From a virus, in the IMG/VR virus record IMGVR_UViG_3300025789_000024, positions 1 to 64,000 of that record: a stretch of DNA of 64,000 bases, one strand, 5' to 3'. Shown in pieces: positions 1 to 64,000 of this stretch. Within the stretch, counting starts at the first letter, position 1; each line of letters begins with the position of its first letter. The position numbers and the translations under genes are program-made. The notes under the pieces were generated by a model. That model searched no databases. It saw only the letters and a list, made by a program, of their open reading frames with translations, and was not told where the DNA came from.

Positions 1-3000
1 ATAGTTGCCGCACCACCTGAACCAAGTGTATATATACTTGTACCAGTAGCATTTTTAATAACAACATTACCAGTAGAATTGTTATTAAATGTAAAACCTT
101 GACCAATTTGCATTGAAGCATCTGCTGGCATATTGATTGTGTAACCAGTTGTACCACTGATTAAGATATAACCAGGTGAAGTTGTAGTCAATGTTGTATT
201 GCCACCTGCACTTGTTGTAATACTTAATGTTGCTGGGATAAATGTTACACCGTTAACTGTACCAGTAAAGTTAGCGTTATTTGCTGAGATATTACCAGTT
301 AACTGACTGTTACCAGTAATATTCAATGTACCTGTTACGTTAGCACCAGTACCAGTAATAACTAATGAAGAATTACCTGCAACTGTTGTTGTAATATTAC
401 CATTTCCTGTAATAGTGATATTACTGTTACCGTTCTGTAGTAAGCCACTGTTAATTGTTGTGATATTACCTGTTGTAGCAACTAATGTAGTTGTACCCAA
501 ATTACCTGTGTTAGCATTACCACTTACGTTTGCTGTACCAGTGATGTTTGCACCAGTGCTTGTTACTGTCATTACGTTAGCAGTACCTGTAACACTCATA
601 TTGATGTTACCGTTGTTTAAAACAGTAATATTACTGTTGCCGTCTGCTAATGTGTTGACTGCTAAGTTTGCCGCAGTCAATGTACCATTAACAGTTAAGT
701 TACCGATGTTAGCATTGCCTGTGTTAGCATAGATATTACCTGCTGTGATACTTGCTGTTACTGCTAGACTGCTCAATGTGCCAACACTAGTGATATTTGG
801 TTGAGCGCCTGTTGTCAATACTGCATTTGTATAGTTAGCAGTTAATAAGTTACCTGCATTGATGTTACCGGCTGTGATGTTACCTGTACCAGTGATTACG
901 CCTGAACCAAATCCCAAATTACCAACGTTAGCGTTGCCTGTAGTAGTGATTGTGTTACTACCAGCCGCGATTGTACCAATAATATTGCCACCAGTGATGT
1001 TACCTGTACCTGTGATGACGCCTGAACCAAAGCCCAAATTACCTACGTTAGCATTACCGGTAGTTGTGATTGTGTTGCTACCTGCCGCAATCGTACCAAT
1101 TACGTTACCTGCTGTAATATTACCTGTACCAGTGATTACTCCACTACCAAATCCTAAATTACCGACATTAGCATTGCCTGTAGTAGTGATTGTGTTACTT
1201 CCGGCTGCGATAGTACCAATGATGTTACCACCAGTGATGTTACCTGTTGTAGTAATTGCATTGCTACCTGCCGCAATTGTACCAATGATGTTACCACCAG
1301 TGATATTACCAGTAGTAGTGATTGTGTTACTTCCGGCTGCGATAGTACCAATGATGTTGCCACCAGTGATATTACCTGTACCTGTGACTACTCCACTACC
1401 AAAACCTAGATTACCTACGTTAGCATTGCCTGTTGTAGTGATTGTGTTGCTACCTGCCGCAATAGTACCAATAATATTACCACCGGTAATGTTACCTGTA
1501 CCAGTAATAACACCTGAACCAAATCCTAAATTACCAACGTTAGCATTACCTGTAGTGGTAATTGCATTACTTCCGGCTGCGATAGTACCAATTACGTTAC
1601 CTGCTGTAACATTACCTGTACCTGTGATAACACCTGATCCAAAGCCTAAATTACCTACGTTAGCATTACCTGTGATGTTTGCTTTTGTTAAGTTAGCGAT
1701 ATTTGCGCTAAGATTACCTGCTGTAGACAAGTTGCCACCAGATACATTGCCTGTTGCGCTAATTAATCCACCTGAATAAATGTTGCCACCTGCACCAATA
1801 CCACCTGCAACTTTCAATGCACCTGTTGTGCTACTTGTTGAAACTGTAGTAGGTTCAATTTTAAATTGTTGTTGTGCGTTACTAAAACGCATTACTTCGT
1901 TGGTTGTTAAGAAACCACCAACTGCAAATACGATATCATTTGTTGTGCCTGTTCCACCTGTTGCAAGAACTAAGTTACCGCCTAATCCAGGAACACCTGA
2001 TGTGAATAAATAACCATCATTTGGTGCAGTGATTGTAAAGTTTGCATCATTATAAGTAGAACCAGTAAAGCCCATGTCTACCCAACCAGCAGCAGCATTA
2101 CCATTATCTCCGTAACCTACCCAGTCTACACTAGCGTTTGCGTTTTGATTAACTAATGAAGCTGCCGAATACTGATCAGCGTTTGCACTACCGATCAATA
2201 CTGAGTTGGGGAAACTTGCTTCTTGTGAAGTATTAGAACCAATAAACAATGCATTACCAACAAGCATGTTGTTGTTTGCAATGATGTTAGTGTTAGATGT
2301 GATATTGCCATTAGCAACAATAGTATTTGTGATGTTTGCATTGTTACCTGCAATATTACCGGTTACCGTTACGTTTTGTGCAAAATTACCATAGTTAGCA
2401 GTTAACAAGTTACCTAAATTTGCATTAGCAGAAGTTAAGTTACCTGCAATAGAAACTGCATTAGTTGTTTTGTTGAATGTAAAGCCCCCTGTTGAGTTAG
2501 CAAGACCGCTATCATTGAACACAACATCTGTGTTGCTACCTGGAATTACTAGATTACCTGTAATGTTACCTGTAATGTTACCGTGAATAGTTCCACCAAC
2601 ATATAAGTTACCACCGACACCAGCGCCGCCTGCTACTGTTAATGCACCAGTTGTTGTGCTTGTTGATACAGTAGAAGGTTTGATTTGGAATGTTTGTAAT
2701 GTGTTTTCAAAGCGCATTACTTCATTACCGGTGTCATATCCGTTACCAAATACGATATCATTGTTTGAACCAGTACCTGCTGTAGCAATAACTAAGTTGC
2801 CACCAAACCCCGGAACACCTGAACCTACTAAATAAGCATCACCTGGTTGAGTCAATCCAGTATTAGGAACATCGTATGTCGAACCAGTAATACCCATGTC
2901 AACATAACCTGCCAATGCATTACCATTATCTGCATACGCTGCAAAGTCAGCGCTTGCATTTGGATTTTGATTGATCAATGCAGCTTCTGCATAATTTGCA

Positions 3001-5093
3001 GCGTTGCCTGCCATTAATAGTAATGAGTTAGGGATGTCAACTGAAAGATTAGCAGTACTACCAACTTCGATGAAACCAGGGCCTAAAATATATCCACCAT
3101 TCAATAGCAGATTACTAGTAGTTCCTGCAATTTGAATAGTACCATTTGAATATATTTGATTAGCGTTTACATTGCCAGTAGTGTTTACTACGTTGGCATT
3201 TACGTAATTTGCTGTTGCAAGGTTGCCTAAATTAGCATTACCTGCATTAACATTAGCATGTACATTTACATAATTTGCTGTTGCAAGATTGCCTAAATTA
3301 GCATTATTAGATACAATGTTTCCAGTAACAGTTAGTACTTGTGTTGAATCATTATATGTAAAGTTTGCGCTGGCTGCTAAGTCAGCACCTGAACCTTTAT
3401 ATTGTACATATGTTGCACTACCTGCGGCTTGATTAAAGTCTACAGCAACGCCGTTAGCGTAATAATAGTTGTTTGTTTTAATACCACCTGTAGTAATATT
3501 ACCAACAACATTTAAATAACCAGAAGTAAAGATGCCCTCTGAGTTATCTGTTGTTTCAATACCAAAGATATTTGCTTTGCCTGATGAGTTGAATGCAATA
3601 GCAACTGCTTCGTTATCAACCAAATCCCATGTTGTTTCGTTTTCGATAGAAGCAATGTTACCGTTTTGTACGTAGAATGCATAGTTGCCTACACCTGAAC
3701 CCATTGCATTACCAAGAACACCGATGTTATAACCACCGTTGTGTGTATCTACTGAGTAACCTCTTACACCGACTGCGGCGCCAGTATCAGTAGTACTTGT
3801 AACTTGACCTTGACCTTGAACACCAGTTGCTTTAGTGCCGCCGTTTGATCTACCGATACCTAAGATACCAATACCAGTAACGGTAGCGTTAGAATTAAGA
3901 GCCGCAGCCTCACCAACTAAACCGATATTGTCAGGGAATGTTTCACCGGAATCATCTTGTGAAGCAATAGCAATTGCGTTTGGAAATTCTGTACTGTTTG
4001 CAGTAGCACCAATTTTTACGTTTACTAGTGTACCAACGCTTGTAATGTTAGGTTGAGCAGCATATGTTAACACACCAGTAAAATAGTTACCTTGTACTGT
4101 GTTACCTAAATTTGCATTGCCTGCTGAGAAATTACCAGTGAATAAACCATCACCTGTAACTTTGATTGAGTTATTATTGATTTGAACTACGTTTGCAGTT
4201 CCGTTTGCTGAGATAGTAACATTACCACCTGCAAAAGGAATAGCAACATTACTAGTACCATTTGCCAAAATATCTACTGCAATATTAGCCGCAGTTAATT
4301 GACCGGTTACAGTTAAGTTAGAAATAGTTGCATTACCTGTAATGTTTGCACCATTTGCAGTAATATTACTTACAAAATTACCATAATTAGCTGTTACTAA
4401 ATTACCTAAGTTAGCATTACCTGTTGACAAGTTGCCACTTACATTTGCAGTACCTGTGATATTAGCGCCGGTGCTTGTAACTGTTAATACATTGGCATTA
4501 CCACCTACACTTGTGTTAACATTACCATTATTAAGAACAATTACATTACTTGTACCATTTGATAATAAGTCAACTGCAATATTAGCCGCAGTTAATTGAC
4601 CTGTTACAGTTAAGTTAGAAATAGTTGCATTGCCATTGATGTTTGCATTACCGTTTAAGTAAACATAGTTGTTAGCTTTGTTAAATGTGAAATTTGCTGA
4701 AGAATTAGCATCACTAGAATCATTGAAAGTAATACCTGTATTGGGACCGGGAACAATCAAGTTACCACTAATATTACCTACAAAGTTACCATAAAAATTA
4801 CCAGCACTAATGTTACCTGTCACTACTAGGGCATTTGCTGGGCTTAATGAAGAGTTACCTACTGATAACACGCCATTTGCATAATCGTATGCAAATGTGG
4901 GATCGTTACCAAAAGTGCCGGCTTGGTCAAAATAAACCCCTGTGTTTGCTCCTTGGGCTGTAGGGAAAGTAGTAATATTGCCATTTGAATCCAATAACGA
5001 TAGATTATCTGTTGGACTTAAAAAGATAGTACCCTTACCACTTGGGGGTGTTGGTACTGTATTACCGGCTTCTTGTTTTAATATTAGTGACAT
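1..5093 (-). CDS. Giant repetitive fibre-like virion protein, C-terminus beyond window
   Basis: The minus-strand frame is open from the ATG at 5093 to the left edge (about 1,697 codons, no stop), so the C-terminus is missing. The start is supported by AAGGAAA 9 bases upstream and a GATAAATA late box at 5119-5126. The N-terminus (MSLILKQEAGNTVPTPPSGK) is followed by a FLSPTDNLSLLD segment of a kind seen at the start of phage structural proteins. The body is Asn/Gly/Val-rich with GNANVTGN-type repeats. A module ending in TTGALTVAGGAGVGGNLYVG occurs twice (about 2630-3060 and 1790-2230), and six near-identical 40-residue units lie at 889-1680. I infer a tail or whisker fibre component; the function comes from repeat style and neighbours, not from a named domain. 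Confidence 0.8.
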   Translation of the reverse strand, partial: MSLILKQEAGNTVPTPPSGKGTIFLSPTDNLSLLDSNGNITTFPTAQGANTGVYFDQAGTFGNDPTFAYDYANGVLSVGNSSLSPANALVVTGNISAGNFYGNFVGNISGNLIVPGPNTGITFNDSSDANSSANFTFNKANNYVYLNGNANINGNATISNLTVTGQLTAANIAVDLLSNGTSNVIVLNNGNVNTSVGGNANVLTVTSTGANITGTANVSGNLSTGNANLGNLVTANYGNFVSNITANGANITGNATISNLTVTGQLTAANIAVDILANGTSNVAIPFAGGNVTISANGTANVVQINNNSIKVTGDGLFTGNFSAGNANLGNTVQGNYFTGVLTYAAQPNITSVGTLVNVKIGATANSTEFPNAIAIASQDDSGETFPDNIGLVGEAAALNSNATVTGIGILGIGRSNGGTKATGVQGQGQVTSTTDTGAAVGVRGYSVDTHNGGYNIGVLGNAMGSGVGNYAFYVQNGNIASIENETTWDLVDNEAVAIAFNSSGKANIFGIETTDNSEGIFTSGYLNVVGNITTGGIKTNNYYYANGVAVDFNQAAGSATYVQYKGSGADLAASANFTYNDSTQVLTVTGNIVSNNANLGNLATANYVNVHANVNAGNANLGNLATANYVNANVVNTTGNVNANQIYSNGTIQIAGTTSNLLLNGGYILGPGFIEVGSTANLSVDIPNSLLLMAGNAANYAEAALINQNPNASADFAAYADNGNALAGYVDMGITGSTYDVPNTGLTQPGDAYLVGSGVPGFGGNLVIATAGTGSNNDIVFGNGYDTGNEVMRFENTLQTFQIKPSTVSTSTTTGALTVAGGAGVGGNLYVGGTIHGNITGNITGNLVIPGSNTDVVFNDSGLANSTGGFTFNKTTNAVSIAGNLTSANANLGNLLTANYGNFAQNVTVTGNIAGNNANITNTIVANGNITSNTNIIANNNMLVGNALFIGSNTSQEASFPNSVLIGSANADQYSAASLVNQNANASVDWVGYGDNGNAAAGWVDMGFTGSTYNDANFTITAPNDGYLFTSGVPGLGGNLVLATGGTGTTNDIVFAVGGFLTTNEVMRFSNAQQQFKIEPTTVSTSSTTGALKVAGGIGAGGNIYSGGLISATGNVSGGNLSTAGNLSANIANLTKANITGNANVGNLGFGSGVITGTGNVTAGNVIGTIAAGSNAITTTGNANVGNLGFGSGVITGTGNITGGNIIGTIAAGSNTITTTGNANVGNLGFGSGVVTGTGNITGGNIIGTIAAGSNTITTTGNITGGNIIGTIAAGSNAITTTGNITGGNIIGTIAAGSNTITTTGNANVGNLGFGSGVITGTGNITAGNVIGTIAAGSNTITTTGNANVGNLGFGSGVITGTGNITGGNIIGTIAAGSNTITTTGNANVGNLGFGSGVITGTGNITAGNINAGNLLTANYTNAVLTTGAQPNITSVGTLSSLAVTASITAGNIYANTGNANIGNLTVNGTLTAANLAVNTLADGNSNITVLNNGNINMSVTGTANVMTVTSTGANITGTANVSGNANTGNLGTTTLVATTGNITTINSGLLQNGNSNITITGNGNITTTVAGNSSLVITGTGANVTGTLNITGNSQLTGNISANNANFTGTVNGVTFIPATLSITTSAGGNTTLTTTSPGYILISGTTGYTINMPADASMQIGQGFTFNNNSTGNVVIKNATGTSIYTLGSGGAAT
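889..1680 (-). repeat. 120-bp in-frame tandem repeats in fibre gene
   Basis: A GNLGFGSG-encoding segment recurs at about 901, 1021, 1141, 1393, 1513 and 1633. The spacing is exactly 120 bases except 1141-1393, which is 252 because two shortened 66-base units are inserted. All units keep the minus-strand reading frame (40 residues each; alternately GTIAAGSN, GNLGFGSG and GTGNITGGN). Differences are mostly third-position changes, which indicates duplication followed by purifying selection on the protein. Confidence 0.85.
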
Positions 5094-5118
5094 TGCTAAA
5101 TTTCCTTAACTTATTCTT

Positions 5119-5126
5119 TATTTATC
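5119..5126 (-). promoter_or_regulatory. T4-type late promoter box GATAAATA
   Basis: GATAAATA on the minus strand lies in the 40-base gap before the gene starting at 5093. The remaining 25 bases form a short leader that includes the ribosome binding site. It differs from the T4 late consensus TATAAATA only in the first base. Confidence 0.6.
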
Positions 5127-5133
5127 ATTTCTG

Positions 5134-5772
5134 TTAACCCACCACCCAATTAATTCCGTTAGATAGTACCGGAACTGCATTGGTTCCGCCACTGCCAACG
5201 ACAGATAAAAATGTTGTTGTATTAGCATCTGTGATATATGCTCTGGCGCCTGCGCCAACGGCAGCTGCCGTTGGTAAACCTGAATAGGTTGTGGGTGTTG
5301 TTTTTACTACATGAGTAACCAGCATATTTTGAGTAGTAACAAATGTTAAATTTGCATTACCCGTAATATTACCCTGATTATTAAAAATGATTTGTGTGTT
5401 TGATGTGCCTTTAATTCCGTCAACTTCTACCAGTACACCTTCAATATCTAGCACACCATCAACTGTGATAGGTACACTAAATAAACCTTGATAGTTAGCC
5501 TGAATAGTTAAGTCTGTGCCTACAGGAACATAAGTAGGCATTGGCGCCGGAGATTGTGTACTGGCAGGGGAAACGAATGCAAGATTACCTGACCCGTCTG
5601 TTCTCAAGAAGTATCCGTTAGAACCGCCAGTAATAGTAACATTTGCTACATTACCTAAGTTGGATAGGCCTGTTATATCTATGTTTGTAGTAGATATATT
5701 GCCCGTCGGTGCGTCTAGGGTTATATCCCCAGCCGTAAGGCCGTTTTTTACGTTAAAATACTTCGTTGTCAC
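5134..5772 (-). CDS. Short fibre-like virion protein (212 aa)
   Basis: The start codon is GTG. An ATG 9 bases upstream opens only a three-codon frame, and the N-terminus from GTG (MTTKYFNVKNGLTAGDITLD) aligns with that of the 1,190-residue neighbour. Three modules are visible: the VKNGLTAGD attachment-like N-terminus (1-30), a SNLGNVANVTITGGSNGYFL..TDGSGNL segment (about 36-70), and an APMPTYVP..YQGLFSVPI..DG segment (about 75-120) shared with the 489-residue protein. The C-terminus contains LPTAAAVGAGARAYITDA and TNAVPVLSNGINW, a module common at the ends of phage tail-fibre proteins. Probable fibre or fibre-adaptor subunit of the late fibre cluster. Confidence 0.75.
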   Translation of the reverse strand: MTTKYFNVKNGLTAGDITLDAPTGNISTTNIDITGLSNLGNVANVTITGGSNGYFLRTDGSGNLAFVSPASTQSPAPMPTYVPVGTDLTIQANYQGLFSVPITVDGVLDIEGVLVEVDGIKGTSNTQIIFNNQGNITGNANLTFVTTQNMLVTHVVKTTPTTYSGLPTAAAVGAGARAYITDANTTTFLSVVGSGGTNAVPVLSNGINWVVG

Positions 5773-5825
5773 AGTTCCATTTTCCCTGCTAAACTTAATT
5801 AATTTTTAATTACTTAAATCATAAA

Positions 5826-8800
5826 TCAAGTTTTTATATAAGTTGCTACCACATTTACATTTGCTGTTGTTACTACAGAAGAATTTGCTGTAGCATACAA
5901 CGTGACATTACCAGTAACACCGCTGATGTTAGCAGTAATATCGACTATATCGGCTGTATCGTTAGTACAGATTGATCCATATATTGTTATATATGCACTT
6001 GAAGCACCGTCCTGAACTAATAATGTTTCAACTGATTGATATCCATTAGCACTTGAAGCACTAATTACATATTTTGCTGTTCTAAATGCTGATGGTGAGA
6101 ATTGATCAATCATTGTGGGTGTTGTTGATACAGACACATTACTACGATTAGAAATTGCGCCACCTGCAAACGCAACATAGTCAGTATTAACATTACCTGT
6201 TAGTGTGATGTTACCATCATTAGTTACTGAAACATTGCTTGAACTATTACCAACAAACAAGTTGCCTGTTAAGTTTGCATTACCATTAGCGATTGCTACG
6301 TTGCTTGAACTATTACCAACAAATACATTCGTACTAATGTTCGCAAAGTTAGAGATTAATAAATTACCAACGTTTGCATTACCTGATACAATATTACCTG
6401 TACCTGTAATTGTTCCTGTACCAAATCCTAAGTTACCAACATTAGCATTGCCTGTGACATTAGCAGTATTTGCTACTAAGTTACCAGTTACATTTGCATT
6501 ACCTGCATTTAATTGAACTGTAACATTAGCATTACCTGCCGTTAACAATGTTGTTACATTTGCGTTGGCAGCTGTTAAATTAGCAGTTACGTTTGCATTA
6601 CCTGCTGTCAAGGTACCAATTATATTTGCGTTATCACTAGTGATATTACCTGTTCCAGCGTTAGCAACTATTAATGAACCATTAACATTTGCACCAGCAG
6701 TAGTTACGTTTACTATGTTAGAAGCACCGTTAACGCTTATAACAACCGGACCGTTCGTTGAAGGAATACTTACATTTGAACTACCATTGCTGATACTTGA
6801 TTGACTGATTGTAGACCATGAGAGTGAACCTGAACCATCAGTTTGCAAGTATTGTCCGCTCTGACCGCCTAAGATATGTACGTTACTGATATTACCTAAA
6901 TCTACGTTACTACTAGTACTGAAGTCAACTGGGCCAATTGCTACTGCTAAGTTAGCTAATGTACCTAAACTAGTAATATTGCTTTGTGCATTTTGTGTTA
7001 CATAACCAGCTAAGTTTGCATTTGCAACATTACCTGTTACATTAGCACCAGTAATACCACTGATAGCCGCACCGTTACCAATCAAGTATGTTGAGCCACT
7101 ACCAATATTACCAGCAGTAATATTACCAGTAGAACTAGTGATATCACCAGTAACACTTAAACTTGTTAATGTACCGACACTTGTGATATTGCTTTGTGAG
7201 TTTTGTGTAACATAACCGGCTAAATTTGCATTTGCTACATTACCTGATACGTTAGCACCAGCGATGTTGCTGATACTAATACCATTACCGTATAACTGAG
7301 TAGTTGTTTGACCAATATAGTTTGCAAGAACATAACCAGTATCACTAGTAATATTACCAGTAACTTCTAAGTTTCCTAATGTACCTACACTTGTTAGACT
7401 CGAAGTAACAATACTTGATGCAAGTGTGTTACCTGTTAAGTTAGCCGCATTAGCAGTAATATATGTGTTACTTGCATTTGTTAATTGACCTTGGTCATTA
7501 ACTGTAAATGTTGCTACTACATCACCGCCACCATATGAACCTGCTGACACACTTGTGTTTGCAATACTAATAACTGTACCATTGATGCTAATACCTGTAC
7601 CAGCAGTATATTCACCAGCCGCTGAGAACTGAGTGAATGTAATTGGTGTTGTACCAAGAGTTACAGGAGGTTGTGTAGTACATACCCAACCAGTATTTGC
7701 ATTTGTAGTACCAGCAATAATGAATGTAAATGCACCTGGGATTTCACCACTTGGGCTTTGTGAGTCAAAGTCATTGGTACGTGTTAAAATGTATGGTGAA
7801 CCTGCACTACCTGTAGCAGTAACAGAATAGATACCGTTATATGGTTGATTTCCACCTGTTTCATTTTTAACTAGAATACGTTCACCAACACTTAGTGTTC
7901 CGCCATCAACTGTTAGTACACCATTTACATTACCTGTTAATGTTGCACCAACACCACTTGCACCGTTGTTATAAGTGTATGCTGGGAGTGCCGCGGCTGT
8001 TGCATATTCGCAAGATGCTTTAGGCAATAGACCTTGTGCAGTAACATCTACATAGTTCTTTGTTGCCGCATCTTGTGGATTGTACGGATCTTTAAGATTT
8101 GTAATGTATGTGTTAGCAACATCAACATTACCTGTACCATCTGGATGTAAATTAATATCACCGTTTGTTGTAGTTGTAACTGTGATTGGACCTGACACGC
8201 TTGAAACGGTGTTAGCAAGTACGTCTGAATTTGATTGAATATTACCTGATACTAGTAAACTTGTTAATGTACCAACACTTGTGATATTTGGTTGTGCATT
8301 TGATTGTACATTTAATGTACCACCTAATGTGTTAGCAACAATGTTACCTGCATTAGCATAGATATTACCAGCAGTAATGATAGTAATGTTAGCGTTTGCA
8401 GATGTCAAGAATGATGTAATATTAGCGTTGGCTGCTACTAGATTAGCAGTTACATTAGCATTACCAGTAACTAAATTATTCGTTACATTGGCATTACCGG
8501 TGTTCAATTGACTTGTAACATTAGCATTACCAGCATTTAATTGACTTGTAACATTAGCATTACCAGTTGTTAATAAAGTAGTTACGTTAGCATTACCGGC
8601 ATTTACATTGCTTGTTACATTAGCATTTCCACCAACAGTAAGATCCAATGTTACATTTGCGTTGCCTGTAGTCAATAATGTAGTTATGTTTGCATTACCT
8701 GCATTTATATTACTTGTTACATTAGCATTTCCACCAACAGCTAAGTCTGTAGTAACATTTGCATTACCAGTTGTTAATAATGTAGTTACATTTGCATTAC

Positions 8801-9398
8801 CTGCATTTACATTGCTTGTTACATTAGCATTTCCACCAATTATAATGTCTGTTGTTAGATTTGCATTATTTGCACTTACATTACCGGTTACGTTAGCATT
8901 ACCACCAACTATAATGTCTGTTGTTATGTTTGCGTTACCAGCAAACAAATTACCTTGTACATTTGCATCATTTGCAAAGTTTGCATAGTTAGCAGTTACT
9001 AAATTACCTAAGTTTGCTGTTCCGCTGGCCGGGGCTGTGAAATTACCTGTTGTGTCAAAAATCCATTGATAGTCTGAACCTGCGTTAGCATTAATGTAAA
9101 TATTACCACTAGCAACAGGGACACTTACATTACTGTTACCATTTTGAATTTCGGTAACACCGGGACTTGATGACCAAGTCAAGTTACCTGTACCGTCAGT
9201 ACTAAGTACAGCACCTGAACTGCCGCCACCGATATAGACATTACCAACGTTTCCTAAGTTAGCATACGTACTAACTTTTAGATTTGCTGTTTGTACTGAA
9301 CCTGAGTTAGCATATATTGTATTGCTGGCTGCATCAATGATTACGTTCCCGATTGTTGCGCCATTTTTAATTACGAAATTCTTTATTGATGTTGACAT
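5826..9398 (-). CDS. Large fibre-like virion protein (1,190 aa)
   Basis: Starts at ATG 9398 with AGGATAA upstream. The N-terminal FVIKNGATIGNVIID module is followed by STYANLGNVGNVYIGGG and GVTEIQNGNSNVSVPV segments also found in the 1,400-residue protein. Residues about 135-350 are an almost unbroken run of GNANVT-type hexapeptide repeats. Next comes DPYNPQDAATKNYVD (about residue 435), a hallmark of T4-like tail-fibre proteins, and a domain containing VGERILVKNE and PYNGIYSV. Two copies of a GANVxGNVANANLAGYVTQN unit follow. The C-terminal about 95 residues (FRTAKYVI, GYQSVETLLVQDG, ITIYGSI) form a predicted beta domain also present in the 533-residue protein. Probable receptor-binding or long fibre component. 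Confidence 0.8.
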   Translation of the reverse strand: MSTSIKNFVIKNGATIGNVIIDAASNTIYANSGSVQTANLKVSTYANLGNVGNVYIGGGSSGAVLSTDGTGNLTWSSSPGVTEIQNGNSNVSVPVASGNIYINANAGSDYQWIFDTTGNFTAPASGTANLGNLVTANYANFANDANVQGNLFAGNANITTDIIVGGNANVTGNVSANNANLTTDIIIGGNANVTSNVNAGNANVTTLLTTGNANVTTDLAVGGNANVTSNINAGNANITTLLTTGNANVTLDLTVGGNANVTSNVNAGNANVTTLLTTGNANVTSQLNAGNANVTSQLNTGNANVTNNLVTGNANVTANLVAANANITSFLTSANANITIITAGNIYANAGNIVANTLGGTLNVQSNAQPNITSVGTLTSLLVSGNIQSNSDVLANTVSSVSGPITVTTTTNGDINLHPDGTGNVDVANTYITNLKDPYNPQDAATKNYVDVTAQGLLPKASCEYATAAALPAYTYNNGASGVGATLTGNVNGVLTVDGGTLSVGERILVKNETGGNQPYNGIYSVTATGSAGSPYILTRTNDFDSQSPSGEIPGAFTFIIAGTTNANTGWVCTTQPPVTLGTTPITFTQFSAAGEYTAGTGISINGTVISIANTSVSAGSYGGGDVVATFTVNDQGQLTNASNTYITANAANLTGNTLASSIVTSSLTSVGTLGNLEVTGNITSDTGYVLANYIGQTTTQLYGNGISISNIAGANVSGNVANANLAGYVTQNSQSNITSVGTLTSLSVTGDITSSTGNITAGNIGSGSTYLIGNGAAISGITGANVTGNVANANLAGYVTQNAQSNITSLGTLANLAVAIGPVDFSTSSNVDLGNISNVHILGGQSGQYLQTDGSGSLSWSTISQSSISNGSSNVSIPSTNGPVVISVNGASNIVNVTTAGANVNGSLIVANAGTGNITSDNANIIGTLTAGNANVTANLTAANANVTTLLTAGNANVTVQLNAGNANVTGNLVANTANVTGNANVGNLGFGTGTITGTGNIVSGNANVGNLLISNFANISTNVFVGNSSSNVAIANGNANLTGNLFVGNSSSNVSVTNDGNITLTGNVNTDYVAFAGGAISNRSNVSVSTTPTMIDQFSPSAFRTAKYVISASSANGYQSVETLLVQDGASSAYITIYGSICTNDTADIVDITANISGVTGNVTLYATANSSVVTTANVNVVATYIKT
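8345..8985 (-). repeat. GNANVT hexapeptide-coding repeat tract
   Basis: About 640 bases encode imperfect alternations of GNANVT with TTLLTT, SNVNA, SQLNA or TDLAVG spacers, in the frame of the 1,190-residue protein. On the plus strand the tract reads as recurring acattagcatta/ttacatttgcatt words. The periodicity suggests a fibrous beta-solenoid or a trimeric beta-fibre shaft. Confidence 0.8.
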
Positions 9399-9420
9399 TT
9401 TTTATCCTAATTTATTAAAA

Positions 9421-11022
9421 TCAATCGGGTACATATGTCCCCAACAAGTTTAGACTAGTACCACTATTAAGTCCTGATGCTAACAATTGCACATTTCCAC
9501 CATTAATAGCAGAACTTAATACCACTAAATCTACCCCTGTAGTAGACAAACTACCATATACTGTTATAAGACTATTTATGCTATCATGAATCAAAAGTGC
9601 TTCAATCGACTGATAACCGGTGTTGTCTCCCACCTTAATTGTGTATTTTGCAGACCTATATTCAGCTAGAGGAAATTGGTCTACAATTGTATTTGTATTG
9701 ACATTTATACTGGTTCTTTGTGAGTATAAATTTGAAACTGCAATGTTTGTTGCAATAATTGTTTGTGTAGTACTAACATTTCCGTTAGAAACTAAGTTAC
9801 CCTGTATAGTAGTATTACTTGAACTTGATCCTAAAGTAACGTTAGAACTTAATCCAATATTAATATTAGCAACACCTGACACTAGTATACCTGCGCTATT
9901 ACTACCACTGTCTACAGAAATCGTGCTGTTTCCAATAGTCACGCATCCACTATTTGCTATCAAATAGTTTGAAGTTACTTGAGTGTTAGTTACTGAAGTA
10001 GTTCCAACTGTTACATTTCCATCAGATACTGTGGTACTACCTACACTTACATTGCTACTAGATACTACAGTATTTCCTACAGTTACATTGCTACTAGATA
10101 CTACAGTATTTCCAACAGATATATTACTACTTGAAACTACAGTATTTCCAATTTTTACATTACTACTTGAAACTACAGTATTTCCAATTGTTACATTGCT
10201 ACTTGAAACAACCGTGTTACCAACTGTAACATTACTACTAGATACCACTGTGTTACCAACAGATATATTGCTACTTGAAACTACTGTATTACCAATTGTA
10301 ACATTGCTACTAGATACTATGGTGTTACCAACAGTAACATTGCTATTTGATATTGAAGTAGTACCTACTGTAATATTACTACTTCCCAATGAGGTGTTAC
10401 CTACACTAACAGTGTTACTTGTAATTGTTGAATTACCAACAGTAACATTGCCGTCACCCACAGTAGTGTTACCAATTGTTACATTACTTGCGCCAACAAC
10501 AGTATTACCAACTGTTACATTACTGTTAGAAATAGTAGTACTACCTACACTTACTGAATTGCTTGAGATAGTTGATGTGCCTACTGTGACATTGCCATTG
10601 GATACAGTAGTAGTTCCGATAGTCACATTGTTATTGCCAACTACAGTATTTCCAACTGTGACATTGCTATTAGATATTGTAGTAGTGCCAACTGTAATAT
10701 TACTGTTACCTACTACTGTATTACCTACTGTAACATTGCTGTTAGAAATTGTTGTATTGCCAACTTTTACATTACTATTTGAGATAGTAGTATTACCAAC
10801 TGTAACATTACTATTTGAAACCGTGGTTGTCCCCACAGTAATAGTATTTGAAGTGATGGTTGAGTTACCGGCAGTTACATTACCAGTTTGAGTAACTACA
10901 TTGCTTACGTTAGAAAGTGTTTGCGCAACTTTAGTCCATGATCTAAGTACGGAGTTATACTTATACGTGTAGGTACCATCGTTGTATGTTTGTCCGTTTG
11001 TTGGGTTTACTGGGAATGCCAT
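9421..11022 (-). CDS. Fibre-like protein with about 25 dodecapeptide repeats (533 aa)
   Basis: The N-terminus (PVNPTNGQTYNDGTYTYKYN...SWTKV, 1-33) is a small domain common at the front of phage structural proteins and differs from that of its cluster neighbours. Residues about 48-350 are 25 repeats of a 12-residue unit of the form VGNTVVSSSNVT. This perfect register predicts a beta-helix or beta-roll rod. Residues about 440-533 form a C-terminal domain (EYRSAKYTI, GYQSIEALLIHD, ITVYGSL) homologous to the C-terminus of the 1,190-residue neighbour. A late-box-like GGTAAATA ends 4 bases before the ATG; AGGG at -13 to -16 overlaps the box, so ribosome binding is ambiguous. Likely fibre shaft with a shared distal domain. 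Confidence 0.8.
   Translation of the reverse strand: MAFPVNPTNGQTYNDGTYTYKYNSVLRSWTKVAQTLSNVSNVVTQTGNVTAGNSTITSNTITVGTTTVSNSNVTVGNTTISNSNVKVGNTTISNSNVTVGNTVVGNSNITVGTTTISNSNVTVGNTVVGNNNVTIGTTTVSNGNVTVGTSTISSNSVSVGSTTISNSNVTVGNTVVGASNVTIGNTTVGDGNVTVGNSTITSNTVSVGNTSLGSSNITVGTTSISNSNVTVGNTIVSSSNVTIGNTVVSSSNISVGNTVVSSSNVTVGNTVVSSSNVTIGNTVVSSSNVKIGNTVVSSSNISVGNTVVSSSNVTVGNTVVSSSNVSVGSTTVSDGNVTVGTTSVTNTQVTSNYLIANSGCVTIGNSTISVDSGSNSAGILVSGVANINIGLSSNVTLGSSSSNTTIQGNLVSNGNVSTTQTIIATNIAVSNLYSQRTSINVNTNTIVDQFPLAEYRSAKYTIKVGDNTGYQSIEALLIHDSINSLITVYGSLSTTGVDLVVLSSAINGGNVQLLASGLNSGTSLNLLGTYVPD
9973..10881 (-). repeat. 36-bp in-frame tandem repeats (about 25 units)
   Basis: Each 36-base unit encodes VGNT(T/V)(V/I)S(N/S)SNVT or a close variant. 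The units between about 10080 and 10370 are the most alike and others have diverged. There are no spacers: the units abut and stay in frame, so this is a coding repeat and not a CRISPR array. Confidence 0.9.
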
Positions 11023-11026
11023 GTCT

Positions 11027-11034
11027 TATTTACC
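11027..11034 (-). promoter_or_regulatory. Late-box-like GGTAAATA abutting the start codon
   Basis: GGTAAATA is followed by AGAC and the ATG at 11022. The first two bases differ from TATAAATA. If functional, transcription would begin at about the start codon, as at several other genes in this window. Confidence 0.35.
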
Positions 11035-11036
11035 CT

Positions 11037-12506
11037 TTAAAAGCTAGGTGGTAAGAAATCGTAGAAATAACTACTTGATCCGTCAGTTACCCACATGTAT
11101 AATCTTTGAAAATTATTAGGATTGTCTATATAGAAGAAAATGTCGCCGTAATTTAATGTTGCAAAATCAGGGGGAGTGGGACCATAATAGAACGTTGATG
11201 CCCAAACTGTGTTCGTACCGTTACTGGTTAGTACCTGGCCCTGTGTGCCTGTACTGCCTGTACTATCACTAATAAGTGAATTTGCTGATAAGTTTATGTT
11301 TCCTGTAACATTGGCGTTACCATTGACAATGAAATCATTGTTTGCTGTTAGATAGTTCGCTGTTACGTTACCGTTTGCATTTAAATTAACTGCTACATTT
11401 ACATAGTTGGCAGTTACTAAATTACCTAAATTTGCTGTGCCGTTTGCAGGTGCGGTTAAATTACCTGTGGTATCAAAATTCCATTGTTGACTGCCGTTAG
11501 TGTTGATATAGACATTACCACTAACATCAGGTAAACTTACGTTACTTGAGCCATGCTGAATTTCTGTTATGTTTGACGGGCTTGATGACCAAGTTAAATT
11601 TCCATAACCGTCTGTTGTTAGAATTTGACCATTACTACCACCACTGATATAAACATTGCTGATTGGGCCCAATGATACTTGATTAGCACTACCGAAGTTT
11701 ACATTACCTCTAGCCACTAAACCAGTACTAGAAATTGTTACAATATTAGCAGTTCCACTAGCACTAAAATTAATATTACCATTACCGGTAATAGCCATAT
11801 TAGTATTGCCATTTTGTACAGTAGTTACCTCTGCATTACCTGCTACTACTAGACTTGCTCCGGTGCCGCTTGTTAAAACAAGATTACTACCGCTATCGGT
11901 TTCAATAGTACTATTACCAATGTAGATAGTATTTCCAGATAGGTATAAATTACCCCAACGGTGAACATTTGAACCTAAATCAGAAATATTATTGGAAAAA
12001 GGAACTACATTTCCTGTAATTCTTATATTTGCAGGAAAATTTACATCAGCAGTTTCAGTATTGACTACAAAACCGTTTATACCTGTTGGTACGCCGTCGT
12101 TTTCGTATAAAATTTCCCCGTAAGTAGCATTTATAACTCCGCCACCACTTACGTCAATTAAGATACCGTCAACTTCAAGTTGACCGTCAATTTCAATTGG
12201 TTGTGCAAAAAGACCTTGATAATCAAAGGGTACAACAGTTGCTTGACCGTTGGGAATAAAGTACGGCATTGGTGCCGCACTATTTGAACTTACTGAAGAA
12301 AAACTTAAATTGCCATTTCCGTCAGTTTGTATATATTGACCTGCAGTTCCGCCGCCAATAAAAATATTACTGACATTACCTAAATTAGCATAGGTGTCTA
12401 CGGTTAAAACATTAGCAGTAACATTCGCATTAACGTCAACAACGTTAATAATCGAGTTAACACCAACGCTAAACCCGTAGCCGGAATTTAAGGGCTTTAG
12501 TGCCAT
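11037..12506 (-). CDS. Fibre-like virion protein (489 aa)
   Basis: ATG at 12506 with AGGACG upstream; it begins 2 bases after the stop of the 1,400-residue gene, so the two are probably co-transcribed. The N-terminus (MALKPLNSGYGFSVG) matches that of the next gene upstream. It is followed by TYANLGNVSNIFIGGG, then the APMPYFIP..YQGLFAQPIEIDG module shared with the 212-residue protein, then NITEIQHGSSNVSLP and GNVYINTN segments. The C-terminus (GPTPPDFATLNYGDIFFYID, then RLYMWVTDGSSSYFYDFLPP) is a different distal module from the other fibre proteins here and resembles short end domains of phage fibres. Probable fibre subunit. Confidence 0.75.
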   Translation of the reverse strand: MALKPLNSGYGFSVGVNSIINVVDVNANVTANVLTVDTYANLGNVSNIFIGGGTAGQYIQTDGNGNLSFSSVSSNSAAPMPYFIPNGQATVVPFDYQGLFAQPIEIDGQLEVDGILIDVSGGGVINATYGEILYENDGVPTGINGFVVNTETADVNFPANIRITGNVVPFSNNISDLGSNVHRWGNLYLSGNTIYIGNSTIETDSGSNLVLTSGTGASLVVAGNAEVTTVQNGNTNMAITGNGNINFSASGTANIVTISSTGLVARGNVNFGSANQVSLGPISNVYISGGSNGQILTTDGYGNLTWSSSPSNITEIQHGSSNVSLPDVSGNVYINTNGSQQWNFDTTGNLTAPANGTANLGNLVTANYVNVAVNLNANGNVTANYLTANNDFIVNGNANVTGNINLSANSLISDSTGSTGTQGQVLTSNGTNTVWASTFYYGPTPPDFATLNYGDIFFYIDNPNNFQRLYMWVTDGSSSYFYDFLPPSF

Positions 12507-12508
12507 TA

Positions 12509-15500
12509 TTAAATCGTCCTAAATTGTGTGGTCCATACTGTTGAGTTTGTACTTGCAGGAGATACCTGTAATGCAATGTTGCTACCGACAATATTAACCG
12601 CTAATCCACCTGTAGTTGCTCCGATAAATGTTGTTCCATAAATTACGAAATCTGCATTTGCTGATCCGTCTGACACAGCCATAACTGTAGCCGCACTATA
12701 TTTGTTTAATGTGCCGTTTTCATCAACACCTTTAACAAAGAATTCTACACCTGTAATGCCTGCTACTGGTATTTGTGCAACTGTTTGATTAGCCGCAATA
12801 CTTGCTGTTGTTACTGTTGCCCAATATATTGCTGTGTTACCTAATACAATCGCATTAGCTACATTTGCATCATATGTGTTAACTACGTTACTAACTGTAA
12901 TGTTACCATCATTTGTGATTGCAACATTGCTTGAATTATTGCCAACAAAAATGTTACCTGTTAAGTTTGCATTACCGTTACTAATATTTACATTACTTGA
13001 ACTGTTGCCTACAAATAATGTGCTAGTAATGTTTGCATTTCCATTGATATTTGCATCGTAATTAGCAGTAATATAATTTGCAGTTAAATTACCTGTGATG
13101 TTTGCAGGGCCACCGTTGTTGATGTCTATGCTATTACCATAGAATGCATTAGCAGTAATATTGCCTGTTAACGCATTGACATTACCTGAAGCACTTACAT
13201 CTACAACATTTGCTGTGTTAGCAGTTATAACATTTACACCGCTGATGTTGCCGCCACTACCTGTACCAACTTGAACATTACCTGTGATATTTGCATTGCC
13301 ACCGACAATTAAATCAGTTCCAACATTTGCATAACCTGTTGAAATAAAGTTATTTACGTTAGCATATGTGTTAACTGTTAAACTGTTAGTAACTGTTGCT
13401 GTGTTAGAATTAACATTTCCAGCTAATAAATTACCAGTTAGTGTTAAACTTGTACCAGTTGCGTCACCAATATTTGGTGTTGTCAACTGTGCATTTGCCG
13501 CAACTGTGATGTTACCACCAACAATTGCAGTAGTTGTTCCGTCTACGTTAGCAGTAATTAATGTTCCAGTAACATTGATGCCGTTTGCACCTGTATAAGC
13601 ACCACCTTGACTGAATTGTACAAATGCAATGTTTGTAATACCGATATCAATTTCACCAGTTGTTGTTACGATCCAGCTTGAACCACCGTATACATCACCT
13701 TCAGTTACAAAGAAGTATGAACCTGCTGCCAAACCATTTGCACTTTGTGGGATATAACTATTACCATCAGCACTTCTTGTTAATACCCAAGGAGTTGAAC
13801 CATCACCAACTGTTGTTACATCGTAAACACCATTGTATGCTTGATTTGTTTGACCAGTTACAAGAACACGTAAGCCTGTAGTAGTTGTTACACTATCAAC
13901 AATTAATGCGGCAAGTGTACCTGCATTTGTCAATGTTGCACCTGTACCTGCTTGACCTAATGCAGGCTGTGACAATCCTGATCCAGCAGTTAATGTTTCT
14001 ACTGGGGCGGGACCATAATATTCATCCTTCAATGTGATTTGATTAGATGCGGGTACTGAAGCTACATAGTAGATATCAGGATCGCCACTAATACCATTGA
14101 ATGAATTAGTAAATGAAATTGTATTACCTACGCTTAATCCGTGCGCGCCACTAAACTGAACAACACTATTACCAATAATGTCAGTAACAGTTAGACTTGT
14201 ACCACCATTGTTATAACTTGCATTCAAATTACCTGATGACAACACATTTGCCGCTGGGTGAACATATAAACCTTGACTGATGTTATCAACATATTGCTTT
14301 GTAGCCGCATCTTGTGGATTAACTGGATCAGCAAGACTTGTAATGTATGTGCTGTGAACATCAACGTTACCTGCACCACCTGGTACTAAGTTAATATTAT
14401 ATGTGCCATTAGATACCAAATCACTTGCAATTTGTAAATATGTACCAGTACTTGTGATAGTGTTGCCAACAAATGTGCTTGTTGTTGTGATATTAGCGTT
14501 AGCATATAATGTACCAATTACATTAGCACCTGTTGCTGTTACTGTTAATACGTTAGCATTACCACCAACTGACAAGTTGATATTGCCGTTAACTACTGGA
14601 ATAGCAACATTACTTGTACCGTTTGCCAATTTACCTAATAAATTACCAACTGTTAAGTTACCTGTAATATTTGCATTTGTTTGTACATACAAATTACCCG
14701 CAATGTTAGCATCAGCATTTGCATAGAAGTAATTTGATAATATGTTACCTTGAACGTTTACATTACCGTTAGCATTTAAGTCATTACCTAAATTTGCATA
14801 GTTAGCAAACAAATAATCAACACCGCTGATGTTACCACCTGTGCCGCCTCCAGTAGTAATATTACCACCAACTTCAAGATTGCCTTGAATATTTGCATCA
14901 TTTGCAAAGTTTGCGTAGTTTGCAGTTACTAAGTTACCTAAATTAGCTGTGCCGATTGCAGGGAATGTTGTATTACCTGTAGTATCAAAGATCCATTGAT
15001 AGTCTGTACCTGCATTAGCATTAATGATTACATTACCATCAGCGACAGGAATACTTACATTACTGTTACCATTTGCAACTTGTGAACCTGATGCCCAACT
15101 TAAGTTACCTGTACCATCTGTAGTAAGAACTTGATTTAATGCGCCACCGTAAATGTGAACATTAGCAACATTACCTAATACCACATTTGGATTATTTGTG
15201 TTGAAGTCAATAGTTTGACCTGAACCAACACTAAATGTACCGTCTGATCCAAATTGATATTCCCAATATTGTGCATTAGTGTATAATAATATATCACCAT
15301 TGTCATTTAATATAACTTGACTGTAGTTTGCACCGCTTGTTTGAATACTGATATTGTTTGCCGCAGGTGTTGTGATTGTTGCATAACCACTGTTAGCGTT
15401 AGGTAAAATTAAATTACCATTATCTTCGAATATCCAGTTATATGCACCTTCTTGACTGTACAACTTAACATTACTATTAGTGCCATTGTCATTTAATTGG

Positions 15501-16711
15501 ATACCTGAATAGACACCAGAATTGGTATAGATGTTAATTGCTGTGTTTGGTTGGCCAGTTATGCTAGAACCATTTGGCAATGTTAATTGACCGTTTTGAT
15601 CAAATGTCCAGTTTTGTGATTCAGCATTTGTAGCAATTGTTACATTACCACCAGGGCCGTCAGTTAAGTAAATTTCACTATAACTTGAAACATTAGAAGT
15701 ATAAAAATCAAGATTTGTAAGTGAAGTAATTACGCCATAAACTGGTAGTGTAAGATATCCATTTGTATCAAATACCCATTGTTGATCACTGCCACTATTA
15801 GCATTAATGTAAACGTTACCGTCTTGAGATGGGATAGTTACATTACTATTACCATTTTTAATTTCGTTGATGTTTGGCGCTTCAGTCCATGATAAGTTAC
15901 CGGTACCGTCAGTTTGAAGAACATAGCCGTCACTGCCACCTAAAATGTGAACATTACCGATATTACCTAATTGTACATTTGCATTATTAGTACTAAAGTC
16001 AACAAGACCACCGTTACTTGTAAAACTATTAGCAAAGATAACGTTTGCGCCACTGATGTTACCTGCACTGCCTGTTGTAGAGAAATTATTTGCTGTTACA
16101 TTGCCAGTTACATTAGCATTGCCAGTGATTGTTACATCATTGGCAAAATTTGCATAATTAGCAGTTACTAAATTACCAAGATTTGCTGTACCGACTGCAG
16201 GGAATGTAGTGTTACCAGAATTATCAAGATTCCATTCATACTCACTACCTTCATAATCAGTATAGAAGTAGATGTTGTTTGTATCAATGTCAATATAACT
16301 ATTGCCAGAAGCGTCCGTTAGATTTAGACTACCGCTATTTGGTATGATGTAGCTACTGCCAGGTACTGTTAAATTACCTGTTATGTCAAATACCCATTGA
16401 GAATCGGTTGCTGCATTAGCATTGATATAAATATTACCACTAGCAACAGGAATGCTTACATTACTATTACCATTTTGAATTTCAGTAACACCGGGGCTTG
16501 ATGACCAGTTTAAGTTACCTAATCCGTCAGTACTAAGTACTGCACCTGAGTTACCTCCACCAATGTAGATATTACCCACATCGCCTAGATTTGCGTAATT
16601 ACTTACAACTAGATTGGCTGTGGTAACATCGGTATTTGGGTAGATTACTGTTGTAATCGTACTGTTACCTACGCTAAAACCGCCTACTGAATTTAATGGT
16701 TTAAGAGACAT
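12509..16711 (-). CDS. Largest complete fibre-like virion protein (1,400 aa)
   Basis: ATG at 16711 with AAGGAA 8 bases upstream and a GATAAATA late box at 16734-16741. The N-terminal MSLKPLNSVGGFSVGNS module is shared with the 489- and, more weakly, the 897-residue proteins. Residues about 30-560 contain several copies of a block of the form ANLGxVGNVxIxGGxxGxVLxTDGxGNLxW, then EIQNGNSNVSIP, then a QWxFDTTGNxTxPxxG line. DPVNPQDAATKQYVDNISQGL (about residue 790) and a following domain (RVLVTGQTNQAYNGVYDV) match the tail-fibre middle module of the 1,190-residue protein. The last about 95 residues (IPVAGITGVEFFVKGVDENG, FVIYGTTFIG) are a divergent version of the shared distal domain. Probable long fibre protein. 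Confidence 0.8.
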   Translation of the reverse strand: MSLKPLNSVGGFSVGNSTITTVIYPNTDVTTANLVVSNYANLGDVGNIYIGGGNSGAVLSTDGLGNLNWSSSPGVTEIQNGNSNVSIPVASGNIYINANAATDSQWVFDITGNLTVPGSSYIIPNSGSLNLTDASGNSYIDIDTNNIYFYTDYEGSEYEWNLDNSGNTTFPAVGTANLGNLVTANYANFANDVTITGNANVTGNVTANNFSTTGSAGNISGANVIFANSFTSNGGLVDFSTNNANVQLGNIGNVHILGGSDGYVLQTDGTGNLSWTEAPNINEIKNGNSNVTIPSQDGNVYINANSGSDQQWVFDTNGYLTLPVYGVITSLTNLDFYTSNVSSYSEIYLTDGPGGNVTIATNAESQNWTFDQNGQLTLPNGSSITGQPNTAINIYTNSGVYSGIQLNDNGTNSNVKLYSQEGAYNWIFEDNGNLILPNANSGYATITTPAANNISIQTSGANYSQVILNDNGDILLYTNAQYWEYQFGSDGTFSVGSGQTIDFNTNNPNVVLGNVANVHIYGGALNQVLTTDGTGNLSWASGSQVANGNSNVSIPVADGNVIINANAGTDYQWIFDTTGNTTFPAIGTANLGNLVTANYANFANDANIQGNLEVGGNITTGGGTGGNISGVDYLFANYANLGNDLNANGNVNVQGNILSNYFYANADANIAGNLYVQTNANITGNLTVGNLLGKLANGTSNVAIPVVNGNINLSVGGNANVLTVTATGANVIGTLYANANITTTSTFVGNTITSTGTYLQIASDLVSNGTYNINLVPGGAGNVDVHSTYITSLADPVNPQDAATKQYVDNISQGLYVHPAANVLSSGNLNASYNNGGTSLTVTDIIGNSVVQFSGAHGLSVGNTISFTNSFNGISGDPDIYYVASVPASNQITLKDEYYGPAPVETLTAGSGLSQPALGQAGTGATLTNAGTLAALIVDSVTTTTGLRVLVTGQTNQAYNGVYDVTTVGDGSTPWVLTRSADGNSYIPQSANGLAAGSYFFVTEGDVYGGSSWIVTTTGEIDIGITNIAFVQFSQGGAYTGANGINVTGTLITANVDGTTTAIVGGNITVAANAQLTTPNIGDATGTSLTLTGNLLAGNVNSNTATVTNSLTVNTYANVNNFISTGYANVGTDLIVGGNANITGNVQVGTGSGGNISGVNVITANTANVVDVSASGNVNALTGNITANAFYGNSIDINNGGPANITGNLTANYITANYDANINGNANITSTLFVGNSSSNVNISNGNANLTGNIFVGNNSSNVAITNDGNITVSNVVNTYDANVANAIVLGNTAIYWATVTTASIAANQTVAQIPVAGITGVEFFVKGVDENGTLNKYSAATVMAVSDGSANADFVIYGTTFIGATTGGLAVNIVGSNIALQVSPASTNSTVWTTQFRTI

Positions 16712-16733
16712 TTGCTGATTCCTTATTATCTTA

Positions 16734-16741
16734 TATTTATC
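16734..16741 (-). promoter_or_regulatory. T4-type late promoter box GATAAATA
   Basis: GATAAATA on the minus strand, 22 bases before the ATG at 16711. The leader contains the AAGGAA ribosome binding site. This is the usual box-leader-SD-ATG arrangement. Confidence 0.6.
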
Positions 16742-16777
16742 ATTTTCTCAAAAATGGGCATACACTCATTCTTATTT

Positions 16778-19471
16778 TTATGTTGCATACTGCGTGATTT
16801 GCATCTTATACGTCACGGTATTCATTGTTTCCGGTGTTACGTATAACACGATGTACCCTGCATTGTACGATATAGAATAGTCCCCAACTGGGCCACCTAC
16901 ATATAATTGACTGTATTCATTATAGTTAACATTGCCACTATAATATACCGCTGTAGACTTTGTGATTTGTCTATAACCAGCTGTAGCATCAGTAGCAACA
17001 ATAGTAAATTCTAATCCTGAAATATTTGCGGCACTGATTGCTAACAATTGTTGCAATCCTGCACCTGATGTTGTGGCAGCAAACGTGTTTGCAGTCCAAA
17101 ACTGATTTAATCCTGTACCCAGTGTTAGTGAGTTTGCAACCATACTACCTACTAAGTTTACAACACCTGTTACATGATTGTATGTAAAATTAGTATTTCC
17201 ACTGAATGTGCCGTTTTGATTGAACTGAATTTGATTGTTTGCGCCACCTGGGCTACCTGTACTTGGAACCCATTGTAAATCACCTGATCCATCAGTAGAT
17301 AAGATATATCCTGCGCTACCACCACCAATACTTACATTTCCTGCATCACCCAATGCAAGTACACTACCATCCCAAGTTACAGTAGGTATACCACCAAAGT
17401 CACCTTCTAAATTAAACTGTAACTGAGTGTTGTTACCACCGGGTAATCCATTACCACCTGCAGGGGCCGCCCAAACTAAGTTCCCTGCTCCGTTTGTTTT
17501 TAATACATAACCATTGCTACCACCTGCAATGTTGATATTACCAACATTACCTAAATTAGTTTTACCAGTAACTGTTAAATTACCTGTTCTAGTGTTACCT
17601 GTAACATTAGCATTGTTAACAATCGTTATTGATCCTGAAACAGTTGCATTGGGTGCTGTTAATACACCAGTTGAACTATTAAATGTAAATCCAGTAGTAC
17701 CTGCAAAGTTGCCATTGTCATTGTATTGAACTTCTGTGTTAATACCGCCGGGGTTTCCACCACCGCCACCTTCAGCCCAAGATAATGCACCTGCACCATC
17801 TGTAGTCAATACATAACCACTAGTTCCGCCACCAATACTGATTTGAGATACATCACCCAGTGTTAATAAACTACCATCCCATGTAGTAGTTGGTATGCCT
17901 GCAAAACTTCCACTGTTATTAAACTGTAATTGTTGATTTGAACCGCCGGGCGTTCCTGATGCTTGTAACCAACTTAGATTACCTGTACCATCAGTAGATA
18001 ACACATAACCTGTTGTACCACCAGTAATTGTTAAGTTACTAATGCTTCCTAAATTAGCAGGTCCTTGTATGTTTAGATTAGTTAGTGTACCTAAACTAGT
18101 AATGTTAGGTTGAATATTAGTTGTTAATCTACCGCCTAAATTGACTGCATTAACATTGTCTGATGCATTTAATGTAATTACATTAGCAGTTGTTGCCTTT
18201 AATGTTCCTGTAACATTTGCGCTTGATGCAGTTACATTATATGTTGCAACTACATTTGGTACAGTCATTACACCTGAGGTGTTTGTAAATGTAAATCCGG
18301 CTGCGCCACCAAATGTACCTGCATTGTTGAATTGAATTTCTGTGTTACTACCACCGGGTGTTCCATTACCACCGCCGCCACCTGTTTGTGCAGTCCAACT
18401 TAGATTACCTGTACCGTCAGTTTGTAACACATAACCATTAACACCACCGCTGATTACAACATCAGATATACCTGCATTTAATGAGTTAACAGGACCATAA
18501 ACGTTACTACCTGCAACACTATTAGCAATAGCCGCAAACGCTACTTGTCCTGTGACGTTTCCACCGGCTACTCCATTTGCGATAGTTGCATACTCTACTG
18601 CACCGTGAACATTTGCACCAGCAACATAATTAGCAATAGCCGCATAATTAACTTGTCCGAATACATTACCACCTGCAACACTGTTTGCCACGTTGGCATA
18701 ATTAACTGCGCCGAACACATTGCTACCTGACACGCTGTTTGCAACACTTGCATATTGTACAGCACCTGTTACATTGGCACCGGCTACTGAGTTTGCTGTA
18801 GCCGCATAATTGACTTGTCCAAATACATTACTACCTGCTACTCCATTTGCAATAGTAGCATAAGCAACTGCTCCAGTAACATTACTACCTGCTACACTAT
18901 TAGCAATGGTTGCATACTCTACTGCACCTGTAATGTCACTGCCTGGAATACTTGCATTAAGTGTACCTGTAACTGATAGATTAGGTACTGTTACAACACC
19001 TGTTGCACTATTGAAAGTAAAACTAGGCAAGCCACCAAACTGACCAGCATTATTAAATTGAATGTATGTGTTGCTACCACCGGGGTTAGTGTTACCCCCA
19101 CCATTACCTGATCCAGGTGCCCATTGTAGATTACCTGTACCATCAGTTTGTAGATAATAGCCAAAAGCTCCGCCACCTAATTTAACATTAGCAACACTAC
19201 CCAATGACAAGTTTGCGCCATCCCATGTAGTGATTGGTATTCCACCAAATGATCCATTGTTATTAAATTGTAGTTGAGTAGTGCTACCGCCGGCTGCCCC
19301 TGCAAAAGGAGTACCGTTAGCCCAATAAAATTGATTTGCATATACATTAGAAGCAGTAACATTTCCTGATGTAAAAACATTAGTAACAATATTACCATTG
19401 CCATCAGTAATAGCGATAGGTGGTATACCAACTGAGTAACCTGCTAATGAATTAAAGAGTTCTGCTGCCAT
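16778..19471 (-). CDS. Fibre-like virion protein with NNGxFGG and 18-residue repeats (897 aa)
   Basis: First gene of the fibre cluster in the direction of transcription; late box GATAAATA at 19497-19504. The N-terminus (MAAELFNSLAGYSVG) is a diverged form of the LKPLNSxxGFSVG module. The block PGGSNTxIQFNNxGxFGG, a LGDVxxVxIGGGxxGYVL line and a TDGxGxLxW line recur about five times. Residues 177-329 hold eight full 18-residue repeats such as GSNVTGAVAYATIANGVA. The C-terminal about 90 residues (LEFTIVATDATAGYRQITKS, YSQLYVGGPVGDYSI) are a distal beta-rich domain resembling that of the 1,400-residue protein. Probable fibre component; not tied to any one T4 protein. Confidence 0.8.
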   Translation of the reverse strand: MAAELFNSLAGYSVGIPPIAITDGNGNIVTNVFTSGNVTASNVYANQFYWANGTPFAGAAGGSTTQLQFNNNGSFGGIPITTWDGANLSLGSVANVKLGGGAFGYYLQTDGTGNLQWAPGSGNGGGNTNPGGSNTYIQFNNAGQFGGLPSFTFNSATGVVTVPNLSVTGTLNASIPGSDITGAVEYATIANSVAGSNVTGAVAYATIANGVAGSNVFGQVNYAATANSVAGANVTGAVQYASVANSVSGSNVFGAVNYANVANSVAGGNVFGQVNYAAIANYVAGANVHGAVEYATIANGVAGGNVTGQVAFAAIANSVAGSNVYGPVNSLNAGISDVVISGGVNGYVLQTDGTGNLSWTAQTGGGGGNGTPGGSNTEIQFNNAGTFGGAAGFTFTNTSGVMTVPNVVATYNVTASSANVTGTLKATTANVITLNASDNVNAVNLGGRLTTNIQPNITSLGTLTNLNIQGPANLGSISNLTITGGTTGYVLSTDGTGNLSWLQASGTPGGSNQQLQFNNSGSFAGIPTTTWDGSLLTLGDVSQISIGGGTSGYVLTTDGAGALSWAEGGGGGNPGGINTEVQYNDNGNFAGTTGFTFNSSTGVLTAPNATVSGSITIVNNANVTGNTRTGNLTVTGKTNLGNVGNINIAGGSNGYVLKTNGAGNLVWAAPAGGNGLPGGNNTQLQFNLEGDFGGIPTVTWDGSVLALGDAGNVSIGGGSAGYILSTDGSGDLQWVPSTGSPGGANNQIQFNQNGTFSGNTNFTYNHVTGVVNLVGSMVANSLTLGTGLNQFWTANTFAATTSGAGLQQLLAISAANISGLEFTIVATDATAGYRQITKSTAVYYSGNVNYNEYSQLYVGGPVGDYSISYNAGYIVLYVTPETMNTVTYKMQITQYAT
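18485..18943 (-). repeat. 54-bp in-frame tandem repeats (8 full units plus a partial)
   Basis: Each unit encodes 18 residues of the pattern G(S/A/G)NVxG(A/Q)VxYAxxANxVA. Conserved V, A and Y positions with variable surface positions suggest one turn or strand pair of a fibrous beta structure per unit. Confidence 0.85.
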
Positions 19472-19496
19472 TGTAAAATCCGTTTAAGTAATCTAG

Positions 19497-19504
19497 TATT
19501 TATC
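19497..19504 (-). promoter_or_regulatory. T4-type late promoter box GATAAATA for fibre cluster
   Basis: Minus-strand GATAAATA 25 bases before the ATG at 19471, in the 96-base divergent gap. The leader has no strong Shine-Dalgarno sequence (only CGGATT). It probably starts transcription of the 19-kb fibre cluster. Confidence 0.55.
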
Positions 19505-19555
19505 TATTGCCCTTTTTATATACCGTGGTTTGAAGAACCTAGGAGTGCTTTATTT

Positions 19556-19563
19556 TATAAATA
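19556..19563 (+). promoter_or_regulatory. Perfect late promoter box TATAAATA abutting the ATG
   Basis: TATAAATA followed by CAAT and the ATG at 19568. It matches the T4 late consensus exactly. The expected +1 would fall on or within a base of the start codon, and there is no Shine-Dalgarno sequence between box and ATG. Confidence 0.55.
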
Positions 19564-19567
19564 CAAT

Positions 19568-19939
19568 ATGATTACTACTCAACCACCAAGACCTATATGC
19601 ATTAATTGCAAATTTTCATTAGCAAAGTCTAATGGAAAAAGTAAACATGGATTTCAAAAGTGGCATCGATATTGTGTTGAGTGTGCTAAATCGATATACA
19701 ATCCTAGATTTAAACACTTACAATATAAAAAGTTACATTGTGAGCAATGTAGCTTTGAAGCAGAAGACAAATGTCAATTAGATTTGATATTTGTAGATGG
19801 GAATAAAAAGAATAAAACTAAAAAGAATATGTTAACACTATGTGCAAACTGTAGTAGATTGTACAAAAAGCGCCAACGTACAGGTAAAAAATCAATTTTA
19901 AATAATGTTACTGTTGATGCTGATATTAGGATTGCTTGA
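19568..19939 (+). CDS. Zinc-finger protein with degenerate HNH fold (123 aa)
   Basis: Four CxxC knuckles are visible: C11/C14, C36/C39, C58/C61 and C92/C95. The second half has the layout of an HNH nuclease (CxxC, then LDLxxxDGN, then an N-x-LTLCxNC tail). However, the two histidines normally in the LDxHHxDGN segment are I74-F75 here, and the usual final His after the last CxxC is Ser, so the nuclease centre looks lost while zinc binding is kept. It is the only plus-strand gene in the first 30 kb and sits divergently from the fibre cluster. Its last 14 bases overlap the end of the desaturase gene on the other strand. Role unknown; DNA or RNA binding is possible. Confidence 0.65.
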   Translation: MITTQPPRPICINCKFSLAKSNGKSKHGFQKWHRYCVECAKSIYNPRFKHLQYKKLHCEQCSFEAEDKCQLDLIFVDGNKKNKTKKNMLTLCANCSRLYKKRQRTGKKSILNNVTVDADIRIA

Positions 19940-20630
19940 TTTTTAGTAATCTTAAAAATTCAAATATTTTTATATACATAAACCCAATATCAAATTCAAA
20001 CTTTTCACGACTAAGTTTACAACTTGCAGGATTTAAGTGATGATTATTGTGTAACTCTTCACCACCTACAACAATGCCCCAAGGAGTTATGTTATGACTA
20101 TGATCTTTAGTCTCACCGTTACGATATCCCCACCAATGGCCTATCCCATTGATAACTCCGGCTGCCCAAAAGGGTATCCAAATCATTTGCACACCCCATA
20201 TTAATAATCCTATTGTTCCAAACAATGTTAGATTGATCCAAAGCATTATTAGTATGCCTAAAAAATTATATCTAGTATAAATTTTTTCTATAAAATCATC
20301 AGGTGTGCCTACACCATACTGATTTACCATGTCTTTGTCTTTTACTGCACTACTATATAACAATGCGCCCCTAGAGAATACACGCCATATTCCATAGACA
20401 TGTGGGCTATGTGGATCACCTTCTTTGTCACTAAATCTATGATGCTTTCTATGAGTTGCTACCCACTGTTTAGTTACCATACCTGTTGTAAGCCATAACC
20501 AAAATCGCATAAAGTGACTTAATACAGGATGAAATTCTAGTGACTTGTGAGCCTGTCCTCTGTGCAAGAACAACGTCACACATACTATAGTGATGTGTGT
20601 AACTATTAAAGTGTATATGATATATGTCAT
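19926..20630 (-). CDS. Membrane fatty-acid desaturase (acyl-lipid/acyl-CoA delta-9 type)
   Basis: All three histidine boxes of the membrane di-iron desaturase family are present in order: HRGQAH at 23-28, HRKHH at 60-64 (followed by the typical SDKEGDPHSP) and HNNHH at 194-198, plus the accessory histidine in NGIGHWWGYRN (about 165). Hydrophobic stretches at about 3-22, 36-52, 122-146 and 148-164 fit membrane spans. At 234 residues it is compact but shows no missing box. The expected reaction is O2-dependent introduction of a double bond into membrane acyl chains. It follows the capsid gene's terminator and has its own box-like GTTAAATA 4 bases before the ATG, suggesting late expression. Probably an auxiliary metabolic gene of host origin; the substrate is not determinable. 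Confidence 0.9.
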   Translation of the reverse strand: MTYIIYTLIVTHITIVCVTLFLHRGQAHKSLEFHPVLSHFMRFWLWLTTGMVTKQWVATHRKHHRFSDKEGDPHSPHVYGIWRVFSRGALLYSSAVKDKDMVNQYGVGTPDDFIEKIYTRYNFLGILIMLWINLTLFGTIGLLIWGVQMIWIPFWAAGVINGIGHWWGYRNGETKDHSHNITPWGIVVGGEELHNNHHLNPASCKLSREKFEFDIGFMYIKIFEFLRLLKIKQS

Positions 20631-20634
20631 GCTA

Positions 20635-20642
20635 TATTTAAC
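20635..20642 (-). promoter_or_regulatory. Late-box-like GTTAAATA abutting the desaturase ATG
   Basis: GTTAAATA followed by TAGC and the ATG at 20630. It lies between the capsid terminator hairpin and the desaturase, so it could supply a separate late transcript. The first two bases deviate from TATAAATA. Confidence 0.4.
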
Positions 20643-20647
20643 CCATA

Positions 20648-20673
20648 AGAAAAGGCTCCGTAGAGCCTTTTCT
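20648..20673 (-). terminator. Strong hairpin terminator after major capsid gene
   Basis: Perfect 11-bp stem AGAAAAGGCTC / GAGCCTTTTCT around a four-base loop, 24 bases past the capsid stop. The A/T ends put a short U tract on either strand. It should end the heavily transcribed head operon and insulate the desaturase. Confidence 0.8.
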
Positions 20674-20696
20674 GTCTTTCATACCAACAATGTTGA

Positions 20697-21893
20697 TTAT
20701 TGGAATGTCAAGTTTTGAACTGCGATTTCACCAACATAGTCAGCAGCGTTACCAAATGATGACGCTGTGTTTGTCAATTCGATATAACCATAACGAGTCA
20801 TGAATGACACTACTGGTTCGAATGTAGTTGGATCAAGAACAACACCACTGCTCATCAATGGAATGTATGGGCAATAGAATGCTGCTGCATCAGTTTCGCT
20901 TGAACCTTTATAACCAACCAATACTGGTTGTGTATCAGGAGCATAGCTGTTAACGAAAACACGCATTGCACCGTTCAATGTACCAACAAACTTAGTATTT
21001 GTAGGTGCTTCGAATGTGCCTTCTGTTGTACGAGCAAAAGCTGAAGTAGTTGCAGATTGCAATACTGTCAATGAAGCCGGAGATACAACACACCAGTTAC
21101 CAGCGCCACGACGTGTACGTTGTGCGATCAAGTTAGCAACACGATTGATAAGAACAGCCAAAGCAGCGTGTTCGTCACCAACGTAAGTAGCTGTACCAGA
21201 TACAGTAGCTTGGTTGTATGTATATTCAGTTGAAGCCAATGTTGCCAATGACAACAAGATTTCTTGGTCGATTTCAGCAGTAATTTCTTGTGCTAGAGCG
21301 GCCATGATTTCTGCTTCAACGTCAATACCGTGTTGTGATTGTGCGTCTTGAGCAGCTTCAAATGTCCAACGTGCTTGTAACTTACGTGATTTAGCTTCAA
21401 CAGCTTGACGCAAGATTTGTACGCTGATTTGTTTACCGCCATTACCTTCCAATGTTGCTGTATCAGCACCAGTGTAGTAATTTGAAGAAGTAGCATTTGC
21501 TGGGCTACGTGAGTAAGCCTGTGCAATCAAGAATGGACTCAACGCTTCTTGACCAGCTTGAACGCTAGTTTGTGCTGCTGAGTTATCAGTCAATGACTGT
21601 GCATAACGTACACGTAGTGTGTGGATTTGACCAACTGGACCAGTCATTGGTTGAACACCAACTAGTTCGTTAGCAATAACAGTAGGCATAACACGACGGA
21701 TAACCGGTAGAATAACACGGTTAAGAGTAGCAATGTTACCTGCTGTAGTTGTACCAGCTGAAGATTCAGCCAATAGTTGCTTTTTAGTGTTTTCTAAAAT
21801 AACACTCATAGTTGAACGACGAGTTCCTTTTAAACCTTCTAACAGGGCGTCTTTGGTCTCGTCCCAACGGCTTTCTAATAATACTTTTGACAT
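20697..21893 (-). CDS. 23: Major capsid protein (T4 gp23-like)
   Basis: A 398-residue protein with the gp23 signature ANELVGVQPMTGPVGQIHTLRVRYA (about 78-102) and a downstream domain ending in FEPVVSFMTRYGYIELTN. The N-terminal about 43 residues are charged and helical (a delta-like scaffold-interacting region), ending in LLAE before SSAG. This fits the (L/I)-x-E cleavage rule of the gp21 prohead protease, so the mature chain probably starts at S44. T4 gp23 is 521 residues, so this one is shorter. AGGAGAAA lies upstream of the ATG. It is last in the gp20-gp21-gp22-gp23 order and is followed by a strong terminator. It forms the hexameric capsomers of the head. Confidence 0.95.
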   Translation of the reverse strand: MSKVLLESRWDETKDALLEGLKGTRRSTMSVILENTKKQLLAESSAGTTTAGNIATLNRVILPVIRRVMPTVIANELVGVQPMTGPVGQIHTLRVRYAQSLTDNSAAQTSVQAGQEALSPFLIAQAYSRSPANATSSNYYTGADTATLEGNGGKQISVQILRQAVEAKSRKLQARWTFEAAQDAQSQHGIDVEAEIMAALAQEITAEIDQEILLSLATLASTEYTYNQATVSGTATYVGDEHAALAVLINRVANLIAQRTRRGAGNWCVVSPASLTVLQSATTSAFARTTEGTFEAPTNTKFVGTLNGAMRVFVNSYAPDTQPVLVGYKGSSETDAAAFYCPYIPLMSSGVVLDPTTFEPVVSFMTRYGYIELTNTASSFGNAADYVGEIAVQNLTFQ

Positions 21894-21922
21894 TTTTAAT
21901 TTCTCCTAAATTATGTCTTTAA

Positions 21923-23026
21923 TTAAAGCCCTGCCAGACGTTTAATGTCGATTACGTTATCACGGTCTTCGACTTCAACTTCTAATTTTTTCGTGGCAGA
22001 TTTATTACCGGTTACTTCACTAACGCTTTCAGTGAGAGCAGTTTTACTTGCTTTTTTCTCAATTCCAGTGTTAAGAACTGCTGGTAAGTACTTATCGAAT
22101 GCGTTCTTCAATTTTGGTGTCTGAACGCTTTCCAGTAAACTTCTCATTACTGAGGCTTTCTCTTCGTTTAGTGTAGATAGAAGTTCTCCCATCTCTTTTT
22201 CACGTTGAGTTGATTCCTTAATAATGCGAACTTCACGTTCCTTTTGCTCTACTAACTTACTTGCTTTCGCAATGACAGTAGCAGATTCCGCTAGTTTTTT
22301 ATCTTTCTCTGCAAGTTGAACCATTAACTTACGAGTTTCGGCTTTCTCATTTAAGTGAGTTACGCTGAATTCGCTTGCAAATGCTTCGAACAACTTACGT
22401 CCAAAGTTATTTTCTCTAGCAGATTTGATGTCTTCCTTAAGTTGTGATAGTTCACCCTTAAGATGTGTTGAAACTGCACCGCTAACTCTCTTAGCACTTT
22501 CAGCAACAAATTTTGCTTTCAATGCTTCTAATTGTTTACGGCCTTCAGCAACTAACTTAACCTTTGTTTCGACAACTTGTTGTCTGTCTACAGCAAACTC
22601 TTTGATTTCACGTGCTAATGCATGTGTAACAAATTTCTCAAGTTTCTTCTGATTTTCCAATTGAAGTTTACGATCATTGCGCAATTCTTTGATTTCTTCG
22701 GCTAGTTTAGTAACCATGAAGTCATTGAATTTTGTTGCGCTTTCTTGTAACTTAAGTTTTGCTCTTACGCGGTCTTCGCTAATTGTTTGTCTTTCTGCTT
22801 GAAATTCTTTGATTTCAGTTGAAAGACCTTCAGTAACCATCTTGTCTAGGGCTTCTACCATAACTAGTCGGTCATGTTCATAACGTTGCGCAAACTCTTC
22901 ACGGAGTTCTGCACGTACTTGATCTTTGGCTTCAGTCAACTTTGATTCCCATACCTTGTTTAACTCGGTACCGATTTCTTCGTTGATAAGTCCACTTTCT
23001 AGTAATGGTTTGATAGCATCAAACAT
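21923..23026 (-). CDS. 22: Prohead scaffold core protein (T4 gp22-like)
   Basis: A 367-residue, charged, almost wholly alpha-helical coiled-coil protein lying between the protease and capsid genes, the gp22 position in T4-like phages. The start MFDAIKPLLESGLINEEIG is typical of the family. A heptad-rich unit of the form xEIKEFxxDRxxxxE...KF..F(V/M)...LAxEIKEL recurs about three times between residues 70 and 200. Several LxE-type motifs are candidate gp21 cleavage sites, as expected for a scaffold that is degraded during maturation. AAGGGGATAA precedes the ATG. Confidence 0.9.
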   Translation of the reverse strand: MFDAIKPLLESGLINEEIGTELNKVWESKLTEAKDQVRAELREEFAQRYEHDRLVMVEALDKMVTEGLSTEIKEFQAERQTISEDRVRAKLKLQESATKFNDFMVTKLAEEIKELRNDRKLQLENQKKLEKFVTHALAREIKEFAVDRQQVVETKVKLVAEGRKQLEALKAKFVAESAKRVSGAVSTHLKGELSQLKEDIKSARENNFGRKLFEAFASEFSVTHLNEKAETRKLMVQLAEKDKKLAESATVIAKASKLVEQKEREVRIIKESTQREKEMGELLSTLNEEKASVMRSLLESVQTPKLKNAFDKYLPAVLNTGIEKKASKTALTESVSEVTGNKSATKKLEVEVEDRDNVIDIKRLAGL

Positions 23027-23038
23027 GCTCTTATCCCC

Positions 23039-23674
23039 TTATTTAATTTTGAGTTCTGTAATCAAACGAGTTACTTCGTCTTTTAAGAACTTCTGCACTT
23101 TTTTGTCGCCTCTTGCGTCTTTTGCAATTTCCAACATTCTATGACCGTGCTTCATATTCATGACGCCTTCATAAATTGCTTTAGGATATGCATTAGGTGC
23201 GCTAGGTTGTGCAACAATGTCCACAGTGATTATTTCAAAATCACTCACTCTGCCATCCATATCGTTAACGTTGCCGCTACCTCTACTAGATACGCCGAGT
23301 TTCACACCACTTTCCAACATTGTAGTCACTAATTGACCCATTGGAGTTGGTAGAATCTTTAGTTTGCCAAAACCATTGGGACCGTCCATCCACATGCTTG
23401 TAATCATATGTGATACACGGTCTAAGTTGATTTTGAGGTCATCAGGGTGATCTACTTCGCCTAATACGCTATAGCCACCTGTAATTTGTTCGTTGAGGGT
23501 ATTGACTGCATTCTCGATTTCATTTACGGGGTAAACACGCTCATTTGCGTTTTTAACCCCGCCCTGAATGAAAATCCCCTTCATGTAAAGTGATTTTCCT
23601 TTACCTTCACCTTCACTTTCGACCACCATACCGGCTCTGTCGAAAGTGAGATGTTCTTTGAGATACAAAGCCAT
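23039..23674 (-). CDS. 21: Prohead maturation serine protease (T4 gp21-like)
   Basis: A 211-residue protein with the conserved blocks of the T4-type prohead protease: KGIFIQGGVKNANERVYP (about 32-49), GEVDHPDD with the probable catalytic His76, and GVKLGVSSRGSGNV with the probable catalytic Ser129/Ser130. It digests the core proteins and trims gp23. The stop lies 12 bases before the gp22 ATG on the same strand, and AAGGAACTGAG gives a good ribosome binding site. Confidence 0.93.
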   Translation of the reverse strand: MALYLKEHLTFDRAGMVVESEGEGKGKSLYMKGIFIQGGVKNANERVYPVNEIENAVNTLNEQITGGYSVLGEVDHPDDLKINLDRVSHMITSMWMDGPNGFGKLKILPTPMGQLVTTMLESGVKLGVSSRGSGNVNDMDGRVSDFEIITVDIVAQPSAPNAYPKAIYEGVMNMKHGHRMLEIAKDARGDKKVQKFLKDEVTRLITELKIK

Positions 23675-23688
23675 TTGTTCTCAGTTCC

Positions 23689-24489
23689 TTATTTCGCTAC
23701 TGGGCTTTTTGTACCAGTTGCGCCGTCTTTCTTAACGGGGGCTGGTGTCTTGCCTAAATTAGCGTTATTCTTTCCAGGTACATTCTTGAAGTTACCTGCT
23801 CCTGGAACATTACCTTCACCCTTTGTCAAGTAGTCACTTGGCTTTTTAGGGCTTGTTGGTACAGCTTCATCTTTACCAGCAAAGTTTACTGGCTTGCTGT
23901 CCATTCCTGCTTTACCTGAGTTGAAAGTAGTTGGGCTCTTTGTGTATTGACCGTTGTCACCATGAGTTACAGAAACTTTCTGAAGATTGACGTTTTCCAT
24001 CATTTCTTCTTCTCCGCCCATGTCTTCTTCGCCGCCCATGTCTTCTTCGTCACCGAAGTCTTCTTCTCCGCCCATGTCTTCTTCACCTTCATCGCCAGAC
24101 ATGATTTCTTCAAACTCAGCCATCAATTGGTCTAGTTTGTCTTCGATTCTGATAACAGCGTCTTCGATTTCTTCGTGTTCAGCTTCTTCACCTTCATCAT
24201 GATCTGCTTCCAAATCGTGAGTCAAGTCTTCGCCGTCTTCTTCTGCTGCGTCATCAAATTCAATATCTGATTCGTCTTCTTCAGTAACGCCTTCTTCTTC
24301 AGCATTGATTTCGTCTAGTAGATCGCCTACTTGACCGCCCATGCCTTCTTCCATGTTTTCTTCATCCATGAGTGATTCATAGATTTCACGTGATTTCTCT
24401 ACAACGATGTCGTGGAATAATTCGCGGGCTTGTTCTTCATTCTCATTAATAATGAGATTGATAAGTGTTTCAAATTTTTTGTTGTCCAT
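23689..24489 (-). CDS. Acidic prohead core protein (gp68-position)
   Basis: The start at 24489 (MDNKKFETLINLIINENEEQ, 266 residues) is preferred over an ATG 45 bases upstream because GGAGAA sits just before it. Residues 1-45 form a helical segment containing EQARELFHDIVVEKSREIYE. The middle (about 45-165) is extremely acidic, with a block of repeated GGEEDMGGEED-like units. The C-terminal third is Lys/Pro/Gly-rich and probably disordered. It lies between gp20 and gp21, where T4 has the internal core proteins gp67/gp68, so a role in the prohead core or as an internal head protein is likely. This is inferred mainly from position and charge. Confidence 0.7.
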   Translation of the reverse strand: MDNKKFETLINLIINENEEQARELFHDIVVEKSREIYESLMDEENMEEGMGGQVGDLLDEINAEEEGVTEEDESDIEFDDAAEEDGEDLTHDLEADHDEGEEAEHEEIEDAVIRIEDKLDQLMAEFEEIMSGDEGEEDMGGEEDFGDEEDMGGEEDMGGEEEMMENVNLQKVSVTHGDNGQYTKSPTTFNSGKAGMDSKPVNFAGKDEAVPTSPKKPSDYLTKGEGNVPGAGNFKNVPGKNNANLGKTPAPVKKDGATGTKSPVAK

Positions 24490-24524
24490 TGTAAGTTCTC
24501 CTGATATGAATGGCTTTGTAGAAT

Positions 24525-24532
24525 TATTTAGC
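24525..24532 (-). promoter_or_regulatory. Late-box-like GCTAAATA
   Basis: GCTAAATA on the minus strand, 35 bases before the ATG at 24489, in the 106-base gap after the small 77-residue gene. It would give a conventional leader carrying GGAGAA. The rest of this gap shows no other feature. Confidence 0.4.
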
Positions 24533-24595
24533 ACGTGGTTAGAAAAACCGTCAATTAAGACGTATTTTTTGCGTTTTTACTTAGAATATAGAATT

Positions 24596-24829
24596 TTATG
24601 CTGACGGAGCGCCAGCATCTTGCTCAGGCTTTGCGCCGTATTGCTCACGAACTTTCTTTAAGTGCACTTGTTTTTCATAATTTCTAACGTCTAACATACG
24701 TCTTAATTTACGAATTTGCTTTAAAGTAAGTTTGGTTTTACGAGATGTTCTCCAAGTAGGTTGACTGTTATCAGAATTTGTATCCTGATAACCTAAGATT
24801 GGAGGGTCAAACATCTCGAATAATTTCAT
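24596..24829 (-). CDS. Small basic head protein in gp67 position (77 aa)
   Basis: A 77-residue protein (MKLFEMFDPPILGYQDTNSD...) with a basic helical segment TKLTLKQIRKLRRMLDVRNYE and an Ala/Pro-rich end. Small proteins with a KLFEMF start and LTLKQIxKLRxM helix occur beside the portal gene in many marine T4-like phages. The position matches T4 gp67, but T4 gp67 is acidic, so homology is not assumed. GATAAATA ends 5 bases before the ATG and there is no Shine-Dalgarno sequence. Confidence 0.65.
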   Translation of the reverse strand: MKLFEMFDPPILGYQDTNSDNSQPTWRTSRKTKLTLKQIRKLRRMLDVRNYEKQVHLKKVREQYGAKPEQDAGAPSA

Positions 24830-24834
24830 AAGTT

Positions 24835-24842
24835 TATTTATC
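24835..24842 (-). promoter_or_regulatory. Late promoter box GATAAATA abutting the ATG
   Basis: GATAAATA followed by AACTT and the ATG at 24829; it lies in the 15-base gap after the portal stop. The predicted +1 coincides with the A of the ATG and there is no purine-rich ribosome binding site. Confidence 0.5.
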
Positions 24843-24844
24843 TT

Positions 24845-26650
24845 TTATGCAAATCCACCGCCGCCCATTGGGCCTGCTGCACCAGCTTGCATTGCGCTTG
24901 GTGCGCTTGCCACGTCACCTCCTGCTACAGCACCTGCAACTTCAGGCCCTTGTTCAGCTTCCTGATCTGCATTTTCAATGTCTTCTGCCGTTTGGTCATC
25001 TGATTCAAAGTCACCAGAACTAATACCAACATTACGTAAGTCAGAACCTTGCGGTTTCTCAGTAACTTCTTGTTTGTTTTCTTCTTCCCAAAGTTTTTCG
25101 TTACGTTTGATTTCTTCTTCAGTTAATCCCAAAAAACGTTCCATTGCAAAACGTTTTGAAATATAAGGGAATGCTTCCATTGTGCCAAACACACTAACAC
25201 GTGCATTGTCTAGTTCACTTTGGCGATATGCAGCAAAGTTTTGTGGTGGATTAAATTTAATACTGAATAATCCAGTATCAATATTGAAGCCTCTCCAACG
25301 CAAGAATAGTTTGAATTCTTCATCTAGTTTCAAACAGATATAATTTTGCAAACGTTCGCAATATTGATTGAAACGGAATTCTTGAATCATTGCTGTACCA
25401 ACACGACCGTCACTTAATGGAGTAGTGTTATCATCGGGGCCTGTTGGTAAATAACTACTTGGAACACGCAAACCACGTGCTAGTCTGTTATTGAAGTACT
25501 TCAGGTCATCAATCTCACCCAAATTTTGACCACCGGGTAATACTTCAACGCTTGAACCACGCCCTTCTGCTGTTACAGGGAAGAAATAATCTTCGTTCAT
25601 TGACAATGGGTTGTATGTTGCATCAACAATACTTGAACCACCGTATAAACTTGGAATACGTCTTTGGTGAATTTCATTTTTAATTCTATCTACGAATGCC
25701 ATAGCCATATGACTTGGCATGTTACCAACGTCAATCTTAAACATTCTACGTTCAGGGGCACGTTGTACACGATAGATAAGAACTGCATCTTCTAATAGTT
25801 CTTTTTGTTTATAAACTTTAAAGATATTTTCTAAAATACTTTGACCAAAGGGCCAAAAGCGATCCAGACCCTCCGTCAAACTTAGATGCACTACATGTTT
25901 AGCATCTACGGCTGACTCGCTTTGTCCCAATGTAAATCTTGAACCACTTGTGTTATATGGCATAGCAGGAACTGTGTAAGGTGTGTTTGTTCCGCCACCT
26001 GAACCACCTAGCCCTGTTGCTGGGTTGGCAGCAAAGTCTGTGTTTGTTTTTTGTGCCACTGACAAGTTTTGTAAGTTAATGTTAATGTCTTTGATAACAT
26101 ATTGCTCAGGTTTCTTACCTTCACTTTCGTTAACAATAACTTTAATAACTTTAACCATATCAACCCAATATAACTTAAAGTTTTCTGGGTCACGAACAAA
26201 TACTTGATCACCATACTTAACAACATTGCGGAATACTTTAAACATACGAACATCAAATTCGTTTAGTTTACACCATTGTTGTAATTGCTTTGTGATTAGT
26301 TCTACTTCATGGGGAGTAGGATCGTCTTTAAATTCTACTTCAAAAGGGGTCTTGTTGTGTTCGTTTCTTTGTGTACTGAATTCTGCTAAGATATCTAAAC
26401 AAGCATTAATTTCAGCATCAACGTCCATCATTTCATATTGATTATAACGTTCGATACGATTTGGGTGACCAGTGTAGACTTCTGGAAGTCTAGACATATA
26501 ATTCTTATAGCCAAACTCTGTGCTGTTCCAACCACCTGTTTCTGAACCATTTTGTCCAGGTGACCCATTCCAGGCACCGGTGTTACTATTGCCGCCGGCG
26601 ATTGGGCTTGAGATACCACTCTTATTTAAGAATTTCTTTTTATATGCCAT
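24845..26650 (-). CDS. 20: Portal vertex protein (T4 gp20-like)
   Basis: A 601-residue protein (T4 gp20 is 524). Family hallmarks include SRLPEVYTGHPNRIERYNQY (about 53-72), DAEINACLDILAEFSTQRN, YGDQVFVRDPENFKLYWVDM, and LEDAVLIYRVQRAPERRMFK (about 282-301) with IDVGNMP. The N-terminal 45 residues are Gly/Asn-rich and the C-terminal about 60 are acidic then Gly/Ala-rich, both probably flexible. It forms the dodecameric ring for DNA entry and the neck connection. It is first in the minus-strand head operon, 14 bases after the tape-measure stop. ACTAAATA ends 5 bases before the ATG and no clear Shine-Dalgarno is present. Confidence 0.95.
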   Translation of the reverse strand: MAYKKKFLNKSGISSPIAGGNSNTGAWNGSPGQNGSETGGWNSTEFGYKNYMSRLPEVYTGHPNRIERYNQYEMMDVDAEINACLDILAEFSTQRNEHNKTPFEVEFKDDPTPHEVELITKQLQQWCKLNEFDVRMFKVFRNVVKYGDQVFVRDPENFKLYWVDMVKVIKVIVNESEGKKPEQYVIKDININLQNLSVAQKTNTDFAANPATGLGGSGGGTNTPYTVPAMPYNTSGSRFTLGQSESAVDAKHVVHLSLTEGLDRFWPFGQSILENIFKVYKQKELLEDAVLIYRVQRAPERRMFKIDVGNMPSHMAMAFVDRIKNEIHQRRIPSLYGGSSIVDATYNPLSMNEDYFFPVTAEGRGSSVEVLPGGQNLGEIDDLKYFNNRLARGLRVPSSYLPTGPDDNTTPLSDGRVGTAMIQEFRFNQYCERLQNYICLKLDEEFKLFLRWRGFNIDTGLFSIKFNPPQNFAAYRQSELDNARVSVFGTMEAFPYISKRFAMERFLGLTEEEIKRNEKLWEEENKQEVTEKPQGSDLRNVGISSGDFESDDQTAEDIENADQEAEQGPEVAGAVAGGDVASAPSAMQAGAAGPMGGGGFA

Positions 26651-26655
26651 GCTAG

Positions 26656-26663
26656 TATTTAGT
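26656..26663 (-). promoter_or_regulatory. Late-box-like ACTAAATA abutting portal ATG
   Basis: ACTAAATA followed by CTAGC and the ATG at 26650. One of several genes here in which the box ends 4-5 bases before the start codon. Confidence 0.45.
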
Positions 26664-26664
26664 A

Positions 26665-29600
26665 TTAAACCTTAGTATGTTTCAATATCTTTTCATTAGT
26701 TCTATGACTATTTTCTAAAACACTGATTACTTTATCCAATTTTGATCCCATCATATGTATCATTTCAGGAAGCGCATTACCAATACCAGGCTCTTTTGTT
26801 GCTGTAGCTACTGTTTCTGGTTTAGCAGGTTCTTTTGCTAATTGCATCAATATAGAATTAGGATCCAATGGAGCTACTAGTTCACTACCGTGCATTTCGA
26901 TTGGATAACCAGTAGTCGGGCCATCAAACATACCGCCTGATTTAGCTTTTAATAAATTTGCATTGTCGTATGCTCTTTTACCAACTTGTTTTGCATATGG
27001 GCTACCTAATAAATTATCAGCAGCTCCTGCTGTATCGCCGGATTCAATTTGTTTTGTAAAATTGGGCCATTTTTGATACCAAGCCGGTCCCATATTAAAT
27101 GTTAAGTCAGTTAGTGCTCCTTGACCGGAGGGTTTTAATTTACCAAAACCCGGTATTTTTTCTGCCGCCTGTCTATGTTTTTCATAGTCATCGTCAAACA
27201 AAGAATCTACTTCTTTATCAGAAAGTGTTCTATTCCATGCCGGTGGTAAACTTCTACCGTCACCAATTAAGTGACCTACGCCAACAGTCCATAAGCCTTT
27301 ACTGTCTTTATACGGGGTATTTCTAACACCTTCGTGTCTCTTAATCATTGATTTTACATCAGCATCACCACCTCCAGCACCACCGGGCGTTCCTGGTGCG
27401 CCTCCTGCACCTGCTGCACTGGCTCGACTACCTATTGCCATGTTTCCACCAAGAGTTGAACCTTTACCGGTCGCATCTCCACCGTCAACTGTAAATCTAG
27501 CTTTACTTACTGAGCCTGCATTAGTTGGACCTGAACCGGCTCCTGCACCTGCAGTGCCTCCGGCACTTGCATTTGTGCCACCTGAAGATTCTCCTGGATT
27601 TGTTCCTGTTCCGGTTGGGCTACTAGATGCGCCGCCTGTTCCGGTTGTTCCTGCGGGTCCTGCCGGCGGGGTGCCAGCAGTTGCTCCACCACCAGCCCCA
27701 CCTGTCTGTGCACCAGATGTCGCACTTCCACCTTGATTCGGGCTTGGCGCCGCTCCGCTGACTGTTGCTCCTGACAATAGCCCCATTGATTGTGCATACT
27801 TATGAAAAGCGTCAGCATTTTCTCCGGCTTTTTTACCAAAATCCATTTCACTGAATTTCTTAAATGCTGCTACTGGGCCGTCTCCGCCGAATAACTTAGT
27901 GACCCCTGCACCAATCATTGAACTAACTGCACTAAAGCCCCCAGGGCCACCTTTATAACTTGCCATTGCAGTTGCAAAGTCAGCAAAGGCTTTAGCATTC
28001 TTTGTTGTCTTATCCGGATCTACTGATAATTTTGCAAAATTTTCAAACTGATTGATAGGTGGTTTTGATTTAAAGAAATTAGTGACAGATTCTGAAATAG
28101 CATCTGATGCAGCCGCAGACGCCGAACCACCTTTATATTCTGACATAGCCTTACTAAATGCAACAAATGCATCTGCTTTATCTTTTACTGCTTTAGGATC
28201 AGCAATATTTAAATTAGAGAAAGTAGTAAATTGTGAGTAAGGTAATTCTGTGCTAAAGAACGTAGTAATAGAATTAGAAATTGCTGATGCTGCTCCTTCG
28301 TTGGCGCCGCCTTTGTAGTTTGACATAGCATCACTAAAAGCAACAAACGCACTTGCTTTGTCTTTTATTGATTTAGGATCACCTACGTCTAATTCTGAAA
28401 ACTGAGTAAATTTATCAAATGGTAAATCTTGAGTACCGAAAAATCCTGTAATACTATTAGTTATTGAACCAATCAATCCTTCACTTGGTCCACCGTTGTA
28501 TTTTGACATTGCATCACTAAATGCAACAAAAGCATCAGCATTATTTTTTACTTTTGCCCCATTAATATCATATGATTGAAATTGTAATAATTGATCAGCC
28601 GCTTCTGTTAGTGGATCTTTTTGACCAGTAAACAATCTAGCCAAACCTGTCATTGCATTTAATGCAGCACCTGCTCCTAATGCAATAACACCTGCACCTA
28701 ACCCTGCCATTCCCAAACCAACTTGTTTTAGATTATCTCCGTCAACATCATTAAATGATTTCAATCCTTTAGCAAAGTTAGGTAATGCTTCACCCAATAT
28801 CCAAGTTGCGCCGGCAACGCCTGCACCAATCAACGCAATTGCAGCACTAATTGCTCCGGCGCCTGCTATAACTTGAGGTGCAACTTTGCCAACTCCTGCT
28901 AATCCTTGACCAACACCTTCAATAAACCCACCAACACCTTTGCCTGCGCCGCTTTCAGCCGCTTTTTCAAGTACAGGTAATGAGCCGGCCGCTGCTTTTT
29001 CTACTCCAGTCGCTACTTTTATTGTGCTACTTGCGCCTTCGGCAACTCCTGCAACTTTTCCAATGTTATTAACTGCGCCGCCTGTACCACCGGCGATGCC
29101 TGCGGCGCCGCCTAAAGGTTTAGTAAGTTTACTTAATAATCCGCCGGCTGCACTTCCTACTGCTCCGGGAGTACGCAATGCAAATATTAATCCACCAATA
29201 GCAGCGGTAGCGGCACCAAGTGCGACTGTTAGCGCAGTCATGTGATTGCTTGCTGAAGTGATTAAGCCATCAGTTTTTATTCTTGCTTTAATTTCAATTT
29301 CTTGTAATTTAGCAGCCCTATCTGCTTTAGTGTCAGTACCTTCTTTTCCTGTTTTTTCTGTTGCTTTACCGGCTTCTTCAATACGCTTGTTGTATTCGTC
29401 CGGTGTCATACCGGCAGTATTCTGTGTAGCTTCTAGTGCTTCTTTACTAAAACCTAATGCGGCTGCGCCCTTTTCACCTGTAAACTGTAATGAATCTCCT
29501 GCATTTTTAACAGTATTATCGATGCCTTTATTGATTTGACCACCGATGTTGTTACCAATTTGACGACCGATTCTTTCAGAAGCCGCAGTATCTACTTTAC

Positions 29601-30819
29601 CTTCTTTATCGTATGTTACTTGTGTACCGATTGTTGCTTGCTTAACTTGGGCTGCATTGACACCTAATGTTGCTAGGCCTTTTGTCTTTTCATCATACGT
29701 GCCTGTTCTTGCCAAATGAGCAACTTGCATAGCAGTTTCCTTGCCATACAAATCGGACATTTGGTTGATCATAGCCTTTCTGGCTTTTTGATCGGCCATC
29801 ATTTGAGCGGCGCCTTGTTTGTCTCCGGCCGCTTCTAGTTCTTTAATCTTTATATTTTCTTGTCTAGTCTTTACTTCTTCTTCAAATTCTAATTGTGCAG
29901 CCTGTTGGTCTTTTTGCATTTGGTCTGCACTTTTACCAGTTAACGCACTTAATTTGACTAGATTTTCAGCATATTCAATTGATGATTCTTTTAATGCTTT
30001 TCTACTTACAACTTCAGATTGCAGTACTGCTAATGATGTCTGTTGTTGTGAGACATATGCAGCCTGCATATCTGTTAATTCTTCTTGTGAAATTCCTAAA
30101 CGTTTGAATTTTTCACGTGTTTCGCTACCAACATTAGCCATTTCTAAGAATGACTTAGTTCCTTCACCTACCGTGCTTCCTAAACTTAATAATCCTTTAC
30201 CGGCAGTTTGTAATGGCTTAACTAATTTTTCTAAATCACCTGATGCATATCCTGCATTTCTTCCTAATCCAGCAAGTTCATTTGTGGTAGTGCCAACAGC
30301 ACCGCCCATCTTACCTATATTTTCTCGGAAGTTGATTTGGTCATCCATCTGTTTGTTAACAGCTTGTTGAACCATAGTAAAGGCTTTGATTAGTGCACCG
30401 GCAGCTAATCCCAATAAACCAAAGTTTTTACCAACTGTTAACGCAGCATCGCCGGCTGACCCTAATGCATTATTATATTTTGAAAAACCCTTTTGTCCAC
30501 TTAGTAATGCATCACCAAACTGCCCCAGTGCCATAACTGCACTGCCGCCTGCTCTTTTAATATTGGCTGCTTCTTCTGCTAATTGATCTGCTGCTTGCTT
30601 TTCTGCGTCTGCTAGTGCTTGTGCTCCGGCGCCAGCATTCTTTTGTGCAGTTGAATTTTGATTAACTGCATCTGCATTTTGTTTTGATGCGCCGCCTGCA
30701 CCTTGCATACCTTTTGCAAAATCCCCCATAGCGGAGTTGGTTTTGCCAAGCATATCTGACATTGCAGATAGGTGCTCGTTGATTTGCCTTAAGATTTCTG
30801 GGTCAATTGAGTCAGACAT
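26665..30819 (-). CDS. Tape-measure-like tail protein with C-terminal T4-type lysozyme domain (1,384 aa)
   Basis: The size, helical N-terminal two thirds, several hydrophobic Ala/Gly-rich segments (for example about residues 130-150, 530-550 and 650-680) and position beside gp26 fit a tape-measure protein (gp29 role). Residues about 520-720 are Gly/Ala-rich and membrane-active-looking. Four ~60-residue repeats lie near 755-1000, then a Gly/Ser/Thr-rich linker. Residues about 1155-1294 form a full T4-lysozyme (GH24) domain: MIKRHEG with E1163, YKDSKGLWTVGVGH with D1172 and T1178, and SGQGALTDLTFNMGP. The E-9-D-6-T spacing equals T4 lysozyme E11, D20, T26. About 90 residues follow the domain. 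It probably sets tail length and carries wall-degrading activity into the envelope. Confidence 0.85.
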   Translation of the reverse strand: MSDSIDPEILRQINEHLSAMSDMLGKTNSAMGDFAKGMQGAGGASKQNADAVNQNSTAQKNAGAGAQALADAEKQAADQLAEEAANIKRAGGSAVMALGQFGDALLSGQKGFSKYNNALGSAGDAALTVGKNFGLLGLAAGALIKAFTMVQQAVNKQMDDQINFRENIGKMGGAVGTTTNELAGLGRNAGYASGDLEKLVKPLQTAGKGLLSLGSTVGEGTKSFLEMANVGSETREKFKRLGISQEELTDMQAAYVSQQQTSLAVLQSEVVSRKALKESSIEYAENLVKLSALTGKSADQMQKDQQAAQLEFEEEVKTRQENIKIKELEAAGDKQGAAQMMADQKARKAMINQMSDLYGKETAMQVAHLARTGTYDEKTKGLATLGVNAAQVKQATIGTQVTYDKEGKVDTAASERIGRQIGNNIGGQINKGIDNTVKNAGDSLQFTGEKGAAALGFSKEALEATQNTAGMTPDEYNKRIEEAGKATEKTGKEGTDTKADRAAKLQEIEIKARIKTDGLITSASNHMTALTVALGAATAAIGGLIFALRTPGAVGSAAGGLLSKLTKPLGGAAGIAGGTGGAVNNIGKVAGVAEGASSTIKVATGVEKAAAGSLPVLEKAAESGAGKGVGGFIEGVGQGLAGVGKVAPQVIAGAGAISAAIALIGAGVAGATWILGEALPNFAKGLKSFNDVDGDNLKQVGLGMAGLGAGVIALGAGAALNAMTGLARLFTGQKDPLTEAADQLLQFQSYDINGAKVKNNADAFVAFSDAMSKYNGGPSEGLIGSITNSITGFFGTQDLPFDKFTQFSELDVGDPKSIKDKASAFVAFSDAMSNYKGGANEGAASAISNSITTFFSTELPYSQFTTFSNLNIADPKAVKDKADAFVAFSKAMSEYKGGSASAAASDAISESVTNFFKSKPPINQFENFAKLSVDPDKTTKNAKAFADFATAMASYKGGPGGFSAVSSMIGAGVTKLFGGDGPVAAFKKFSEMDFGKKAGENADAFHKYAQSMGLLSGATVSGAAPSPNQGGSATSGAQTGGAGGGATAGTPPAGPAGTTGTGGASSSPTGTGTNPGESSGGTNASAGGTAGAGAGSGPTNAGSVSKARFTVDGGDATGKGSTLGGNMAIGSRASAAGAGGAPGTPGGAGGGDADVKSMIKRHEGVRNTPYKDSKGLWTVGVGHLIGDGRSLPPAWNRTLSDKEVDSLFDDDYEKHRQAAEKIPGFGKLKPSGQGALTDLTFNMGPAWYQKWPNFTKQIESGDTAGAADNLLGSPYAKQVGKRAYDNANLLKAKSGGMFDGPTTGYPIEMHGSELVAPLDPNSILMQLAKEPAKPETVATATKEPGIGNALPEMIHMMGSKLDKVISVLENSHRTNEKILKHTKV
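27770..28565 (-). repeat. ~60-residue coding repeats in tape-measure protein
   Basis: Four tandem copies plus a partial fifth of a unit with ADAFVAFSDAMSxYKGG, then ISNSITxFF, then PxxxFxxFSxL, then DPKxxKDK. The first three copies are most alike and the fourth is diverged. Gain or loss of such units would alter the length of the tape-measure protein. Confidence 0.75.
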
Positions 30820-30856
30820 TTTATTTCCAAGTTTTTATGTATCCAGGTTTTTACCC

Positions 30857-30879
30857 ACTAAATACACAAAGTATTTAGT
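30857..30879. promoter_or_regulatory. Overlapping face-to-face late promoters in a 9-bp inverted repeat
   Basis: ACTAAATAC, then ACAAA, then GTATTTAGT form a perfect 9-bp inverted repeat in the 95-base gap between the divergent tape-measure and gp26 genes. Each arm carries a TAAATA late core, one reading right (gp26) and one reading left (tape measure). A further TTAAATAA at about 30880-30887 could also serve gp26. The gp26 leader contains GAGGA. Confidence 0.55.
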
Positions 30880-30914
30880 ATTAAATAAAACCCAATTATT
30901 AATGAGGATTCCCC

Positions 30915-31739
30915 ATGAACAATAACCCACTTAAGCAGTATTTCAGAAGACCTGCCGTTTATCTTAAATTACCCAGCGGTGGTAAGGATTATACACCTGA
31001 TGTAATTGACATGCCAGTCAACGGTGAGCTTCCTATCTACCCAATGACTGCCATTGATGAAATTACTGCTAGAACCCCTGACGCATTGTTTAACGGTGTT
31101 GCAGTAGCAGATTTAATGAAAAGTTGTGTTCCAAATATCAAAGACCCGTGGAAAATCAGCAGTAATGATTTAGATGCAATTCTTATTGGTATCAAAGCAG
31201 CCGCAGGTGGTGATGGATTGGAACTTGAATCTACTTGCCCAAGTTGCACAGAATCTAGCAAATATGGAGTTAACTTAGTTGGATTATTAACTACATTAGT
31301 TGCCGGAGATTATACTAAGGAACTTGAGTTAGGTGATTTGAAATTTAAATTAAGACCTTTGATTTATAAAGAAATGAACGAGGCTGCTATGGCACAATTT
31401 GAAATACAAAAAATGTTCCAAAACGTTAGTGCTATGGAAGCAGGTGCTGATAAAGAAGCCGCAAGCAATGTTGCACTACGAAAAATTACCGAGTTGACTA
31501 TGGATTTGTTAAGCAAAGCAATCGAATACATTCAAACACCCGGCACAAGAGTTGATGATCCTGCACATATTTTAGAATTCTTACAAAATTGTGATAGAAC
31601 TACATATACACAAGTTCGTGATTACAATGCAGAATTAAAAATGGCAACACAAATGAAGCCAATTAAAATTAAATGTATCAACTGTAATCATGAGTATGAG
31701 CAAGACTTTACTCTAAACCCATCTGATTTTTTCGGTTAA
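30915..31739 (+). CDS. 26: Baseplate hub assembly protein (T4 gp26-like)
   Basis: A 274-residue protein with the family's YFRRPAVYLKLPSGG start (9-23) and the conserved NGELPIYPMTAIDEIT and RTPDALFNG blocks (36-61). Two CxxC pairs (C108/C111 and about C254/C257) suggest a zinc ribbon joining the middle and C-terminus. GAGGA precedes the ATG. It is divergent from the tape-measure gene. The last sense codons, TTT TTC before GGT TAA, lie in a canonical slippery heptamer, so a fraction of ribosomes may continue into a 76-residue extension. In other tailed phages a frameshifted protein pair beside the tape-measure gene is the tail assembly chaperone, so a similar role is plausible. Confidence 0.88.
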   Translation: MNNNPLKQYFRRPAVYLKLPSGGKDYTPDVIDMPVNGELPIYPMTAIDEITARTPDALFNGVAVADLMKSCVPNIKDPWKISSNDLDAILIGIKAAAGGDGLELESTCPSCTESSKYGVNLVGLLTTLVAGDYTKELELGDLKFKLRPLIYKEMNEAAMAQFEIQKMFQNVSAMEAGADKEAASNVALRKITELTMDLLSKAIEYIQTPGTRVDDPAHILEFLQNCDRTTYTQVRDYNAELKMATQMKPIKIKCINCNHEYEQDFTLNPSDFFG

Positions 31740-31775
31740 GGCTTCTTTACACTAGCCCCGAGGGTATTAAGAAGC
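31727..31775 (+). promoter_or_regulatory. Candidate programmed -1 frameshift signal
   Basis: T TTT TTC at 31727-31733 fits the X XXY YYZ slippery rule in the gp26 frame. Seven bases later GCTTCTT (31741-31747) pairs perfectly with AAGAAGC (31769-31775), and the loop contains a CCC/GGG mini-stem. The zero-frame stop TAA (31737-31739) falls in the spacer, giving the standard layout of heptamer, stop and downstream stem-loop. Confidence 0.75.
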
Positions 31776-31963
31776 TGATAGACCAGTATGAAGAAGACGT
31801 GGTGGGCATTAAGAAAAATGCAATCACCATGGCTTGGTATATGCGCGGTGGTGTTTCATATGAAGATATTCTGAACATGTCTATCCAAGAACGCAACGAT
31901 ATAAACGAAACGATAGAACGAAACTTAGAAACCACTAAGAAATCTGGACTCCCATTCTTTTAA
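31733..31963 (+). CDS. -1 frame extension of gp26 (76 aa), expressed by frameshifting
   Basis: After slippage on TTTTTTC the -1 frame continues for 76 codons to TAA at 31961-31963, giving a 349-residue fusion. The extension starts RLRLLYTSPEGIKKLI and contains MAWYMRGGVSYEDILNMS; its end, ETTKKSGLPFF, is of a type I associate with T4-like tail proteins. Coding-like content begins right at the slip site, yet the first in-frame ATG is at 31829, 32 codons in, with no good ribosome binding site. Translation by frameshift is therefore more economical than independent initiation. Independent initiation at 31829, giving a 44-residue peptide, remains possible. Confidence 0.72.
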   Translation, partial: RLRLLYTSPEGIKKLIDQYEEDVVGIKKNAITMAWYMRGGVSYEDILNMSIQERNDINETIERNLETTKKSGLPFF

Positions 31964-31973
31964 AATCAACTTT

Positions 31974-32720
31974 ATGAAAATATATTTCAACGGGGATAGT
32001 CATACATATGGCTCAGAATTAATTGACCCTAACACAGAATGTTATTCTTACAAACTAGCACAGTTATTAAATGCAACCATACTAGATAACCCAGCAGTAG
32101 GTGGTGCAGGCAATGATCGAATACTTAGAACAACCGAAGAATTCTTACAAAAATGTAATGGTAATTATCCTGATCTAATTGTAATAGGATGGAGTGAAGC
32201 TACTAGATTTGATTGGTTCTACGATGGTCAATATAGAACTATGGCAAGTACACAAGATGGATTATCTGATGAAACAGCAAGATCAGTTGATATGGTTAGA
32301 AATGAGTTCCAGAAAACAACTATGTACTCTATGACGAATAGTGTTAGTTATACGCAGTACTTCCATAGTCAAATTTACAACTTACATTGTAAATTAGATT
32401 ACTTAAAAATTCCTCATCTATTTTTTATGGGAGTTCATCCATTAACTGATCCATATGCCATATTTAAAAGAATAGTTGATGATTTTGATATACACTATAA
32501 AAAAATAGAAACCATATTAGGAAAAGACTTTTGTGAATTACCTAAATTAGATTGGAATAATTCTTTTTGGAAACCCTATGATAAGAAAGGAAGTTTTTTA
32601 GATTGGGGATTAGATAACGGATATCAAGAAACCATATTTCATCATTTACCTAAAGAAGCACATACAGAATTTTCTTTACTTCTACGGGATTATCTTTACG
32701 AGAACAATATTATTTCTTAA
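31974..32720 (+). CDS. SGNH/GDSL-hydrolase-like protein (248 aa)
   Basis: GDSHTYGSEL near the N-terminus (Ser9) matches SGNH block I, GGAGND (43-48) fits the Gly/Asn oxyanion blocks, and HHLPKEAH (223-230) could supply the catalytic His. The strict DxxH of block V is not obvious. Enzymes of this fold remove acyl or acetyl groups, but here the substrate is unknown; surface-glycan deacylation during infection or modification of virion glycans are guesses. It starts 10 bases after the gp26 extension stop with no strong ribosome binding site, so it is probably co-expressed. A hairpin and terminator follow immediately. Similar SGNH-like proteins are common in aquatic T4-like phages. Confidence 0.65.
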   Translation: MKIYFNGDSHTYGSELIDPNTECYSYKLAQLLNATILDNPAVGGAGNDRILRTTEEFLQKCNGNYPDLIVIGWSEATRFDWFYDGQYRTMASTQDGLSDETARSVDMVRNEFQKTTMYSMTNSVSYTQYFHSQIYNLHCKLDYLKIPHLFFMGVHPLTDPYAIFKRIVDDFDIHYKKIETILGKDFCELPKLDWNNSFWKPYDKKGSFLDWGLDNGYQETIFHHLPKEAHTEFSLLLRDYLYENNIIS

Positions 32721-32723
32721 CAG

Positions 32724-32743
32724 AGTTGTCCTTACGGACAACT
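32724..32743 (+). terminator. Hairpin just after the SGNH-like gene
   Basis: AGTTGTCC / GGACAACT forms a perfect 8-bp stem with a TTAC loop, 4 bases past the stop codon. It lacks its own U run but is followed directly by a second hairpin that has one. Confidence 0.55.
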
Positions 32744-32780
32744 TATACCTCATTCGCTACGCTCATTCGGTATACTTTTT
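32744..32780 (+). terminator. Rho-independent terminator
   Basis: TATACC (32744-32749) pairs with GGTATA (32769-32774), with a small inner GC/GC stem, followed by CTTTTT. It ends the gp26 plus SGNH transcript before the convergent nuclease gene. Confidence 0.65.
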
Positions 32781-33175
32781 AACAATAATTTTTATTTAAA
32801 TCTATATTGCCGCCTCTAGAAGCCATGGTAGTGCTATTCAGCACTACCAAAGAAAAAGGTACATTGCCATGCCCTGTCATCCTGTTGTCTGTTCCCCAAC
32901 TAACTAGCCTGTTGTGCTGTTAATTGCCACCGGTTGCCCTGTAAAGTTTATTGGGACTGTAGTGAAGTACATATTTTTCGAATATGCCTTCGGCAACGCA
33001 TGTTTTGTACTATCAAGACAAAGTAAGTACAAACTCATTCAAGGATCGCATAACCTAACGAGAGCCTTGTCGGTATTCCATAGATATCTCTATCTACGCT
33101 TGCTCCAGATCCGTCGGCGATATTTCACGCTTCCTCAAGGAGGTCTGACAACTCAGACAACAAATTTTTAGAAAA
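32781..33175. other. Non-coding, hairpin-rich interval between convergent genes
   Basis: No convincing gene was found on either strand in this 395-base stretch. A plus-strand reading frame of 85 codons (32914-33171) lacks a ribosome binding site and recognisable motifs. From about 32805 the bases look richer in G+C than the flanking genes. Hairpins seen: TGGTAGTGCT/AGCACTACCA (32826-32849), AGTACA...TGTACT around TGCCTTCGGCA (about 32965-33011), CCTC/GAGG (about 33133-33143) and GTCTGA/TCAGAC (33143-33158) followed by ATTTTT. No tRNA cloverleaf was seen. It could encode a structured RNA or be the remnant of a lost gene. Confidence 0.5.
32826..32849. repeat. Perfect 10-bp inverted repeat
   Basis: TGGTAGTGCT and AGCACTACCA flank an ATTC loop. 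There is no T run next to the 3' side in either direction, so it is not a standard terminator; an RNA stem-loop or protein site is more likely. Confidence 0.7.
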
Positions 33176-33745
33176 TTAAACGGTTATACTTAATATATTA
33201 GCTGACACGGTGTCGGTTGTGGGGTTTGTTTGAGTTGGAGTGCCTGAGTAGGTTTTAAGAAGGTCTTTGTTGAAATTGAAAAAGTGATTGAACTCAATGA
33301 TTATCCAATCTCCTAAGTTAGGAGATGTGTAATATAAAAATTGATCAGTTACCCATGTATACTTAGTCTGTACGGCAATAAATTTACCTTTACGATTAAA
33401 TTTCATAAAAAGAATATTTAAGTCACCGGGGTCTGCTACATCCATAAGTTGTCCCAGCCAAGAATCTAACTGTTTACATGAACCAGCTAGTACTTGATGA
33501 AACGGAAAGTCGGCATAACTCTTGCATTCGGCGTTGAATTTTGGAAAACTCTGTCCGGGTACGATATCGCCCTTGAAGCTACGAATCTGTCCTTCATGTA
33601 GAATTTCAGTACGTGATTGATTCTTGCCTCCGATGTATGCACCAGAGCCAGGAGCTCTGATGAAACTCTCGCCGTATGCTTTTGATAAGAATACAGCAAC
33701 TTCTCTTTCGAAGGAAGAACCTTTAGCTTTTTGTGGGGATGTCAT
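33176..33745 (-). CDS. PD-(D/E)XK nuclease, possible Holliday-junction resolvase (189 aa)
   Basis: The residues fit the PD-(D/E)XK core: E14 in SSFEREVAVFL, D60 in FKGDIVPG, and E73-x-K75 in FNAECKSY, followed by a helix with a QLDSWLGQ segment. Conserved Arg/Gly features (FIRAPGSGAY) resemble Hjc/RecU-like resolvases. Its neighbours are gp46 and gp47, so a role in recombination, branch cleavage or host DNA degradation is likely. The ATG is immediately preceded by TATAAT and, further up, GATAAATT, so the transcription start is unclear. The last 30 residues are Thr-rich and probably disordered. Confidence 0.7.
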   Translation of the reverse strand: MTSPQKAKGSSFEREVAVFLSKAYGESFIRAPGSGAYIGGKNQSRTEILHEGQIRSFKGDIVPGQSFPKFNAECKSYADFPFHQVLAGSCKQLDSWLGQLMDVADPGDLNILFMKFNRKGKFIAVQTKYTWVTDQFLYYTSPNLGDWIIIEFNHFFNFNKDLLKTYSGTPTQTNPTTDTVSANILSITV

Positions 33746-33782
33746 ATTATAATTTATCTAGATTTATGTCTAGGTATATTTT

Positions 33783-35858
33783 TTACCCTATATCAGCTGC
33801 CGTACTATAGCTTGTAAAGCCATTTTCTTTCACAACTTTTAGAACATTAGGTACACGTCCTGCTAGTTCTTCACGGTGTGAAACAAGCCAAATTGATTTA
33901 TGTCTACGACGGCTCATGTCTTTAAGAATTGCTAAACTGTTTTCAACACCCATAGTGTCAAGACCACTATCAATCAATTCGTCAATGAACAATGTATTGA
34001 TTGGTGCGTATAAGTTTTCCCATACATCACGGAAAGCAAAACTCAAGCCTAAGATCAATCGATTACGTTCACCACGACTTAGATTGTCAAAGTCAAGTTC
34101 ACGACCAAGTTCGGTAATCTCAACTTGCAAGTCGTTCTTAAAGATAACATTATGGGGTAGACCGATCTTATCTAAGTAATGTGTCAACCGTGCATTCAAG
34201 TAACTTAAGTTTTGGTCAATGATCTTCTTGCGAACAAAACTATCTTTGCTGGTTAACAAGTCAAGCAAGAACTTTTGATGTTCCATTGCCTTAGTCAATT
34301 CATTGATACGATCAAATTTAACTTCTTGCAATGCCTGTGCTTCCATCTCTTGAACTTGTTCATCGTATGGATCAGTTTCACCAACCTTGATATCAATGTT
34401 ATTCAGTAGATTTGCAATCTTGGTACGATGCTCAATAGCCTCTGCCTCAGTATCATAGTGAGTTCTCGGTTGTTGAGTTGTCATAAGAACTGGTGTTTGC
34501 TCTTGTAGTTGTTCTGCAAAAGGATTATTTTCTTGTTTCTTATCTTCCCATACCTTCTTCAAGTTAGCCACATCACCGCTATGACGAATAGCCTCTGCTT
34601 CTGATTTATATGATGGGGTAGGCTTAGGGCCTAACTCTTTTACAAGTACTTGATTACTTGCTAGTTGAGTTTCAAGGTCAGTCAATTCAGCACGTGCATT
34701 TTCAAGTAATGTAGTCTTTTCTAATGTAACTTCTAAATGTTTATCATCATGGAAATCTTGTCCACATGCATAACACTTATGATCTTCCAGTTCTTTAACT
34801 TCCCGAACCAATTTCTCAATTAATTTTTTTTCTTTTGCAATACTTTTGGTTTGGGCATCAATTGCAGTAGCAATAGTCTTTTGTTCTGCTTCATTCTTGA
34901 GCCATTCTTTTAAGTTAGCCCATGCTTGCAATTCACTTTCAATGTCGTACTCATTTTTCAACAAGTAGGCTTTGTGTGCTATAGAAACATCAGTATCATG
35001 TTTTTGTTGCCATGAAGTAGAACGAGCCACTAATGCATGGTATGCGTTTAATTCAGCCATTTTATTGTTCCAAACAACTAAATCTTTGTGCGCTTGTAGT
35101 TCAGCATCAATGTCAATTTTACTTAATTCATCGTACTCTAATGCCATGCGAGACAAATCTTCATCGTGCTTTTTTAACCACAATGATTGTCTACGCTTTA
35201 ATGAGTCAATTTGTTCTTTGACACGTTTGTTGGCTTCTTCAACGGCCTTTACACGAAACTCTTCGCTTTGAATATCATCTTTGCTACGGCGAATCATGTC
35301 TTTAACAACTTCAGCTTTTTCAGATAGTAATGTAATACCCAACAGTTGTTCAATGATATCTTTTTGATCATTGCTTTTCAATGCTAGAAACGGCAAACTA
35401 TATGTGTTCAGTACAACAATGTGACGGAACATTTCAGGACTCATGTTCAACACACGTTCAATTGCTATCTGAGTTTCTTTATTCTCACCCTGTTGGTCTT
35501 CACTTGCCTTTTGTTGCTCATCATTCACATAGAACTTGAGAATGTTTGGCTTACGACCACGTTCAATCTTGTAGTTTGTGCCATTGACATTAAATGTCAA
35601 TGTGACCATCATGCCCTTACCATTAGTGCGATTGACTAGGTTATCTTTGCGAATGTCATTGATGGGCACACCAAACAATGCATATGATAGTCCTTGAATA
35701 AGGGTAGTCTTACCTGTGCCATTACGTGCACCGTCACCACCTAAATCTAAGTTTTCACCTAGAATAAGTGTAATGTCTTTTTGGTCAAAGTTTACTGCTT
35801 GTGTTACGTTACCAATACTTAAAAAGTTGCGCAGGGTAATATTTTGCAATGTTATCAT
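33783..35858 (-). CDS. 46: Recombination endonuclease subunit, SbcC/Rad50 family (T4 gp46-like)
   Basis: A 691-residue SMC-like ATPase. The Walker A region is ARNGTGKTT (about 45-53, K50). Coiled-coil arms flank the zinc hook CYAC (362-365). The ABC signature LSRGE is at 593-597 and the Walker B LFIDE at 623-627, followed by a D-loop-like SGLD. With gp47 it resects DNA ends for recombination-dependent replication and helps degrade host DNA. The ATG directly abuts the TAA of the upstream 72-residue gene (TAAATG), which implies translational coupling. Length is close to the usual family size, slightly above T4 gp46 (560). Confidence 0.95.
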   Translation of the reverse strand: MITLQNITLRNFLSIGNVTQAVNFDQKDITLILGENLDLGGDGARNGTGKTTLIQGLSYALFGVPINDIRKDNLVNRTNGKGMMVTLTFNVNGTNYKIERGRKPNILKFYVNDEQQKASEDQQGENKETQIAIERVLNMSPEMFRHIVVLNTYSLPFLALKSNDQKDIIEQLLGITLLSEKAEVVKDMIRRSKDDIQSEEFRVKAVEEANKRVKEQIDSLKRRQSLWLKKHDEDLSRMALEYDELSKIDIDAELQAHKDLVVWNNKMAELNAYHALVARSTSWQQKHDTDVSIAHKAYLLKNEYDIESELQAWANLKEWLKNEAEQKTIATAIDAQTKSIAKEKKLIEKLVREVKELEDHKCYACGQDFHDDKHLEVTLEKTTLLENARAELTDLETQLASNQVLVKELGPKPTPSYKSEAEAIRHSGDVANLKKVWEDKKQENNPFAEQLQEQTPVLMTTQQPRTHYDTEAEAIEHRTKIANLLNNIDIKVGETDPYDEQVQEMEAQALQEVKFDRINELTKAMEHQKFLLDLLTSKDSFVRKKIIDQNLSYLNARLTHYLDKIGLPHNVIFKNDLQVEITELGRELDFDNLSRGERNRLILGLSFAFRDVWENLYAPINTLFIDELIDSGLDTMGVENSLAILKDMSRRRHKSIWLVSHREELAGRVPNVLKVVKENGFTSYSTAADIG

Positions 35859-36077
35859 TTATTTCAATTTTCTAAAAAAACTATCTTTGGCTAATTTTTC
35901 AGCCTTTAATGTTTTTTCTAGTATACCTTCTAATTTCAATTTAACTTTAATTAATCTATGTGTTTCTCTTAGACTAGCAATATAGGGATGTGTAGTAGAT
36001 AGTTCAGCTAGTGCAATGCCCAAATGTTTATTAATTTTTATAAGAGATTCTACATCTCTATATTCTTTTGGCTTCAT
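35859..36077 (-). CDS. Small conserved-looking helical protein between gp47 and gp46 (72 aa)
   Basis: The reading frame starts with ATGA overlapping the gp47 stop by 4 bases and ends flush with the gp46 start, so it is locked into the gp47-gp46 operon. It is basic and predicted helical (RDVESLIKINKHLGIALAEL, then LRETHRLIKVKLKLEGILEK). I recognise no family. Tight coupling suggests a partner or modulator of the nuclease complex, but that is inference only. Confidence 0.7.
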   Translation of the reverse strand: MKPKEYRDVESLIKINKHLGIALAELSTTHPYIASLRETHRLIKVKLKLEGILEKTLKAEKLAKDSFFRKLK

Positions 36078-37090
36078 AGATTATTATAAATGTCCAGTAG
36101 AATCTTTTTATCAAAACTATTAGATTCAATGGCATTAATTTGGTCAATAATGATTTGGTCTACACTTTCAAACTTGAGTCCGTCACTATTTTGACCTTGT
36201 TCAATTGCTTCGCCCTTCATAGGTATCAATGCCATTTCACGTAGTTTGTGTTCTGGAATGAATGATTCACGAATCATGTTAGCCTCTTCATATGAAATTT
36301 CAATATCAAGATGTACTCTAACATGACTGTCGATCAAAAGATAGCCTTCTGGGTTTTCTAAAATTTCGCTTAATTTATATACACGATAGATTGGTTGACG
36401 AGGCCATGAATAAAACTCTGGGTCTTTGTCCCATTCAAGTACCATCATACCACGGGCATCATCACCTGCGTCAGCATAGTTATGCGGGAACGCATTACCA
36501 ATATACCAAATATTGCTTCTTGATTGACGCTTGTGAAAGTGACCACTGAATACTTTTTCAAATCCAGTAAGATGATTGGTGTTAATTTCACCATGATCGG
36601 GCATCTCAACCATAGCATTCATATAGAAATGCGGTAGTTCAAAATGCCCAAACAAGTATTTGCCACTCATTTTTTGTAAGGTCTTGTAATCATCCTGTAC
36701 CAACCAAGGAGCAATCACAACATCACCTTGTTGAAAAAAGTCGTTAACGATTTTGACATTGGGCAAATGCTTGCCCCATTCAACGCTATGAATATCACGG
36801 CGATCACGATAGTATAAATCGTGATTACCGGGTATAAAATAAACTGTATCAAAGTTTGCACTTAGTTTCTCTAGTGCTTGTAATCCAAACTGTAATGTTT
36901 GAATGTTAATACTTGCACGATGATGATTCCAATCACCTAAGAAGAAACATGTTTCACAATTTTCTTTTTTGGCTTTGGTAATAAACCAATCAACAAAGTT
37001 TGCGCAATCTTGGTTGTGCTGTAAACTGTTGCTTTTAAGACCAAAGTGAATATCGGTGAATACTGCTGCTTTTTTGAATAAATTTGTCAT
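36074..37090 (-). CDS. 47: Recombination endonuclease subunit, SbcD/Mre11 family (T4 gp47-like)
   Basis: A 338-residue calcineurin-like phosphoesterase with the five metal-binding blocks: FTDIHFG (D13, H15), LGDWNHH (D53), GNHD (N89-H90-D91), GHF (H149) and SGHFHKR (H184, H186). It is the nuclease partner of gp46. Length matches T4 gp47 (339). A near-consensus sigma70-type promoter ends only 6 bases before the ATG, pointing to early expression from host polymerase. No Shine-Dalgarno sequence is evident. Confidence 0.95.
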   Translation of the reverse strand: MTNLFKKAAVFTDIHFGLKSNSLQHNQDCANFVDWFITKAKKENCETCFFLGDWNHHRASINIQTLQFGLQALEKLSANFDTVYFIPGNHDLYYRDRRDIHSVEWGKHLPNVKIVNDFFQQGDVVIAPWLVQDDYKTLQKMSGKYLFGHFELPHFYMNAMVEMPDHGEINTNHLTGFEKVFSGHFHKRQSRSNIWYIGNAFPHNYADAGDDARGMMVLEWDKDPEFYSWPRQPIYRVYKLSEILENPEGYLLIDSHVRVHLDIEISYEEANMIRESFIPEHKLREMALIPMKGEAIEQGQNSDGLKFESVDQIIIDQINAIESNSFDKKILLDIYNNL

Positions 37091-37096
37091 AGCAAT

Positions 37097-37125
37097 ATTA
37101 TAATATATGATAGCAGACTAATCAA
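37097..37125 (-). promoter_or_regulatory. Sigma70-type early promoter TTGATT-17-TATAAT
   Basis: Minus-strand TTGATT (37120-37125), a 17-base spacer and a perfect TATAAT (37097-37102), then ATTGCT and the ATG at 37090. The usual +1, seven bases past the -10 box, is the A of the ATG, so the transcript may be leaderless. Confidence 0.65.
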
Positions 37126-37139
37126 CAGTTTAGGTTACC

Positions 37140-38036
37140 TTAGTCTTCGATTGCCATTTTAACGCCAGCCATCTGACGACTGTAACTTGGGTTAAGTCCG
37201 TTCATTTCTAAGATATCATCACGAATGTTTTGATTACGCTTTTCAGTATTCAACACACGGCAGAAGCTATTTGTAATAGCGGCTGTGTAGTAAGCAAACG
37301 GGTTAGCACTTTTCGCTTCATTAAAACGTAATCCAACATATGTTAATTGCAGAATGGCACTGTTACGCATTTCATCATTGTATGTATACCCACGCCAATT
37401 AAATTTCATGGCATATTTTTCACATAACATAATATACATACGGGCTAACTTGTTAGTGATTTGCCCATGATCTTTATTGAATGAACCATTTACTAAATCA
37501 CCTTGCCAATGACTTTTACCAACGCATGAAGGTTGATCGTTTTCAATAACAAAATGTTGGAATGGGGGAAAATTAACTTTTACGTGAACCATGTCATCAA
37601 CTTCACCCTTAGTTGTAACATCTTCTAAATCAGAAAAGATATCTGCTTCAATGTCATCTTCTTCAAATGCAATGATATCTTTTGCGGTTTTCTTTTTAAC
37701 AGTTTTTCTGGGCTGTTTTTGTGCAACAGGAATATGATCCCAAGTCATAACACGAAATACTAAATCTTCTGTGTTGATACTATCTGGGCTAACTTTCTCC
37801 CCGGTTTCAATTGAAAGTCGAGTTGCTCTTGTTTCCTTTGCTTGCTGAATATTTTCAGGAGTTGATAGAAAAGGTAGACTTTCTTCTAGACTTAATTCAG
37901 GTTTGTCAATGATCAAGTCATATCTATGATATTCTTTCTTGGTAAAATAGCAATATGAGTTCTTGCTTTCGTGGATTTCTTTTAAGATATCCTTGTTGTT
38001 AAGATAATTAACAGGCTTTTTGGGGGTAATAGACAT
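37140..38036 (-). CDS. 55: Late transcription sigma factor (T4 gp55-like), enlarged
   Basis: The start is placed at 38036 (MSITPKKPVNYLNNKDILKE, 298 residues) because AGAGGAA precedes it; the ATG at 38138 lacks one. The N-terminus matches the NYVNNKELLQAI start of T4 gp55. The C-terminal part (KFNWRGYTYNDEMRNSAILQ, then FNEAKSANPFAYYTAAITNS, then EKRNQNIRDDILE) matches the sigma region-2-like core. Between them are about 150 extra residues with Lys-rich and acidic stretches and a VNFPPFQHFVIENDQPSC segment; T4 gp55 has 185 residues in total. It would direct polymerase to the NNTAAATA boxes seen throughout the window. Confidence 0.85.
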   Translation of the reverse strand: MSITPKKPVNYLNNKDILKEIHESKNSYCYFTKKEYHRYDLIIDKPELSLEESLPFLSTPENIQQAKETRATRLSIETGEKVSPDSINTEDLVFRVMTWDHIPVAQKQPRKTVKKKTAKDIIAFEEDDIEADIFSDLEDVTTKGEVDDMVHVKVNFPPFQHFVIENDQPSCVGKSHWQGDLVNGSFNKDHGQITNKLARMYIMLCEKYAMKFNWRGYTYNDEMRNSAILQLTYVGLRFNEAKSANPFAYYTAAITNSFCRVLNTEKRNQNIRDDILEMNGLNPSYSRQMAGVKMAIED

Positions 38037-38065
38037 AGGGTTCCTCTTATGATTGTTATCAAACG

Positions 38066-38094
38066 ATAATACAGGTATTGCGTCACAAAAGCAA
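38066..38094 (-). promoter_or_regulatory. Sigma70-type promoter TTGCTT-17-TATTAT upstream of gp55
   Basis: TTGCTT (38089-38094), a 17-base spacer and TATTAT (38066-38071) on the minus strand. It leaves a leader of about 23 bases with AGAGGAA before the ATG at 38036. This fits expression of the late sigma factor before late promoters are active. Confidence 0.45.
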
Positions 38095-38127
38095 CACCGT
38101 CGGGTAAATTTTAGGATATTTTCTAGC

Positions 38128-38155
38128 GATAAATACAAGCAACAAGCTATTTATA
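38128..38155. promoter_or_regulatory. Face-to-face late promoter boxes (GATAAATA and TATAAATA)
   Basis: GATAAATA at 38128-38135 reads right towards the baseplate gene at 38167. TATAAATA on the minus strand (38148-38155) reads left towards gp55. ATAAATA and TATTTAT form an inverted repeat, as in the gap at 30857-30879. A late box for gp55 would allow positive autoregulation. Confidence 0.5.
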
Positions 38156-38166
38156 CTAGGGGAATT

Positions 38167-39894
38167 ATGGCATCAACAATACAAGCAGACGTAGGTGGTG
38201 GAGTAAATGTTACTGCTACCACTACGGCAAACGGTATACAATACACTATTAACTTAGCCAACGGCTCGTCATCCGGCCCCTATACAGGTGATCAATTAGT
38301 TAACGTTGGGTCAGGGTTACAAACCGCACCTCCCCCATCAACGTTTAGATTGACTTATAATGGTCAAACTGTAGCAACATCTACCGATCCCAATGACATT
38401 GAAAATGGACCGGATATCGTACCAAATCTATTTCAAGTTCAAAAATACGCTGAACAAAATTTAACAGTAGCGCCAAACACAAATACTGCTGACGCTCCTG
38501 CAAGCACTACGGAACCGACTACAACACCGCAGCCAGTAGACGCACCCGAAGATACCACTGATCCAAATGTATCCTCAGATGCGGCTACAAATGACACAAC
38601 CAATCCACAATACACTGGTAACAGTACATCCCCTTACGGGTCTGGCATTACAGCAACATCTACGATAGATTCTGCAACTAGTACACAAACAGTAACAATT
38701 ACTGCACCAAATGGCGCAACCGCATCTGTTACGGTACCTGCAAATTATACTAAAATAACATCAGCACAAGAAAGTCAAATCTATTCTCAACTGGCAGCAC
38801 AAGGATACAGGCAAACTATTGCTTATACCAACGATGTGTTTGATACTGCATCTGCTGCCATGAGAAAGGCTCAAGATCAGCAGTCTTCAGCTACGGCAGC
38901 TTCTTCGGTATCAGGTAATCCTCCCCCTGCACTATCACAGCCTACTCCAGTTGATCCTACAGAAGATCCGCAACTACAACAGCAACAAGCTGACGCACAA
39001 TCACAAGCAGCCGATGCAGCAATACAATCACAAACAAGAAGTGTTGCGCCAAGTTCGCAAGGTAGCTCTATTGGACTGCAAGGTGCAACAGCCACAGCAC
39101 AACAATCAGCAAATGCACAGGATGCGGCAAATACCGCTGCACTAAAAGATTGGCGAGTTTGCATAGCGTTATCACCTGATGCAAATTATCTATATAAGGC
39201 AAATCCTGCAGGCATTCTTGCTCCATTGGCAGCAACAGACGGAGTAATTTTCCCATATACACCTGCAATTAGTGTGTCATATGCCGCAAGTTATGATGTT
39301 GCAACTATCATTCATAGTAATTATAAAGTATATCAATATGCAGGTAGTTCAGTTGACCAAGTGACTATTACCGGTGACTTTACTGCTCAAGATACATTTG
39401 AAGCAAATTATCTACTAGCAACTATTCACTTTTTTAGATCAATGACTAAAATGTTTTATGGTCAAGATCAAAATCCTAAACCGGGGACACCTCCTCCTGT
39501 AGCATTTTTATATGGATATGGAGCATTCCAGTTTCAAGGTCAGCCTTTAGCAATCACTGGTTTTACTTATAACTTACCGCAAGATGTTGACTATATACAA
39601 GCACAGTCTACTAGCGCATTAGCTGGGCAACAGGCACAAAATATATTAAGAGGTACTACTCAAAACGGTAGACTTGGCACACAGATTAATCCTGGTGGCA
39701 CAAAACCAAAACCGGGATTTACTCAGCAAGGTGCACCGCGCACACCAACGTATGTACCTACTAAAATACAATTATCAATCACCTGCGTACCGTTGGTAAG
39801 TAGAAATCAAGTATCTAATCAGTTTAGTCTTACTGATTATGCTACTGGTCAATTATTACAACCCGGTGAACGCGGTGTTGGAGGATTCTGGTAA
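38167..39894 (+). CDS. Baseplate/tail-tube-end structural protein (gp48-like by position, 575 aa)
   Basis: The start is placed at 38167 (MASTIQADVGGGVNVTATTT) because AGGGGAA sits just before it; an ATG 114 bases upstream would read through the promoter. Residues 1-250 are Thr/Asn-rich beta-type sequence, and residues about 255-345 are Gln/Ala/Ser-rich low complexity. The C-terminal 230 residues are the conserved part: YKVYQYAGSSVDQVTITGDF, TAQDTFEANYLLATIHFFRS, TKMFYGQD, PPPVAFLYGYGAFQFQG and NLPQDVDYIQA. That block is typical of a structural protein lying just before gp53 in aquatic T4-like phages and annotated as tube cap gp48 or as baseplate protein. Exact assignment is uncertain. Its stop overlaps the gp53 ATG by one base. 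Confidence 0.7.
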   Translation: MASTIQADVGGGVNVTATTTANGIQYTINLANGSSSGPYTGDQLVNVGSGLQTAPPPSTFRLTYNGQTVATSTDPNDIENGPDIVPNLFQVQKYAEQNLTVAPNTNTADAPASTTEPTTTPQPVDAPEDTTDPNVSSDAATNDTTNPQYTGNSTSPYGSGITATSTIDSATSTQTVTITAPNGATASVTVPANYTKITSAQESQIYSQLAAQGYRQTIAYTNDVFDTASAAMRKAQDQQSSATAASSVSGNPPPALSQPTPVDPTEDPQLQQQQADAQSQAADAAIQSQTRSVAPSSQGSSIGLQGATATAQQSANAQDAANTAALKDWRVCIALSPDANYLYKANPAGILAPLAATDGVIFPYTPAISVSYAASYDVATIIHSNYKVYQYAGSSVDQVTITGDFTAQDTFEANYLLATIHFFRSMTKMFYGQDQNPKPGTPPPVAFLYGYGAFQFQGQPLAITGFTYNLPQDVDYIQAQSTSALAGQQAQNILRGTTQNGRLGTQINPGGTKPKPGFTQQGAPRTPTYVPTKIQLSITCVPLVSRNQVSNQFSLTDYATGQLLQPGERGVGGFW

Positions 39895-40208
39895 TGGCTA
39901 ATCAAACACTTTATACTCAAGCAAGTCCATACTACAATACCAGCGTAGTAAACAATAAATTTTTAGATGTATTGAATTACAGACCTATTCCTATGTATCC
40001 AAGTGATGTTTACTTTATCATTACTGCAACATATGAATTTAGACCTGATCTATTGGCGTATGACTTATACAATGATTCAAAACTATGGTGGGTTTTTGCA
40101 GAGAGAAATCCAAATCGTTTGGGAGATGATCCTTATTTTAATTTCACACAAGGTTTAGGAATTTACGTGCCGACATTATCAACACTCAAATCTGTATTAG
40201 GAATCTAA
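39894..40208 (+). CDS. 53: Baseplate wedge protein (T4 gp53-like)
   Basis: A 104-residue protein with the family core RPIPMYPSDVYFIITATYEF (30-49) and LYNDSKLWWVFAERNPN (about 61-77), then LGDDPYFNFTQGLGIYVP. It is shorter than T4 gp53 (196), as in many non-enteric relatives. Its start overlaps the previous stop (TAATG) and the next gene begins one base after its own stop, so it is part of a tightly coupled baseplate operon. gp53 joins wedge units around the hub. Confidence 0.8.
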   Translation: MANQTLYTQASPYYNTSVVNNKFLDVLNYRPIPMYPSDVYFIITATYEFRPDLLAYDLYNDSKLWWVFAERNPNRLGDDPYFNFTQGLGIYVPTLSTLKSVLGI

Positions 40209-40209
40209 C

Positions 40210-42921
40210 ATGGCTGACGTATTAAATGAAGATGACAGCATTAACTCAACTGCCAATACTCCTGCTGATGAAGACAGTGGGCAAGCATCATCTAACCCTA
40301 GCGATGGTACAGCACCTAGTAGTAATAACACCGCAGATGTAAATAATAATCCTACAAACAATAGTGCCAACAATTCTGCAGGACCTACTAATATAAATGG
40401 TTCTGCTGATGCAAAGCCGGGCAAAAGATTAAAAAATCCTTTAGGACAATTTGCAAGCTACACATATCAAATTAGCTTGTATATGATTACTCCTGATGCA
40501 TATGATGCATTCGTGTTAAGCGGTAGAAAAAATATTAATGCATTCAGAGACAGTAACGCAACTTTCATTAATGAAAACGGTGATCCTGAAGCTGCACAAG
40601 GTGGCGCATTTTTAATTGCACAAAGCGGTGGCATCAACAACACAACTGATGATAGAGCCCCTGGATTCAACTTTGATTATGGAATTGATAATTTAACATT
40701 TGCTACCAGTGTAGGTGCCGAAGAAAACGGAACATCAACCAATACTACTGACATTAAGTTTAATATTACAGAGCCATATGGGTTTTCATTTATTACTAAA
40801 TTAAAAGCTGCCAATCAATCACTTGCCGCGTATGCACAATCAAACGGCAATAACACACCCCAAAATCCATTAAGGAATTTCTACATATTGGGTGTAAGAT
40901 TTTACGGATACGATCAAAATGGTACTCTATTAACAGGAAACGAAAATTTTGCAGGAGGATTGTTAGATCCAAATGCACAAGGTACACAAGGTGGACTATT
41001 CACTAAGTACTGGGATATACAAATCAACAAAATGAATTTCAAAATTGATGGTAAAGCCGTAATTTACAGTGCTGAAGCATCAATACTAACTACACAAACT
41101 GCATGTACATTAAAAAGAGGCATGATTAATCACGATACTAGTATTACTGCAAATACAGTAGACGAAGCATTGGGTAAATTATTTAAAACATTAAATGACC
41201 AAGAGCAAGCACTGGTTCAAAACGGTAGTAAAGGTATCGCTAACACTTATAATTGGGCGTACAATGATGTTGCAGAAACTGATATCGGTGCCTCAAGCAT
41301 AGTTTCTCCTGCAGACTTAGACAAGTACAAATGGCCTGGTAGTGGTGCACAAACACCAACACAATCTAATCCTGCGACTGAAACTAAACAAGTACCAAAG
41401 AATGATAAAAGAACATTGTCATGGAATCAAGACACCCCGTTATTGCAGGCAATTGAAGACATTATTAAAATTAGTTCATATTTAGAAGATGCGCTTATTG
41501 CAGTATATAGTACTGCATTAGAAACAAACCCTCAAAAAGATGCACCACCTGAAGTAACCAATTCTGGCAAAAAACCCATCAGATGGTATAATTGTAGCCC
41601 ATCAATTGCTAATCCCAGATGGGATAATGTAGTGAATGACTGGGCGTTTGACATGACATTTATTATTTCTACATATGAAACACCTGTGATTAATGCAGCG
41701 TATGCACATGCAGGATCAGCATATTACGGTCCGCATAAAAGATATGAGTATTGGTATACAGGTCAAAACACTGAAATACTACACTATGAACAAAACATGG
41801 ATACAACATATAGTGTTATTGTTTTAGGTGCAGCAACTGATAGCCAAACCAATGCGGCAACTAATAGTTCAAGTAATACCGGCGGTAATAATCCAAGTGC
41901 AAGCGCACCCCAAGGTCCAGGAAATTCATTACATGGACCAAGCGAAGTGCCTATTATTGTTGACAGAAGAACCAGTCAACCTCGTTTAGGTAAATTGGGT
42001 GTGGGTATGGAAGCACAAAATAACTTTGTCACAGCAATGAATGATAAATCTGCATTAGCAACAGCTACAGTTCAGATTTTAGGGGACCCTGATTTTTTAA
42101 TGACTCCAACAAATGACAGTTTAAAAGGTGTGTACAGTAGATTTTATGGTACTGACGGGTATACTATAAACCCTAACGGAGGGCAAGTCTTTATTGAAAT
42201 TAATTTCAAAGAAGCAATAGATTACAATTGGACTGATACCAACATACAAGATAACACTGGGGTATCGCATACCGCGCAAGGTGGCATATTAGATATCAAC
42301 GATTCTATTTTATTTTGGAAGTACCCAGACGTTATACAAAAAGACATTGACAGCAGAGGTGGTGGCATAAGTTACAAACTTATCACAGTTGATAGTGTTT
42401 TTTCTAATGGTAAATTTACTCAAACTTTGCATTGCCAAGTAAATGACTTTGCCGATAGTGCTGCACTAACAGATGGTTCAGGTAGAGAAAATGAAAATAC
42501 TCCCACTACGCCAGCTCAAACAAACGGTGGTCCTAATCCCGGCGGAGGTAATACTTCTACAAGTAATACTGGTTTGGTATCAGATAACCCATCTAATCAA
42601 ACACAGCCTGCAATTCAAACACATAATCCAGTTACTGGAGTAGAACAACCAACAGCACCCGTATCAACTACAGGCAGCAACTCACCTAATCCAAACGTGA
42701 TAACAGATAGCCAATCATCTACTAGAACAGTAACAGTAACTAATGCAGACGGTACAACTACTACAACAACCACTGTAACTAACACTTCATCTAGTGTTAC
42801 TGGTGGAGGTGCAACACTTATAACAGCATCCGGTGCACAAATTATTTCGCCAACCAATAATGTAGTAGCAGATGATGATGGCGGTGTGATACCACCTAGA
42901 TTAGGTCCAGGAGGCCCATAA
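40210..42921 (+). CDS. Large baseplate protein, possible hub component (903 aa)
   Basis: ATG with AGGAA upstream; the stop overlaps the next ATG (TAATG). The N-terminal 70 residues and C-terminal about 150 (Thr/Asn/Gly-rich) look disordered. The core (about 75-740) contains YQISLYMITPDAYDAF, FITKLKAANQSLAAY, TKYWDIQINKMNFKID, YSAEASILTTQTACTLKRG and, late on, ATATVQILGDPDFLMTP, FIEINFKEAIDY and ISYKLITVDSVFSNGKFTQ. The last three segments look like the end of a gp27/gpD-type hub barrel (surface-binding, force-bearing ring). Immediate linkage to the gp5-like spike supports a hub role. No catalytic motif is visible; I would not name it gp27 without a profile search. Confidence 0.65.
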   Translation: MADVLNEDDSINSTANTPADEDSGQASSNPSDGTAPSSNNTADVNNNPTNNSANNSAGPTNINGSADAKPGKRLKNPLGQFASYTYQISLYMITPDAYDAFVLSGRKNINAFRDSNATFINENGDPEAAQGGAFLIAQSGGINNTTDDRAPGFNFDYGIDNLTFATSVGAEENGTSTNTTDIKFNITEPYGFSFITKLKAANQSLAAYAQSNGNNTPQNPLRNFYILGVRFYGYDQNGTLLTGNENFAGGLLDPNAQGTQGGLFTKYWDIQINKMNFKIDGKAVIYSAEASILTTQTACTLKRGMINHDTSITANTVDEALGKLFKTLNDQEQALVQNGSKGIANTYNWAYNDVAETDIGASSIVSPADLDKYKWPGSGAQTPTQSNPATETKQVPKNDKRTLSWNQDTPLLQAIEDIIKISSYLEDALIAVYSTALETNPQKDAPPEVTNSGKKPIRWYNCSPSIANPRWDNVVNDWAFDMTFIISTYETPVINAAYAHAGSAYYGPHKRYEYWYTGQNTEILHYEQNMDTTYSVIVLGAATDSQTNAATNSSSNTGGNNPSASAPQGPGNSLHGPSEVPIIVDRRTSQPRLGKLGVGMEAQNNFVTAMNDKSALATATVQILGDPDFLMTPTNDSLKGVYSRFYGTDGYTINPNGGQVFIEINFKEAIDYNWTDTNIQDNTGVSHTAQGGILDINDSILFWKYPDVIQKDIDSRGGGISYKLITVDSVFSNGKFTQTLHCQVNDFADSAALTDGSGRENENTPTTPAQTNGGPNPGGGNTSTSNTGLVSDNPSNQTQPAIQTHNPVTGVEQPTAPVSTTGSNSPNPNVITDSQSSTRTVTVTNADGTTTTTTTVTNTSSSVTGGGATLITASGAQIISPTNNVVADDDGGVIPPRLGPGGP

Positions 42922-45900
42922 TGGCAGAAGACGTATTTAAACCCAGAGGCCCGACCAAAGCAAGCAGACCTGATGCGGGTGGCGGGAATACTCGCACAGT
43001 TCCAGTACTGGCTATAGTAAAAGATAACATTGATCCTACTAGATCAGGTAAACTCAGAGTTTATATTGGAGATAAAGGCGGCGCCAAATCAGATAATGCT
43101 GATTCTTGGGTAACAGTAAATTACATGAGCACCTTCTTTGGTCAAGTTATACCGCAGGCAGGTGATAGTGGTTACGGAGATTATAAAAATAATCCAAGTT
43201 CATACGGTGAATGGCATGCACCACCTGACATAGGTACAACTGTAGTTTGTATTTTTATTAACGGTGATCCTAACTATGGGTTCTACATAGGATGTGTGCC
43301 TGATGCAAGCGCATTACAAATGGTTCCTGCAATCGGAGCAACTGATAATGTTATTCCCAATGAAGGTGAAGCACAAAGTTACGGTGGCGCAACTAGACTA
43401 CCAGTAACAAATATCAACACAAACAATCAAAGTGTTTCAGATAGTCCTGATTTCATATCTGCACCAAAACCTATACATAGTTATGTTGCAAGTATCATGA
43501 ATCAACAGGGTATTATTCGTGATCCAATTCGAGGCCCAATATCAAGTAGTGCACAACGTGAACCTGCAAGTAGAGTAGGTTGGGGAGTAAGCACACCCGG
43601 TAGACCTATCTATTCAGGTGGTTACACCGATGAAAGCATAGCAAGTAATTTAACAGAACAGCAAGCACAACAATTAAAAGTAGTCGCACGAAGAGGTGGG
43701 CACTCAATTGTTATGGACGATGGAGATATTATTGGTCGTGACCAATTAATTAGAATTAGAACATCACTTGGACATCAAATATTAATGAGTGACGACGGTC
43801 AAACATTAATGATTCTACATTCAAATGGACAAAGTTATATTGAATTGGGTAAAGAAGGTACAATTGATATGTACTCAACTAACTCAGTCAATATTAGAAC
43901 TCAAGGAGATTTGAATTTACACGCAGACAACAATATTAATTTACATGCTGCTAAAGACATGAACTTTAAAGCAACTAACTTTAATGTTAATACCGATCAA
44001 GCAATTGCTCTTGGGGCAACAACTGACATTCAAATGTCAGCAATTAATAATGTTACTGCTTTAGCAGGCGCCGCACTTGCACTAAGTGCCGGCGGAGATG
44101 GATCATTAGCAGCCGGCGGAGATGCATATATTAATGGTAGCAAAGTAAATTTAAATTCAGGCTCAGCAAGCACACAACCGCAACAAGTTGCTGCAATTCC
44201 TATTCTTGCACAAACTGATACGTTGTATGACAAAACAACAGGGTTTTCTGCTGCACCGGGTAAACTATTGTCAATAACTTCACGTGCCCCGGCACATGCA
44301 CCATGGGCTAACGCAGGTCAAGGGGTAAATGTATCTTCTAACTTAGATTCTGATGCTAATTTACCATCACAACCTAACTCTGCTGTTGCGGCTGCAAACA
44401 ATGCAGGTGCAGAAACAAACCCAACCCCAGTTGCATTAGCAACTGCTGCCAGTGCACCTAGTGTTCCTGCAATTTCAGGGGCACTAGATTCTTCAACAAC
44501 CAATGCCCTATTAGGTGCACAAGCACAAGCCGCTGCCACAGGCCCATTAGCAGCCGCTACACAACAAGGTGCTGCTATCGTATCAACAGCGGCGGGTAAT
44601 GTAGCCGCAGTTGGTGCATTTGCACAAACACCCAATCAATTAGCGAATGCAGGTATATTGAAACCGGGTTCGGGTACTCTTATTAACGGTCTTATCCAAT
44701 CAGGGTCTAGTATTACGCAAGCAATGCCAAATGCACTGTTTACAGGGTCACCCGGTGCACAAAACTTAACGCAGTTAACGTCAAGTGTGTCCGCCCAGTC
44801 ACTTGGTGTTGTAAATAATTTACAACAAGCACAAACAGGCTTGGCATTAACAGGTGTGTTAACCGGAAAAGAAGCGCCTACTCAAGTTGCAGGTTTAGTA
44901 AATGCAGCATCAATTGCAGGGCTAGGCCCAACTGTAGGGGCAGTACAAAGTTTATCAGGAGGCGCATCTGGTTTAGTAACAAGCGCAGTAGGCTTTAGTG
45001 GAGGCAGTGTATCACAATCTGCATTAAGTGCAATCGGATCAGGAAGTGCAGCCGCCGGCGTAGCAAGCGCAACGGGCGGATTTGGTGGAATTTCAAGTGC
45101 CTTAGGAGCAATGGCAGCAGTGCCTTCGCTAACTGGATTATTAAATTTAAGTCAAGGTGTATCTGGCTCGGCATTCAATGCAATTAAAAATCAGTTTAAA
45201 CCTATGAGAGCGGGAATACCACAAAACTTAACACAAATTGCATCACAATCAGCAGTATCAAGCGCAGTGGTGTCTGGTCAAGGGCTTGGTGGTAGTTTAC
45301 TATCAGGCATTGCTGGTGGTGCAGTGGGAGGATTGGTAGGAACAGCATTAAGTGGATCAGTTAGCGGAGCCACTGCAGTGGGAATTAGTAGCACTGTCGG
45401 TGGTGCAGTTGGTAGTTTAGTAAGCAAAGCACTTAACTCTTTGACAGGACTATCGTCAGCCTCTTCAATAGCTAATGGATCATTAGGATCATCTACCAAT
45501 ATATCAGGGGCAATCAACAATAGTATACCTGGTGTTACTGGATTGTCAACATCAGTTACAAATGCATTAGGTTCTGTACCAAATCCATTAAATTCAACAT
45601 CTGCATCATTGGGTTCTATCGGCGGGGTAACTGGACTTATAAGCCAAACAACAGGAGTAAATCCTATAGGTACTAACAATATATTGGCTGCAGCAACTCA
45701 AAATGTTAATACTGTAACTGCATTAAATGGTGCAGGGACATCGTTGGCTTCCGGTGGTTTAGCACAACTTGCATCTTCTGCAACAATATTACAATCAGGA
45801 GCGGCTGGCAGCGCGGCTTCATCTTTGGCTAGTGGCATGAGTAATTTACCAGGTGGTGTAAATGTTGCCGGAGCAGTAGTTGATAACGCTACTAATGCAG

Positions 45901-46811
45901 TAAACTCATTGCCCGGCGCCGGCTCTCTAACAGGTTTAATTGGGTCAGCACAAAGTGCAGCCATGAACGGACTACCAATGCCAAGTTTACCAAGTGGGTT
46001 GGGGTCATTGTCAAGTTTAGCAAGTACCGGGCTAAGTGTAGGTGATGCGGCATCATTACAATCATCTATTTCATCATTAAGTTCAGGAACAGCAGGGGCA
46101 ATTCAGTTACCAACATTTGGTATTAATACAACTGATAGAACCGCAATAACTGATCAAATCGGCTCTGTTTTAGGTGATCCTAGCATTCCTCCCCCAAATC
46201 TAGTTGGATCTATATCTACTGCTTCCGTAAACGAAATCGATGCACTAAATCAAGCACAACAGCAAGCAACAGCACAGGCAGACGAAATTGACCAGTATCA
46301 ACAAAGAATAGCAGAGGCTTTACAAGCATATTATAATGCACAAGGTACATTACCTCAAGGTGATCCTGGTATTGATAAAGCATTGCAAGAGTTTTTAGCG
46401 GTGAAAAATGATCCTAATTATATAGCATTAGTAGCCCAACTAGAAGCTGACACTAGTGTTGATATTCCTTCGGTCGCAGGTGCCGCAGAAACAACTGCGT
46501 CTATTAATTCAAGCGCCAATGAAACTTCTATTAATGGATTGATTGCGTCTGGTGAAGGAGCATTTGGATCAAGTTTATCTAATTTAGGATCATTAAGTGG
46601 CATTGCAAGTTCAGTTTCTACCGGTAGTGAATCATTGACTTCATTGATTAATAACCCGTCTGCATTGACTAATCTGAGTTCTACCGCAGGAACTGCATTG
46701 GGATCGGTGGCAGGTCAAAGTGCAACTTCATTGCAAGCATTACAGGCTTCAGCATCATCAAATGTGCAAGCCATCAATAATTCTATTTCAGGTATCATAG
46801 GTCCTGCGTAA
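42921..46811 (+). CDS. 5: Baseplate central spike protein (T4 gp5-like, no lysozyme domain; 1,296 aa)
   Basis: AGGAGG precedes the ATG. Residues about 27-127 are the gp5/VgrG OB-fold (VPVLAIVKDNIDPTRSGKLR, YGEWHAPPDIGTTVVCIF, NGDPNYGFYIGCVPD). Residues about 260-415 contain HSIVMDDGD, GHQILMSDDG and the short beta-helix repeats NLHADNNINLHAAKDMNFK of the spike. T4 gp5 has its lysozyme domain between these two parts; here the connecting stretch (130-255) has no lysozyme motif. The remaining about 880 residues are Ala/Ser/Gly-rich low complexity with a short charged helical segment near 1105-1160. The spike punctures the outer membrane. The lytic activity seems to reside on the tape-measure protein instead. 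Confidence 0.85.
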   Translation: MAEDVFKPRGPTKASRPDAGGGNTRTVPVLAIVKDNIDPTRSGKLRVYIGDKGGAKSDNADSWVTVNYMSTFFGQVIPQAGDSGYGDYKNNPSSYGEWHAPPDIGTTVVCIFINGDPNYGFYIGCVPDASALQMVPAIGATDNVIPNEGEAQSYGGATRLPVTNINTNNQSVSDSPDFISAPKPIHSYVASIMNQQGIIRDPIRGPISSSAQREPASRVGWGVSTPGRPIYSGGYTDESIASNLTEQQAQQLKVVARRGGHSIVMDDGDIIGRDQLIRIRTSLGHQILMSDDGQTLMILHSNGQSYIELGKEGTIDMYSTNSVNIRTQGDLNLHADNNINLHAAKDMNFKATNFNVNTDQAIALGATTDIQMSAINNVTALAGAALALSAGGDGSLAAGGDAYINGSKVNLNSGSASTQPQQVAAIPILAQTDTLYDKTTGFSAAPGKLLSITSRAPAHAPWANAGQGVNVSSNLDSDANLPSQPNSAVAAANNAGAETNPTPVALATAASAPSVPAISGALDSSTTNALLGAQAQAAATGPLAAATQQGAAIVSTAAGNVAAVGAFAQTPNQLANAGILKPGSGTLINGLIQSGSSITQAMPNALFTGSPGAQNLTQLTSSVSAQSLGVVNNLQQAQTGLALTGVLTGKEAPTQVAGLVNAASIAGLGPTVGAVQSLSGGASGLVTSAVGFSGGSVSQSALSAIGSGSAAAGVASATGGFGGISSALGAMAAVPSLTGLLNLSQGVSGSAFNAIKNQFKPMRAGIPQNLTQIASQSAVSSAVVSGQGLGGSLLSGIAGGAVGGLVGTALSGSVSGATAVGISSTVGGAVGSLVSKALNSLTGLSSASSIANGSLGSSTNISGAINNSIPGVTGLSTSVTNALGSVPNPLNSTSASLGSIGGVTGLISQTTGVNPIGTNNILAAATQNVNTVTALNGAGTSLASGGLAQLASSATILQSGAAGSAASSLASGMSNLPGGVNVAGAVVDNATNAVNSLPGAGSLTGLIGSAQSAAMNGLPMPSLPSGLGSLSSLASTGLSVGDAASLQSSISSLSSGTAGAIQLPTFGINTTDRTAITDQIGSVLGDPSIPPPNLVGSISTASVNEIDALNQAQQQATAQADEIDQYQQRIAEALQAYYNAQGTLPQGDPGIDKALQEFLAVKNDPNYIALVAQLEADTSVDIPSVAGAAETTASINSSANETSINGLIASGEGAFGSSLSNLGSLSGIASSVSTGSESLTSLINNPSALTNLSSTAGTALGSVAGQSATSLQALQASASSNVQAINNSISGIIGPA

Positions 46812-46818
46812 AAAATAG

Positions 46819-46826
46819 AATAAATA
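46819..46826 (+). promoter_or_regulatory. Late-box-like AATAAATA abutting gp25 ATG
   Basis: AATAAATA, then CTGT, then the ATG at 46831; it lies in the 19-base gap after the spike gene. No purine-rich ribosome binding site is present. Confidence 0.45.
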
Positions 46827-46830
46827 CTGT

Positions 46831-47292
46831 ATGGCACAATATATTGGATTCAGTACAATCAATGCATGTCTACCCCAGACAACAAATAATGTTTCTGGGT
46901 TAGCTGCCCGCTCCCTAGACGGTGGCTTGGGATTACAACAACCGTTAAATCCTGGAAAAAAGTTTCGCTTACTTAACAGTCAATTAGTAGTGCAAGATTT
47001 AATAAATGCATTAAACATCAGACAGGGTGAAAAAGTAGGACAACCTAACTACGGTAGTGCTGTTTGGAATTTTCTATTTGACCCGAATACAGTTGATGTT
47101 CAAAATCAATTAAAAAACGAAATTAAACGTGTAGCATCACAAGACCCACGAATCATTTTAAATAATGTAAATGCTTTTCCTAAAGAAAATGGCATACTAG
47201 TTGAAATAGAAATGGCGGTCGCTCCCTTTAATAATGCGTCATTATTAAGTATATTTTTTAATCAATCAACTAATACTGCTGCCGTAGTTTAA
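46831..47292 (+). CDS. 25: Baseplate wedge protein (T4 gp25-like)
   Basis: A 153-residue protein with the gp25/lysozyme-like-fold wedge family features: a LLNSQLVVQDLINALNIRQG helix (about 47-66), GEKVGQPNYGSAVWNFLFDP (about 66-85), then VQNQLKNEIKRVASQDPRI and a final beta hairpin. T4 gp25 is 132 residues. It lies between the spike and gp6, the conserved order. Despite the family name it shows no catalytic lysozyme residues. It links the sheath-proximal baseplate to gp6. Confidence 0.9.
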   Translation: MAQYIGFSTINACLPQTTNNVSGLAARSLDGGLGLQQPLNPGKKFRLLNSQLVVQDLINALNIRQGEKVGQPNYGSAVWNFLFDPNTVDVQNQLKNEIKRVASQDPRIILNNVNAFPKENGILVEIEMAVAPFNNASLLSIFFNQSTNTAAVV

Positions 47293-47311
47293 TCAAAAAC
47301 CAAGTTTTTGA
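47293..47311 (+). terminator. Weak A/T-rich hairpin between gp25 and gp6
   Basis: TCAAAAAC / GTTTTTGA forms an 8-bp stem with a CAA loop directly after the gp25 stop. The stem is A/T-rich, so partial termination or mRNA end protection is more likely than full termination. Confidence 0.35.
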
Positions 47312-47315
47312 GAAT

Positions 47316-47323
47316 GATAAATA
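47316..47323 (+). promoter_or_regulatory. T4-type late promoter box GATAAATA before gp6
   Basis: GATAAATA 18 bases before the gp6 ATG. The leader carries AGAGAGA, a usable ribosome binding site. Confidence 0.55.
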
Positions 47324-47341
47324 TATTAAAAGAGAGACTCT

Positions 47342-50300
47342 ATGGCAACCAGTTCAAGACAAGCGGCATTATTCGGACTCAATGATTGGCAATCATTCTA
47401 CCAAACCTATTCCGCGGCTAACTTTCAGAGTTATGATTATGAAACATTACGTAAGAGTTTCATTGATTATCTACAACTTTACTACCCAGAAACTTTCAAT
47501 GACTACACAGAATCTAGTGAATTTATTGCATTACTAGACGTTATGGCGTTCATGGGCCAGGGTCTTGCCTTTAGAAATGACTTGAACAGTCGTGAAAACT
47601 TTATTGATACCGCAGAACGTAGAGATAGTGTTATCAAACTAGCAAATCTAGTTAGCTATGTTCCAAAACGCAACATCGCCGGTCAAGGGTTTATCAAAGT
47701 AACTAGTGTTAGCACTACACAAAATATCTCAGATATCAATGGCTTAAATTTAAGCAACTTGCAAGTTTTGTGGAATGATCCTGCTAACCCAAATTGGTTA
47801 GAACAATTCAACACTATTATCAATGCAGCACTAATCACATCACAACGTGTTGGTAAACCGGGCAACTCACAAGATATTTTAGGTGTTACTACCAGTGAAT
47901 ACAGTATTCAAATCCCAAGCACATCATTGCCGGTAGTGCCATTCAATGCAACAGTTGACAATCAAAATATGAACTTTGAATTGGTTAGTGCAAGTAGTGT
48001 TGGCAAAGATTATGTGTATGAAGTTCCACCTAGCCCATCAGGCAAGTTTAACATACTATATCGCAATGACAAATTGGGCTTTGGTAGTCCTAACACAGGA
48101 TTCTTTTTCTACTTTGTCCAGGGTAGTTTATTGAACTATGACTTTACATTGCAGCAACAAATTTCTAATCAAAATGTTCCAATTGGAAACATTCAAGGTA
48201 TTAACAATAGTGATACATGGTTATATAAATTAAATACTGACGGAACTAGAACACCTTGGGTTCAAGTTGACAACGTATATGCAAATGCTCAATTGCAAAC
48301 AGAATTTTCTAACAAAGATATTTTTTCGGTTACATCAGGATTCAATGATAGTGTAACTTATATCTTTGGTGATGGTGTGTTCTCTGCTATTCCTGTAGGA
48401 AACTTCAGAGCATATGTTCGTTCAGGTAACGCATTAACATATGTAATTCAACCTAGTGAAATGAATGGCATTAGTGTGTCATTTAGTTACATCGACCAAA
48501 CTGGTCGTGCACAAACAATTACATTTGGGTTGACATTGACGCAAACAGTAAGTACTGCCCAAGCGAGAGAAACATTAGCAAGCATTAAACAACGTGCGCC
48601 AACTCGCTACTATACACAAAATCGTATGGTTAACGGTCAAGATTACAATGATTTTCCATACTCACTATATAGTTCAATTATCAAGAGTAAGGCTATCAAT
48701 CGTAGTAGCATAGGTACATCAAAGAGTTTAGACTTGCTTGACCCTACAGGTAAATTCTCAAGCATCAATTGTTTTGGTGATGATGGTGCATTGTATCAAG
48801 ATAGTACACCTGGCTTCTATCAATTAGCATATAATAACACCAGTGATATCATTGGATTCTTTACTAGTGCATTGTCATCAGTATTGGCAGCAAATAGAGC
48901 AGTTCAATATTATATTCAAAATTACCCTAGATATGCAATTAACTCATCTACAGTTACTGGTTCTCCTGTTTACTGGAGTACAGCGCAAGTTAACGCAAGC
49001 AATGAATCTGGTTACTTTTATGAAATCAACGGTGCATTAGACATACCTCAACCAATTGGCATTTATGCAACAAGCAATCTGCAATATTTGACTATTGGGG
49101 CATTGATACAATTTACAGCACCATCTGGTTATTACTTTGATAGTAGTAATAGATTGCAAGCCGGCATACCCGGTAATGGTGATAGCACAACATTATGGTC
49201 AACTATTACTAATGTTGTTGGTGATGGTAGCAACAGCGGTACTGGTAATTTTAGTAACGGTACAGGACCTGTAACACTAAGTGGCTATGTTCCAGACGGA
49301 GTTATTTTAACTCAAGTAATCCCCACATTTAGTAATGCAGTTCCTACTACAGTAATTCAAGAATGTGTTACCTTGATGGAATTACAACAGAACTTTAGTC
49401 TAAGATTTGATAATTCAATTCCTATCAATCAACAACGTTGGTTTATTGAAGATATTAATTATCCAAATAGCTTTGTTCAATTCCAAAGCGTTGGTAATAA
49501 CATTTATTCTATCACATATCAAGCATTAACATATTATTTTGGTAGTGTAGCAAGCACACGCTTTGCATTCAATCCTAATCAAGTTGTATTTGATCCTTAT
49601 TCAGGTAAGATACTACAAGACTTTGTTAATATCTTACAAGTAAATTCCGCTCCAGGATCAAGTCAGCCATTGGGAGAAGATGTGGTAGTTAACATTCTTG
49701 GCCAAACTGTTCAAAGTGATGGTTATGTAGATGACTTCCAAGTTGAGGTTTCAACAACTAGTGTTAACAATAATCAATTGATATTAAGTCCTGACTTCTT
49801 TAATCAAGTCACTGGATATGTAAACGGTGGAACAAACATTGGTGTGTATGTGTTCTTCCAAATTGTTACTGACCCACTAAACTTACAACAAAACTATATT
49901 ATTCCTACAAGTAATGTATGTTATACGTACCCCACGCTTACACAAATTGAAGTAAACAAATATCAATATCCTGTTGGACAGTTATTTTTTGCATATAGTG
50001 AAACTAATGCACAAGGTACTACTGGTAATTTCTATGTATCTGTACAAGATCCAACTGTAATTACCCCGTCATATTCAATGGTACTACAAACAAATTACAC
50101 TTGGAAAGCAGGTCGTCAAGGTCTTGCATTCCAATATCGTCACAACAGTAATAACACAACTAGAATTGATCCGGTAACAACAAACATTATTGATTTATAT
50201 GTTGTAACTCAGTCATACTATACTGCTTACACGCAATGGGTTACTGACATTACCAATACAGTTCCTTATCCAAACATGCCTACTATCAATGAACTAACAC

Positions 50301-50743
50301 AAGAGTACGGTGAATTGGATAACTATAAAATGTTGAGTGATGCACTAATATTAAATAGTGTAGTGTTCAAACCTTTGTTTGGACCTAAAGCAAATAGTGC
50401 GTTGCAAGCAACAATCAAAGTTGTTGCGAACCCAACAACTAATGCAAGTGATAGTGAAATTAGAAGTGCTGTATTGACTGCAATGAATAATTATTTTAAC
50501 ATTAACAATTGGAATTTTGGAGACACGTTCTACTTTAGTGAATTGGCTTCATATTTGCACAACGAATGCGGAGACTTAATTAGTTCTGCGGTGTTAGTGC
50601 CAAATGATCCAAGTCAACCTTTTGGAACACTATACGAAATCAAATGTTTACCGTATGAAATTTTTGTTAATGCTGCGGTACCAAACTCGGTGGTAGTAAT
50701 ACCAGCAAACACCCCTGCGCAACTACAGGTAGGATATTTATAA
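47342..50743 (+). CDS. 6: Baseplate wedge protein (T4 gp6-like, 1,133 aa)
   Basis: The N-terminal third carries clear gp6 blocks: LRKSFIDYLQLYYPETFNDY (about 35-54), SSEFIALLDVMAFMGQGLAF (about 58-77) and RENFIDTAERRDSVIKLANL (about 83-102) followed by SYVPKRN. The C-terminal part (NELTQEYGELDNYKMLSDAL, then VFKPLFGPKANSAL, then NWNFGDTFYFSELASYLH) is the wedge-dimer region. The middle has several hundred more residues than T4 gp6 (660), rich in Asn/Ser/Tyr beta-type sequence. gp6 dimers form the inner iris ring of the baseplate. A GATAAATA box is present upstream. Confidence 0.9.
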   Translation: MATSSRQAALFGLNDWQSFYQTYSAANFQSYDYETLRKSFIDYLQLYYPETFNDYTESSEFIALLDVMAFMGQGLAFRNDLNSRENFIDTAERRDSVIKLANLVSYVPKRNIAGQGFIKVTSVSTTQNISDINGLNLSNLQVLWNDPANPNWLEQFNTIINAALITSQRVGKPGNSQDILGVTTSEYSIQIPSTSLPVVPFNATVDNQNMNFELVSASSVGKDYVYEVPPSPSGKFNILYRNDKLGFGSPNTGFFFYFVQGSLLNYDFTLQQQISNQNVPIGNIQGINNSDTWLYKLNTDGTRTPWVQVDNVYANAQLQTEFSNKDIFSVTSGFNDSVTYIFGDGVFSAIPVGNFRAYVRSGNALTYVIQPSEMNGISVSFSYIDQTGRAQTITFGLTLTQTVSTAQARETLASIKQRAPTRYYTQNRMVNGQDYNDFPYSLYSSIIKSKAINRSSIGTSKSLDLLDPTGKFSSINCFGDDGALYQDSTPGFYQLAYNNTSDIIGFFTSALSSVLAANRAVQYYIQNYPRYAINSSTVTGSPVYWSTAQVNASNESGYFYEINGALDIPQPIGIYATSNLQYLTIGALIQFTAPSGYYFDSSNRLQAGIPGNGDSTTLWSTITNVVGDGSNSGTGNFSNGTGPVTLSGYVPDGVILTQVIPTFSNAVPTTVIQECVTLMELQQNFSLRFDNSIPINQQRWFIEDINYPNSFVQFQSVGNNIYSITYQALTYYFGSVASTRFAFNPNQVVFDPYSGKILQDFVNILQVNSAPGSSQPLGEDVVVNILGQTVQSDGYVDDFQVEVSTTSVNNNQLILSPDFFNQVTGYVNGGTNIGVYVFFQIVTDPLNLQQNYIIPTSNVCYTYPTLTQIEVNKYQYPVGQLFFAYSETNAQGTTGNFYVSVQDPTVITPSYSMVLQTNYTWKAGRQGLAFQYRHNSNNTTRIDPVTTNIIDLYVVTQSYYTAYTQWVTDITNTVPYPNMPTINELTQEYGELDNYKMLSDALILNSVVFKPLFGPKANSALQATIKVVANPTTNASDSEIRSAVLTAMNNYFNINNWNFGDTFYFSELASYLHNECGDLISSAVLVPNDPSQPFGTLYEIKCLPYEIFVNAAVPNSVVVIPANTPAQLQVGYL

Positions 50744-50744
50744 T

Positions 50745-53700
50745 ATGGCAAATACAAATAGAATTAGAACATTAAATTTCTTACCAGAAATTTTTCAGAC
50801 AACTAGCAACCAACAATTCTTATCTGCCACATTAGATCAACTAGTAAATCCTCCTAATCTGCAAAGAATTCAAGGCTATGTTGGTAGTAAGTTTGGTTAC
50901 GGGGTTAATCCAAACGACTACTACGTTACTGAACCTACAAAGACTAGAACTGATTATCAATTAGAGCCTGGTGTTGTCATCACAAAAACAAATGAATCAG
51001 TTGCTCAAGACTTCATCACATATCCTGGTATACTAGATGCATTGTCATTACAAAATGGCGTAACCAATAACAACAATCGTTTGTTTAATAGCGAGTTCTA
51101 TTCATGGGATAGTTTTACTAACTTAGACAAAGTAATTAACTTTAATCAATACTATTGGTTGCCATTTGGTCCGCCTTCAGTCACTGTTGCGGCACAAACA
51201 ATTTATTCTACCGAGCAATATGTTGTAACCTCATTAGACAATGGTTATAATATTCGTATAGCATCATCGGCAAGTGGTGAAATTAATCCAACACTAACAT
51301 TATTGCGCGGGGGCACATATACATTTCAAGTCAATCAAAGTACACAGTTTTGGATTCAAGGTCAACCTGGAGTAACTGGTTACAGCCCAACACAAACTAA
51401 TCTTTACACACGTAATGTTTATGGTGTAGAAAACAATGGTGCCGAACAAGGGTTTGTAACATTTACCGTGCCTGCTGCTGATGCACAAAATCAATATGTT
51501 TTCCCTAACAGCGGTGTAAGTCTAGATTTGGTTTGTACAACTCCTTTTGCAGACGTTAACGGTAAATTGTTATCAAGTCTTGGTTCGATTGATGGCGTGA
51601 CCTCATTGCAAGGGTTGCAAATCATGTTTTATAATACCGGTGTCACAAATGAAACTGGTTATGTACAAACATATTTTGACGAAAATTCATATGACACTAA
51701 TAACAATTCATTAGTTCAACCATTAACAGTTACCGTTAATCAAGTTGCTAGTAATGTGCTTACTCTTGCTTCTGGCTTAAATGCGCAGTTACAAGTAAAC
51801 AGCACAATTACTTTTGATAATCCTACATTTGGTGGTGTAACAGCAGGCACTGTATACTTTGTTAACAGCTTAGTTGGCACTACAGGATTTACTATTTCTG
51901 CTACATTGGGCGGCACAACTTTGTCATTGACCAATGGTACTGGATTAATGACTGCAAATATAAATCAAGGTTTGTTAGAAGAAGGATTCTACACACCGGT
52001 AGCAAATAATTTTTACACGATTGAGTATATTGGCGATCCTGCTAACCCAGTTATCAGATTAGTACCAAGTGGAGTTATCCCTACTAATCAAACTATTACG
52101 CCAAAGTTTGGCACACAGTATAACAACTTGCCTTTCTATCGTAACACCGTAGGTACTATTAGTGAAATACCTTATATTAGTGCACCATTAGACACATTGT
52201 ACTACCAAGATGGTACAAACTCTGATAGCGTAGGTGTTATTAAATTAATTGAAAGCAACCTATCAAATACACTAGATGTAGATACACAGATTTTAGGACA
52301 AAAGTCATTCACATCAACAAATGGTGTTGTGTTTACTAATGGATTAAAAGTATCTTTTAACGGTGACGTTATTCCAACAGGTTATTTGAATGGCGAATAT
52401 TATGTAGAGGGTGTTGGTACTGCAATTGAATTGGTATCGATAGACTCGTTAATTTGCCCTGAAAGTTTTACAGAAGCAATTTACAATCCATATGATTTTA
52501 CTAACTATGATGAAGGCAACTGGGATTTAACAGACTTTGTTCCTGTTCTTCCTGACTACATCACAATCGCTAGAAACAGTATTAGTAAAAATGCATGGTC
52601 ACGCAGTAATCGTTGGTTCCACATCGATGTAATTAATGCAACAGCATCTTACAACAATAACCCGGAAATCCCTTCAATATATGCAACTGCTAGTGCAAAA
52701 GCACAACGTCCTATTATTGAATTTTATCCAAACTTGCAATTGTTTAACTCAGGTACGATTGGTAAACAAGCGATTGACTTTTATGACACACGAACAACTG
52801 ATGCATTGACACAAGTTGTTGACCAACAAAATTACTACCCAGACATTGAAGTGTATAGTGCATATACTGCAACCATTGCGGGTGTAACAAATGCAACAAC
52901 TACTACGATTACAGTTCAAGCCAGTGATGTTACTGGCACATTACAACAATATCAATATATTACCGATTCTACTAACTTGTTACCACGTAACACGCAAATT
53001 TTAAGTATTACCGGTACAACTACACTAACACTTACTGTAGCATGGACAAACGCAACTTCATTTAATACAACCGCTGTAGCAAGTATTGTTGCAAGTGAAA
53101 CCACAGTAAACAATTATGCATTGTTTTCCGGGGCTAGAGTTATTTTCTCAGCGGATCCTGCAGTAAGTAATGTTGTTTTTGTTGCTAACTTGTCTACATT
53201 AACTACAGGTTCAACACCGGTTATTACATTGACTCCGGCAGAAGACAGTCCTTGTTTAACAAATGAACAAGTTGCAGTATTACGTGGATATTATAATCAC
53301 GGCACTACATATTATTATACTGGTGCAGGTTGGTTAGAAGCACAAGAAAAAACAAATGTAAACATGTCACCGTACTTTGATATCTTTGATAGCAATGGTA
53401 TTAGTTTAGGTGATACATCAGTATATCAGAGTACTACATTTAAGGGCACTACATTGTTCCAATATGGTATTGGAGCAGGCGCAATCGACTCAATATTGGG
53501 ATTCCCATTAGCATATAGTTCTATTGAAAATCAAGGTGATATTCAATTCGATGTTACATTTAACTCAGATACATTTAATTATGTGACTGGTGCTACTCCT
53601 ATAACTGAAAATGTTAATACTGGTTATGTGTATAATTACAACATCGACCAAACATATGTTCGTCAAATTGGTTGGCAAACAGCAGTAAGTCCTAGTGTAC

Positions 53701-56700
53701 AATATCAAGTATTTGATTTTTCTGTACCTGCATTAAGTGGTACAACAGCATTTAATTGTGACATTGCACCAATGAGTTCTAGTGAAACAAATTGGCCAAC
53801 CGTTCAAGTATATGTGAATAACACTTATATTAATTCTGCAAATTATACAGTAACAACCACTGCCACAACAACTACAATCACTATAAACTCTGCTTATATT
53901 CCTGTTACTGATTGTGTAGTTCAAATCTTAATATTAAGTGACCAAGTAAGCAGTACGGCTTATTATCAGACTCCTATTAATTTGAATAATAACCCATTGA
54001 ATACTGATATTACTGTTGCTAACGTCGGTGATATTCGTAATCAATATCAAAGTATTTTCTATAACAATCCATACACAACTGGTGATGTATTTGGTCCTAA
54101 TAATTACAGAGACTTAGGTGATGTAGTTCCATATGGCAATGCTATTATTCAAAATAGTGCTAGTTTAGTTATACCCGGCGCATTATTGCGTGTACCGAAT
54201 CATAATTTATTCAATGCATTGCTATATAATAGTAGAGAGTATGTCAACTATAAGCAATTAATTGTAAGTACAGTTTCAAACACTAGTTTTACTCAAACAT
54301 ATAATCCAGCGCAAATCTTAGATATTGCATTGGCACAAATTACACAGGCTAAAAGTTCAGACCAATCATTCTTTTGGTCAGATATGATTCCGTCTAATGC
54401 ACCATATAGAACTAATACATATACATTTAATAATGCATTAGACACATCAATTTATCCATTATCACAAGTTTATAATTTTGAAACTTCAAACTATAATGGT
54501 GTGTTAGTGTATCGCACTACCGCATTAAATGGTTATCAAACTGTAACAGAACAATTAGTTAAGGGCCAAGATTATGTTGTTAGTACAACTGCCCCTTCAC
54601 TAGAAGTTACTATTGCATTAAATGCAGGTGATACTATTACTATTAATGAGTATAATAAAACTTATGGTAGTTATGCTCCGAATACTCCAACTAAGTTGGG
54701 ACTATATCCTTCATTCATCCCTAGTGTTGTATTAGATAGTGATTATATCGTCCCTACATATTTCATCATGGGTCATGATGGTTCATATACTAAGTTATAC
54801 GGGGCATATACAGACGGAGTGTTGCAAGATTATCGTGACCAAGCATTATTGGAATTTGAAACACGTGTTTACAATAACTTGAAGTTAAGTAACACTATTC
54901 CAATTCAAGCATATGATTTGATTCCTGGTTATTTCAGACAGAGTTCACAACAATATTCTAATAGTGAATGGTTAGAAATGTATACTCCTAGTTTCCTTAA
55001 CTGGATTGGTCAAAATCGTTTGAATTATAAAACACAATATTATAATGCCAATGATGAGTTTACATACAACTATAAAAATAGTGCTAACAAATTAAATGGT
55101 ACTGTTATTGAACAAGGTTACTGGAGAGGTGTGTATCAATATTTCTATGATACAACAACGCCAAATGAAACACCTTGGGAAATGTTGTACTATCCAGATC
55201 AACCTAGCTGGTGGACGGAGCGTTATGGCCCTGCACCATACACAAGTGATAACTTAGTGTTGTGGGATGACATAGCAAATGGTGTTCGTTGGGACAACGG
55301 AGTTCCTGTAACAGTTCCTGAATTAGCACGTCCTAGTTTGCTAAACATATTACCTGTTGATAGTGCAGGTAATTTAGTGTCACCTTTTGTATCAATTGTT
55401 GGTAATTATAGTCCTGGTACATTCCAGAAAGATTGGGTTGTTGGTGATGACGGGCCAACAGAATTAAGTTATAGAAGAAGTAGCACATGGCCCTTTGACT
55501 TGATGAGACTTCAAGCATTGATGAAGCCTGCCGAGTTCTTTAACTTAGGTGTATGGGTAGACAATTACAAATACAATGCAGAGTTTAATCAATACTTAGT
55601 TAACAACAGAAGTCACTTAGTGCCTAACGAGATTCCTATATATGGTTCAGGAACACCTGTAACTAGTTACTTAAACTGGATTGTTGATTTTGAGAAACAA
55701 CAGGGCATTGATGCTACAACAAATCTAACAACATTGTTCAACAACTTAGATGTAAGATTAATTTATAGATTAGCCGGATTCAGCGATCAAAATCAACTAG
55801 CGTTCTATGTTGAAAAAGCAAGTCCAAACACAACAAGTTCTTCATTATTGATTCCAAATGAAAGTTATGGTATTTTGTTATACGATAATCAACCATTTGA
55901 TAGAATTCCATATAGTTCAGTAATCATTCAACAAAATGATGGTTACTATACAGTGTTTGGTAATGCACAACAGTTTGCATATTTCACAGTCTTGAATCCT
56001 GTGTACGATAATCAATACGAAATTGTTGACATCAATTCAATACAAGTTAAAATCGCAAAAAATTATAGTACTAAAGAAACTATTGTACCATATGGAACAG
56101 CTTTCTACAGCCAACAAGAATTAGCACAATTTTTGGTTAGCTATGGTAAATGGCTACAAAGTAAAGGCATGGTATTTGAAGACATTCAAAACGGTCTTGC
56201 AGTTACCTGGAACCAAATGGTTGCAGAGTTCTTGTATTGGGCACAAACAGGATGGGGTGCAGGCTCTGTTATTACATTGAACCCTGCTGCAACACTATTG
56301 ACTATCGATAAAGTTGATTGTGTTGTTCAACCATTAACTATCCAAGATCAAAACTTTGTATTGAATCAAAACTTATATCCAATTCAATTGAAGGATATGT
56401 GTATTGAACGTAACGATACACAGTTTACATTACATGCACTAAATCAAGGTGACACATTTAGTTATGCACAATTTGATTTAGGTAACTTTGAACATGGCAT
56501 TGTGTTTGATAACACTACCTTGTTTAATGATACAATCTATAATCTAGTAACCGGCTTACGTCAAAACAGAATTAATGTACGTGGTACAAAAACTGCTGAT
56601 TGGAATGGTACTGTAAATGCTTGGGGCTTTATCTTGAATCAAGATAACGTTCGTGAATGGAATAATACACTCAAGTATACCAAAGGTCAGATTGTTCTTT

Positions 56701-59700
56701 ACAAGAACAAGTATTGGGTTGCGCAACGTGTTATTGAACCAACTGCAACATTCAATCAACAAGATTGGAAAGAAACAAACTATAGTGCAGTTCAAACAGG
56801 ATTACTTCCTAACCCATCTACACGTTCATTTGAAAGCGCATTATACTACGACACTAATACTAGAAACCTATCACAAGATGCTAACTTATTAAGTTATAGT
56901 TTGATTGGTTACAGACCAAGAGACTATTTGGCAACAGCAGATTTAACAGACGTTACACAAATCAATGTTTATAAAAACATGATTAAGAGTAAAGGTACAA
57001 ATCTTGCTATCAATGCATTCAAGGGTGTAACACTACCTCAAGGTGGCATTGACTATACTGTTTATGAAAACTGGGCTATCAAACAAGGTGAGTTTGGTGG
57101 TGTAGCAAATAATAACTTTGTACAGTTCAAAGTGAACCAAGCAAATATGACTGGTGACCCATCAATCTTTAGTTTAACTAATGGTGTGTACACTCAAGGA
57201 TCAATGCAAGAAATTCCTATCTATAGTCTTTACAACTATGGACATAACATTACTGATCCAAATATCTTGTTAACAACGAATAGTGCAGAGCCTAACAGTA
57301 CAAACATCTATCCAGATGCAGGTTATGTAAACTTCAATGACGTTAAGATGTCAAGTTATTTCTACTCTGGTTTACCTAGAGCAACTAACATCGGTGGTCA
57401 AATTGTTCCTATTCAAAATTTCTATGTAAGAGATTATGTTTGGATGGCTAACTTCTTGAACACATGGAATGTTTACTCATTCAAACCAATTGGTCAAGTC
57501 GTACAAGTTAGAAACAACTTAAACAACACAGCAACAGTTGTTTTTGCAGCGCCCCATGGATTGAAAAAATTACAACCATTGGCAATTGTAAACTTTGCAA
57601 GTAATGTTGACGGCTATTACATTGTCACACAAGTTGTAGACTTGACTACAGTTATCATTAACTTGAATGTACAGGCTACAAATCAAAATACATTAACTGG
57701 TCAAGGTATTGGTTTAATCTTTGAAACACAACGTGCAGCCAAACCATCTGAAATTGGATTGTTAGACTTAACTGAAGCAGACTTTATTACAAATACAGTT
57801 TGGGTTGACGAAAATACAGACGGTAACTGGGCAGTATATCAAAAGACAATTAACTATGATTATCAACAGCAAGTAACTAAAGAAGGTGCAACTAACTTTG
57901 GTAGTGCAGTCGCATACTCACCACAAATGGGTTACTTAGTAAGTGATGCTAGTCAAGGTAATGTTTACAGATATGTATATGATGCTGTTGCCTCAACAGC
58001 AACAGGTTCACCTGTATACGACTTAAGTCAAACATTGTCAGGTGGTACAAGTTTTGGTACAACAATCATTCACAAAAACAACATTTTTGTTATTAGTGAA
58101 CCAACAAGTGGCACACCAAAAGTATACATTTATGCATTGAATAGTAGCACAGTCTCAACTGCAATACTAACATACCAAACAGCAATTAGTGCACCCGGTG
58201 GTGTAACTAACTGGGGTAGTTCATTAGCAATGTCAGGAGATAACAATTGGTTGTATATCTCTGACATTGCAAATAACAATGTGTATGTCTATCGTAGAGA
58301 ACAGATTCTATTGAATGCCGGTTACTTTGTAACTGGTCAAACATATACAATTGAAACTGTTGGTACAACAGACTTTACAGCAATTGGCGCAATTGCAAAT
58401 GCAGTTGGAATCACATTTGTTGCAACTGGCGCTGGTACTGGCACCGGCACTGCAATGCAAGTAACATATGCACAATCAACTGTTATCAGTGGCGCATCAA
58501 CTGCAGGATCAGTGTCAGGTGATAACTTTGGTAGTTCATTGGCAACTGATTATTATGGTCAAACATTGTTTGTCGGCGCCCCTGACGTAAATTACAGTTC
58601 AACAATTGAGAACTGGGGTAGTGTATATGCATATCAAAGAACAGTTCAAAATGTTGAAGCACAACAAACTAGTACAGTTGGACAAGTTCAATCATTTACA
58701 TTGGGTTGGACTCCAGCAGCAGGCGCAACAAGAACAGCAAGTGCAACTAATGGTAGCACAAACTACATTACATGTAATGCAGCCATGACTGGTTTTGCAG
58801 TAAATCAACCAGTTGTGTTTGGGGATATTTTGACTGCTACAGCGGCTGGTAGTTTTGTAATAGGCAAATCATATAAAATTACTACAGTCGGCACTACAGA
58901 CTTCACAGCGATTGGTGCAAGTTCTAACTCAGTGGGGGTTATTTTTACAGCAACTGGTGTAGGATCAGGAACCGGTACTGCAACTCAAACAACTAATCTT
59001 GCAAATAGCGGTATTAAACCAAATGTTGTTTACTATATTGCAAGTATCTCTGGCTCAACAATTTCTATTAAGACTTCACGATCATCAACAACACCTGTAC
59101 AACTAACTACTGCAAGTGGATTGTCATTTGGTGTGTATGTACAAGTTGACCCATTATATGTTACGGTCAATGGTACATTAGTACAAGACAACAACTATGG
59201 TGTAATTGGTAGTCAATTTGTTTACAGTGGTGCATTGCAAGCAGGTGACATTATTAACATCAGCGATAATCAATACACACTGGTACAAAACTTTAATTCG
59301 CAATTCAATGACAGAACCGGAACACATTACGGTTATGCAATGGACATGAACACGTTTGGTACAGAAACAATTATTGGTTCACCTTTTGAAATAAATGACA
59401 CCACTGGCGAAGAAGGTGCTGCATATAGATATACTAATGCAGGTGCTAAGTATGGTGTTGTAATTGGTACTAATGATTGTACATTGAATTCAGCAGGTGT
59501 GATATTTATTAATGGTTACTTAGTATTCTTAAGTGCAGGTAATGCAACAGGTATCGCTAACCAAATTAATGCAAGCAATGTTCCTAATGTGCAAGCAAGT
59601 GCGACAGCAAATAATACATTAATCATTCAATTGATTGATACTGCACTTGCACCAGTAAGTCAACAATTATTAATTTCAGTAGTTGACGAAACTGTGTTAA

Positions 59701-62700
59701 CACAATTGGGTATTGATGTATTTGTAAACACGCAAGTATTAGTATCTCCTTATGTTAACGGTCCTACTGAGTTTGGTACAGCAATTAAGTTCAACGAATC
59801 AGATAGCGTTGTAATTTCTGCCCCAGTTGGTACACGTTATGAGTTCACATCATTTGACTTTACAGACAATGGTACACCTGACTTAGATACTATTTTCGAT
59901 AACAATGCAACACGTTTTGTTGAAAGTTATCCAAACGCAGGTGCAGTATACATGTATGACTATCTTGGAAATTACAACGAAAACGTTGGTAATTCAGGAC
60001 AGTTTGTATTTGCACAATCAACAAACTCACAAAACACAAGTTATGGATTCAATCCATTATATGGTGCAAGTCTAGACTTTAACAACAATACAGTTATTGT
60101 TGGTTCACCTGACTTCTTGCCAGGAGTAGCAGACGGTCAAGTTGTTATCTATACAAATGCAACCGGTATGCAAGATTGGGGTATCTATAGACAAAGTGCA
60201 CCTGTTGTGGATATCAACAGTATCAGCAATACGCAATTGTTTAGTGCTACAACAAACAACACACTAGTTAACTTAGATTACATCGATCCATTACAAGGTA
60301 AGATTCTTGGTGCAGTTAGAGAAAATCTAGACTTTGTAACAAACACAGATCCTGCAAGATACAATAGCAATCTAGCAAGTCAAACAGGTTATGTTTGGGG
60401 TGCAAATGAAGTTGGTAAAACATGGTTCAACACTAACAACGTTCGTTTTGTTAACTATCACCAAAATGACGTGGTGTACAATAGCAAATACTGGGGCTCC
60501 GTATTCCCAGGAAGCGATGTTGCAGTTTACACATGGGTAGCAAGTAACGTGCCACCTAACAACTATCAAGGTCCTGGAACTCCATTAGATGTTACACTAT
60601 ATGCTATTAGTAGCACAATCAATGCAAGTAGTGTTGTTGTACCTATCTATTATTTCTGGGTACGCAATAGTAATTTGATTTTCAGCGAAACAGGTAAAAC
60701 ATTAAGTGATACTATTCTTGCTCAATATATTGCGAATCCACGTGGGTCAGGTATCAGTTTCATGGCACCTTTGCTACCTAATACATTTGCAATTTACAAT
60801 GGTTTGAGTTATTTTAACGGTACTGACACCGTGTTTAATATCGCATACAGCACAAATTCAGATTCTGGAAGTGATATCTATCACCAGCAGTTTGCTATTA
60901 TCAAAGAAAACTCTGCTAGTGACTTCTTGCCTGGCTTCCCACAATATGCTTATGTAAGTAGTACATTAAGTGATCCTAGTGGATTGTATCTACGTTTTGT
61001 AAACAGTTTGGCTGGTTGTGATGATGCAGGTGGTGTAGTTCCTGATCCATATTTACCATTACGAGTTCAATCAGGTGTTCAAGTAAGACCAAGACAAAGT
61101 TTCTTCCTTGACAGATTCTTAGCACTTAAAAACTATTTGACATTTGCTAATGAAGTGTTAGTACAATATCCAATCGTTGAACTAAGAGAAAATTTAGACT
61201 TCTTGTACACAGTAGGAGATATTAATCCTGGTACAGGCTTACCATACTACGACACAACTAACTATTGGACGTTTGTCAACTGGTGGGCTCCTGGATACAG
61301 CGACAATACACGTTCAGTATTGCAAGTCCCTTTGTATGCAGATTTGGCAGCATTGAATGTAAGTTCAGGCACAATTGTAACTGTTGAACAAAACGGTGTA
61401 GGCAAATTTGAAGTATACACAACTGATGGATTGGGTACTTGGACACGTATTGGTTTGCAACAAGGTACTATTCAATTTAGCAGCGCATTGTGGGATTACT
61501 CAAGTGCAGGTTTAGGTTTTGGTGGCAACTTCTTTGACACTAATGTATTTGATTTATACCCAAGTGAAGAAACACGTTACATTATTCGTGCACTAAATGA
61601 ACAAATTTATATCAATGATTTGTTAATTTATAGAAACAAGAGTTTGATATTGATGTTTGAATACATTCAAAGCGAAACAACATCATCACAAAATTTCTTG
61701 CCTTGGTTAAACAAAACATCATTGGTCGATGTGTCACATAAGATTCGTGAATTGTTACCACTTGAAGTATATCAAGGTGATAACGAAGTATTTTTAGAAG
61801 GATACTTGAATGAAGTAAAACCATATCACGTAACTATCAAACAGTTTAGTTTCAACTATACAGGAACTGATGTATTCCAAGGTGATATCACAGACTTTGA
61901 TGTTCCTTCACAATGGAACAACATATACCAAGAATTCATTAGTCCAGAATTAGTATATACATTGCCTAACAATGAATATGAATATCTGCCTACTGATCCT
62001 ATCTGGCAAACTGCACCTTACAGTCAATGGTATCAAAACTATGGTGTGTCATTGACAGGTCAAGATAACTACAACATTACAACTTTAGTATCATATCTAA
62101 CTCCAAGTTCTAGAAGTATTATTGTTGATAATGCAAATGGCTTCCCAATCAATGGTACTATTACTATTGACGGAGAACAAATTGGTTACTCTTATGTAGA
62201 CCGTGCTAAAAATCAACTAAGTGGATTGGTGCGTGGATACAACAGTACTACAATCACTAATCACATACCTGGCGCTAAGATTTACATCGATTTGCCTGCT
62301 GTGTTATTATTAAGCGGTGGTGCTGGATATACTAACCCACCTAGAGTAACTGCATACATTGATGAAACTCAATACCCTGCTCCAAGAACACCTGCTGTGT
62401 TAGAAGCAGTAATGAATTTGGATTCTGTATTGTCAATTAATGTTATCAATCCTGGTTCAGGTTACGCTGTGTTACCTACTATCGTGATTGACCCATCTGC
62501 AACTATTTACTTTGCAGATACACAAGTCAATTCAGTATTGCACACAATTACTGTATATGCCCCTGAATTGGTAACAGGTCTTGAAGTGCAATATTTTGAT
62601 GACACCGCAACAGGTAATGGAATTGGTGAGTTGTCAAATGGACAATGGTACTATATCAATGTATTAGAAGACAATCCTACTGCGGTTGTAGCATTATACA

Positions 62701-64000
62701 CTACGTATAGTAATGCTGTAAACGACAAGAACAGAGTTCCACTATTCACAAATGGTTCTGGTAATAGTTTCTCTATTAATCTTGGCGCAAGAGCATCAGC
62801 AATTTCTACTGCTTATCCAGTGCGTGAAAACGCTATCAGAATTAAATTTGATAGAACCACTTATACTTCTCAAGTATTAGATTGGGAAAGTGGTGCATAC
62901 TATGGTGCATTCTTTGCTGGTAGCTATCGTAATAACGAAGATTATTCAAGTTCAGATATATTGTTGCCTTTCAGTCAAGCAACTGCAACTCCTCCTGTAA
63001 GTTTTATGACAGCAGCTTCAGGCGGCGGTGTAGTATTTGAAATTAGCGAAGTTGACAATCAACAACAAGTTGAGTGGTCATCATTTGTTAGATATGTGGG
63101 TTCTACTGTTGCAGCTAATAACTCTATCAAATTGATTCCGCAAGATGGAAACAATGATCCTAACAACCCGCAACCAAATGCTTCTGGTACAACAGTTGGT
63201 TTCTATGTTGGTATGCCTGTACAGTTTGCAGGCCCTGGCATTGGTGGTTTAGTTGGCACAACTACAAGTGATCCTATAATTTATTACGTACACAGTATTA
63301 TTGATGAATTGTACTTTACCGTATCAACTACAGTCGGTGGTGATGTAGTAACATTAACAAATGCAACAGTTGGTGCAGCGGGCTTACAATGTTTAACTGC
63401 AAGCGTAGTGAATACTGCGGTGTTGACTGTTAATTACCCGGGTATATTAACTGTAACCAACACTAGTGCAGGTACTAACGTATTGACAGTTCCAACATCG
63501 GCAATTGGTACAGGTGGCACAAATGGATTCTATGTTGGTATTCCTTTAGTCTTCACTGGCGAAACATTTGGTGGCATTGTAGCAAATCAAGTTTACTATG
63601 TGTCAACTATTATTGATGAAGAGAACTTTACAGTTTCTTCAAATGATAAACCTTTGCAAGCTACCGTATACAGTGTTTCAAGTTCAAACAATCATGTAAC
63701 GGTGTCATCTACTACAGGTATGGATGTCAATGATCCAGTCATCTTTAACAATATGATAATCAGTGGCGTGAGTGGAATATTATTTGGTAATATACATTCA
63801 GGTGTAACTTATTATATTAGCCAAATTGTTGATGGCACTACAATTACAATTAGCCAATATGTTAATGGATTAGTATTCAATCCAGGAACAGTTGCTGCTA
63901 GTGGTACTACAAGTGCATTAGTAACTGATCAGGCATCAAGTAGCCAATTGTCTACTGCTACTGGTAATATGACAATGAACGTTAATTTGCCAATTAGTCC
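50745..64000 (+). CDS. Giant baseplate/virion structural protein, runs off window (>4,400 aa)
   Basis: The frame is open from ATG 50745 (AGGA upstream, 1 base after the gp6 stop) to the window end: 4,418 codons and no stop. The N-terminus (NRIRTLNFLPEIFQTTSNQQ, then EPTKTRTDYQLEPGVVI and FNSEFYSWDSF) and the later segments WSRSNRWFHIDVI, WGSVFPGSDVAVYTWVAS and FFLDRFLALKNYL are typical of very large structural proteins that follow gp6 in aquatic T4-like phages. Roughly residues 2385-3140 (57896-60170) contain seven FG-GAP-like repeats (FGSAVAYS, FGTTIIHK, WGSSLAMS, FGSSLATD, YGYAMDMN, FGTAIKFN, YGASLDFN), suggesting a seven-bladed propeller. A YxIxTVGTTDFTAIGA module occurs twice inside it. 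It may replace the gp7/gp8/gp10 wedge periphery; this is inferred from position. Confidence 0.85.
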   Translation, partial: MANTNRIRTLNFLPEIFQTTSNQQFLSATLDQLVNPPNLQRIQGYVGSKFGYGVNPNDYYVTEPTKTRTDYQLEPGVVITKTNESVAQDFITYPGILDALSLQNGVTNNNNRLFNSEFYSWDSFTNLDKVINFNQYYWLPFGPPSVTVAAQTIYSTEQYVVTSLDNGYNIRIASSASGEINPTLTLLRGGTYTFQVNQSTQFWIQGQPGVTGYSPTQTNLYTRNVYGVENNGAEQGFVTFTVPAADAQNQYVFPNSGVSLDLVCTTPFADVNGKLLSSLGSIDGVTSLQGLQIMFYNTGVTNETGYVQTYFDENSYDTNNNSLVQPLTVTVNQVASNVLTLASGLNAQLQVNSTITFDNPTFGGVTAGTVYFVNSLVGTTGFTISATLGGTTLSLTNGTGLMTANINQGLLEEGFYTPVANNFYTIEYIGDPANPVIRLVPSGVIPTNQTITPKFGTQYNNLPFYRNTVGTISEIPYISAPLDTLYYQDGTNSDSVGVIKLIESNLSNTLDVDTQILGQKSFTSTNGVVFTNGLKVSFNGDVIPTGYLNGEYYVEGVGTAIELVSIDSLICPESFTEAIYNPYDFTNYDEGNWDLTDFVPVLPDYITIARNSISKNAWSRSNRWFHIDVINATASYNNNPEIPSIYATASAKAQRPIIEFYPNLQLFNSGTIGKQAIDFYDTRTTDALTQVVDQQNYYPDIEVYSAYTATIAGVTNATTTTITVQASDVTGTLQQYQYITDSTNLLPRNTQILSITGTTTLTLTVAWTNATSFNTTAVASIVASETTVNNYALFSGARVIFSADPAVSNVVFVANLSTLTTGSTPVITLTPAEDSPCLTNEQVAVLRGYYNHGTTYYYTGAGWLEAQEKTNVNMSPYFDIFDSNGISLGDTSVYQSTTFKGTTLFQYGIGAGAIDSILGFPLAYSSIENQGDIQFDVTFNSDTFNYVTGATPITENVNTGYVYNYNIDQTYVRQIGWQTAVSPSVQYQVFDFSVPALSGTTAFNCDIAPMSSSETNWPTVQVYVNNTYINSANYTVTTTATTTTITINSAYIPVTDCVVQILILSDQVSSTAYYQTPINLNNNPLNTDITVANVGDIRNQYQSIFYNNPYTTGDVFGPNNYRDLGDVVPYGNAIIQNSASLVIPGALLRVPNHNLFNALLYNSREYVNYKQLIVSTVSNTSFTQTYNPAQILDIALAQITQAKSSDQSFFWSDMIPSNAPYRTNTYTFNNALDTSIYPLSQVYNFETSNYNGVLVYRTTALNGYQTVTEQLVKGQDYVVSTTAPSLEVTIALNAGDTITINEYNKTYGSYAPNTPTKLGLYPSFIPSVVLDSDYIVPTYFIMGHDGSYTKLYGAYTDGVLQDYRDQALLEFETRVYNNLKLSNTIPIQAYDLIPGYFRQSSQQYSNSEWLEMYTPSFLNWIGQNRLNYKTQYYNANDEFTYNYKNSANKLNGTVIEQGYWRGVYQYFYDTTTPNETPWEMLYYPDQPSWWTERYGPAPYTSDNLVLWDDIANGVRWDNGVPVTVPELARPSLLNILPVDSAGNLVSPFVSIVGNYSPGTFQKDWVVGDDGPTELSYRRSSTWPFDLMRLQALMKPAEFFNLGVWVDNYKYNAEFNQYLVNNRSHLVPNEIPIYGSGTPVTSYLNWIVDFEKQQGIDATTNLTTLFNNLDVRLIYRLAGFSDQNQLAFYVEKASPNTTSSSLLIPNESYGILLYDNQPFDRIPYSSVIIQQNDGYYTVFGNAQQFAYFTVLNPVYDNQYEIVDINSIQVKIAKNYSTKETIVPYGTAFYSQQELAQFLVSYGKWLQSKGMVFEDIQNGLAVTWNQMVAEFLYWAQTGWGAGSVITLNPAATLLTIDKVDCVVQPLTIQDQNFVLNQNLYPIQLKDMCIERNDTQFTLHALNQGDTFSYAQFDLGNFEHGIVFDNTTLFNDTIYNLVTGLRQNRINVRGTKTADWNGTVNAWGFILNQDNVREWNNTLKYTKGQIVLYKNKYWVAQRVIEPTATFNQQDWKETNYSAVQTGLLPNPSTRSFESALYYDTNTRNLSQDANLLSYSLIGYRPRDYLATADLTDVTQINVYKNMIKSKGTNLAINAFKGVTLPQGGIDYTVYENWAIKQGEFGGVANNNFVQFKVNQANMTGDPSIFSLTNGVYTQGSMQEIPIYSLYNYGHNITDPNILLTTNSAEPNSTNIYPDAGYVNFNDVKMSSYFYSGLPRATNIGGQIVPIQNFYVRDYVWMANFLNTWNVYSFKPIGQVVQVRNNLNNTATVVFAAPHGLKKLQPLAIVNFASNVDGYYIVTQVVDLTTVIINLNVQATNQNTLTGQGIGLIFETQRAAKPSEIGLLDLTEADFITNTVWVDENTDGNWAVYQKTINYDYQQQVTKEGATNFGSAVAYSPQMGYLVSDASQGNVYRYVYDAVASTATGSPVYDLSQTLSGGTSFGTTIIHKNNIFVISEPTSGTPKVYIYALNSSTVSTAILTYQTAISAPGGVTNWGSSLAMSGDNNWLYISDIANNNVYVYRREQILLNAGYFVTGQTYTIETVGTTDFTAIGAIANAVGITFVATGAGTGTGTAMQVTYAQSTVISGASTAGSVSGDNFGSSLATDYYGQTLFVGAPDVNYSSTIENWGSVYAYQRTVQNVEAQQTSTVGQVQSFTLGWTPAAGATRTASATNGSTNYITCNAAMTGFAVNQPVVFGDILTATAAGSFVIGKSYKITTVGTTDFTAIGASSNSVGVIFTATGVGSGTGTATQTTNLANSGIKPNVVYYIASISGSTISIKTSRSSTTPVQLTTASGLSFGVYVQVDPLYVTVNGTLVQDNNYGVIGSQFVYSGALQAGDIINISDNQYTLVQNFNSQFNDRTGTHYGYAMDMNTFGTETIIGSPFEINDTTGEEGAAYRYTNAGAKYGVVIGTNDCTLNSAGVIFINGYLVFLSAGNATGIANQINASNVPNVQASATANNTLIIQLIDTALAPVSQQLLISVVDETVLTQLGIDVFVNTQVLVSPYVNGPTEFGTAIKFNESDSVVISAPVGTRYEFTSFDFTDNGTPDLDTIFDNNATRFVESYPNAGAVYMYDYLGNYNENVGNSGQFVFAQSTNSQNTSYGFNPLYGASLDFNNNTVIVGSPDFLPGVADGQVVIYTNATGMQDWGIYRQSAPVVDINSISNTQLFSATTNNTLVNLDYIDPLQGKILGAVRENLDFVTNTDPARYNSNLASQTGYVWGANEVGKTWFNTNNVRFVNYHQNDVVYNSKYWGSVFPGSDVAVYTWVASNVPPNNYQGPGTPLDVTLYAISSTINASSVVVPIYYFWVRNSNLIFSETGKTLSDTILAQYIANPRGSGISFMAPLLPNTFAIYNGLSYFNGTDTVFNIAYSTNSDSGSDIYHQQFAIIKENSASDFLPGFPQYAYVSSTLSDPSGLYLRFVNSLAGCDDAGGVVPDPYLPLRVQSGVQVRPRQSFFLDRFLALKNYLTFANEVLVQYPIVELRENLDFLYTVGDINPGTGLPYYDTTNYWTFVNWWAPGYSDNTRSVLQVPLYADLAALNVSSGTIVTVEQNGVGKFEVYTTDGLGTWTRIGLQQGTIQFSSALWDYSSAGLGFGGNFFDTNVFDLYPSEETRYIIRALNEQIYINDLLIYRNKSLILMFEYIQSETTSSQNFLPWLNKTSLVDVSHKIRELLPLEVYQGDNEVFLEGYLNEVKPYHVTIKQFSFNYTGTDVFQGDITDFDVPSQWNNIYQEFISPELVYTLPNNEYEYLPTDPIWQTAPYSQWYQNYGVSLTGQDNYNITTLVSYLTPSSRSIIVDNANGFPINGTITIDGEQIGYSYVDRAKNQLSGLVRGYNSTTITNHIPGAKIYIDLPAVLLLSGGAGYTNPPRVTAYIDETQYPAPRTPAVLEAVMNLDSVLSINVINPGSGYAVLPTIVIDPSATIYFADTQVNSVLHTITVYAPELVTGLEVQYFDDTATGNGIGELSNGQWYYINVLEDNPTAVVALYTTYSNAVNDKNRVPLFTNGSGNSFSINLGARASAISTAYPVRENAIRIKFDRTTYTSQVLDWESGAYYGAFFAGSYRNNEDYSSSDILLPFSQATATPPVSFMTAASGGGVVFEISEVDNQQQVEWSSFVRYVGSTVAANNSIKLIPQDGNNDPNNPQPNASGTTVGFYVGMPVQFAGPGIGGLVGTTTSDPIIYYVHSIIDELYFTVSTTVGGDVVTLTNATVGAAGLQCLTASVVNTAVLTVNYPGILTVTNTSAGTNVLTVPTSAIGTGGTNGFYVGIPLVFTGETFGGIVANQVYYVSTIIDEENFTVSSNDKPLQATVYSVSSSNNHVTVSSTTGMDVNDPVIFNNMIISGVSGILFGNIHSGVTYYISQIVDGTTITISQYVNGLVFNPGTVAASGTTSALVTDQASSSQLSTATGNMTMNVNLPIS

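Follow-up and report, generated by a model that had tools for sequence, protein, structure and literature searches.

The gp26-type gene of an uncultured T4-like virus very probably gives rise, through a −1 ribosomal frameshift close to its stop codon, to both a short and a long form of a chaperone, as judged from the sequence of the locus and of its relatives. The locus lies in a window of 64,000 nucleotides (positions 1 to 64,000 of IMG/VR record IMGVR_UViG_3300025789_000024, which has 115,390 bases) that contains T4-like genes. Slippage itself, its rate and the chaperone role of the products are what we infer from the patterns described below.

Results

A slippery heptamer at the end of gp26

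The original prediction had placed T TTT TTC in the gp26 frame with a stop codon 3 bases on, followed by a 7-base spacer and a perfect 7-bp stem (GCTTCTT/AAGAAGC), and each of these elements was verified in the sequence (Table 1). The final codons of gp26 read GAT TTT TTC GGT TAA, with one sense codon separating the heptamer from the stop, and the heptamer has the X XXY YYZ form of a −1 site, in the 0 frame and within the overlap of the two reading frames. The + strand of the window contains 10 copies of TTTTTTC, which is by itself not rare, so the weight of the case rests on conservation.

Table 1. Coordinates of the gp26 locus and its divergent neighbour in the window
Feature	Position	Strand	Basis
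Divergent neighbour of gp26: probable tape-measure protein of 1384 aa, lysozyme domain near the C-terminus	26665-30819	-	PF00959, E 9e-14; hydrophobic stretches
gp26-type gene, putative short chaperone form (TAC-N)	30915-31739	+	PF12322 T4_baseplate match; 274 aa ORF
Slippery heptamer T TTT TTC	31727-31733	+	read in sequence; gp26 frame
−1 extension (putative C-terminal part of TAC-NC): FF + 76 residues, ends KSGLPFF, stop TAA	31727-31963	+	translation; relatives
Spacer GGTTAAG, 7 nt, from heptamer to stem	31734-31740	+	sequence
gp26 0-frame stop TAA, inside spacer	31737-31739	+	starts 3 nt past heptamer
Candidate stimulatory stem-loop	31740-31776	+	−16.8 kcal/mol fold of 31734-31800; paired changes in 76 relatives

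Conservation of the site and its codons

A scan of viral contigs (IMG/VR) with gp26 returned 35 close relatives, one of them cut by the contig end, and the T6-C site together with a closely similar extension was kept in all informative loci (34/34). Far-T4 relatives with sequence past the site all carried ATTTTTTC, except for 3 loci with CTTTTTTC, and when 76 distinct far-T4 sites were aligned without gaps, TTTTTTCG was invariant in every row. Most far-T4 extensions end in TKKSxLPFF. The check proposed with the original prediction, namely whether the TTTTTTC-stop-stem layout and the extension ending in KSGLPFF are conserved, was therefore passed across the far-T4 relatives.

We then widened the survey to 248 distinct gp26-type loci, drawn from several lineages by gp26 similarity and not by the site; scans with gp26 of PA5oct and Atu_ph07 added few new loci. 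Of the 248, 246 had a T6 heptamer in X XXY YYZ phase and, after it, an open −1 extension. These loci are related by descent and so are not independent events, and two-gene phages are under-represented in the survey. Extensions at the same site were present in P-SSM2, S-PM2, HTVC008M, Cr30, phiW-14, phiAS5 and KVP40, and the few short extensions in the survey were cut by contig ends. The heptamer was TTTTTTC in 211 loci, TTTTTTT in 34 and TTTTTTA in 1 (n = 246), and the gp26 stop began 3 nt past it in 208 and directly after it in 27. Across the sequences compared, conservation of the slippery layout is overwhelming.

The exceptions without a slippery site were T4 gp26 and Pseudomonas phage Cygsa01. 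The gp26 gene of Cygsa01 ends in ATTTTC ACC TAATG, which suggests stop-start coupling or another mechanism; among the single-gene phages examined, it alone lacked the T6 site. Two outcomes had been named in advance as speaking against frameshifting: loss of the site with both coding parts kept was confined to this one distant phage, and relatives carrying the extension as its own gene, with its own start and ribosome binding site, were not encountered.

Codon choice at the site was distinct from that in the rest of the same genes. Phe-Phe was encoded by TTT-TTC (211) or TTT-TTT (34) at the site, versus TTT-TTC in 18 of 178 cases elsewhere, where TTC-TTT was commonest (89). The first Phe codon was TTT in 246/246 loci, against a TTC share of 26% among the other Phe codons of these genes, and the preceding codon ended in T in 246/246, versus about 40-80% elsewhere. 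The residue at that preceding codon varies (S, D, N, A, T and others). Amino acid conservation alone is not a sufficient explanation for the fixed codons.

The −1 frame extension evolves as protein

In the −1 frame, a TGA at 31724-31726 is followed by no further stop until TAA at 31961-31963. An open −1 frame of 74 codons would arise by chance with p of about 0.003 (Markov-1 simulation). The predicted 76-codon opening was confirmed as 76 new residues ending in KSGLPFF. The accompanying claim that no start codon falls in the first 32 extension codons held for ATG but not for GTG, as GTG GTG occurs at 31799-31804, after GAAGAAG.

In full-length far-T4 extensions (n = 77), variability tracks the codon positions of the −1 frame, the first 33 codons included. 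Single-difference changes over −1-frame codons 8-32 of the far-T4 set comprised 3874 synonymous, 3339 replacing and 0 stop changes, while the other two frames over the same codons gave 1499-2023 stops. Homologous −1 extensions were detected in Atu_ph07 (E 1e-10), Sinorhizobium phage Phosso, 121Q and others, and these homologues, together with the codon-position and synonymous pattern, mark the −1 frame as selected at the protein level. ATG, GTG and TTG were all absent from the first 20 codons in 57 of the 77 extensions, with start positions scattered. Since this stretch is under protein-level selection without an early start, its translation must come from upstream.

A candidate stem-loop lies downstream of the heptamer

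Downstream of the 7-nt spacer, within the 5-9 nt range for a stimulatory RNA structure, GCTTCTT (31741-31747) pairs with AAGAAGC (31769-31775); a G-T pair at 31740/31776 closes the stem, and its inner pairing is weaker. The downstream region of the window alone folds moderately better than shuffles (z −1.9). In the 76-sequence alignment, cells changed on both sides of the stem numbered 69, versus 34.6 ± 7.2 in shuffled alignments (0/500), and the stem columns were 78% paired, falling to ≤52% once slid by one to three columns. RNAalifold returned no consensus structure on the same alignment, which we counted mildly against the stem, and several relatives break or shift it. Downstream folding z had a median of −1.98 in the far-T4 group (0.02 for control windows) and was weaker in the cyanophage-type group (median −1.2 versus −0.53 for controls). 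Long individual hairpins were found in S-PM2 (z −5.9) and P-SSM2 (z −5.0).

Predicted products and their place next to a probable tape-measure gene

The gp26 product belongs to the PF12322 T4_baseplate family (Pfam; E 8.3e-14, 52.2 bits, curated cut-off 24.5) and matches PHROG 150, baseplate hub (PHROGs; E 1.1e-13). An AlphaFold2 model, whose alignment was built from the fetched viral-contig loci only, had a confident fold (mean pLDDT 87), and a fold search with it returned many viral T4-like baseplate-hub relatives and no solved structural relative. A short helix (269-273) that includes the FF forms the end of the model, and F272-F273 belong to the handful of residues that never vary across the gp26 family. 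Since the extension is modelled as all-helical (pLDDT 82), it could continue this terminal helix.

In phage lambda (G/GT) and P2 (E/E′), a gene close to the tape-measure gene yields short and long forms through a −1 frameshift. The window locus has the same predicted pair of forms, beside a probable tape-measure gene, and the slippery sequences differ. Judged by sequence, it encodes a short form and a C-terminally extended form that share one domain, and the best reading of the long product is a tail assembly chaperone in its long form. No similarity of the window proteins to any characterised chaperone was detectable; comparison of gp26 and the extension with solved chaperones, by sequence and by fold, gave nothing significant, and a Pfam search did not recover the Phage_TAC family.

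The divergent neighbour of gp26 has several strongly hydrophobic stretches and a C-terminal lysozyme/endolysin domain, the only one recognised by Pfam and PHROGs, and its homologue adjoins gp26 in 60 fetched loci, some of which overlap. We infer that it is a tape-measure protein. The tape-measure gene that had been proposed beside gp26 is thus adjacent, but on the opposite strand and with an identity that is probable. In S-PM2, the gene that follows the extension matches a tape-measure family. A DUF6071 gene (PF19547; 31974-32720, +) starts 10 nt past the end of the extension in the window, so the gene after the putative chaperone is not the tape measure here. The proposal that the gp26 locus is a chaperone pair was strengthened by the tape-measure-like neighbour in S-PM2 and by the gp51 fusion described next.

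Seven Straboviridae carry a two-gene version

T4 has two PF12322 genes (gp26 and gp51), and a single one is found in P-SSM2, S-PM2, HTVC008M, KVP40, phiW-14, Cr30, phiAS5 and others. In two-gene Straboviridae, gp26 had no slippery site in any phage (7/7; T4, 44RR, ZZ1, G5211, EC-F2, avDM2 and vB_SdyM_006), and in the six whose gp51 reads through, that is all but ZZ1, gp51 consists of a gp26-like domain followed by an in-frame homologue of the extension. T4 gp51 thereby resembles the predicted long form of the window, with PF12322 present in both T4 proteins; T4 differs in having two genes and no slippery site, where the window has one gene with a −1 site. The gp51 of Acinetobacter phage ZZ1 (2001-2755 of its fetched locus) is not one frame as deposited, giving two tblastn pieces with internal stops, which may reflect a genuine break or an error in the sequence.

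The gp51 C-terminus matched the cyanophage extension at E of about 1e-11 to 2e-13 and the far-T4 extension at E 5e-5 (0/200 column shuffles as good). A direct profile match between far-T4 and cyanophage extensions was weak (E 0.003; 1/200 shuffles as good), and the link between the two, at the level of sequence profiles, is one that runs through gp51. Tree building placed the gp26 and gp51 of Straboviridae in one group (100/99) that excluded KVP40, phiAS5 and the other sequences, with long branches. This fits a duplication and fusion that replaced the frameshift on the Straboviridae branch, a direction suggested by the tree and one for which the long branches call for caution. In T4-type phages, the gp26 and gp51 gene pair seems to have taken the place of the frameshift.

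Other genes in the window

A fatty acid desaturase gene (19926-20630, −; PF00487, E 2.8e-15) adjoins the probable major capsid gene and is a possible auxiliary metabolic gene. A run of large repetitive Asn/Gly/Val/Thr-rich proteins is encoded at 5826-19471 (−), within which the product of 12509-16711 had no Pfam match. A putative phage PDDEXK endonuclease gene lies at 33176-33745 (−; PF24608, E 2.5e-24).

Discussion

We propose that a ribosome translating gp26 would be stalled before the downstream stem with UUU in the P site and UUC in the A site. A minority would slip back by one base, both tRNA-Phe re-pairing with UUU UUU. Ribosomes that do not slip would stop one codon later and release gp26 (TAC-N, 274 aa), while those that slip would bypass the stop and add the 76-residue helical extension (TAC-NC, about 349 aa). 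While the tail is assembled, the two forms together may coat the tape-measure protein in the manner of lambda G/GT, with the extension making the special contact.

The extension could instead be a separate small gene, reached from an internal start or by stop-start reinitiation. Public records do annotate it as an ORF of its own (P-SSM2, S-PM2 and KVP40, as 'baseplate hub assembly catalyst', and 121Q); the window has its GTG GTG, an ATG lies close to the gp26 stop in some relatives, and Cygsa01 pairs the loss of the slippery site with TAATG. A separate gene leaves unexplained both the fixed TTT-TTC codons with their preceding T and the gp51 fusion, and most far-T4 extensions lack an early start, with starts scattered, yet have codons under protein-level selection. 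The missing starts and the selection on the first 33 codons led us to reject this reading as the general case, and for the window we consider it very improbable.

Slippage might instead occur in transcription and not on the ribosome, with a base added to some mRNAs at T6. In favour of this, the site invariably has a core of six T, but six T is short for polymerase slippage, and such slippage needs no conserved, covarying stem at ribosomal spacing. The constant X XXY YYZ phase likewise speaks for the ribosome, though the invariant FF also fixes the phase. We give transcriptional slippage a slightly smaller chance again. A sequencing error or recent frameshift mutation that split one gene would accord with both parts reading as one protein in T4 gp51; a layout common to 246 of 248 loci, isolates sequenced by different groups among them, refutes it, and its probability is negligible. 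Ribosomal −1 frameshifting is the reading we retain.

Frameshifting in such genes has precedent. PMC10885494 cites Vladimirov et al., 2022 for a T4-like chaperone pair of which some versions use a frameshift and others do not, and PMC12846349, on Pakpunavirus Adele, cites the same work for poly-T slippery sequences known in TAC-N genes of T4-like phages. Going by these citing papers, both the frameshift and the two-gene versions of T4-like chaperones appear to be already published (Vladimirov et al., 2022). For the chaperone gene of Adele and Vandenendeviridae, which are of a different phage family, a −1 frameshift was likewise deduced from two features, an open −1 frame and a conserved poly-T motif, GTTTTT (PMC12846349). 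In the parts of the literature consulted on gp26/gp51 frameshifting, cyanophage frameshifting and jumbo-phage chaperones, with Vladimirov et al., 2022 represented by its citing papers, we found no description of this locus. The kind is thus already known, and the window locus and its uncultured lineage are a new, very well conserved example. A broader claim, which we advance tentatively and hold to be possible at best, is that the gp26 −1 frameshift, with a covarying stem, is near-universal in T4-like phages outside two-gene Straboviridae, jumbo and uncultured far-T4 phages included, that the T4 pair arose by duplication and fusion that replaced the frameshift, and that no earlier account covers this breadth.

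Cyanophages, pelagiphage, KVP40 and phiAS5 resemble the window in having a single PF12322 gene, TTTTTTC or TTTTTTT, a stop and a −1 extension. Their extension is shorter and diverged (55-74 residues from the slip, versus 72-78 in far-T4), and it lies in a same-strand operon where the short downstream 'gp51' is annotated as a separate gene. In many GenBank records the extension appears as a gp51 or hypothetical protein of its own, or is omitted; in S-CAM1 and ACG-2014d, a −1 extension with a TTTTTTC site occupies an unannotated gap between gp26 and the next gene. The separately annotated gp51 of many T4-like genomes is most likely the frameshifted tail end of gp26. T4-like phages would then offer a natural experiment, in which one branch makes the long chaperone by frameshifting and another makes the same form from a second gene, and since there are two routes to the same long form, the need for a fixed ratio of short to long forms in contractile tails becomes testable.
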